Both the position numbers and the translations under genes were made by a program. This document shows, piece after piece, positions 1 to 64,000 of a DNA stretch of 64,000 bases (its first letter is position 1; the number at the start of each line of letters is the position of its first letter). The notes beneath the pieces are model-generated. The model saw only the letters and a program-made list of their open reading frames with translations. It was not told the origin of the DNA and made no database searches. Source of the stretch: Panopea generosa (taxonomy: Eukaryota; Mollusca; Bivalvia; Adapedonta; Hiatellidae); the NCBI GenBank assembly GCA_029582155.1, contig CM055908.1, forward strand, positions 21,871,103-21,935,102, read 5' to 3'.

Positions 1-470
1 GTCTTGAAAATCTCTGACACTTGCATTTATATAAGATAAATGTCCTCTCGGGACTGTTCCATAGCGCCAACTGATATCATTTTTTTAGTTTAATGATTTG
101 ATAAACTGAGACAAACAGATCTATAACAAAAAAAGTCATAGAAGATGGCCAAAACTATACCGTATTGTAAAAGAAAGCATAGAATACAGAATGTATCCGA
201 TTTTGATGGTACCCTGCGCCATATGGTGTTGTATTGACTTGTTTCATTTTGAACAGAGTACCTACCTGGAAATCAAAACTTATCTTAATACTTAGGCTGG
301 CCTCCATAAAATGTGGCTAAAAACCTTGAACTCAGATCAGTTGGTGCTATCTACTTACCCTTATAATAATTAACTTGAACAATTTACAATACAAATTACT
401 TGAAATTAACACTTGCTATTTGACCAATCAGGTGATGACTAGCCAGGACTCCACCAAGCTGTTACTTCAG
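1..470. other. Intronic or upstream sequence, nothing recognised
   Basis: AT-rich. No coding exon, RNA gene or repeat with internal structure was recognised. Confidence 0.4.
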
Positions 471-21163
<20,693 letters not shown>

Positions 21164-21700
21164 GAAATTAGAAAGGATTATGTCGTATACCAGATCTGAA
21201 TAAAAATACCAACTGTACAGACTTTTTAAACAACATTTCAGTGATTTTAAATAACAAATCACAAGCTGCAAGAACAATAAGGAAAACAAGTTGTTCAGGT
21301 GTTTTTAGCAAAGTTGAAAAAACGTGTTTGTGTAATGTTATAGACTTGAACACCTAGGTGGTAAACCTATTTAGTTTTGCTACTATATTATTTTCAGCGG
21401 ATATTACATTTTTGTGAAATATTATTTTGGAATTCATTGGTATACTCTCTAATTTGGATAAGGAACTAGTTACAGCTGTAAATGTCACGTTTAATATAAA
21501 ATTAAAGGAAGTGTTCTAACTTTGATTGACTTTCAAAGTTATCTTAAGAGCTATAAAATAGCCAAAATTAACAGTGCAATTTAAAAGAACTAAAACATTT
21601 AAGATTATGCTAAAACTTGTAATCAGCTGGGAGAAGAAACAAGTTGGAATTGAAGATGTGGCAGTTACATAGCTGAAGTTTTCAAATCAGTTTCAATAAA
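21164..21700 (+). promoter_or_regulatory. 3' UTR and poly(A) signal of the DNAAF9-like gene
   Basis: AT-rich non-coding stretch after the stop. The first clear AATAAA hexamer is at 21695-21700, so the UTR is probably about 550 nt. No other element is recognised in it. Confidence 0.5.
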
Positions 21701-21709
21701 TGCTTTAAG

Positions 21710-22920
21710 ATCGATTCAGATAAGTCCAACAAAACATTTCGAACACTTCGATCTGCTTTTGACTTTGTTTCTTCCTTTAAGCAGCATGGTCTTTTTGTAT
21801 GTAGTTTTATCTGTTATCCGAAGAATTATCTAAATAACCATTGTCTAGGTGCATTTCTTAGATTTTACAAGACAGTTGTTTTTTTTTTCCAAATGAAACA
21901 TTTCTACTTTCACTGCTTGGCTGCTGATGTTTTTGTGTGGCTAAAGTTAGCTGTTTTCTTAAAATATGTAGCTTTTACACACAAATGTTGCTGTTGGTGT
22001 TTATACAATTGCTGTTGTAATACTGCTTACCGGGGGCTACCTTTTATCATGGAAGTTTTTCAATAGTTTGAGATAATGAAACATTTTTTGCATGAAGTAT
22101 ACCAGTGATTGCGGGGCAGAATAGAGACTTAATTCAGTGTCCTGGTTAAATGCATCTATGCAAGGTCATTTTCCATCATTAAAACCATCCCAGCCTGAAC
22201 TGTATTCAGTACAAAAATGCATAAAAATGCATTTCAGATGTAAAACTACTGCTACTACTACAGCCATTGCTGATGAACATTGTAGAACTAAAATACAGCT
22301 GTTGTGAGCATGAAAAGCTATCAGATAGCTACAGTCATGTACATTATTTCTCTTAGTTAAACTTCCATTGTGATGCAAGGTCTTTCAACTTGTATAGATT
22401 ATGTTCTCTGTCTGCTTTGTTAGAACCAGTTCTTAGAGAATGGAGGCAAAGTACCAAGCTAAAAACTAAACACTTGGTCCCGGGTGGAGTTACCAATCCC
22501 TGGGTTTGATGCTAATAAATTACATGATCAGCAGTTGAACATATGTTGTGAAACAATGCCTATGACTTGAACAGGTCATGCTGGATGTCTTTCTTGGGAG
22601 AACCAGTACTAACAGAAATGGAATAACGGCCCGCTTGTGGTGAGCTCGGCATAGTCATCAGCATCACAATGGCAGTTTGGTGTGTTGTGTCCATCCTTCT
22701 GTCCGTATCGTCTTTTCCTGACTATAACTTTCTCTTTCATAGAGGGATTATAAAATAATATGGCACAAATGTTCACCATAATTAGACGATGTGGTGTGCG
22801 CAGGACCAAGTATTTGTTATTGGGATGTGGTTTAAGAAGCACTATTATTGCTTTTATGGTGCAATGTAAAACTACTGCACTTCCATGGCACTACAGGGAT
22901 GTTGATATAGTAAGAGTCTG
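21710..22920. other. Intergenic, no gene recognised
   Basis: No exon with matching splice signals was found. Segment 22620-22750 (CGGCATAGTCATCAGCATC, TGTGTCCATCCTTCTGTCCG) reads like an old dispersed repeat. Confidence 0.4.
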
Positions 22921-22926
22921 TTCTTT

Positions 22927-23136
22927 AACCCTGCTATCCTCTGCTATGTCCTATACTGCAGGGAGCCAAGAAACAAATGACTGGTACTAAAGTTTTAACC
23001 CTGATGTCCTCTGCTATGTCCCATACTGCAGGGAGCCAAGAAACAAATGACTGGTACTAAAGTTTTAACCCTGCTGTCCTCTGCTATGTCCCATAATGCA
23101 GGGAGCCAAAAAACAGATGACTGGTACTAAAGTTTT
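22927..23136. repeat. Minisatellite, 70-bp unit, 3 copies
   Basis: Unit contains CCTCTGCTATGTCCCATACT and GCAGGGAGCCAAGAAACAA. Copies start at 22927, 22997 and 23067; identity is high. No coding role is evident. Confidence 0.85.
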
Positions 23137-23214
23137 CATTTACTGAGATATGGTAAATTACTTGTACTTTATGTATGTGTTGATTAATTGTATTGTATGA
23201 GTAGTGGTTTCAAT

Positions 23215-23446
23215 TTTCACCCTTTACTCCATAGATACGTGTTTTCCCACACCAATCACAGAAGGCTTTTGAAAACAGTGCAGAAAGTGTTCAGATTGCT
23301 CGTAACAAGCAATCTGAACACTCTCTGCACTGTTTTCCAGTCTCTGTCGGTTAATATAAACATAATTCACCCATTGCTGATACGTGGTGAATTTATGCTT
23401 TCAATTTGGAAGAGTCCAAGAAAATGCTTATGGAGCATAGGGTTAA
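23215..23446 (+). mobile_element. Palindromic TTAA MITE, copy F
   Basis: Right border CATAGGGTTAA; left TTAA decayed to TTCA before CCCTTTACTCCATAG. Full hairpin with CTGCACTGTTTTC arm. Copy downstream of the DNAAF9-like gene. Confidence 0.75.
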
Positions 23447-23612
23447 TCAAAGAAAGGAGCAGGGGTTCACTAGGGCCCAAGAAGGGGACTTCAAATTTTA
23501 CATGAGGATGCTGTGAGGGAATATGATAGTTCTGATAATTCTCATTTTTCTCATCTGCTTACTCAATTCAAAATTTGAAATGAAGTGTCGGGTTAAATAA
23601 GGTGAGGGACTT

Positions 23613-23797
23613 ATGCCCATAGGGCCTCTTGTTTATAAAAACATAATCCTTTACTCCTATTGGAAATACTTACTGGAATATTTCTGCTACAGAAATAATC
23701 CCCTTTTACACTATATCACGCCTGCTAAACGCACTTATGGTACAGATGCCTGTGCCATATGTGCAGCTTCCAGTTCAGAGTTAACAGCATGTGGAAG
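23613..23797 (+). CDS. Exon 1 of the putative small membrane protein
   Basis: Open from ATG at 23613. If it is internal, coding would begin at 23702 with NNPLLHYITPAKRTYGTDAC. Donor GTAAGA at 23798. Confidence 0.4.
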
Positions 23798-26467
23798 GTA
23801 AGAAATATGTGATTTTTCATTATCAAAATTGTTTTTAAAAAATCTAAATCCATATTTCGACCCATTTTTAAAGCTTAAACTTGTAGATGATGTCTCATAA
23901 ACATCAAGAGTACGGTTTCTTTGAAAATCGTTTTCTTCAGTTCAGACGCGAGACGATTTTGATATTTAGAGCTCTATCTCGCTTTCTTTATCAGCCTCTA
24001 TCATTGTTTTAATCCCAAATTCAACCCTTATACTTAGATGTATGTTTACATATAACATGTAAACGTTTAATAAGTCTAGATTCTCCGACGATAAAATACA
24101 TACTAAAACGAAATATGCCTAAATGTGATTGGTACAGAGAGTGGGGAAATGGTACAGAACACGTTCTAAGAAAATAAGAACAAAATACTTATGTCGAGTT
24201 GTGTACAACTGCACTGTCAAAACGTATTGAGCATTGTTTCCATCCACTGAACAGTTTGAAAACCACAACATACTCGTAAAAAACAAATCAATAAACTAAC
24301 AGGAAACGTTTTGTCGGTTTGAAAATAATTAGGATGGACTTTTTAGCTTAGATGAAATAGGCCTACATAACTTAAAATGTCATACGTAGGCTACCCTATA
24401 ATGAATACTGTCGGATGCGGAATTCAGCTGCCCTATTTATTTTATTGGGCCCCATATCAACATCATGTGTTTAAGTCTACCTTGAACAGTCAAGTGTTGA
24501 TTATTAGCGCCTCATCGAAAGTAGAGCTTAATGAAAGATTAACCCGGGATATTTTTCCTGCATGATGGTGTGGGGGATAGGAGGGAATGCCAAGGGGGTT
24601 CGGTCCCTTGTTGTCCCACACACCCGAATATGTATAGCAGTGTTAACATAAAAACCCAGACTCTCATAAACATCCATACAACTACAATATACACACTAGT
24701 GGCTGCACTCGATTGGGGAACAGTGTGTAGTTGCTTGATGGTTATAAGCCCCTTTTTAGTTTGTCTTTATGTAAAAATGAAGAGCTATAGTCATGACCCT
24801 GTCATCACCGTTATCGGCGTTGTCGTCCACTGGTTAAAGTTTTATGTTTAGTTCAGCCTTTTCTTTCTTTCTGAACAAACTACCTAAGTTATAGTGACTA
24901 AACTTCATACACATTCGTATCATGTATCATGTATATCAATGTATACAGCAAAGTTACCTACATGTATATATCCATACTATAAAACCTTAGGTTAAAGTTT
25001 TTTGTTTAGCTCGGATTTAAATCTTTTTTAATCTATTTTGTTTTTAAGTAACAGGATTTGATTCTGTAAACTGATCACAATCCTTTTAAAAATATTTACA
25101 TCACTGACCTTGACCTTCATAACAGCTTAGTTAATACTTGCATTGTCAGGTTAAAGTTCTATGTTTAGCTCAGGCCTTTTCTCTATTTCTCAACAAACTA
25201 CTTATAGTGACTAAACTTTTATGCAATAGTAAGTGTTCATTAAGTAAATATGTAACAATTAAGAAACTATTAAGGAGCGACGGGGATTCTTAATTGTTAT
25301 TTTTTTACTTAATGAACACTAACTGGCTTAGTGTTAAACATTCTGACTGACAGTTTATGTAACTCTGGGCGGAGCTACAATAAAAGCTGAGATGATTGAT
25401 GTTTGAAAGCCATCCGTTGCTAAGGCCATTTATAAGCATAGCTCGGGGCTTTATAGTTTGTACAGGACTCGTTCAGAATTCAATCAAAGGCAAATTCTGT
25501 GCAATGTCATCACAATTACGCAATGATGATGAACTTCTTAACAAATAAGAACGGACTTAATAATTAATTTTTATAGGCTGTTTTAACAAACAAGAGCGAC
25601 ACAATTTTGAAGCGATTCCATCGGATGTCAAATGAAGTCGTTCCCTTTGGGTTTCTTAATTGTTAAATTTTTACTTAATGAACACTCAATGAAATATTAC
25701 ATAGTGATTTTACTATTCCACCATGTCCGGCGTTTTAAGAGTGAACAAAGTACTTCGTCTCAGTGTGTTCATTCAATCTCCAATTATTTTGATTTTCACT
25801 ATGTTACATCTTTAAAAGTCTCAACATGTTCATTAAAGGTCATCTAAGCCAAAAGCCCAATATGAGGTATGCAGACCGCCATATTAGGACATACATTTTC
25901 GGTCCGCCTGTTTACCTTATTGTTATATGCATGCATATTTTATACAAACTTACACATAAATATGATACCACTTTGTTGTACCACCAATATTCTCCAACAT
26001 CTACATATGTCCCGCCTCTGAATATGCAGAATTGTCAGTAATTTTCAGTGATGCGATACATGTGTGTACTGTCTAGAAGTCTACAAGCCTACTGCTAAAT
26101 CGTCTAGCGGATCTGAAGAACGATGACTAGGACATGCATAATTCCCTGCTCGCCAAAATGACAATTTCAAAGCAAATAAAAACTTAAACTTAACAATGTT
26201 TATGAAATTTTGTCTACAAATTTCAGCTTCAAAAACTGGTCGAACTATGGATTTAGATTTTTTTTAAATAATTTTGATAATGAAAAATTACATATTTCTT
26301 ACCGTCCAAGTATTGTTTTTACGTTGTCTAACTCTGAACCGGAAGCTGTATGTGTGGAACAGGCGTCTGTACCATTAGTGCATTTAGCAGGCATGTATAT
26401 TATACTTTTTATTTTAATATTCATATTTTTTGCATTTTCATTATTTTTGTGGTTTGACCAGTATTAA
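23613..26467 (+). CDS. Possible two-exon gene for a small membrane protein (unidentified)
   Basis: Exons 23613-23797 and 26227-26467 join in phase (split serine codon) to give 141 residues. Exon 1 ends with a cysteine cluster (ACAICAASSSELTACG) at a GTAAGA donor. Exon 2 starts after TTTCAG with FKNWSNYGFRFFL, has EAVCVEQASVPLVHL, and ends in a hydrophobic helix (MYIILFILIFIFFAFSLFLW, about residues 117-136) plus the short tail FDQY. AATAAA follows the stop by 13 nt (26481-26486), which supports a true terminal exon. The start is unsure: a CTACAG acceptor at 23696-23701 could make exon 1 an internal exon of a longer gene. I do not recognise the family. A C-terminal anchor would fit a tail-anchored or single-pass protein. 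Confidence 0.4.
24780..25230. repeat. Dispersed repeat, duplicated phrase
   Basis: 'GGTTAAAGTTTTATGTTTAG..CAGCCTTTTCT' recurs near 24830, 24990 and 25150, each time followed by 'CAACAAACTAC..TATAGTGACTAAAC' in two of them. Preceded by the CG-rich block shared with 4670 and 18660. Confidence 0.45.
25232..25686. mobile_element. MITE-like element with ~36-bp inverted repeats and an extra internal arm
   Basis: Left arm 25232-25267 begins AGTGTTCATTAAGTAAA and ends CAATTAAGAAAC. Its inverse occurs twice: 25286-25320 and 25651-25686 (ends TTACTTAATGAACACT). The 455-bp whole has no coding frame. The middle (GGGCGGAGCTACAATAAAAG) is richer in GC. No clear target duplication is seen, so the superfamily is open. 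Confidence 0.65.
26227..26467 (+). CDS. Terminal exon of the putative small membrane protein
   Basis: Acceptor CTACAAATTTCAG. Frame open to TAA at 26465-26467, ending in a ~20-residue hydrophobic segment. AATAAA at 26481. Confidence 0.5.
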
Positions 26468-26596
26468 ATTATTTAAAGATAATAAATTTGTTGTTGTTAA
26501 TGTAAATACCAGATCACATTTTATTTCCATTTTGAAAAAAAGAATATGATATTTTGGTATGTTGTCCATCCATATTCTAGTATGTTATTTGTAACT

Positions 26597-26840
26597 TAAA
26601 ACTGCATAAGGGTCTGTCTAGGGTGCCATCTCAAGATCATTTACCTCTCACCGTTATAGTCATAGGTTTGGGTCCCGCTCATTTAAAAAAAAATTGTGAG
26701 AAAGATTGCCAGTTACATGCGGAAGGACGGTGGTTTTACTCAGATTCATTGTGAGGTTTTCCTCCATTAATAAAACATGATATGCCATGTATAACCTGAA
26801 ATGTGTTGAAAATGGCGTTAATTAAATCCCATTCAAAAAA
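26597..26840 (+). mobile_element. SINE family 2 (tRNA-Leu-like head), fullest copy
   Basis: Head GTCTAGGGTGCCATCTCAAG with CATAGGTTTGGGTCCCGCTC as B box region. The related copy at 27000 preserves the earlier part GCCGAGTGGTCTGGG, which looks like the D-arm of tRNA-Leu, and CTCAAGATC resembles its anticodon arm. Body: TTGCCAGTTACATGCGGAAG, CAGATTCATTGTGAGG, CATGTATAACCTGAAATGTG. Confidence 0.7.
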
Positions 26841-26997
26841 ATATACATATGAAGACATCCTACTGCCATTTTCTGTATCTGTAATATGTCTACTTGATGT
26901 TTGAACTATCCGCAGAATTCAATAAAATTCCCCCATATTTCACTAAATGTCTGTAAAATCTACAATGTTTTATCATAATTCAGATTTAAAAGAATGA

Positions 26998-27110
26998 AGA
27001 TGTCCTCCACTGCCGAGTGGTCTGGGATGTTTTTGTATAAACAATCATTTACCTCTCACTGACAAGTTGCCGTCACGTCTTTTTCAAAAGATTGAAAAGT
27101 CCTGGCATAT
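26998..27110 (+). mobile_element. SINE family 2 head fragment
   Basis: CTGCCGAGTGGTCTGGGATG then ATCATTTACCTCTCACTGAC: tRNA-Leu-like D-arm and following region of SINE family 2. The body is lost. Confidence 0.55.
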
Positions 27111-27119
27111 TTCTTGTGA

Positions 27120-28098
27120 CCATAATGTTAAGCAATATCCACATGTCATTTTAATAACTATAATTTCCAAACTGTTTCAATACATTTAGATGAAAATTGT
27201 ATAATGCTTTAGTTGGTGAATATTCGAAAGGGACGAGACTTGAAATAAATGATCAGACGTCACCAGAATGTTAAGAAAATATGTCCACTATACACAAAGT
27301 TTCATTGCATTTGGTCCATTGGATGAAAATTTTGTGACAGTCAAGCTAATGAGAAACAGGCATAAAAACGTATCCAACCAAAACACAAAATAGTCAAGTC
27401 CTCTTGATGCCTGCCTATACTGTCCACAAAAGAAAAATCATTGTATTTGGATAAAACATGTAGGAGTTTACAGTCACAAAGAACGGCAGTGTGGTCTAGT
27501 GGTAGAGCATCCGCCTTGCATGGGAAAGGTAATATATTCGATCTCATAGAGGATTCTTCACTTGGTGTATTTAAAGGATAGTTCTGGGTCAGGTTGATGT
27601 CAATATAATGTGATTGGGTGGGGTATCATTTCATGTGTCTGTGGTTGTGGTATGATACTCAAGTATAGCAGCACTCAGAATATTGTCTCAAGTAGACTTA
27701 TTAACTATAATAATTAATAATCAGAAAAATAAGTATTTAATCACAGATTAACTGCCCCATCACAAGCAGATTGCATGTCTCTGTCATAGGTCAATGAGAG
27801 TTGCAGGAACAAATTCAAAATTGGATTTTGGCCATCTATAGGCGCAGGAGCCAAGGGGGGGGGGGGGGGGGGTTGTCATTTTCGATCGATTGATCGAGAG
27901 AAAGAAAGAGAGAAAGAGAGTGTACCACCCAAAGCAGAGCAGTGTTACTAAGTGCTATTTTAACGGAAAAGCAATTATCACGGAATCACCAAAAGAGTTG
28001 CGCCCCATGATATCAACAATCTGAAGTTACTTCCAAATTCTTGCAGATAATCCAAAATTAATGTATTGTATTATACTGTCAACGCAAGTTAAAACAAG
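27120..28098. other. Upstream region of the LRR gene
   Basis: Holds SINE family 3 and an 18-bp G run (27855-27872) followed by CGATCGATTGATCGAG and a GA-rich tract (27897-27921). No TATA box or other core promoter element can be assigned with confidence. Confidence 0.35.
27486..27690 (+). mobile_element. SINE family 3 (tRNA-like head)
   Basis: tRNA-like head TGTGGTCTAGTGGTAGAGCA (A box) ... GGTAATATATTCGATCTCA (B box decayed). The body follows with GTGATTGGGTGGGGTATC, TGTGTCTGTGGTTGTGGTAT and AAGTATAGCAGCACTCAG. The head resembles tRNA-Gly/Ala type; the body layout is like SINEs I remember from bivalves. It is a pseudo-tRNA, not a functional gene. Confidence 0.55.
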
Positions 28099-28249
28099 AT
28101 GCCGCGAAAAAAGACAGCAAAAACATTGAAACAGTGTTGCTTTCGCAAATTGGCTCGAAGTTTTGATAAAATTTGGATGACTGATTTCAACGAAAATTTC
28201 CACGAACTTCCGAGGTTACTATATGTCATTGGACCATTTGACAATCTAA
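28099..28249 (+). CDS. Exon 1, LRR protein (start codon)
   Basis: ATG at 28099 with the basic N-terminus, ending GPFDNL at donor GTAAGC. Leaves one base that joins CC of exon 2 to give Thr. The start was chosen as the first ATG in the only frame that joins exon 2. Confidence 0.7.
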
Positions 28250-31200
28250 GTAAGCATTGATGCCAGATGGCTTACATTACTTCATAGCATGTCCGCAGTC
28301 TATCTTTATATTTTGTCACACGACTTCACAAATGGGTTTGAGAGGTCCTCTTGTATCTCGAGGACCGTTTTGAACAATGAGCTCATTCAGCTGAGTGACA
28401 TTATTCGAACAAGCAGTCAGTGACATTCAATTAGAAATGACAATTACACTTGCTAAACATTTTGAAGTATTAGATACAGAAGTTTTTGTGGGGGAAAATG
28501 TAGGAAAAGTTCAAATTGTTAGTACCTACTAAATTTTTGCTGCTCTGTTTGCCATTATTTCAGAAAATGTATTTTTTAGGACAAATACAGTTTCTCTTCT
28601 GTTCATACAAAATGTACATTCAATTAATCTGCACAGAAATCAACTGACAAGACTTACAGATATATTAATTGATGATTATTAATATATGATAAATATGTCG
28701 GACTGAAAAATAATGATAATGGGTTCAAGAACCATATGATTTCTTTAATTACATAACTTGGAAAAAACATATTATATAATATTTAAAGATAAATAACAGA
28801 AGTAATAGAAGTAAGAGAACAAAGAAATCACAGTGAATGCACTTTGAGATTGACTCAAATGAAATTTGACCACAATGTTTATATATAGATTTGTTGTATG
28901 TTAGTATCATTGTTGTTTCAAAAGTCTTGTATAACTCTATATTGAAGATAAATGTCACTGAAGAGCCATTGATATCTCTTATTACCATTATCAGTAGTTG
29001 TTGGTTAAGGCCAATAGATACCTATAATATCTGACTGCATTAGGTAAATAAATCTATATTTCAATTAAATAAGTAAATAAATCAATTAAGGTTAATATTA
29101 AAATGATGAAAATTAATAAAAACTAAATAATAAGCACGAATAGGTACAAACAGACTGATATTTAAAATGTTTTTAGTTGAGATAATATTTGGTGTATTGG
29201 AAGCTATTACCATGATCACTCATCTGTCGTATCAGTCAGAAATATTTACACTAATCATCTTTTTTATATATTTACATAAAATATCATCTTTCTGTCTTGC
29301 CTAATAACTAATTCAAAGCGTACAAACATTCTACACATAATATTCTTTCTTCTAAGATGAAACAAATTCTATAAAGAGAGCAAATTGAAATCAAAATGAT
29401 ATCGCATGATTCATTCAATACGTCGCAAAAAGCATTGCAATTTTAAGCGGTAAATCAATTTTAGTATGAACTGGGCACATAGACAAAGTTAGGAAATCCT
29501 TTCTCTATATATGATCCCTGTGACAAGGGTAAAATGGTGTCAAAGATGTTAAATAGTTTGACGAGATAAAAGAAGGTTAAAAACAATCTCATGGTTTGTT
29601 GTGCTGGAGCTGGTTAATGACAAGCTTCAGTGATTCCAAGTCTTGCAGCAAAACATGTGCAGGTAGCAAGTTCCACTGTACTTTAGTTAGAGGGAAGAAA
29701 GAATACTTCTAGTAGTTAACCCTAGTGTGGTTGCGTTTAAAAGACATGGAGTGACAATACCTTGATACTCTATGGTTAGATTCAAAGAAATGATGTATGG
29801 AGATAGCAACCAACTCATGCACAATCTTATAAAGAAGGCATAGGTGCTCATCTGCCCAACACCACTTTAAGGTTCTACAACATAGTTTATCTATAAATGC
29901 ATTGACCCATTTTTAAATAACTTACCAGATGTGTCAAGCACAACATGACAAAGTGTTGTATGCAACATCTGGGTGATTAAGGTCACGTACAGGACTTGCA
30001 CATATAGAGGCTGTGTATTTACATATACTGTACATAAATGTTCAGCATAACATGACAAAGTGTTGTATGGTGGTTAAGGTCACATACAAGATTTGCACAT
30101 ATGGAGGCTGTGTATTCACATAATTATACTGTACACAAATATTCAACATAACATGGCAATAAGCCAAACTTATGAAATAATTGTCTGCCAACTTACCTGT
30201 CCGCATTTCTTATGGACTCATTTTTAACAGTTTTTCTGCATGTAGACAATTCTCAAAATATTGATTAATAAACATTATAACCTACTCCATTTATTGTTGT
30301 TAACCATTAGGGGACTTTATATTGCATAGCAATATTTAATTTATTTGTTTTTGTGTGTTTTTTTTTCAGCCAATGAAATGATACAATGTTTGATCAACAG
30401 TTTGATTGAAGAAAAATGCCTAAAGCGTCGATACTTCACAGTTTTGATGCAGATGAGTGTTACAACCCTTGACCTCAGTAAAGGGGGCATTGCAGCGAAT
30501 AATGATAGCGTCATTAAAACAGTTACCACCAGATGTCCGGTAAATGTCATCTCAATTGTCTCCCAATTTCTCATTGTTTACCATCCTGTATTGAGCAACT
30601 GTAGATTGTGTGACGTTTACCACAATAGACGCATATTAAATGTGAATTTTAAAACTGTTAATGATTATATTTTGAAGAAGGCTATCTACTTTCCAGTTAA
30701 TATTGTTGGTGGTTGTGATGGCATCAGCAGACATTAAGGGTTAGTTAAAATTTTCTAAACAAAGCCATTATAAATTAATTGATAGGTTCTCATCCAAAGA
30801 TTTTTCTTAAAAAAGGTGAATGTGTGATTGGGGTGAGGGAGAATTTAATTTTATTTTTATATATTTTTTTTATAAAAGTATAAAGGGTTGGGGTGGCATG
30901 AAAATTAGGGTGCAGGAGGGGATGATAATCAAGCAATTAATTTATTATGGCCTACGGGTCAGTGGCTTGGAATTTTGAAAAGTGTTTGCAATGTCATGTA
31001 TAGCAAAACATATAAGACATTTAATTATATTGCATTTTTGTTTTAAAATTGTTAATTTTGATAATTTTAAAGGTCACATTTTCTTGACTTTAATTGCCAA
31101 GATGTAGCTTCATTATATTCTTTTAATGTACTTGTACATGTCTATACATCAACTTTCCCATTTCTTTGAGGCTGACACACAAATGGAAATCATTTTAGGT

Positions 31201-34200
31201 AAAAATATTGATTGGATGTTTGTTAGGCATATAGTTCTTGAACTACAAAATCAAGGAGTTATACAGGGAAGGAAAGGTAATTGAATGAGATTTTGTGAAC
31301 GCTCACATATTCACGCAAAATCTCGCAATATCTCATTTTCAGTTATCTAAACTGCCATTCATCTCAGGAACACAGATCAAAATACTTACACTGCAGAATG
31401 AAATTGTCATTAAAACAATGCCATTCCCAGAAATTTGTGTTTAAAATTGTTTAAGCACTTGTGATTACAAAATGTGTATACTGCAGCTAAAATAACGACA
31501 AATTACGAAAAAAATTTCTTTCAAACCTCAATATCTTTAATTCAAGATCATTTTACATGATCAAAACATGTTTAAACATCAAAATTACATACAACTTACA
31601 GTTTATGTACAAGAAATCAGTTGCCTGTGAATTATGAATGATTAATTTGCAATTTATGAATCCTTTGTGTGCTGTTTCATCAAATTTTAATCAGGAGATG
31701 CAAGTTTCCTATCCTTCTACACAAGTCCTTGATAAAAATGAATCTCAAAAAAGTTTTAATTGATTATTTAGATATTTAGGCGTTCATTTCATATTTATAG
31801 CTCACCAATTTGGCAAAGCAAAAAGGAGTTTCTGTAATGGCCCTACATCCAACATCTGTCTCCAATGTGCAGCAATAACTGCAATGTTGCTGCCGCATGA
31901 ATACATCTTGTCACCCATATAATGTTTGGTATGGCGTGTATAAAAACTGTAATTACATATCTTGATATTCACATTATATTCTGTAATACATGCTTATTGT
32001 TGTGTTAAACTGTTTCAGAAATTGGTATCGTTGAATTTGGAAAGTCTTAATAGCATCTCTGCACGTGCTCTATGTGACATGGTGTCTCAGCTGACAGCAC
32101 TGAAAACGCTTAATCTTAAACAGACAAACTGCAATGACCAGGTCCTTTCTGTTATTGGTAAGATGTTAAATCATAGTCTAGCATTACGATTCAGTCAGTG
32201 TTTGAGAGTTTATCAATCAGTAAACAGTCACACATAGTAACTAAATAATTTGTTTGTAAGGTAGTGAGATTTCACCTGTGACAAAAAAATCAGCTGATAA
32301 CAATTTATCTTTTTCTGATCTGGTCATGATACAAGAAAATTTCTTTATATTTTCTGATGAAAGAAGTGTAGGAATGAAGTATAGTTTGTATACGTATATC
32401 ATATACACAATAAATGTGTTTTCCAGTGGTTATAATATTTTATATCAGTTGCAAAGAATTAACTAGTTAATGATACCTGTGTATAAGATGTTTCCGAATA
32501 TAAGTTTATGAATAAAGCTTTACAATGCTGATGTCATGGGTACAAGTCCAGCTTTGTCTGATGTCATGTGTAAAAGTCCAGCTTGGTCTAATGTCATTGG
32601 TACGAGTCCAACTTGGTCTGATGTCATGTATACAAGTCCAGCTTGGTCTGATGTCATTGGTACAAGTCCAGCTTGGTCTGATGTCATGGGTACATGTCCA
32701 GCTTGGTCTGATGTCATGGGTTCAAGTCCAGCTTGATCTGATGTCATGGGTACAAGTCCAGCATGGTTTGATGTCATGTGTACAAGTCAAGCTTGATCTG
32801 ATGTCATGGGTACATGTCCAGCTTGGTGTTATGTCATGGGTACACGTCCAGCTTGGTCTGTTGTCATGAATACAAGTCCAGCTTGGTGTTATGTCATGGG
32901 TACAAGTCCAGCTTGATCTGATGTCATGGGTACAAGTCCAGCTTGATGTAATGTCATGGGTACCAGTTCAGCTTGGTCTGATGTCATGGGTACAGGTCCA
33001 GCTTGATGTGATGTCATGGGTACAAGTCCAGCTTGATCTGATGTCATGGGTACAAATCCAGCTTGGTGTGATGCCATGGGTACCAGTCCAGTTAGGTCTG
33101 ATGTCATGGGTACAAGCCCAGCTTGATCTGATGTTATGGGTACAAGTCAAGCTTGGTCTGATGTCATGGGTACAAGCCCAGCTTGATCTGATGTCATGGG
33201 TATAAGTCAAGCTTGGTCTGATATCATGAGTACAAGTCCAGCTTGATCTGATGTCATGGGTACCAGTCCAGCTTGATCTGATGTCATGGGTACAAGTCCA
33301 GCTTGATGTAATGTCATGGGTACCAGTTCAGCTTGGTCTGATGTCATGGGTACAGGTCCAGCTTGATGTGATGTCATGGGTACAAGTCCAGCTTGATCTG
33401 ATGTCATGGGTACAAATCCAGCTTGGTGTGATGCCATGGGTACCAGTCCAGTTAGGTCTGATGTCATGGGTACAAGCCCAGCTTGATCTGATGTTATGGG
33501 TACAAGTCAAGCTTGGTCTGATGTCATGGGTACAAGCCCAGCTTGATCTGATGTCATGGGTATAAGTCAAGCTTGGTCTGATATCATGAGTACAAGACCA
33601 GCTTGATCTGATGTCATGGGTACAAGTCAAGCTTGGTCTGATGTCATGGGTATAAGCCAAGCTTGATCTGATGTCATGGGTATAAGTCAAGCTTGGTCTG
33701 ATGTCATGGGTACAAGCCCAGCTTGGTCTGATGTCATGGGTACAAGCCCAGCTTGATCTGATGTCATGGGTACAAGCCCAGCTGGGTCTGATGTCATGGG
33801 TACAAGTCAAGCTTGGTCTGATGTCATGGGTGCAAGCCCAGCTGGGTCTTATGTCATGGGTACAAGCTCAGCTTGGTCTGATGTCATGGGTACAAGTTAA
33901 GATTGGTCTGATGTCATGAGTACAAGCCCAGCTGGGTCTGATGTCATGGGTACAAGTCCAGCTTGATCTGATGTCATGGGTACAAGTCCAGCTTGGTCTG
34001 ATGTCATGGGTACAAATCCAGCTTGGTGTGATGCCATGGGTACCAGTCCAGTTTGGTCTGATGTCACGGGTACAAGTCCAGCTTGATGTGATGTCATGGG
34101 TACAAGTCCAGCTTGGTGTGATGTCATTGGTACAAGCCCAGCTTGATCTGATGTAATGTGTACAAGTCCAGCTTGGTCTGATGTTATGTGTACAAGTCAA

Positions 34201-37200
34201 GCTTGGTCTGATGTCATGGGTGCATGTCCAGCTTTGTCTGATGTCATGGGTACAAGTCCAGCTTGGTCTGATGTCATTGGTACAAGTCCAGCTTGGTCTG
34301 ATGTCATGGGTACAAGTCCATCTTGATCTGATGTCATGTGTACAAGTCCAGCTTGGTCTGATGTCATGGGTACAAGTCCAGCTTGGTCTGATGTCATGGG
34401 TACATGTCCAAGTTGGTCTGGTGTCATGGGTATAAGCCCAGCTTGGTCTGGTGTCATGGGTACAAGCCCAGCTTGATCTGGTGTCATGGGTACAAGTCCA
34501 ACTTGGTCTGGTGTCATTGGTACAAGCCCAGTTTGGGTCAGATGTCATGGGTACAAGCCCAGTTTGGGTCGGATGTCATGGGTACAAGCCCAGTTTGGTC
34601 TGATGTCATGTGTACAAGCCCAGCTTGGTCTGATGTCATGGGTACAAGTTCAGCTTGGTCTGATGTCATGAGTACGAGCCAAGCTTGGTCTGATGTCATG
34701 GGTACAAGTCCAGCTTGGTCTGATGTCATGGGTACAAGTCCAGCTTGGTCTGATGTCATGTGTACTATTCCACTTGGTCTGATGTCATGGATATGAGCCT
34801 AGCTTGGTCTGATGTCATGGGTACAAATCCAGCTTGATCTGATGTCATGAATATGAGACTAGCTTGGTCTGATGTCATGGATACAAATCCAGCTTGGTCT
34901 GATGTCATGGGTATGAGCCTAGCTTGGTCTGATGTCATGGGTAAGAGCCTAGCTTGTTCTGATGTCATAGGTATAAATCCAGCTTGGACTGATGTCATGG
35001 GTACAAATCCAACTTGGTCTGATGTCATTAGTATGAGCCTAACTTGGTATGATTTTATGGGTTCAGATCCAGTTTGGTCTGATGTCATGGGTATGTTTCC
35101 ATCTTGGTCTGATGTCATATGTATGAGCTTAGCTTGGTCTGATGTCATGAGAACAAATCCATCTTGGCCTGATGTCATGAGTATGAGCCTAGCGTGGTCT
35201 AATGTCATGGGTACAAATCCAGCTTGGTCTGATGTCATGGGTACAAATCCAACTTGGTCTGATGTCATGTGTATGAGCCTTTCTTAGTCTGATGTCATGG
35301 GTACAAATTCAGCTTGGTCTGATGTCATGAGTATGAGTCTGACTTGGTCTGATGTCATGGGTGTTAATCCAGCTTGGTCTGATGTCATGGGTACAAATCA
35401 AGCTTGGTCTGATGTAATGAGTATTCATCTAGCTTGGTCTGATTTCATGTGTTCAAATCCAGCTTGGTCTGATTTCATAGGTAAGAATCCAGCTTGGTAT
35501 GATTGTCATGGGTATGAAATTAGCTTGGTCTGTTGTCATGGGTTTGAGCTTAGCTTGGTCTGATGTCATGAATATGGGTCCAGCTTGGTCTTATATCATA
35601 TGTATGAGCCTAGCTTGGACTGATGTCATGAGTATGATCCTAGCTTGGTCTGATATCATGGGTACGAGGTCCAGCTTGTCTGATGTCATGGGTACGAGTC
35701 CGGCTTGGTCTGATGTCATAGGTAAAGTCCAGCTTGGTCTGATGTCATGTGTACAAGCCAAACATGGTGAGATGTCATATGTACAAGTACATCTTGATCA
35801 GATATATTGTGGTACAAGCCCAGCTTGGTCTGCTATCATGAGTATGAGCCTAGCTTGGTCTAATGTCATGGGTACAAATCCAGCATGGTCTGATGTCATG
35901 GGTACAAATCCAGCTTGGTCTGATGTCATGGATACAAGCCAAGCTTGGTCTAATGTCATGTGTACAAGTGCAGCTTGGTCTGATGTCATGGGTACAAGTC
36001 AAGCTTGATACGATGTCATGTGTACAAGTCAAGCTTGGTCTGATGTCATGGTAACAAACCAAGCTGGGTCTGATTTCTTGGGTAGAAGCCCAGCTTGATC
36101 TGATGTCATGGGTACAAGTCAAGCTTGGTCTGATGTCATGGGTACAAGCCCAGCTGGGTCTGATGTCATAGGTACAAGCCCAACTGGGTCTGATGTCATG
36201 GGTACAATTCCAGCTTGGTCTGATGTCATGTGTACAAGCCAAGCTTGGTCTGATGTCATGGGTACAAGTCCAGCTTGGTCTGGTGTCATGGGTACAAGCA
36301 CAGCTGGGTCTGATGTCATGGGTACAAGCTCAGCTTGGTCTGATGTCATGGGTACAAGTTAAGATTGGTCTGATGTCATGGGTACAATTCCAGCTTGGTC
36401 TGATGTCATGTGTACAAGCCAAGCTTGGTCTGATGTCATGGGTACAAGTCCAGCTTGGTCTGGTGTCATGGGTACAAGCACAGCTGGGTCTGATGTCATG
36501 GGTACAAGTTAAGATTGGTCTGATGTCATGGGTACAAGCCCAGCTGGGTATGATGTCTTGAGTACAAGCTCAGCTTGGTCTGATGTCATGGGTAGAAGCC
36601 AAGCTTGATCTGATGTCATGGGTACAAGTCAAGATGGGTCTGATGTCATGTGTACAAGCCCAGCTTGATCTGATGTCATGGGTACAAGTCCAGCTTGGTC
36701 TGGTGTCATGGGTACAAGCACAGCTGGGTCTGATGTCATGGGTACAAGCTCAGCTTGGTCTGATGTCATGGGTACAAGTTAAGATTGGTCTGATGTCATG
36801 GGTACAAGCCCAGCTGGGTATGATGTCTTGAGTACAAGCTCAGCTTGGTCTGATGTCATGGGTAGAAGCCAAGCTTGATCTGATGTCATGGGTACAAGTC
36901 AAGATGGGTCTGATGTCATGTGTACAAGCCCAGCTTGATCTGATGTCATGGGTACAAGTCAAGCTTGGTCTGATGTCATGGGTACAAGCCCAGCTTGATC
37001 TGATGTCATTGGTACAAGTCAAGCTTGGTCTGATGTCATGAGTACAAGCCCACTTTGATCTGATGTCATGGGTACAAGTCAAGCTTGGTCTGATGTCACG
37101 GGTACAAGCCCAGCTTGATCTGATGTCATTGGTGTAAGTCAAGCTTGATCTGATGTCATGGGTACAAGCCCAGCTGGGTCTGATGTCATGGGTACAAGCC

Positions 37201-38942
37201 CAGCTTGATCTGATGTCATGGGTTCCAGCCCAGCTGGGTCTGATGTCATGGGTACAAGTCAAGCTTGGTCTGATGTCATGGGTACAAGCCCAGCTGGGTC
37301 TGATGTCATTGGTACAAGCTCAGGTTGGTCTGATGTCATGGGTACAAGTTAAGATTGGTCTGATGTCATGAGTACAAGCCCAGCTGGGTCTGATGTCATG
37401 GGTACAAGTCCAGCTTGATCTGATGTCATGCGTACAAGTCAAGCTTGGTCTGATGTCATGGGTACAAGCCAAGCTTGGTCTGAAGTCTTTAGTTTGAGCC
37501 CAGGTTCATCCAATTATCTCTTGTTAAATGGTCTTCCAATTACTTGGGAAAAACAGTGGTCTTTCTCTATTGATAAAATGTTCTGCAATAATATAAACTT
37601 TAGTGTGCTTGAATGTTGTTCAGGGCTATTCAGATAAACTATATATATATAGCAGCTCTTAAGTAAATAGTTTTACTGATTTGATTGGACCACAAAATAA
37701 GATACTGTTATTTTCACCTAATAAATCATGTAAAATTCCAACTGTTTCACAAATACATTGAAATGTTTTCACTTGATTCTATTTTTCTCTTTGCTGAATC
37801 AACATCAATGTTCCAGTTGCCTTCCAAGTTGATACTATGAGTGCTGGTTTTATTTGTCTTATATCATTCATATTACAACAATTCCTTTATTTATAGGTCA
37901 CAGAAGTCTAAACCTACTTGACCTTGACATTTCCAGTACAAAGACTTCCAACAGTGGTGCATACAGTTTGTGTCAGTCCTTTACAACAGATTCTACTACA
38001 GGGTGCAGGAACTTGATCAAACTTCAGATATTTGGTACAATGATAAATGCAGCTGGTGCACTGTACCTTCTGCAGAATCTGCCAAAGTTACACTATCTTG
38101 GCTTCGATGATGTATGCAGTATTATAGAGATGGACACAAATGAAGGTCAAGGTCAGGCATACAAGCTGCGTAATCTGTTTTCTCATGGTCTAAAGGTACA
38201 TCCGGTGACTAAAGAAAGTTTAGAACTTTCGTGTTTGCTGTGTCCACACACCCAGGAAGCAAGATTTTATAGCAGTGCTGTATGTAACACAACTGTGGCT
38301 GCTATAAAACACTTGAAGGAAATCAAAAATCTTGGACTGGGAAATTGCGGAGATACAGTTTTGACGTTTGAAGCAGGTGTTCTGCCTGTTTTAATGGAAG
38401 TAGGTGGCCATCTCAGTGAACTGACACTTGCTGATGTGAATGACTTTGACCTAGTGTCTCTTGGACAACAGTGTAAGAATCTGAGAAACCTTTCTATCCT
38501 TATATCATCCATGGATGACAGTCCTCCTGCAGTTTTCACCCCACTGTCCACCTCTGACAGAAGAACACTGTTTGACAAGTTAGAGAACATCAGTATCGTT
38601 TATCCATTGGAAGAAATCCATTTTCAGATAAATGCACTTGCTGTCTTATTGAAGAATGCTAAGGGGTTAAAATCAATCACTATAAGATACATGCAAACCT
38701 TAACTACAGAGCTTTTATTGGATGTTTGGAATGATAATCCATTCTGTAAACTGGAGAAACTCAAGCTGGTTTCCTGTGATAATGTAGGTGCAGAGTTTAT
38801 TGACCTGTTGATTCAGGGAGAAAACAATCTGTCAGTGCTTGAGTTGCATAAATGTAGAAGTCTTTCATTCCAAGATAGCGAACGTTACAAAAAACTTGTA
38901 CGTAAACAAAATTTAGATTTGGAATTTATTTGGATATACTGA
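28099..38942 (+). CDS. Leucine-rich-repeat (RNI/FBXL-like) protein, four exons
   Basis: Exons 28099-28249, 30370-30539, 32019-32157 and 37897-38942 join in phase to a complete 501-residue protein, ATG to TGA. The basic N-terminus (MPRKKTAKTLKQCCFRKLAR) leads to LPRLLYVIGPFDNL and a helical segment that, in related LRR proteins, precedes the repeats. LRRs follow in RNI-like style: VTTLDLSKGGIAANN, KLVSLNLESLNSISARAL, LKTLNLKQTNCND, LNLLDLDISSTKTSNSG, LSELTLADVNDFDLVSL, LRNLSILISS, LEKLKLVSCDNVGAEFI, LSVLELHKCRSL. There is no signal peptide, TM segment or F-box I can recognise, so it is probably a cytosolic or nuclear adaptor. Intron 3 (32158-37896) is mostly one 30-bp minisatellite. The name is left open: no orthologue is recognised. 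Confidence 0.8.
29583..29895 (-). pseudogene. Decayed 3' end of a non-LTR retrotransposon
   Basis: Minus strand reads LLYKIVHELVAI, HRVSRYCHSMSFKRNHTRVNY, an in-frame stop, then KYSFFPLTKVQWNLLPAHVL and LQDLESLKLVINQLQ. The order 'LLYKI.H', 'KYSFFPRT..QWN.LP', 'SLESFK' is the usual C-terminal end of CR1/Jockey-type reverse transcriptase proteins. It lies in intron 1 of the LRR gene, without upstream RT domains. Confidence 0.7.
29935..30175. repeat. Tandem duplication, ~110-bp unit, about 2 copies
   Basis: 'AACATGACAAAGTGTTGTATG ... GGTTAAGGTCACATACAAG ... TTGCACATATGGAGGCTGTG' recurs at 29940 and 30045, and the start of a third copy occurs near 30145. Confidence 0.7.
30370..30539 (+). CDS. 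Exon 2, LRR protein
   Basis: Acceptor TTTTTTTTTTCAG, donor GTAAAT. Reads NEMIQCLINSLIEEKCLKRR then YFTVLMQMSVTTLDLSKGG and TRCP at the end. Phase 0 out. Confidence 0.78.
32019..32157 (+). CDS. Exon 3, LRR protein
   Basis: Acceptor CTGTTTCAG, donor GTAAGA. Two LRR units: KLVSLNLESLNSISARALC and LKTLNLKQTNCNDQVLSVI. Confidence 0.8.
32525..37490. repeat. Large minisatellite, 30-bp unit, ~165 copies
   Basis: Unit core GATGTCATGGGTACAAGTCC then AGCTTGGTCT. It fills intron 3 of the LRR gene. Higher-order structure is visible: 32891-33205 recurs at 33251-33565 (12 units, 360 bp), and 36583 recurs at 36853 (9 units, 270 bp). Single-base insertions near 34530 and 35505 shift the phase. Between ~34790 and 35660 a variant with GAGCCTAGCTTGG alternates with AATCCAGCTTGG, giving a 60-bp dimer. 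Long open frames on both strands only reflect the 30-bp period. Confidence 0.95.
37897..38942 (+). CDS. Exon 4 (terminal), LRR protein
   Basis: Acceptor TTTATTTATAG. Large 1,046-nt exon with 347 residues, carrying most LRRs, ending FQDSERYKKLVRKQNLDLEF then IWIY and TGA. The cysteine-rich centre CLLCPHTQEARFYSSAVC may be a non-repeat insert. Confidence 0.85.
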
Positions 38943-40900
38943 GTTAGAAGATGGTTTATGGGAAAGAACACTAAAGTCTGATGATCAGGATCATCCTATT
39001 GTTACATTCTGATTTTATACATGTATGTGGAAACTTAGAAGGAAAGTAATGGGATTGAGTTATTTACAATCTGGAAAGAGCCCCAGTTCATTACTCGGAC
39101 AAAGAAGAAGATTTTAAGGATGATTTTTTGACAAATAAGAGAGCTTATGTAATTACTCCATCATTGGTGTCCCACTTTACAGGAAGCAATGTAAGCTGTT
39201 GTTTAGAATTTCCTACCGACAGTCTAGTATTTCTTAGAGGAATAATTAAGTAAATATGACTGTGATGACTTACAGTCTCTGGTGGACACAAGCAACTGGA
39301 TCAGTGTTTAAACAATCCTAATATACCTGACCGCCAAAAGCAAAAAAAAAATAAATAAAAAAACACTCTCCCTGTTGCTCAAAGATTTTTTTTGCTTCTG
39401 GAAGTCGCCCCGACTTGGTTGTTGAAACACTGATGCTATCACCTATGCTGGTGGAATCAATGATAATATTTTTTCGTTACTGTTTCTGCCAAACGACGTT
39501 CTTTCATTTTGTTCTGTCATTTCTCTTCCTTCTCCAGCCTGTGTTCTTCTAGCATAAGTACTAAATTTTCTTCATCGTTGCTATCTACTGCCTTTTTTCA
39601 TTCATTTCTTCCTTTACTTTCTTTTCTCTGAAGATGACCCGTTACGACAAGCTGGCATTCGTTGTTATTATCATTACAGTGGTTCTTGTGCCACATTTTC
39701 TGTTTCCTTGCCACTCATAGATTCAGTGAAGCCCCCCCCCCCCCCCCCCCCCCCCAAGAGGGTCATTCATTCCATAAACAAACTTTATGCTATTCTGACA
39801 GCTTCTTTGTTATTTAACTGCTTCAAACCATCAAAAATCAAAAATTCTGCCATTATTGTTCCAATGGTGGTCTTCAAAAACAATTTCTAATTTCACTAAT
39901 AAGTATAAGTACATGTATTTTAATCCACAGGGGTATTTCATGGCAGAGTGGCCCAAGGTGCCATCTCAAGATCACTTAATAAAACGTGATATGCCATACC
40001 TGATATGACAAAATATATTGACCAATCAAATTTGACTCAGATATTCACTTCATGATGTATTGAAATAAATCAAAGAACCGCACCTGTGACTTGACCTATT
40101 TTTAAAATGTCAGAAAATGTAGGATCAAATGATTTATAACAAGTATTTTTAGTGTATGAATTAAAAATATCCAATATTACAAATGATGCCCATGAACACA
40201 TGCCTTTATAATTTGAACTTACTTTCTTGCAATGTTTGCTTATTGCTCCATGTACCTATTACAAACTATTTGTGAAGGCTAGAAGCACTGTGATTTTGCT
40301 TTATGCTGAATAAAAGTTGTAATGATTGTTGTTGTTATTAATATTCAAGTTATACAGTGATATATTTATTATTTAATATATATATAAACAGAATTTGTAT
40401 GTTTTAAATCAATTAAGATATTTTAATTTATTTAAACATGTAATAAAAGTGCTATTTACACCTCTTTTAACATTGTCTGTTTTGTAATCCCAGATAATTG
40501 GTTTAATCTTAACTGCACAAGAAAACATATTTATTCTCTTTAGCTTTTCTATAAAATCTGGTATAAATGTCTTTGTTACAAAGTCTAAGATTCTTGTGGA
40601 TAAGAACAGAATCACTGTTGATCTCTGCAGAGGGGTAGGAATCCTCGATTTGGTGTCATGTTCACTATTGTGGTTAAATTACCAACCCCTGTGCAGTTCC
40701 ATGGAGCCATATGAGTAATAGCAAGAATCTCTGCAGGTATCAAGGTTCTAGGTTCATTCTGCATATTCATTTATTGATGTATCTTTTAAATCTGTATGTT
40801 AATTTGTTGTTTTTTGTACATGTAGAACGAGTCGGGAATCTTCTTCCTATTGGCGTGGAATAACTTAAAATGTGTTGGTACACCGTAAAACCATATTCAT
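38943..40900. other. Intergenic / 3' UTR of the LRR gene
   Basis: Possible poly(A) signals AATAAA at about 39350 and at 40309-40314. A C24 run lies at 39732-39755. A SINE family 2 fragment is at 39943. No gene is recognised. Confidence 0.45.
39943..40020 (+). mobile_element. SINE family 2 fragment
   Basis: AGAGTGGCCCAAGGTGCC, ATCTCAAGATCACTTAATAA and AACGTGATATGCCATACCTG: head fused to the distal body, with the middle deleted. Confidence 0.5.
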
Positions 40901-40909
40901 TCAGCTATC

Positions 40910-41715
40910 TCTGAGATAAATGTCTTTGTTACAAAGTCTGAGATTTATGGCTTGTTACAAAGTCCTAGATTAATGTCTTTGCTACAAAATCTATGATTGA
41001 TGTATTTGTTACAAAGTCTGAGATTTTTTTAATGTCTTGATACAAAGTCAGAGATTAATGTCTTTGCTACAAAGTCTGAGATTAATGTCTTTGTTATAAA
41101 GTCTGAGATTAATGTCTTTATAACAAAGTCTGAGATTAATGTCTTTATTACAAAGTCTGAGATTAATGTCTTAATTACAAAGTCTGAGATTAATGTCTTT
41201 ATTACAAAGTCTGAGATTAATGTCTTTATTACAAAATCTGAGATTCAAGTCTTTATTACAAAGTCTGAGATTAATGTCTTTATTATAAAGTCTGAGATTA
41301 ATGTCTTTATTACAAAGTCTGAGATTAATGTCTTAATTACAAAGTCTGAGATTAATGTCTTTATTACAAAATCTGAGATTCAAGTCTTTATTACAAAGTC
41401 TGAGACAAAGTCTGAGATTAATGTCTTTATAACAAAATCTGAGATTCAAGTCTTTATTACAAAGTCTGATATTAATGTCTGTTATAAAGTCTGAGAGTAA
41501 TGTTTTTGTTACAAAATCTGAGATCAATGTATTTGTTGCAAAGTCTGATATAAATGTCTTGTTACAAAGTCTGATAGTAATGTCATTGTTAAAAAGTCTG
41601 TGATTAATGTCTTTATTACAAAATCTGAGATTAATGTCTTTGTTATTAAGTCCAAGATTAATGTCTTTGTTATAAAAGTCTGAGATTAATGTTTTTGTTA
41701 CAAAATCTGAGATTA
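40910..41715. repeat. Minisatellite, 27-bp unit, ~30 copies
   Basis: Unit AATGTCTTTATTACAAAGTC plus TGAGATT. The outer copies are diverged and the central copies are nearly identical. Intergenic. Confidence 0.92.
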
Positions 41716-43330
41716 ATAAGTTATAAATTCAATGTTTTTTGTCATAAGCTCTGGGGTTTATGTCTTAGTTCATTTCTTTGATACAAGGGCTGAGAATATT
41801 GTATTTGTTCCTTGATCTGAGAATAATGTCCATATTACAAGGTCATTTTAGTTTATACGAATGTATTTTAGCTAGATTGTGATGAAAGCTCAGAGCTTAT
41901 ATGAAAAGCTGTCAAGTCCGCTTCCTGGGTAGAACCAGGACTGAGTGTTTTATGAGAGGCACTGGGTCAATGGGAGATTGAAACTGCAACCTCTTGCGTG
42001 AGGTCATTCATACAAAGTCTGAAATTAAAGCTTTAGTTATAAGTGCTGAAGTTTATTTCTTTGTTACAATGTCTAGGAATCATGTCAGTGCAACAATGTC
42101 CCTAGTAAAATAATTTTTTAGGTCTGAAGTTTAGTTTTTGTTTAACACCCAGGTTTAATGTCTTGTTACAAGGTTTTAAGTTAATGCTTTTATTCTAAGG
42201 TCTGACCTTTGTACTAAGGTCATTGTTTGATGTTTTTCTTTCAACGTCAATATACACACCAAACTATCTGTATTTTTTGAAAGGAAAGGCATGTATAACA
42301 TTATTTCCTGAATATGATGTAGGATGGGAAAACTTTCTGAACAACCCCTGCTGACTTCTACAATTGGAGGTTACTTGCATTTAACATTTGTTATGTTGGA
42401 GTTAAAGTAATAATAACCAAAGCATTCATAGAGAGATGTTCTTTATTATAAAAATATAAAATAGCTACAGAGAAAAAGACTTATACAACTTAAAAGGAAT
42501 TTATCAGAATTTTTCAAATTTTTTAAATTGGTTAAAAACATTTTTTTAATTATATCATGCCTATATATACTCACTGACCCCGTATTCCCAAAAGGATTTC
42601 TTTTTAAACATACCAAAATAGTATACTGAAAAGCGATTTCCCAACTTGGTTAGACTGAAATAGATTTCCCTCTTAAAATTGCAACTTATTTTGTGACGTA
42701 TTATAAGAGCCGCATGATTTCATTATTACTTCAATTTGACCTAGTTAAACAGGTTTACAAAATAGTAAAAATTGTTTCATTTTAGAAAGAGTCTGAATGA
42801 TGATGCAAAGGTTGTCAAGCAGTATTTAAGTGTTGTCTATTTTTAGAATGGGGATTTTGTTTTAAGTTTACCACTCCAATTAAAACCTTGATTTTGTCAC
42901 ATTGAGGTGGAGTTAAAATATCAAATTTTATTTGTTAATGATAATGAGATGCTTTTTATTCGTTAATGTTTGTTTTATTTTTTAAAACAGTTTATAGTGT
43001 TTTTTCCTGATACATTCCCTTTAAAGGATGTTAGTGTAGTTATGAAGTTATTATTTGTTTTGAACAAGTGTCAATTTAAGACAGAAGAGGAAACCTGGAA
43101 TTTGTATCAACTAGCTGATTGGAGTCCTGCTGTTCACCTGTGATCCGTGTCACTATTATTTGTAAGTTTGCGAAATTCGTAAGCCTAATGAATCTACAAT
43201 AAGAAAGTCAAATAGGGTTTCCAAATGTTTATTATGGGAAATTCTATAAGTTTAAGAAAACGGTATTTTAGGGAAAATTCGTAAATACTTTCCACAATGG
43301 AAACACTTTAGTTTTTTTCAAAGTTCATAT
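41716..43330. other. Intergenic, degenerate satellite remnants then unique sequence
   Basis: To about 42230 there are scattered decayed phrases of the 27-bp unit (TTGTTACAAGG, AGTCTGAAATTAA). After that only the dispersed repeat at 42520 is recognised. Confidence 0.4.
42520..42670. repeat. Dispersed repeat, related to 14540-14670
   Basis: AAATTGGTTAAAAACATTTT, CACTGACCCCGTAT, TTTAAACATACCAAAATAGT and ACTGAAAAGCGATTT match the copy at 14540 in the same order and spacing. Confidence 0.5.
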
Positions 43331-43339
43331 AAATATATC

Positions 43340-43740
43340 ATATCATTATTTCATTTCTGTTATTATTACTTCTTTTCTGGTATTATTATTTCATTTCTGT
43401 TATTATAATTTCATTGCTGTTATTATTATTGAATTTATGTTCTTATTACTTCATTGCTGTTATTATTACTTCATTTCTGTTATTATTATTTAATTTCTGT
43501 TATTATTATTTAATTTCTGTTATTATCATTTCATTGCTGTTATTATTACTTCATTGCTGTTATTATTATTTAATTTCTGATTACTTCATTGCTGTTATTA
43601 TTATTTAATTTCTGTTATTATTATTTAATTTCTGTTATTATCATTTCATTGCTGTTATTATTACTTCATTTCTGTTATTATTATTTCATTTCTGTTATTA
43701 TTATTTCATTCCTGTTGTCATTATTTCATTTCCATTATTT
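43340..43740. repeat. Minisatellite, 20-bp unit, ~20 copies
   Basis: Unit TTATTATTATTTCATTTCTG with CATTGCTG and ACTT variants in an alternating pattern. T-rich and non-coding. Confidence 0.9.
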
Positions 43741-43744
43741 CTCT

Positions 43745-44670
43745 CACATAAGATGACTATAGAAAAGGTAGTTATGCAGGTAGTATTTTCTGGTGAAAAA
43801 TGCTTTTCTGTTTATCATTAATGTATTTGTAAAGCACTTGAATTATATAATCAGAATACAATATGCACATATTTACATCCAATAACAGACATTCTTGCCA
43901 ACGTGTTAATAATACATAGACACAAATGTTAAATGATTTATTTTCATGCTTGTCATACATTGTACGTATATATCCATGTTTTTTTCTTTGAATTAGATCT
44001 TCTACAAAAATCAGATAGCCAATGATTATAAAAAACACAGTGTTAAGTTGTAATTCTTAACAACATTATTAAAAATATCAGTTTACTTAATAAATCATTT
44101 TGCTGTGCATATAAGCCTAAATGAAAAAAATCTTTTCCCAATATTAAACCAAATCTATTTACTACAGTTGGACAATACTTCAGGCCTTGTTCTGTATAAT
44201 ATCATTGCAGAATAGATGAGAAACTGAGAATTTTCCATTTCCTCATAGTTAGTAATTCCAATGTCAACATGCATGTTTGTTGAAATGATAACCCCTTGCC
44301 AAAACTATATGTTTTCACTGATGTCGGCCATTGAGCTAAACACAGGCACATTATACACAAAGGTGATTTAAACTTGGTAAAAACTTGTCTAACATATAAA
44401 CAACAATTCTTGCATACACAAATAAACTACGGCAAATACTGTTCTATAATAGATGTTATATTGATTATATACGAGGTAACAATTAACACAAACATACAGG
44501 AATAATTAGAGAACAAGAAATGTAATAAATGCATCAGAAATAAGCAATTGTATGCTTGCAGTAACATAAAATAAAATGTTGATAGGGAAGTGGGATGGGA
44601 ATCAGTTTGGCTGAACAAAGTAGCAATTGCACTAAGAACTAATATGAGCTAATGATCAATCAAAATTATA
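43745..44670. other. Intergenic, nothing recognised
   Basis: AT-rich. No exon, RNA gene or repeat structure found. Confidence 0.4.
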
Positions 44671-44675
44671 ACAGT

Positions 44676-45110
44676 TGATGGGTAGGTATATATCATTATG
44701 TCCAGAATGCAGGTTGACAGGTAGGTATATATCATTATGTCCAGAATGCAGGTTGACAGGTAGGTATATTTCATTATGTCCAGAATGCAGGTATATTTCA
44801 TTATGTCCAGAATGCAGACTGAAAGTTAGATATATTTCATTATGTCCAGCATGCAGACTGATGGGTAAGTATATTTTATTATGTCCAGCATGCAGACTGA
44901 CGGGTAGGTATATTTCATTATGTCCAGCATGCAGACTGATGGGTAAGTGTATTTTATTATGTCCAGCATGCAGACTGAAGGGTAGGTATATTTCATTATG
45001 TCCAGAATGCAGGTTGACAGGTTGGTATATTTCATTATGTCTTGAATGCGGGCTGACGGGTACTGCAGACTGACAGGTAGGTAAATTTCATTATGTCCAG
45101 AATGCAATTT
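44676..45110. repeat. Minisatellite, 39-bp unit, ~11 copies
   Basis: Unit GGTAGGTATATTTCATTATG, TCCAGAATGCAGGTTGACA, with shortened copies near 44790 and 45060. Two unit variants (AGAATGCAGGTTGACAG and AGCATGCAGACTGATGG) form separate blocks. Confidence 0.9.
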
Positions 45111-45114
45111 ATTT

Positions 45115-45797
45115 TAGTGTTGTTGTATTTTTTCTACATTATCAACAATTATTTAAAATTTGAAAGGAAACACGACCCCCACCAGCCACCAATGTCATCA
45201 TATCAAAGTAACTATTTTTACAAATAAAAGCGTGTTTTCAAGTGATTTTACAATGGCATTAGTTTATACAAATTTGATTGCGAAGAAAACAGAGCTTATA
45301 TGAACTGCTCTTCAGTGGCTTAGAGAAGCTGGGAGAGCACCAGTTATGATATTTAAAAAAGTGTCCCACTCCATTTTGCTTTAATATCGTGTATGTGTTG
45401 TCTGGAATTACATATGAGGGGTGATTCAGATTTTCATGGATGCCAGTTATATAATAAAAACTTAATTGAAGTTTTTGATCACCCCTTGTACAAAAGGAAT
45501 TAAAATAATTTTCAATTTTCAATCACTGGAAAACAACTCATTGAAGAATTTATTATGTTAATATAACATTACATATTTGAAAAGAGCTAAAAAAAATCAA
45601 AGATAACTTGTACATAGATAAAAACAGTTTGTCTCTTCTCCCAACATTACTAATATTGAAACATTATAGAGTAAAGCACTATTATTACACTTGTGACAGT
45701 TGCTTAATATTTCATTATAAAATATTAAATATTAATTCATGATATAATCACTATTCTTTTTTCAATTATAGAATGCGAGACAATTTTTGCTTTTTCT
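45115..45797. other. Intergenic, convergent 3' ends
   Basis: No gene seen. A 9-bp inverted pair AGGGGTGAT/ATCACCCCT (about 45417 and 45479) could be a small MITE remnant, but this is weak. Confidence 0.35.
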
Positions 45798-45803
45798 TTT
45801 ATT
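45798..45803 (-). promoter_or_regulatory. Poly(A) signal of the VWD/EGF membrane protein gene
   Basis: AATAAA on the minus strand, 32 nt after the stop codon at 45835. The 3' UTR would be very short. Confidence 0.4.
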
Positions 45804-45834
45804 AGTAGTTCTATTTCTCAATTGCCATTTCTTC

Positions 45835-46147
45835 CTAGTGGTGTCGACTTCTGCGATTATCGTCACGGCGATTGCGACTTTCCCGACTGTCACTGTTTCT
45901 GTCGTTGTGGTGTCTGTCCTCATGTCGGGTTGGGTCTGGATGTCTTGTGCTATGGCGTTTTGGGATGCTGTCAACAAACATTTCCTGAGGAGCTTCTAAA
46001 ATTGTAGATGGTCCATAACCATAGTAACCATAGTTAGGGAATGCTGGATAAGTCTGTTCACCAAAAGTGTCACCTTCCTCGCTAGTACCAGATGACCTCG
46101 ATCCTCGTGTCAAATTCTTTGTGTCGGACTTCCTGCTCTGTTGTCTC
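45835..46147 (-). CDS. Terminal exon: cytoplasmic tail rich in Arg, Asp, Ser, His
   Basis: Acceptor TTTTTGTAATTTAG. After RQQSRKSDTKNLTRGSRSSG comes YPAFPNYGYYGYGPSTILE, then a low-complexity end (HEDRHHNDRNSDSRESRNRR, DDNRRSRHH) and TAG at 45835-45837. The end looks like an RD/RS repeat, unusual for the inner tail of a surface protein. Confidence 0.8.
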
Positions 46148-49100
46148 CTAAATTACAAAAAAATTATAATGATAACCATTTTGCAACTTTTATCACAATG
46201 GTAACATATTTGTAAGACAAAAAAAAGAAACTTAACTGTCATACTGTGAGAGTATGTGAAAAACAAATGTAATTTCAGGTGTTACACTAGCATATGGGTC
46301 ATTTCAGATATTACACTAGCATATGGGTCATTTCAGTCATTACACTAGCATATGGGTCATTTCAGATGTTACACTAGCATATGGGTCATTTCAGGTGTTA
46401 CACTAGCATATGGGTCATTTCAGATATTACACTAGCATATGGGTCATTTCAGACATTACACTAGCATATGGGTCATTTCAGACATTACACTAGCAATGGG
46501 TCATTTCAGATGTTACACTAGCATATGGGTCATTTCAGGTGTTACACTAGCATATGGGTCATTTCAGATATTACACTAGCATATGGGTCATTTCAGACAT
46601 TACACTAGCATATGGGTCATTTCAGATATTACACTAGCATATGGGTCATTTCAGGTGTTACACTAGCATATGGGTCATTTCAGGTGTTACACTAGCATAT
46701 GGGTCATTTCAGATATTACACTAGCATATGGGTCATTTCAGACATTACACTAGCATATGGGTCATTTCAGACATTACACTAGCATATGGGTCATTTCAGA
46801 CATTACACTAGCATATGGGTCATTTCAGGTGTTACACTAGCATATGGGTCATTTCAGATATTACACTAGCATATGGGTCATTTCAGATGTTACACTAGCA
46901 TATGGGTCATTTCAGATGTAACACTAGCATATGGGTCATTTCAGATGTTACACTAGCATATGGGTCGTTTCAAATATTACACTAGCATATGGGTAATTTC
47001 AGACGTTACACTAGCATATGGGTCATTTCAGATGTTACACTAGCATATGGGTCATTTCAGACGTTACACTAGCATATGGGTCATTTCAGATGTTAAACTA
47101 GCATATGGGTCATTTCAGATGTTACACTAGCATATGGGTCATTTCAGGTGTTACACTAGCACATGGGTCATTTCAGATATTACACTAGCATATGGGTCAT
47201 TTCAGACATTACACTAGCATATGGGTCATTTCAGACATTATGCTAGCATATAAAGTCATTTCAGACATAACACTAGCATATGGGTCATTTCAGATATTAC
47301 ACTAGCATATGGGTCATTTCAGATATTACACTAGCATATGGGTCATTTCAGATATTACACTAGCATATGGGTCATTTCAGATGTTACACTAGCATATGGG
47401 TCATTTCAGATATTACACTAGCATATGGGTCATTTCAGATATTACACTAGCATTATATGCACTATTATACTGGTTCACCTGTCATTCAGATAATATACAT
47501 GCATGACATTTATTTACATGTTATACTTGCAGAGCAGTTGATCTGACAATTGTATGATTGTCATGGTGGTACTTTTTAAATTTGTCGTTTTACTGCACTA
47601 GGTTGTAGTAGTAAAACAAATTTTTAAAGTAGGAAGATATTTTATTTATAAATTGTATAAAACACTGATGTACTTGACATCTATCCGACAGAATGTTTTA
47701 TTGCTTAATATGGTATACTGATGGTGGTATGGCGGGTTAACCTCTTTAAAATGACATAATTCACTGTTCAGTTATGCCAAAACATAACATTAACATTTAC
47801 AAAACGTATATAAGAGCAGGTTTAACACTAGCTGTAACCTGTATGTAAACAGCTGTAACATGTATGATGGACAGCTGTAACAAGGTTTGTTTGGAGTAAG
47901 ATGACACAGTACCAAAAATATCACAACTTCACTAACCATGAATCAGTTTGTAATTGGATTTGAACATTCCAGTTATAAAGTTTACTGAAATGAGAATTTT
48001 GGTCATTTCCCATGTACATGTATATACACTATCACTTTTTGTAAGGTTTACAGACAAAGAATTCCTTTGTTATATTAAAGTACTATCCTTAACTAAAAGG
48101 AAAATGTCCACAAAATAGGGACCAATGGGAACATTTTTATCACTTTGTGGCCAACTAAAGTTGCTGACTACCAGTTTCAGAATATAGCTTCCTTTACAAA
48201 ATGGTCTAAATACTTGAAAACATTAAAACAATTTTTTATTGACAAGAACATAACAAATAAACATTTAGTTAATTTCCCAGTTTGACATTTTCATTCAACT
48301 AGAAAAAGGCCGACTAACAAAATATATGCCCTGAAGGTCCCTTTTCTTTCTTCAGCCAATCAGAAGTCGCTTGTCAATAGTGGCACCTAACCTGAAAAGA
48401 TCTTGTAAATGTAAGCTTCTGTGGCAATAAGTGCCATCTATAACTTACCTAAACTTGTAGACCAGCACGGAGACCACAACTATGATGATAATCAGGACCA
48501 GACCAGCCATCCCTGCTGCCAGACCAATCACAGTCGTGTCGTTCATCTCTCTGCCCTTACTGTTTTGTGGTAGCGCCTGTGTTGTCGTCGTTAGCGGTGG
48601 ACAGGTTTCCGCTGCAATTACAAACATAGGTCATAATAACTAGTTCAGACAAAGGTATTTTTTGTATAATGGCAACAAAATTTATTATGATATGATTTGA
48701 ATGAGGTTATAACTAGCAATTGTGTATTGGCTGACAAAAAAACAGCTGACATAGTGCAAATTTCTACAATAATAACTCAATACTTACAGGGTCTGTAAAT
48801 AAATTCTCCTGTCAATGGATTACACACATAGCAAGGGTTTGCAGCACTCTCATCAAGTGAGGCGTAACAGACATTGTCTACCAAGCAACTTCCTTCCTGG
48901 AAAACCAAATCATAGGTTAATAAAAACAAACAATTCAATACAGAAGTAACATTAATAAACAAACAATTAATACAGAAGTAATGATAATAAACATATAATT
49001 AAATACAGAAGTGACAATAATAAATAAACAATTAAATACAGAAGTAATGATAATAAACAACCAAATACAGAAGTAATGATAATAAACATACAATTGAATA

Positions 49101-52100
49101 CAAAAGTAATGATAATATACATACAATTAAATACAGAAGTAATGATAATTAACATTGATAATTAACATACAATTAAATACAGAAGAAGTGATAATAAACA
49201 AACAATTAAATACAGAAGTAATGATAATAAACAAACAATTAAATACAGAAGAATGATAATAAACATACAATTAAATACAGAAGAAGCGATAATAAACAAA
49301 CAATTTAATAGAGAAGTAATGATAATAAACATACAATTAAATACAGAAGTAATGATAATAAACATACAATTAAATACAGAAGAATGATAATAAACATACA
49401 ATTGAATACAAAAGTAATGATAATAAACATATTATTAAATACAGAAGTAATGATAATAAACATACAATTAAATACAGAAGAAGTGATAATAAACAAACAA
49501 TTAAATACAGAAGTAATGATAATAAACAAACAATTAAATACAGAAGAATGATAATAAACATACCATTAAATACAGAAGAATCGATAATAAACAAACAATT
49601 AAATACAGAAGTAATGATAATAAACAAACAATTAAATACAGAAGTAATGATAATAAACATACAATTAAATACAGAAGAATGATAATAAACATACAATTGA
49701 ATACAAAAGTAATGATAATAAACATATTATTAAATACAGAAGTAATGATAATAAACATACAATTAAATACAGAAGAATGATAATAAACATACAATTAAAT
49801 ACAGAAGTAATGGTAATAAACATACAATTAAATACAGAAGTAATGATAATAAACATACAATTGAATACAGAAGTAATGATAATAAAGATACAATTAAATA
49901 CAGAAGTAATGATAATAAACATACAATTAAATACAGAAGTAATGATAGTAAACATACAATTGAATACAGAAGTAATGATAGTAAACATACAATTAAATAC
50001 AGAAGTAATGATAATAAACATACAATTGAATACAGAAGTAATGATAATAAACATACAATTGAATACAGAAGTAATGATAATAAACATATTATTAAATACA
50101 GAAATAATGATAATAAACATACAATTGAATACAGAAGTAATGATAATATACATACAATTAAAAACAGAAGTTACAATAATAAACAAACAATTAAATACAG
50201 AAGTTATGATAATAAACAAACAATTAAATACAGAAGTAATGATAGTAAACATACAATTGAATACAGAAGTAATGATAATAAACATATTATTAAATACAGA
50301 AATAATGATAATAAACATACAATTGAATACAGAAATAATGATAATATACATACAATTAAATACAGAAGTAGCGATAATAAACAAACAATTAAATACGGAA
50401 GTAATGATAATAAATAATAAAGGAACAATTAAATATGGAAGTAATGATAATAAACATACAATTAAATATGGAAGGTATGATAATAAACAAACAATTAAAT
50501 ACAGAAGTAATGATAATAAACAAACAATTAAATATGGAAGTAATGATAATAAACAAACAATTAAATACGGAAGTAATGATAATAAACATACAATTAAACA
50601 TGGAAGTAACGATAATAAAAAAACAATTAAACACAGAAGTAATGATTATAAACAAACAATTTAACACAGAAGTAACGATAATAAACAAACAATTAAATAC
50701 GAAAGTAACGATAATAAGCATTTAAACTAAGAGAAAATTGACCATAGTACTAGTTTTAAGTTGAAATTGAACAATACAGTTTAAGTCAAACCTGTTTTAA
50801 GCAGCCAGTCAAGAGAAGGAGTTAAAGTGGCCTCTGAAGAAAGGTTGTTGTTAAATACAGGTTAATTTACTCTGAAAGCATAGAACTGGGAAAAAGAAAA
50901 AAGACAGGTGGCTGCTTAATAGAGGTGCCGGCTTACACAGGTTTGACTGTATTTGCAAAGACCTTATTTAAGCTTTTTGTGTAAATATGAAGAGAAGACA
51001 TTATTTAAGTTTAAATTATATTTTCAACTCATCATTATAATTGTATGCAGGTATATAGACTATGGGGTACATACACTGTAATTTAGTATATCAATGACAA
51101 TTTTATATTTTATAGTTTGTACTGGAACATGTCTGTATTACCTTTCTCTTACACGTTCCATCATCCAATGTTTTAAGTTGACAAGTCCAGCAGATGGGGT
51201 TGTTGATGATGAGTAGATGCTGTGGACTCTGACTGGTCAACTGCCCATTGTTACTCACCGACACCAATACAGAGTGCAAAGGCAGGGTACCATTTTGTGA
51301 CACATCACAATTAATCTGATTAAATGTTTCTACTTCCGCTGCAACCGATGTCACATTGCCGGATTTAATGACTCCATTCTGAGTAATCTGCAAGAACATT
51401 TGTCAATTGTCAAAATAATTGATCAGACATTTACTAATTACAACAGATAGAAAAAATGTCAAGGTAAAAAAACATTGTATGCCCACCTTATACATCATGT
51501 CAAGGTCCAAGGTAAAAACATGGATATGAAAGTTTCAAGAAGTTTGGCCCCAAGATCATAAAAACAAAAATTAAAGCACAAACACTTGATTTAGCCAACA
51601 CTAATGTTAAATTGAGGTAGAAATTTTACAGGCATTTACAGTTATTTTGATACTGATACCAATCTTTCTTCGACACATACCTCCACGTTTTCAAAGTGAC
51701 AAAAAGCGCCATCTACAAAGTCATCCCCAAATACAGTGACTTCCAGACATGTGCCTGATATGGTTGATGTGCACAGATTGTCCTCTAGCTCTGACAAGGT
51801 TGGAGGATCATTGATGTTGAGTGAGCAGTCGTCAGAGGTGTAGTTGGTGTTGCAGATGCAGGTACCTACACGAAAACAAGATCAAAATAACATGTGGTCA
51901 TATTTATGTTGAATGGTTGTTCAGTTGAAGATTGTTTGTATTACAAATGCTGTCATCTATAGGCTATGAATTTAGCACAGTGATCAAGAACTTTTTAACG
52001 ACAGTAGCTATTACTGTAGTAACTATTAATACATACATGCATGTATCTATATAAATAAATCACATCTTTACGTCTAGTTATGTTGTTATGTGTACATACA

Positions 52101-55100
52101 TGCATGTATCTATATAAATAAATCACATCTTTACGTCTAGTTATGTTATGTGTACATGCATGTATCTATATAAATAAATCACATCTTTACGTCTTGTTAT
52201 GTTGTTATGTGTACATACATGCATGTATCTATATAAATTAATCACATCTTTACATCTTGTTATGTTGTTATGTGTACATACATGTATGTATCTATGTAAA
52301 TAAATCACATCTTTTTGTCTTGTTATGTGTACATACATGCATGTATCTATATAAATAAATCACATCTTTACGTCTTGTTATGTTGTTATGTGTACATACA
52401 TGCATGTATCTATATAAATAAATCACATCTTCACGTCTTGTTATGTGTACATACATGTATGTATCTATATAAATAAATCACATCTTTACGTCTTGTTATG
52501 TTGTTATGTGTAGATACATGTATGTATCTATATAAATAAATCACATCTTTATGTCTTGTTATGTTGTTATGTGTACATACATGTATGTATCTATATAAAT
52601 AAATCACATCTTCATGTCTTGTTATGTTGTTATGTGTACATACATGCATGTATCTATATAAATAAATCACATCTTCATGTCTTGTTATGTGTACATACAT
52701 GCATGTATCTATATAAATAAATCACAACCTTACGTCTTGTTATGTGTAGATACATGTATGTATCTATATAAATAAATCACATCTTTATGTCTTGTTATGT
52801 TGTTATGTGTACATACATGTATGTATCTATATAAATAAATCACATCTTCATGTCTTGTTATGTTGTTATGTGTACATACATGTATGTATCTATATAAATA
52901 AATCACATCTTCATGTCTTGTTATGTTGTTATGTGTACATATATGCATGTATCTATATAAATAAATCACATCTTCATGTCTTGTTATGTGTACATACATG
53001 CATGTATCTATATAAATAAATCACATCTTTACGTCTTGTTATGTGTAGATACATGTATGTATCTATATAAATAAATCACATCTTTATGTCTTGTTATGTT
53101 GTTATGTGTACATACATGCATGTATCTGTATATATAAATCACATCTGTATGTCTTGTTATGTGTACATACATGCATGTATCTGTATATATAAATAACATC
53201 TTCATGTCTTGTTATGTGAACATACATGCATGTATCTGTATATATAAATCACATCTGTATGTCTTGTTATGTGTACATACATGCATGTATCTGTATATAT
53301 AAATCACATCTGTATGTCTTGTTATGTGTACATACATGCATGTATCTGTATATATAAATAACATCTGTATGTCTTGTTATGTAAACATACATGCATGTAT
53401 CTGTATATATAAATAACATCTTTATGTCTTGTTATGTGTACATACATGCATGTATCTGTATATATAAATAACATCTGTATGTCTTGTTATGTGAACATAC
53501 ATGCATGTATCTGTATATATAAATAACATCTGTATGTCTTGTTATGTGAACATACATGCATGTATCTGTATATATAAATAACATCTGTATGTCTTGTTAT
53601 GTGAACATATATGCATGTATCTGTATATATAAATAACATCTGTATGTCTTGTTATGTTAACATATACAGACCCTAAACCGCTCAAGTACCCCAATTGCAC
53701 GCAAACGGAGTGCACTCAGAGCGTAAGCGGAGCGCGAGCGTAGCGCAGACGGAGCGCGAACGGAGCGCAGATTGAGCGCTGACGGAGCGGACAAGGACGG
53801 TAAGCAAACGCTGGATTTTGAATAATAAACGCACTCCTGAACGCATGAAATAGATCGAGTGCACTCAGACACGCTGAATGCACTCAGATACGCTGAGTGC
53901 ACTCAGAAGCGCTGTATACGCTAGACACAGTAAGATAACCGATAACAGAACTATTCGTGCGCTACTGAGTGCACTCGTTCATTCGGATATACTCTTTTTT
54001 TATTATTTGATCGTGAAGTCGATACTTAAAATCGAGATAAAAAATAAATTTTCTTTCACATAAATATAAACCATGTAGTTAATATAAATGTTTTACTGTA
54101 AAACGCATGATAAAACTTATTTTGGTCAACAGTTTATCAATTAAAACATAAATATCTATATTTAGCTGATCAATACAATAATGTTTAAAATACCTATTAT
54201 ACAATAGACGACACATCAATGGTTATCTACGGTTTCAAGGCTAATTTATTTGCATGTTTAAGCATGATTTGGTTTGCGCAACAAAAATATAAATAATTAT
54301 ATATTGTGTAAATAACAATTCGAAAAGATGTAATTTGCCGTGTTATTTCGATATAAATTAGCTATAGAACATACAAAACATGTACTTTATTTCGATTTAA
54401 GCGTATACTGCTCCAAATACAAAAATATCAAAGCATGCGTTTATCAAACAAAACATAGATATGCGTAAAATTATATGATTATGATTCTATTTGTTTGGGT
54501 ATTTCGGCAAAATAAAAATTACCAATTTTCAATTTAATTTGGACTTAAGTTTTATATTTTCCCCAAACATAGTTACACTGAGTTTGTGCTTAGTTGTAAA
54601 CAAATCTACGTAAACTGTTATATTGCAATTAAAGTGGAAACATTATACTCGTGCACATCTCATTAAAATAATAATAATAAATTAATTGTATTCTAAAATA
54701 TAAAGTGGGTCAGTAGTACAGCGGATAGGGTGCTGCTTCAGACGGCAGAGGTCGCGAGTTTGACCCAGGCTTTACCCGACCTCTCGAAACACAATTCAGT
54801 ACCAGATCTAATAAGGGAATGCACTGTAGAACGATATGCATTAGCTCCGAGCTTACTTGATAAAAACTAGCAAACGTAAATTTCTAGGTGACCTTTTTGA
54901 GGTTGTGATTTTATATTGACTAAAGAACAGCTTTTGATCATGAGGAAGGTTTAAATAAACAAAAAAGAACATGTATTCACTGCCTATAAAATAGTAAATA
55001 TATTGTTTTCCCGCTTTCCTACAAAATCGATACGCCTGATCACGTGCACGTAAGCACGTTACAATTAAGCCACTATAAAAGTTGTGAAAGGGGCAACAAG

Positions 55101-58100
55101 TAAGAAATGACAACAATGATTATAATAATAATAATAATAATAATAATAAAGAAGAAAAAATACTCAGATAATAATAATATGATAATATAATAATATAATA
55201 ATAAAGTAATATAGTTATAATAACAATAATATTAGTAATAATAGTAATAAATAACAATATAATAAAATATATAATAGATATTAATAATAATGATGATAAT
55301 AATAAAATTATAAAAAATCTGCATATTTTAGTATTGATTTTGACTATATATTTCTTATCCAATCACATGCCGCGGGTTAAATAAAGATTCATTCATCTGG
55401 CACAAATTATAATCAAAATGAAAATTACACACCGGCAGGGTTCTTTGTGACCAATGGACCGATAAATCACCAATTAACTATTTATTGACAAACATGTGGT
55501 TCTCACCATGGGTATCTGTTTTTATGATTGCCATGCAACTCTGCCTTCATTATAGTAACTAAATTGTTATATTAATTGTGAACGACTGACCAGATGCACA
55601 TACGCACGTATACAATATAAAAGCTGTAAACAAAACAATAAGTCAATATGTATATTATAATAATAGCTCCAATGATAATAATATTTCAAAAAAAATAAAA
55701 CAAATAATGAAAGTAAAAAATAATACAAATAAAATACTACATTTTTACAAGGAATTATTTAGAGACATGTCTTTAATTTTTATTAGTTTTAAAATTGTAC
55801 GATTGTTTTATTTTGTAAATTAACACTTCTGATCTGTTTTTTATACGAAATCGCTATGGCAGCTGTGTTAAAATGACAGCCCTGAATACACATCCCTTTA
55901 TACGTGTATGTCACACTTTCTACCATTCACTCAGAACTGGCGTGGGGTTTTCGGTTCGTTAATTTAATGATACTAACATCATGATATTTACATACTAAAG
56001 CGTTCTGAAACTTCGAATAACCAATATCTTAAATGATTTTTTTATTTGTGGTTAATTTGCTGGCAGTTTTTCTTTCTTATCTTTTCTTTTCAATCACATA
56101 ATGTTGGCTCAATTAAAATTCGTCCATCTGGCACGAATTACAATCAAAATGAAATCATACATATCTTCCGTGGTCAATAGACCGATAAGTCACCACTTTA
56201 GCATATAACATATGACACGGCTCTCACTGGCATGTGACATAACGTAATTAACACCACGGGTGTGTTGCTGCGTGTCATATAATTAGTGGTATAGCACAGT
56301 GGGTGTAGTTTCAAACAAGTTTAATATAGTTTGTCATTTTAAATAATATATTAACATAAAGCATACTATCAGTAAAAGAATAATTTGAAAATCCACTGAA
56401 AAAAGTTTATTGCAAGTATATTTATATACATAATGATAACGAAAATAATTATAAAAACTTAAAATATCAGAATATCTTTTTTTAAGTTTAGTGAAGCCAC
56501 ATTTGGACCCAAATCGAAAAAAAACACTGCAAGATTATTATTTTTCAAAAATCATTGATTATAATGTCGAATTGCATCACACAGATTATAATAAATTTTT
56601 CATCACCCATGCAGTGCATATTATTGATTATAAAGCTTATTTTAGTTTGAAAACTAACAAAACCAGTGATATATCCACATGTTTTTAAGTCACTGCTTAC
56701 ACTGAGCAGATTTATGGATTATCATAAGGCCAACGAGGTATCAACAGTATGGAATTATTAATTAAATCTAATTATAAATAACAATTTATTTAGTTTATGT
56801 TGATGATGTATATGTAAATTCTGTGAACAAACTTTATTGCTTTCCTGTAACAAACGGCTTACGGTATATCAAAGAAGATACTGACGCAAACAAATGTCGG
56901 TCTGGATAATAGAAGCCGGTATAACGTGCGATATTCTTTGATCACCCAGACCACTGATCACATATCAAAACATAGACCCTTCCGTTAAACATGCCTACTA
57001 TCGATACTTGTTCAACCTTTCGCCCGGCGGGTGACATAATCTGTAGACAAACAATCGGATTATGAATTAATTTACCTTGACTAAATCCCATGGATACATT
57101 TAATTGCTCCATTGGAACAGATTAAATTAAAAAGTCAATATAGAATCAGTTTAAATAGTTGAGATGTTGCGATTGGTTATGGGCCGGAAACCGAACTGAG
57201 CGAACTGAACGTTGAGTGAACGCTGAACGAAGCGAACGCTAGGAGGAGTATTAAATACAGCACTCAGCTATACAGCGCTCGTGAGCGAATACTTGCGTTT
57301 GTGAGTGCATTAAATTAACCGCGTTTAATCGAGTGCACGCAAACGGAGCGCGAACGGAGCGCGAACTAAGCGCGAACGGAGCGCGAACGGAGTGCAAACT
57401 GAGCGCAAACGGAGTGCAATTATGGGGTACTTGAGCGGTTTAGGGTCTGTATGCATGTATCTGTATATATAAATAACATCTGTATGTCTTGTTATGTGAA
57501 CATATATGCATGTATTTGTATATATAAATAACATCTGTATGTCTTGTTATGTGAACATATATGCATGTATCTGTATAAACAAGAAAATATCAGTGGAACT
57601 GATGGATGCTCCCCAAGTGAGTGTTTGACTCTGTACCATATTCCCTTTGTGCTGATTGCTACTCGGTTGAAAAATACCAAACTGCATAGCAGGAACAATA
57701 TGTGGCTCTGCACTTGACAGAACTTATCGGCAAATCATTGAAATGGAACAAAATGACAATATATGCATATCCTAGCTAGTTTTACAAAATTAAAACCAAA
57801 GGTTGTAGCGAAATAGCGTCATGAAGACAATATGCACATCTCCACTTGGTAATCATACATCCTAGCAAGTTTCATAAAATTCCAACCAGAGGCTGTAGAG
57901 AAAAAGAGCAGAGAAGAGTTTGGTCACAGACAGAATAACAGGGCCACAACTCTGTGAAAAATCATGGAACTGGAACACAAACAAAGCAAATTTCATAAAA
58001 TTCCATTTTGAGGTTGTAGAGAAATAGCATTGACAATAATTTGGTTACAGACTGAATGAAAGGGCCATAACTCCATGAAAATCATCGAACTGGAACACAA

Positions 58101-61100
58101 AGACAATATGCCAATCTCCACTTGGTAGTGATGCATCCTAGCAGGTTTCATAAAATTCCAACATGGGGCTGTAGAGAAATAGCGCAGACAAGAATTTGGC
58201 CATAGACAAAAACAAAGGGCAATAACTCTGTGAAAAATCATTGAACCGAAACATAAAGACAATATGCGCATCTGCACTTGGTAATGATGCATCTTAGCAA
58301 GTTATATAAAATTCCAACATTGGGTTGTAGAGAAATAGCATGAACAAGAATTTGGTCACAGACAGAATCAAAGAGCCACAACTCCGTGAAAAATCATCAA
58401 ACAGGAACACAAAAGATATTATGCACATCTGCACTTAGTAATGATGCATCCTAGCAAGTTTCATAAAATTCTGACCAGAGGTTGTAGAGAAATAGCCCAG
58501 ACAAGAATTTGGTCACATACTCAATTAAAGGGCCACAACTAGTGAAAAATCATCAAACAGGAACACAAAAGATATTATGCACATTTCCACTTGGTAGTGG
58601 TGCATCCTAGCAAGTTTCATAAAATTCTGACCAGAGGTTGTAGAGAAATAGCCCAGACAAGAATTTGGTCACATACTCAATTAAAGGGCCACAACTCCGT
58701 GAAAAATCATCAAACAGGAACACAAAAGATATTATGCACATCTGCACTTGGTAATGATGCATCCTAGCAAGTTTCATAAAATTCCGACCAGAGGTTGTAG
58801 AGAAATAGCCCAGACAAGAATTTGGTCACATACTCAATTAAAGGGCCACAACTCCGTGAAAAATCATCAAACAGGAACACAAAAGATATTATGCACATCT
58901 CCACTTGGTAGTGGTGCATCCTAGCAAGTTTCATAAAATTCCAACCAGAGGTTGTAGAGAAATAGCCCGGACCAAAATTTGATGATGCACGGAAAACAGA
59001 CAAAACGGCCACTATATGCTTTGGGGGAGCACAATAAATCACATCTTTATGTCTCGTTATGTGTCATGCAGATATGGATGGGAATCTCTTGTTACAAGTA
59101 CATACATATATAGATGGGAATCTCTTGTTACAAGTACATACAGATATGGATGGGAATATCTTGTTACAAGTACATACAGACATAGATGGGAATCTCTTGT
59201 TACAAGTACATACAGATATAGATGGGAATCTCTTGTTACAAGTACATACATATATAGATGGGAACCTCTTGTTACAAGTACATACAGATATAGATGGGAA
59301 TCTCTTGTTACAAGTACATACAGACATAGATGGGAATCTCTTGTTACAAGTACATACAGATATGGATGGGAATCTCTTGTTACAAGTACACACATATGTG
59401 GATGGGAATCTCTTGTTACAAGTACATACAGATATAGATGGGAATCTCTTGTTACAAGTACATACATATATAGATGGGAATCTCTTGTTACAAGTACATA
59501 CATATATAGATGGGAATCTCTTGTTACAAGTACATACAGATATAGATGGGAATCTCTTGTTACAAGTACACACATATGTGGATGGGAATCTCTTGTTACA
59601 AGTACATACATATATGGATGGGAATCTCTTGTTACAAGTACATACAGATATGGATACGAATCTCTTGTTACAAGTACATACATAAATGGATGGGAATCTC
59701 TTGTTACAAGTACATACAGATATGGATACGAATCTCTTGTTACAAGTACATACATATATGGATGAGAATCTCTTGTTACAAGTACATACATATGTGGATG
59801 GGAATCTCTTGTTACAAGTACATACAGATATAGATGGGAATCTCTTGTTACAAGTACATACATATATAGATGGGAATCTCTTGTTACAAGTCCATACAGA
59901 TATAGATGGGAATCTCTTGTTACAAGTACATACAGATATAGATGGGAATCTCTTGTTACAAGTACATACAGATATAGATGGGAATCTCTTGTTACAAGTA
60001 CATACAGATATGGATGGGAATCTCTTGTTACACGTACATACATATGTGGATGGGAATCTCTTGTTACAAGTACATACAGATAAAGATGGGAATCTCTTGT
60101 TACAAGTACATACATATAAAGATGGGAATCTCTTGTTACAAGTACATACAGATATGGATGGAAATCTCTTGTTACAAGTACATACAGATATGGATGGAAA
60201 TCTCTTGTTACAAGTACATACAGATATAGATGGGAATCTCTTGTTACAAGTACATACAGATATAGATGGGAATCTCTTGTTACAAGTACATACATATATG
60301 GATGGGAATCTCTTGTTACAAGTACATACAGATATGGATGGGAATCTCTTGTTACAAGTACATACATATATAGATGGGAATCTCTTGTTACAAGTACATA
60401 CAGATATAGATGGGAATCTCTTGTTACAAGTACATATAGATATAGATGGGAATCTCTTGTTACAAGTACATACATATGTGGATGGGAATCTCTTGTTACA
60501 AGTACATACAGATATGGATGGGAATCTCTTGTTACAAGTACATACATATGTGGATGGGAATCTCTTGTTACAAGTACATACAGATAAAGATGGGAATCTC
60601 TAGTTACAAGTACATACATATAAAGATGGGAATCTCTTTTACAAGTACATACAGATATAGATGGAAATCTCTTGTTACAAGTACATACAGATATGGATGG
60701 AAATCTCTTGTTACAAGTACATACAGATATAGATGGGAATCTCTTGTTACAAGTACATACAGATATAGATGGGAATCTCTTGTTACAAGTACATACATAT
60801 ATGGATGGGAATCTCTTGTTACAAGTACATACAGATATGGATGGAAATCTCTTGTTACAAGTACATACAGATATGGATACGAATCTCTTGTTACAAGTAC
60901 ATACATATGTGGATGAGAATCTCTTGTTACAAGTACATACATATGTGGATGGGAATCTCTTGTTACAAGTACATACAGATATAGATGGGAATCTCTTGTT
61001 ACAAGTACATACATATATAGATGGGAATCTCTTGTTACAAGTACATACAGATATAGATGGGAATCTCTTGTTACAAGTACATACATATATGGATGGGAAT

Positions 61101-63914
61101 CTCTTGTTACAAGTACATACATATATAGATGGGAATCTCTTGTTACAAGTACATACAGATATAGATGGGAATCTCTTGTTACAAGTACATACATATGTGG
61201 ATGGGAATCTCTTGTTACAAGTACATACATATATGGATGGGAATCTCTTGTTACAAGTACATACAGATATGGATATGAATCTCTTGTTACAAGTACATAC
61301 ATATATGGATGAGAATCTCTTGTTACAAGTACATACATATGTGGATGGGAATCTCTTGTTACAAGTACATACAGATATAGATGGGAATCTCTTGTTACAA
61401 GTACATACATATATAGATGGGAATCTCTTGTTACAAGTACATACAGATATAGATGGGAATCTCTTGTTACAAGTACATACATATATAGATGGGAACCTCT
61501 TGTTACAAGTACATACAGATATAGATGGGAACCTCTTGTTACAAGTACATACAGATATGGATGGGAATCTCTTGTTACAAGTACATACAGATATGGATGG
61601 AAATCTCTTGTTACAAGTACATACAGATATAGATGGGAATCTCTTGTTACAAGTACATACAGATATAGATTGAAATCTCTTGTTACAAGTGCATACATAT
61701 ATAGATGGGAATCTCTTGTTACAAGTACATACATATATGGATGGGAATCTCTTGTTACAAGTACATACAGATATAGATGGAAATCTCTTGTAACAAGTAC
61801 ATACAGATATGGATCGAAATCTCTTGTTACAAGTACATACAGATATGGATGGGAATCTCTTGTTACAAGTACATACAGATATGGATGGGATTCTCTTGTT
61901 ACAAGTACATACAGATATAGATGGGAATCTCTTGTTACAAGTACATACAGATATGGATGGAAATCTCTTGTTACAAGTACATACGGATATAGATGGGAAT
62001 CTCTTGTTACAAGTACATACATATATAGATGGGAACCTCTTGTTACAAGTACATACAGATATAGATGGGAACCTCTTGTTACAAGTACATACATATATAG
62101 ATGGGAACCTCTTGTTACAAGTACATACAGATATAGATGGGAACCTCTTGTTACAAGTACATACAGATATAGATGGGAATCTCTTGTTACAAGTACATAC
62201 AGATATAGATGGGAATCTCTTGTTACAAGTACATACATATATAGATGGGAACCTCTTGTTACAAGTACATACAGATATGGATGGGAATCTCTTGTTACAA
62301 GTACATACATATATGGATGGGAACCTCTTGTTACAAGTACATACAGATATAGATGGGAACCTCTTGTTACAAGTACATACAGATATAGATGGGAATCTCT
62401 TGTTACAAGTACATACAGATATAGATGGGAATCTCCTGTTACAAGTACATACAGATATAGATGGAAATCTCCTGTTACAAGAATATACAGCTAAACCATG
62501 TGTATTACACGTGATAAATACAAAATGTGATTTAATTAATAAATACTATTGAAATCTGCAATACATGAAATTAGCCCATATTATGATGCATCACCATTTG
62601 GACTCTCCTTTGAATACATTGCTTGAACCAGATTTATTTGGCAGTTCTATATAGTAAAAGCCAATAAATAAAAGAGTTAAATTAGCTCAAATTAGTTTTG
62701 TAGTTGATTATATTTGAGAAAAAAACTTCAACACTAATCATATGTTTGTCTCTTGTCCATTGAAAAATCCAAGTTTGTATATACTGAGATCATAACGTAC
62801 ATATCATCTATGAATTACTTACCATTTTCACAGACTCCCTGTCCTGAACATGAGCTGGGACACGACACACTTACAATATCATCAATGGCCGTTGTGTTGG
62901 TATCTGATTTGATGTTTTCGTAACATTGTTGAAACAAAGTATTTTTGGCTGTTTCAATAAACGGTGTCACAAGGTCATCTGTATACTGTTGAAAAAAAAA
63001 ATACAGACTGAAGCAATAATAATAAAACTGCCATGTATAAATGCTTATTGTTTCGGTTAAACTTATATATTTTCCACTGAAAGTTCTTACAACTTAGAAA
63101 TAACGCTTGAAGTCTTCCTGGGTAGAACTAGTATATGAAAACAGCATATGAAAACATTACATAAAAATTACATATGAATTCTGATTAAAGGAGAAAAATT
63201 ACTGGTATGGTTCAGAGATTTTTTTTTCTATTTCAAGTAATGGTAGCCATGATCAATTTGAGACAATCACTAGAAACACAAATCTTTTTTTGAGCAGTGG
63301 CTATTTTTATACTTTTTCCTAAATACTTAATGCAAAATTTGCAGCCATTTTACAGCTAGTTAGAATGTTTTACAACGAACAAACATAAAAACTTGAATGA
63401 GGTTGGCCCAAGGATCAAGCGCATGGAATTTGATATAAGGGGTTCCAGATGAAATTTTATAAGGGGTTCCAGATGAAATTTGATATAAGGGGTTCTGGAT
63501 GAAATTTGATATAAGGGGTTCTGGATGAAATTTGATATAAGGGGTTCTGGATGAAATTTGATATAAGGGGTTCCAGATGAAATTTGATATAAGGGGTTCC
63601 AGATGAAATTTGATATAAGGGGTTTCAGATGAAATTTGATATAAGGGGTTTCAGATGAAATTTGATATAAGGGGTTTCAGATGAAATTAAGTCTGCTACA
63701 GGAATATCCTGGATGAGGCAAATAGTTGCTAAAGGTAGAATTTATAACACACCATGATGTCTTTAACACAGTTATCGATTTGCTCAGCAATATCCGTAGG
63801 TAAGAGGCCTGTAGCTTCACATACACCGATGAAATCAGCACCAGTTAGGGTCCTGTTACAGGTCAATACTGCAGCATCCTCAGTTATCCCACTATCTGTA
63901 GGGAAGGTAACAAT
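45835..63914 (-). CDS. VWD/EGF/IPT-like single-pass membrane protein, 3' part of gene
   Basis: Minus-strand gene open at its 5' side. Exons in order: 63753-63914, 62823-62985, 51681-51865, 51142-51387, 48788-48896, 48449-48611, 45835-46147. They sum to 1,341 nt and join in phase to 446 residues and a TAG. Domains in order: cysteine-spaced segment like the C8 region after a VWD domain (LTCNRTLTGADFIGVC, IDNCVKDIM, FQQCYENI); EGF module (CPSSCSGQGVCENG + TCICNTNYTSDDC); IPT/TIG-like beta domain (GTCLEVTVFGDDFVDGAFC to VSVSNNGQLTS); a short six-cysteine type module (GSCLVDNVCYASLDESAANP, CYVCNP); a Thr-rich stalk; a TM helix (VIGLAAGMAGLVLIIIIVVV) and a basic stop-transfer (YKFRRQQSRK); then a ~100-residue tail. 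The layout resembles VWDE-like invertebrate cell-surface proteins. The ligand is unknown. The structure is firm; the family name is inferred. Confidence 0.78.
46277..47455. repeat. Minisatellite, 29-bp unit, ~41 copies
   Basis: Unit TTACACTAGCATATGGGTCA plus TTTCAGATA. Positions 27-29 and the next base vary among GATA, GACA, GATG and GGTG in runs, giving a readable variant code along the array. It lies in the last intron of the membrane protein gene. Confidence 0.95.
47456..48440. other. Intron, nothing recognised
   Basis: AT-rich unique-looking sequence. A short repeat of 'AGCTGTAACATGTATG' occurs near 47830-47880. Confidence 0.4.
48449..48611 (-). CDS. Exon: stalk and transmembrane helix
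   Basis: Acceptor TGTAATTGCAG, donor GTAAGT. Reads ETCPPLTTTTQALPQNSKG, then REMNDTTVIGLAAGMAGLV and LIIIIVVVSVLVYKF. Confidence 0.83.
48788..48896 (-). CDS. Exon: short cysteine module
   Basis: Acceptor GGTTTTCCAG, donor GTAAGT. Reads EGSCLVDNVCYASLDESAAN then PCYVCNPLTGEFIYRP. The pattern SC-x4-VCY..NPC-x2-C recurs in large invertebrate extracellular proteins with VWD/EGF domains. Confidence 0.8.
48915..50715. repeat. Minisatellite, 33-bp unit, ~54 copies
   Basis: Unit AATACAGAAGTAATGATAAT plus AAACATACAATTA, with 3-bp-shorter and edge-decayed copies. It is in the intron between exons 51142 and 48896. It begins ~20 bp from the acceptor of exon 48788-48896, so it reaches into the branch-point region. 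Open frames of up to 295 codons are a by-product of the 33-bp period. Confidence 0.94.
50777..50949. mobile_element. Mariner/Tigger-type MITE, 173 bp, TA target
   Basis: Left CAGTTTAAGTCAAACCTG, right ACAGGTTTGACTG, flanked by TA on both sides (50775-50776 and 50950-50951). The inner ends TTTTAAGCAGCCAG and GTGGCTGCTTAATAG are also complementary. No coding. It sits just beside the 33-bp array. Confidence 0.75.
51142..51387 (-). CDS. Exon: IPT/TIG-like beta domain
   Basis: Acceptor TTCTTGCAG, donor GTAATA. 82 codons: ITQNGVIKSGNVTSVAAEVE, FNQINCDVSQNGTLPLHSVL, VSVSNNGQLTSQSPQHLLII, then CWTCQLKTLDDGTCKRK. Confidence 0.8.
51681..51865 (-). CDS. Exon: second half of EGF module and start of IPT/TIG-like domain
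   Basis: Acceptor TTCGTGTAG, donor GTATGT. Reads TCICNTNYTSDDCSLNIND, then PPTLSELEDNLC and GTCLEVTVFGDDFVDGAFC. Confidence 0.8.
52010..53666. repeat. Minisatellite, 55- and 63-bp units (left part)
   Basis: Unit core ACATACATGCATGTATCTAT, ATAAATAAATCACATCTTTA, CGTCTTGTTATGTGT. The 63-bp form has an extra TGTTGTTA. From about 53110 a second variant (CTGTATATATAAATAACATC) forms its own block. ACATACATGCATGTAT is itself palindromic. The array is broken by two insertions and resumes at 57450 and 59034. Confidence 0.93.
53690..53960. repeat. Left subterminal repeats of the 3.8-kb element
   Basis: About eight diverged copies of GGAGCGCGAAC-like 11-mers, then GAGTGCACTCAGA-like repeats (GAGTGCACTC is palindromic) near 53860-53970. 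Strong GC shift against the AT-rich surroundings. Confidence 0.8.
54705..54790 (+). ncRNA. tRNA-like block (SINE head or tRNA pseudogene)
   Basis: GTGGGTCAGTAGTACAGCGG resembles an A box arm, GCTGCTTCAGACGGCAG an anticodon arm (loop CTTCAGA), and GGTCGCGAGTTTGACCC a T arm with B box. The acceptor stem does not pair well, so a working tRNA is unlikely. It lies inside the 3.8-kb element. Confidence 0.45.
55020..56240. repeat. Internal tandem duplication of ~600-700 bp inside the 3.8-kb element
   Basis: 55020-55515 and 55590-56240 share, in the same order, GCACGTAAGCACG / GCACATACGCACG, a TATAAAAG box-like motif, (AAT)n, then TCTGGCACAAATTATAATC and GTGACCAATGGACCGATAA. The copies are strongly diverged. 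Confidence 0.6.
55120..55360. repeat. (AAT)n-type low-complexity tract
   Basis: TAATAATAATAATAATAATAAT and degenerate derivatives, part of the duplicated core of the 3.8-kb element. Confidence 0.85.
57185..57420. repeat. Right subterminal repeats of the 3.8-kb element
   Basis: ACGGAGCGCGAACGGAGCGC and variants repeat about seven times (57345-57420), in the same orientation as at the left end. They are preceded by looser GAACTGAGCGAACTGAACG repeats. Confidence 0.8.
57450..57579. repeat. 55-bp minisatellite, middle part
   Basis: Continuation of the 52010-53666 array after the 3.8-kb element (ATGCATGTATCTGTATAT), about 2.3 units, cut by the next insertion. Confidence 0.9.
57580..59033. mobile_element. 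Element made of ~155-bp tandem repeats, inserted in the 55-bp array
   Basis: Left end has GGATGCTCCCC and right end GGGGGAGCAC, a short inverted pair. Seven or so units of 150-160 bp repeat CATCCTAGCAAGTTTCATAA, GAGGTTGTAGAGAAATAGC, AATTTGGTCACA and GGGCCACAACTCCGTGAAAA (phrases at 57848, 58131, 58290, 58447, 58607, 58757, 58916). Both flanks are the 55/63-bp satellite. The build recalls the bivalve 'pearl' family (tandem ~160-bp core next to a microsatellite); I cannot confirm membership. Target duplication ambiguous (ATAAA-like). Confidence 0.7.
59034..59065. repeat. 55/63-bp minisatellite, last fragment
   Basis: ATAAATCACATCTTTATGTC and TCGTTATGTGT close the interrupted array; the 36-bp satellite starts directly after it. 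Confidence 0.8.
59070..62495. repeat. Large minisatellite, 36-bp unit, ~95 copies
   Basis: Unit CAGATATAGATGGGAATCTC plus TTGTTACAAGTACATA. Variants GATATAGAT, TATATAGAT, TATGTGGAT, GATATGGAT and AACCTC are distributed in repeated orders. Very homogeneous. Open in several frames on both strands (up to 568 codons on the minus strand) only because 36 is divisible by 3. It lies in the 11-kb intron of the membrane protein gene. Confidence 0.96.
62500..62820. other. Intron, nothing recognised
   Basis: AT-rich sequence between the 36-bp array and the donor of the exon at 62823-62985. Confidence 0.4.
62823..62985 (-). CDS. Exon: end of C8-like segment and first half of EGF module
   Basis: Acceptor TTTTTTCAACAG, donor GTAAGT. 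Reads YTDDLVTPFIETAKNTLFQ, then DIVSVSCPSSCSGQGVCEN. The next intron is ~11 kb and holds arrays and mobile elements. Confidence 0.78.
63432..63690. repeat. Minisatellite, 26-bp unit, ~10 copies
   Basis: Unit GAAATTTGATATAAGGGGTT plus CCAGAT. Variants CCAG, CTGG and TCAG form consecutive blocks. It lies in the intron between exons 63753 and 62985. Confidence 0.92.
63753..63914 (-). CDS. Exon: VWD/C8-like segment
   Basis: Acceptor CTACTTGCAG, donor GTGTGT. Reads IVTFPTDSGITEDAAVLTC, then NRTLTGADFIGVCEATGLL and IAEQIDNCVKDIM. A 162-nt symmetric exon (54 codons). Confidence 0.75.
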
Positions 63915-64000
63915 CTGCAAGTAGACATTAGACAATATTCTCATTTGTGCCCCAATAACGCTATAATAAATCAACTGCTTGATAATCATATCCTCCCGTC

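What the first reader, a model, noticed from the sequence alone, without database searches (positions are those of the whole stretch)
53667..57449. 3.8-kb TA-flanked TIR element with direct GC-rich subterminal arrays and no transposase
The borders are exact: taking out 53667-57449 and one TA restores the 55-bp satellite unit. The ends are inverted for 26-36 bp, yet the 11-bp GGAGCGCGAAC-type arrays just inside run in the same direction at both ends, which is unusual for a TIR element. The core is AT-rich and seems non-coding, and it is long for a mariner-type MITE. It may be a family not described before, or a non-autonomous partner of a larger transposon.
Basis: partly seen in the sequence, partly recalled or inferred. 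Interest (0 to 1): 0.8.

Follow-up and report, generated by a model that had tools for sequence, protein, structure and literature searches.

The report
Abundant transposase-free 3.8-kb jumping element
The stretch is one copy of a mobile DNA family with hundreds of similar copies in this genome; it seems to code for no protein, so another, still unidentified element probably moves it, and its two ends carry short repeats that point the same way.

Summary
53667-57449 (3,783 bp) has a perfect 26-bp terminal inverted repeat (TIR), is flanked by TA, and removing it with one TA restores the 55-bp satellite phase exactly. The host genome is held: the TIR occurs 1,770 times (875 + 895, up to 2 mismatches; reversed-pattern control 0), roughly 885 elements. 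Twenty copies fetched by their exact left end all have both ends and TA on the far side; 17 of 20 are 3.5-3.9 kb and copies are about 95-99.8% identical. The window copy, the 21-copy consensus and a diverged copy show no transposase. The 11-bp arrays run mainly in one direction at both ends in 21 of 21 copies, but motifs further in are palindromic or inverted. Best explanation: a recently active, non-autonomous cut-and-paste transposon mobilised in trans by a TA-targeting transposase. The superfamily is not shown; IS630/Tc1/mariner is likeliest, but six pogo loci lacked these ends. Ten of 68 listed elements remain unread.

The parts
53665..53666 (.). TA target-site duplication, left copy
   Evidence: sequence and satellite phase
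53667..53692 (+). left terminal inverted repeat, 26 bp
   Evidence: 26/26 match to right end; exact in 21 of 21 copies, which were selected by an exact left end
53700..53789 (+). left GC-rich 11-bp array, GGAGCGC-type, + orientation
   Evidence: tandem repeat finder; motif map
53853..53980 (.). left inner motifs: 19-bp repeats with palindromic GAGTGCACTC and CGCTGTATA
53981..57184 (.). AT-rich core without detected coding region
   Evidence: no ORF over 88 aa; no Pfam match in six frames
54705..54790 (+). tRNA-like stretch inside the core (A-box- and B-box-like by recall); present in the family consensus
   Evidence: sequence and consensus; ARAGORN calls no tRNA in the window
55347..56207 (+). 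imperfect internal direct duplication, offset about 730 bp (55347-55484 versus 56078-56207)
   Evidence: the repeat finder families D6 and D8
57185..57202 (+). outlying degenerate copy of the array motif, + orientation
   Evidence: the repeat finder family D5
57269..57311 (-). right inner motifs, inverted relative to 53877-53918
   Evidence: inverted pairs I13 and I14; alignment
57334..57414 (+). right GC-rich 11-bp array, same direction as the left array
57424..57449 (-). right terminal inverted repeat, 26 bp
   Evidence: exact in 13 of 21 copies
57450..57451 (.). TA target-site duplication, right copy
52030..57577 (.). host 55-bp satellite array that received the insertion (52030-53658 and 57450-57577, split by the element)

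Best explanation
It is a non-autonomous cut-and-paste DNA transposon, one of roughly 885 elements of a single family in this genome. A transposase made elsewhere recognises the 26-bp TIR, probably helped by binding to the GC-rich subterminal arrays; it excises the element and joins it to a TA, which is duplicated. Shown: borders, TA duplication, number of ends in the genome, near-identity of copies, absence of a detectable transposase in the window copy, the consensus and L035, polarity of the outer arrays. Inferred: that mobilisation is in trans, that the arrays are protein-binding sites, and that the transposase belongs to IS630/Tc1/mariner (about 0.55; other TA-duplicating groups such as PHISTA- or ESTA/Mirage-like make up most of the rest). 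The same-direction arrays may matter little mechanically, because their core GAGYGC is half of a palindrome; one array may simply have been copied to the other end in direct orientation.
For: 1,770 TIR matches with control 0. 20 of 20 copies read have two ends at the same bases and TA on the right (the left TA was part of the query), with differing 12-bp flanks. 24 of 25 further far ends sampled are followed by TA. Copies about 95-99.8% identical, closest pair 0.22% apart on different contigs, so recent. Longest open frame of the 21-copy consensus 138 aa, largely low-complexity; no Pfam domain in six frames of the window copy. Diverged copies L035 and L037 keep TA and array polarity. Exact empty site in the satellite.
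Against: No transposase source was found. 10 of 68 listed elements on contig C1 have no far end where expected and could not be read. Individual copies other than the window copy and L035 were not scanned for domains. Direct arrays do not fit the mirrored binding sites usual for TIR elements (recalled). The 6 pogo loci tested do not show these ends. PF13358 and PF13359 searches did not complete.
Confidence: 0.88

Rival explanations
1. Compatible with the best explanation, but specific about the partner: the family is the deleted form of a larger transposon with the same ends, whose transposase-bearing copy is rare in this genome.
For: Subfamily copy L035 shares ends and flanking core but has an unrelated middle (consensus 1131-2130), so cores can differ between elements with common ends. 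Ten listed ends lack the usual far end.
Against: 32 of 32 adjacent exact TIR pairs under 40 kb in the listed sample span 2.1-4.04 kb. The exact TIR showed no third kind of subterminal sequence among the 15 hits of the context search, all single-base variants of the known left or right ends (that pattern covers only contexts with C or G at position 2 and not C at position 9).
Confidence: 0.4
2. Compatible with the best explanation, but specific about the partner: it shares only a short part of the TIR and is a separate TA-targeting family (IS630/Tc1/mariner, PHISTA-like or ESTA/Mirage-like).
For: TA duplication is general in IS630/Tc1/mariner (passages of PMC10045372 and PMC7325037), and is also reported for fungal PHISTA and ESTA (passages of PMC12730594). 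The genome holds many pogo transposase matches (152).
Against: 6 pogo loci read (of 152 matches), each 5.0-5.5 kb, do not carry the TIR as a pair; the best single matches have 9 of 26 mismatches. The pattern search for short shared TIRs did not complete (last try).
Confidence: 0.5
3. The inverted ends are chance flanks of a segmental duplication or part of the satellite.
For: It sits inside a satellite array.
Against: Twenty copies with differing flanks, the same borders and TA; satellite phase restored exactly.
Confidence: 0.01

Closest known systems
Non-autonomous IS630/Tc1/mariner (ITm) elements
   Same: TA duplication, TIR of about 20-30 bp, no transposase found, many similar copies.
   Different: About 3.8 kb of core, against small MITEs (recalled); GC-rich direct arrays at both ends; no related transposase shown.
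PHISTA and ESTA transposons (fungal groups with TA duplications, passages of PMC12730594)
   Same: TA duplication.
   Different: Reported there from fungi, with transposases; no sequence link was tested here.
ISL2EU (PHIS superfamily, passages of PMC4482050)
   Same: Two-base AT-rich duplication.
   Different: ISL2EU duplicates AT within A|AT|T; here the duplication is TA and the bases next to it show no such preference in 21 sites.
CACTA/EnSpm elements with subterminal motif arrays (recalled)
   Same: Arrays of short GC-rich motifs next to the TIR.
   Different: CACTA termini and 3-bp duplication (recalled) are absent.
Helentron non-autonomous elements carrying satellite-like repeats in oyster (title and abstract start of PMC7492417)
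   Same: Dispersed non-autonomous element with short tandem repeats inside.
   Different: Here a long TIR and a target-site duplication are present.

Membership tests
Non-autonomous TIR (cut-and-paste) DNA transposon | terminal inverted repeats shared by copies | tested here: met
   20 of 20 copies read; 1,770 genome matches
Non-autonomous TIR (cut-and-paste) DNA transposon | fixed-length target-site duplication | tested here: met
   TA on the far side 20 of 20 and 24 of 25; exact empty site
Non-autonomous TIR (cut-and-paste) DNA transposon | no transposase encoded | tested here: met
   window copy and L035 in six frames against Pfam; open frames of the 21-copy consensus. Other single copies not scanned; 10 listed elements unread
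Non-autonomous TIR (cut-and-paste) DNA transposon | excision and reinsertion observed | not testable with these tools
   needs cells or population data
IS630/Tc1/mariner | TA target-site duplication | tested here: met
IS630/Tc1/mariner | DDE/D transposase of this superfamily with the same TIR | tested here: inconclusive
   6 pogo loci without the TIR pair; PF13358 not answered
ISL2EU | AT duplication within A|AT|T | tested here: not met
   21 sites: duplication is TA; no A-before or T-after preference
CACTA/EnSpm | CACTA-type termini and 3-bp duplication (recalled) | tested here: not met
   termini CAGACC; only TA duplicated at the 20 sites written out
MITE | small size (under about 1 kb, recalled) | tested here: not met
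   20 copies 2.5-3.9 kb, 17 of them 3.5-3.9 kb
Helitron/Helentron | no TIR and no target-site duplication (recalled) | tested here: not met
   both present

The most novel reading that the evidence does not exclude
A TIR transposon whose two ends are marked by directional arrays read the same way, so that end pairing depends on a polar protein-DNA complex rather than a mirror-symmetric one, driven by a transposase lineage not yet linked to such ends.
Probability: 0.15. Interest if true: 0.6.

Novelty: new member of a known kind. Interest (0 to 1): 0.35.

Why it matters
The family makes up roughly 3 Mb of this 1.47-Gb genome (estimate: about 885 elements at about 3.8 kb) and moved recently. If no copy codes for its own enzyme, it shows that a non-coding element several kilobases long can be kept near full size by trans mobilisation. 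Its same-direction end arrays offer a clean test of whether subterminal binding sites must be mirrored for cut-and-paste transposition.

Tried and rejected
Rejected: segmental duplication; Helitron type (has TIR and duplication); ISL2EU; pogo loci L029-L034 as partners, within the 5.0-5.5 kb read at each (L032 and L034 hold single TIR-like matches with 9 of 26 mismatches, L029 and L034 single 14-base matches with up to 3 mismatches, none as an inverted pair). IMG/VR scan for the exact TIR: 0 matches. Rfam at gathering threshold: 0 matches in the window. Pfam on 8 short ORFs of the region: 0. Paper searches for the TIR 13-mer (1 paper, unrelated by its title and abstract start) and for families or end architecture gave listings; none of the titles and abstract starts that I saw describes this family. 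Of papers opened I saw passages only: PMC4482050, PMC10045372, PMC12730594, PMC10294476, PMC7325037.

Conservation as evidence for function of the ends: mixed. In L035, inner ends differ 6.5% against 13.6% in the shared core (p 8e-5), but the arrays do not stand out (11.3%, p 0.44), and its TIRs were selected to be exact, so 0 of 52 there proves nothing. In L037, ends 3.8% and core 3.7%: no difference. Low variability of TIR and arrays among the 21 copies is partly selection, since the query was the left 75 bp.

Never answered (server busy): pattern TACAGACCCTAAACC with a changed continuation; PF13359; PF13358; core query; L035 end query; tRNA-like core pattern. Answered after repeats: left-end query (5, then 13), TIR pattern (21, 23, 25, 28, 30, 33, 35, 37, 39, 42, 45, 47, 51, 54, 58, 60, then 62), context pattern (66, 68, 70, then 73), PF03184 (78, then 84).

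Full report
Observation. The window element 53667-57449 is 3,783 bp. Its ends match as inverted repeats over 26 of 26 bases, then 8 of 8 after a 2-bp gap. TA stands on each side. In the interrupted satellite the units next to it start every 55 bp; across the element the step is 3,840, which is 55 + 3,785, so removal of the element and one TA restores the phase exactly.

The genome. A 75-bp left-end query gave 1,020 first-look candidates; 40 were scored and 40 of 40 are 100% identical. The 28-base TIR with TA, with up to 2 mismatches, occurs 875 times forward and 895 times reverse; the reversed control pattern 0 times. That is roughly 885 elements if every element has two recognisable ends.

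Copies. I fetched 20 of those 40 hits as 10-kb stretches. 20 of 20 have both ends, length 2,508-3,898 bp, 17 of them 3,513-3,898; 20 of 20 carry TA on the right (the left TA was in the query). The left TIR is exact in 21 of 21 including the window copy (selected), the right TIR in 13 of 21. Copies are about 95-99.8% identical; the nearest pair (L015, L021, on different contigs) differs by 0.22%; several subfamilies are visible. The 21-copy consensus is 3,768 bp, and its longest open frame is 138 aa, low-complexity over much of its length. Single copies other than the window copy and L035 were not scanned for domains.

Sizes. Among the 100 listed exact ends (contig C1, 1.3-57.7 Mb), 32 adjacent facing pairs closer than 40 kb all span 2,144-4,036 bp, 30 of them over 3.5 kb. 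Of the 36 other ends, one is L028 (3,124 bp); for the remaining 35 I read the 0.9 kb where the far end should lie: 25 have it (0-3 mismatches, about 3,430-3,950 bp away; 24 of 25 followed by TA) and 10 have neither the far end nor family sequence there. So 58 of 68 listed elements are accounted for as 2.1-4.04 kb and 10 are open.

Variation. L037, a copy beside L024 that BLAST aligns to the consensus at about 92%, and L035, a 4,036-bp member of a more diverged subfamily (83-87% in the parts that align), both keep TA and the same array polarity. L035's TIRs are exact, but it came from the exact-TIR list. L035 has an unrelated middle in place of consensus 1131-2130, so cores differ between elements with common ends. 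Its six frames give no transposase domain; the only Pfam match is a sub-threshold one (E 0.0088, below the curated cut-off) to an adhesin insertion domain.

End anatomy. ACGGAG stands 4 times at the left and 5 times at the right, all on the + strand, and never on the - strand (window copy). In the 124 bases inside each TIR the 21 copies show GAGYGC 4-6 times against 1 reverse at the left, and 4-8 against 0 at the right, except L022 with 4 against 2. Further in, however, GAGYGCRCTC is palindromic and CGCTGTATA is mirrored at the two ends; the inverted alignment of inner ends scores 34 against a maximum of 30 in 300 shuffles, a modest excess.

Mechanism. Shared TIRs, TA duplication and hundreds of scattered similar copies mean cut-and-paste transposition; absence of a transposase means the enzyme comes in trans. 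Both are inference from established knowledge of such elements. TA duplication fits IS630/Tc1/mariner (passages) but is also reported for PHISTA and ESTA (passages), so the superfamily stays open. A pogo (PF03184) search gave 152 matches, with 150 of 281 candidates scored; six loci read as 5.0-5.5 kb stretches (L029-L034) show no such TIR pair, which does not exclude ends lying outside the stretch. PF13358 and PF13359 searches did not complete.

Context search. The exact 26-mer followed by C or G at the second base gave 15 hits, 12 one-base variants of the left context and 3 of the right context. So no third kind of end appeared, within the limits of that pattern.

Verdict. A genuine, recently active, abundant DNA transposon family, non-autonomous as far as tested. 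It is a new member of a known kind as far as could be tested; unusual are its size without a gene and its same-direction outer arrays.

Noticed in passing
window 9964-13212 (-): 1,082-aa open frame with reverse transcriptase, RNase H and endonuclease domains: a non-LTR retrotransposon by its domains.
   Followed up: partly
window 32528-37487, 46272-47453, 48920-50721, 59065-62490: Long tandem arrays of 30-, 29-, 33- and 36-bp units; together with the 55-bp array a large part of the second half of the window is satellite.
   Followed up: no
window 836-26317: 13 pairs of inverted repeats of 67-193 nt at 84-96% complementarity, perhaps one or more other short elements.
   Followed up: no
L029 1575-5442: A pogo-type transposon with a 67-bp TIR and a 679-aa open frame; frames of 678-681 aa occur at 6 places, so it may be recently active.
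   Followed up: partly
window 54705-54790: tRNA-like stretch (by recall of the boxes) inside the element, part of the family consensus; possibly an old SINE captured by the founder.
   Followed up: partly
genome contig C1:43826975-43834212: Two facing TIR pairs of the family's size lie about 76 bp apart, probably two neighbouring insertions.
   Followed up: no
window 57864-58981: Tandem 121/157-bp repeats with AGGGCCATAACTC-like motifs that I recall from mollusc genomes; the host was not identified by any search.
   Followed up: no
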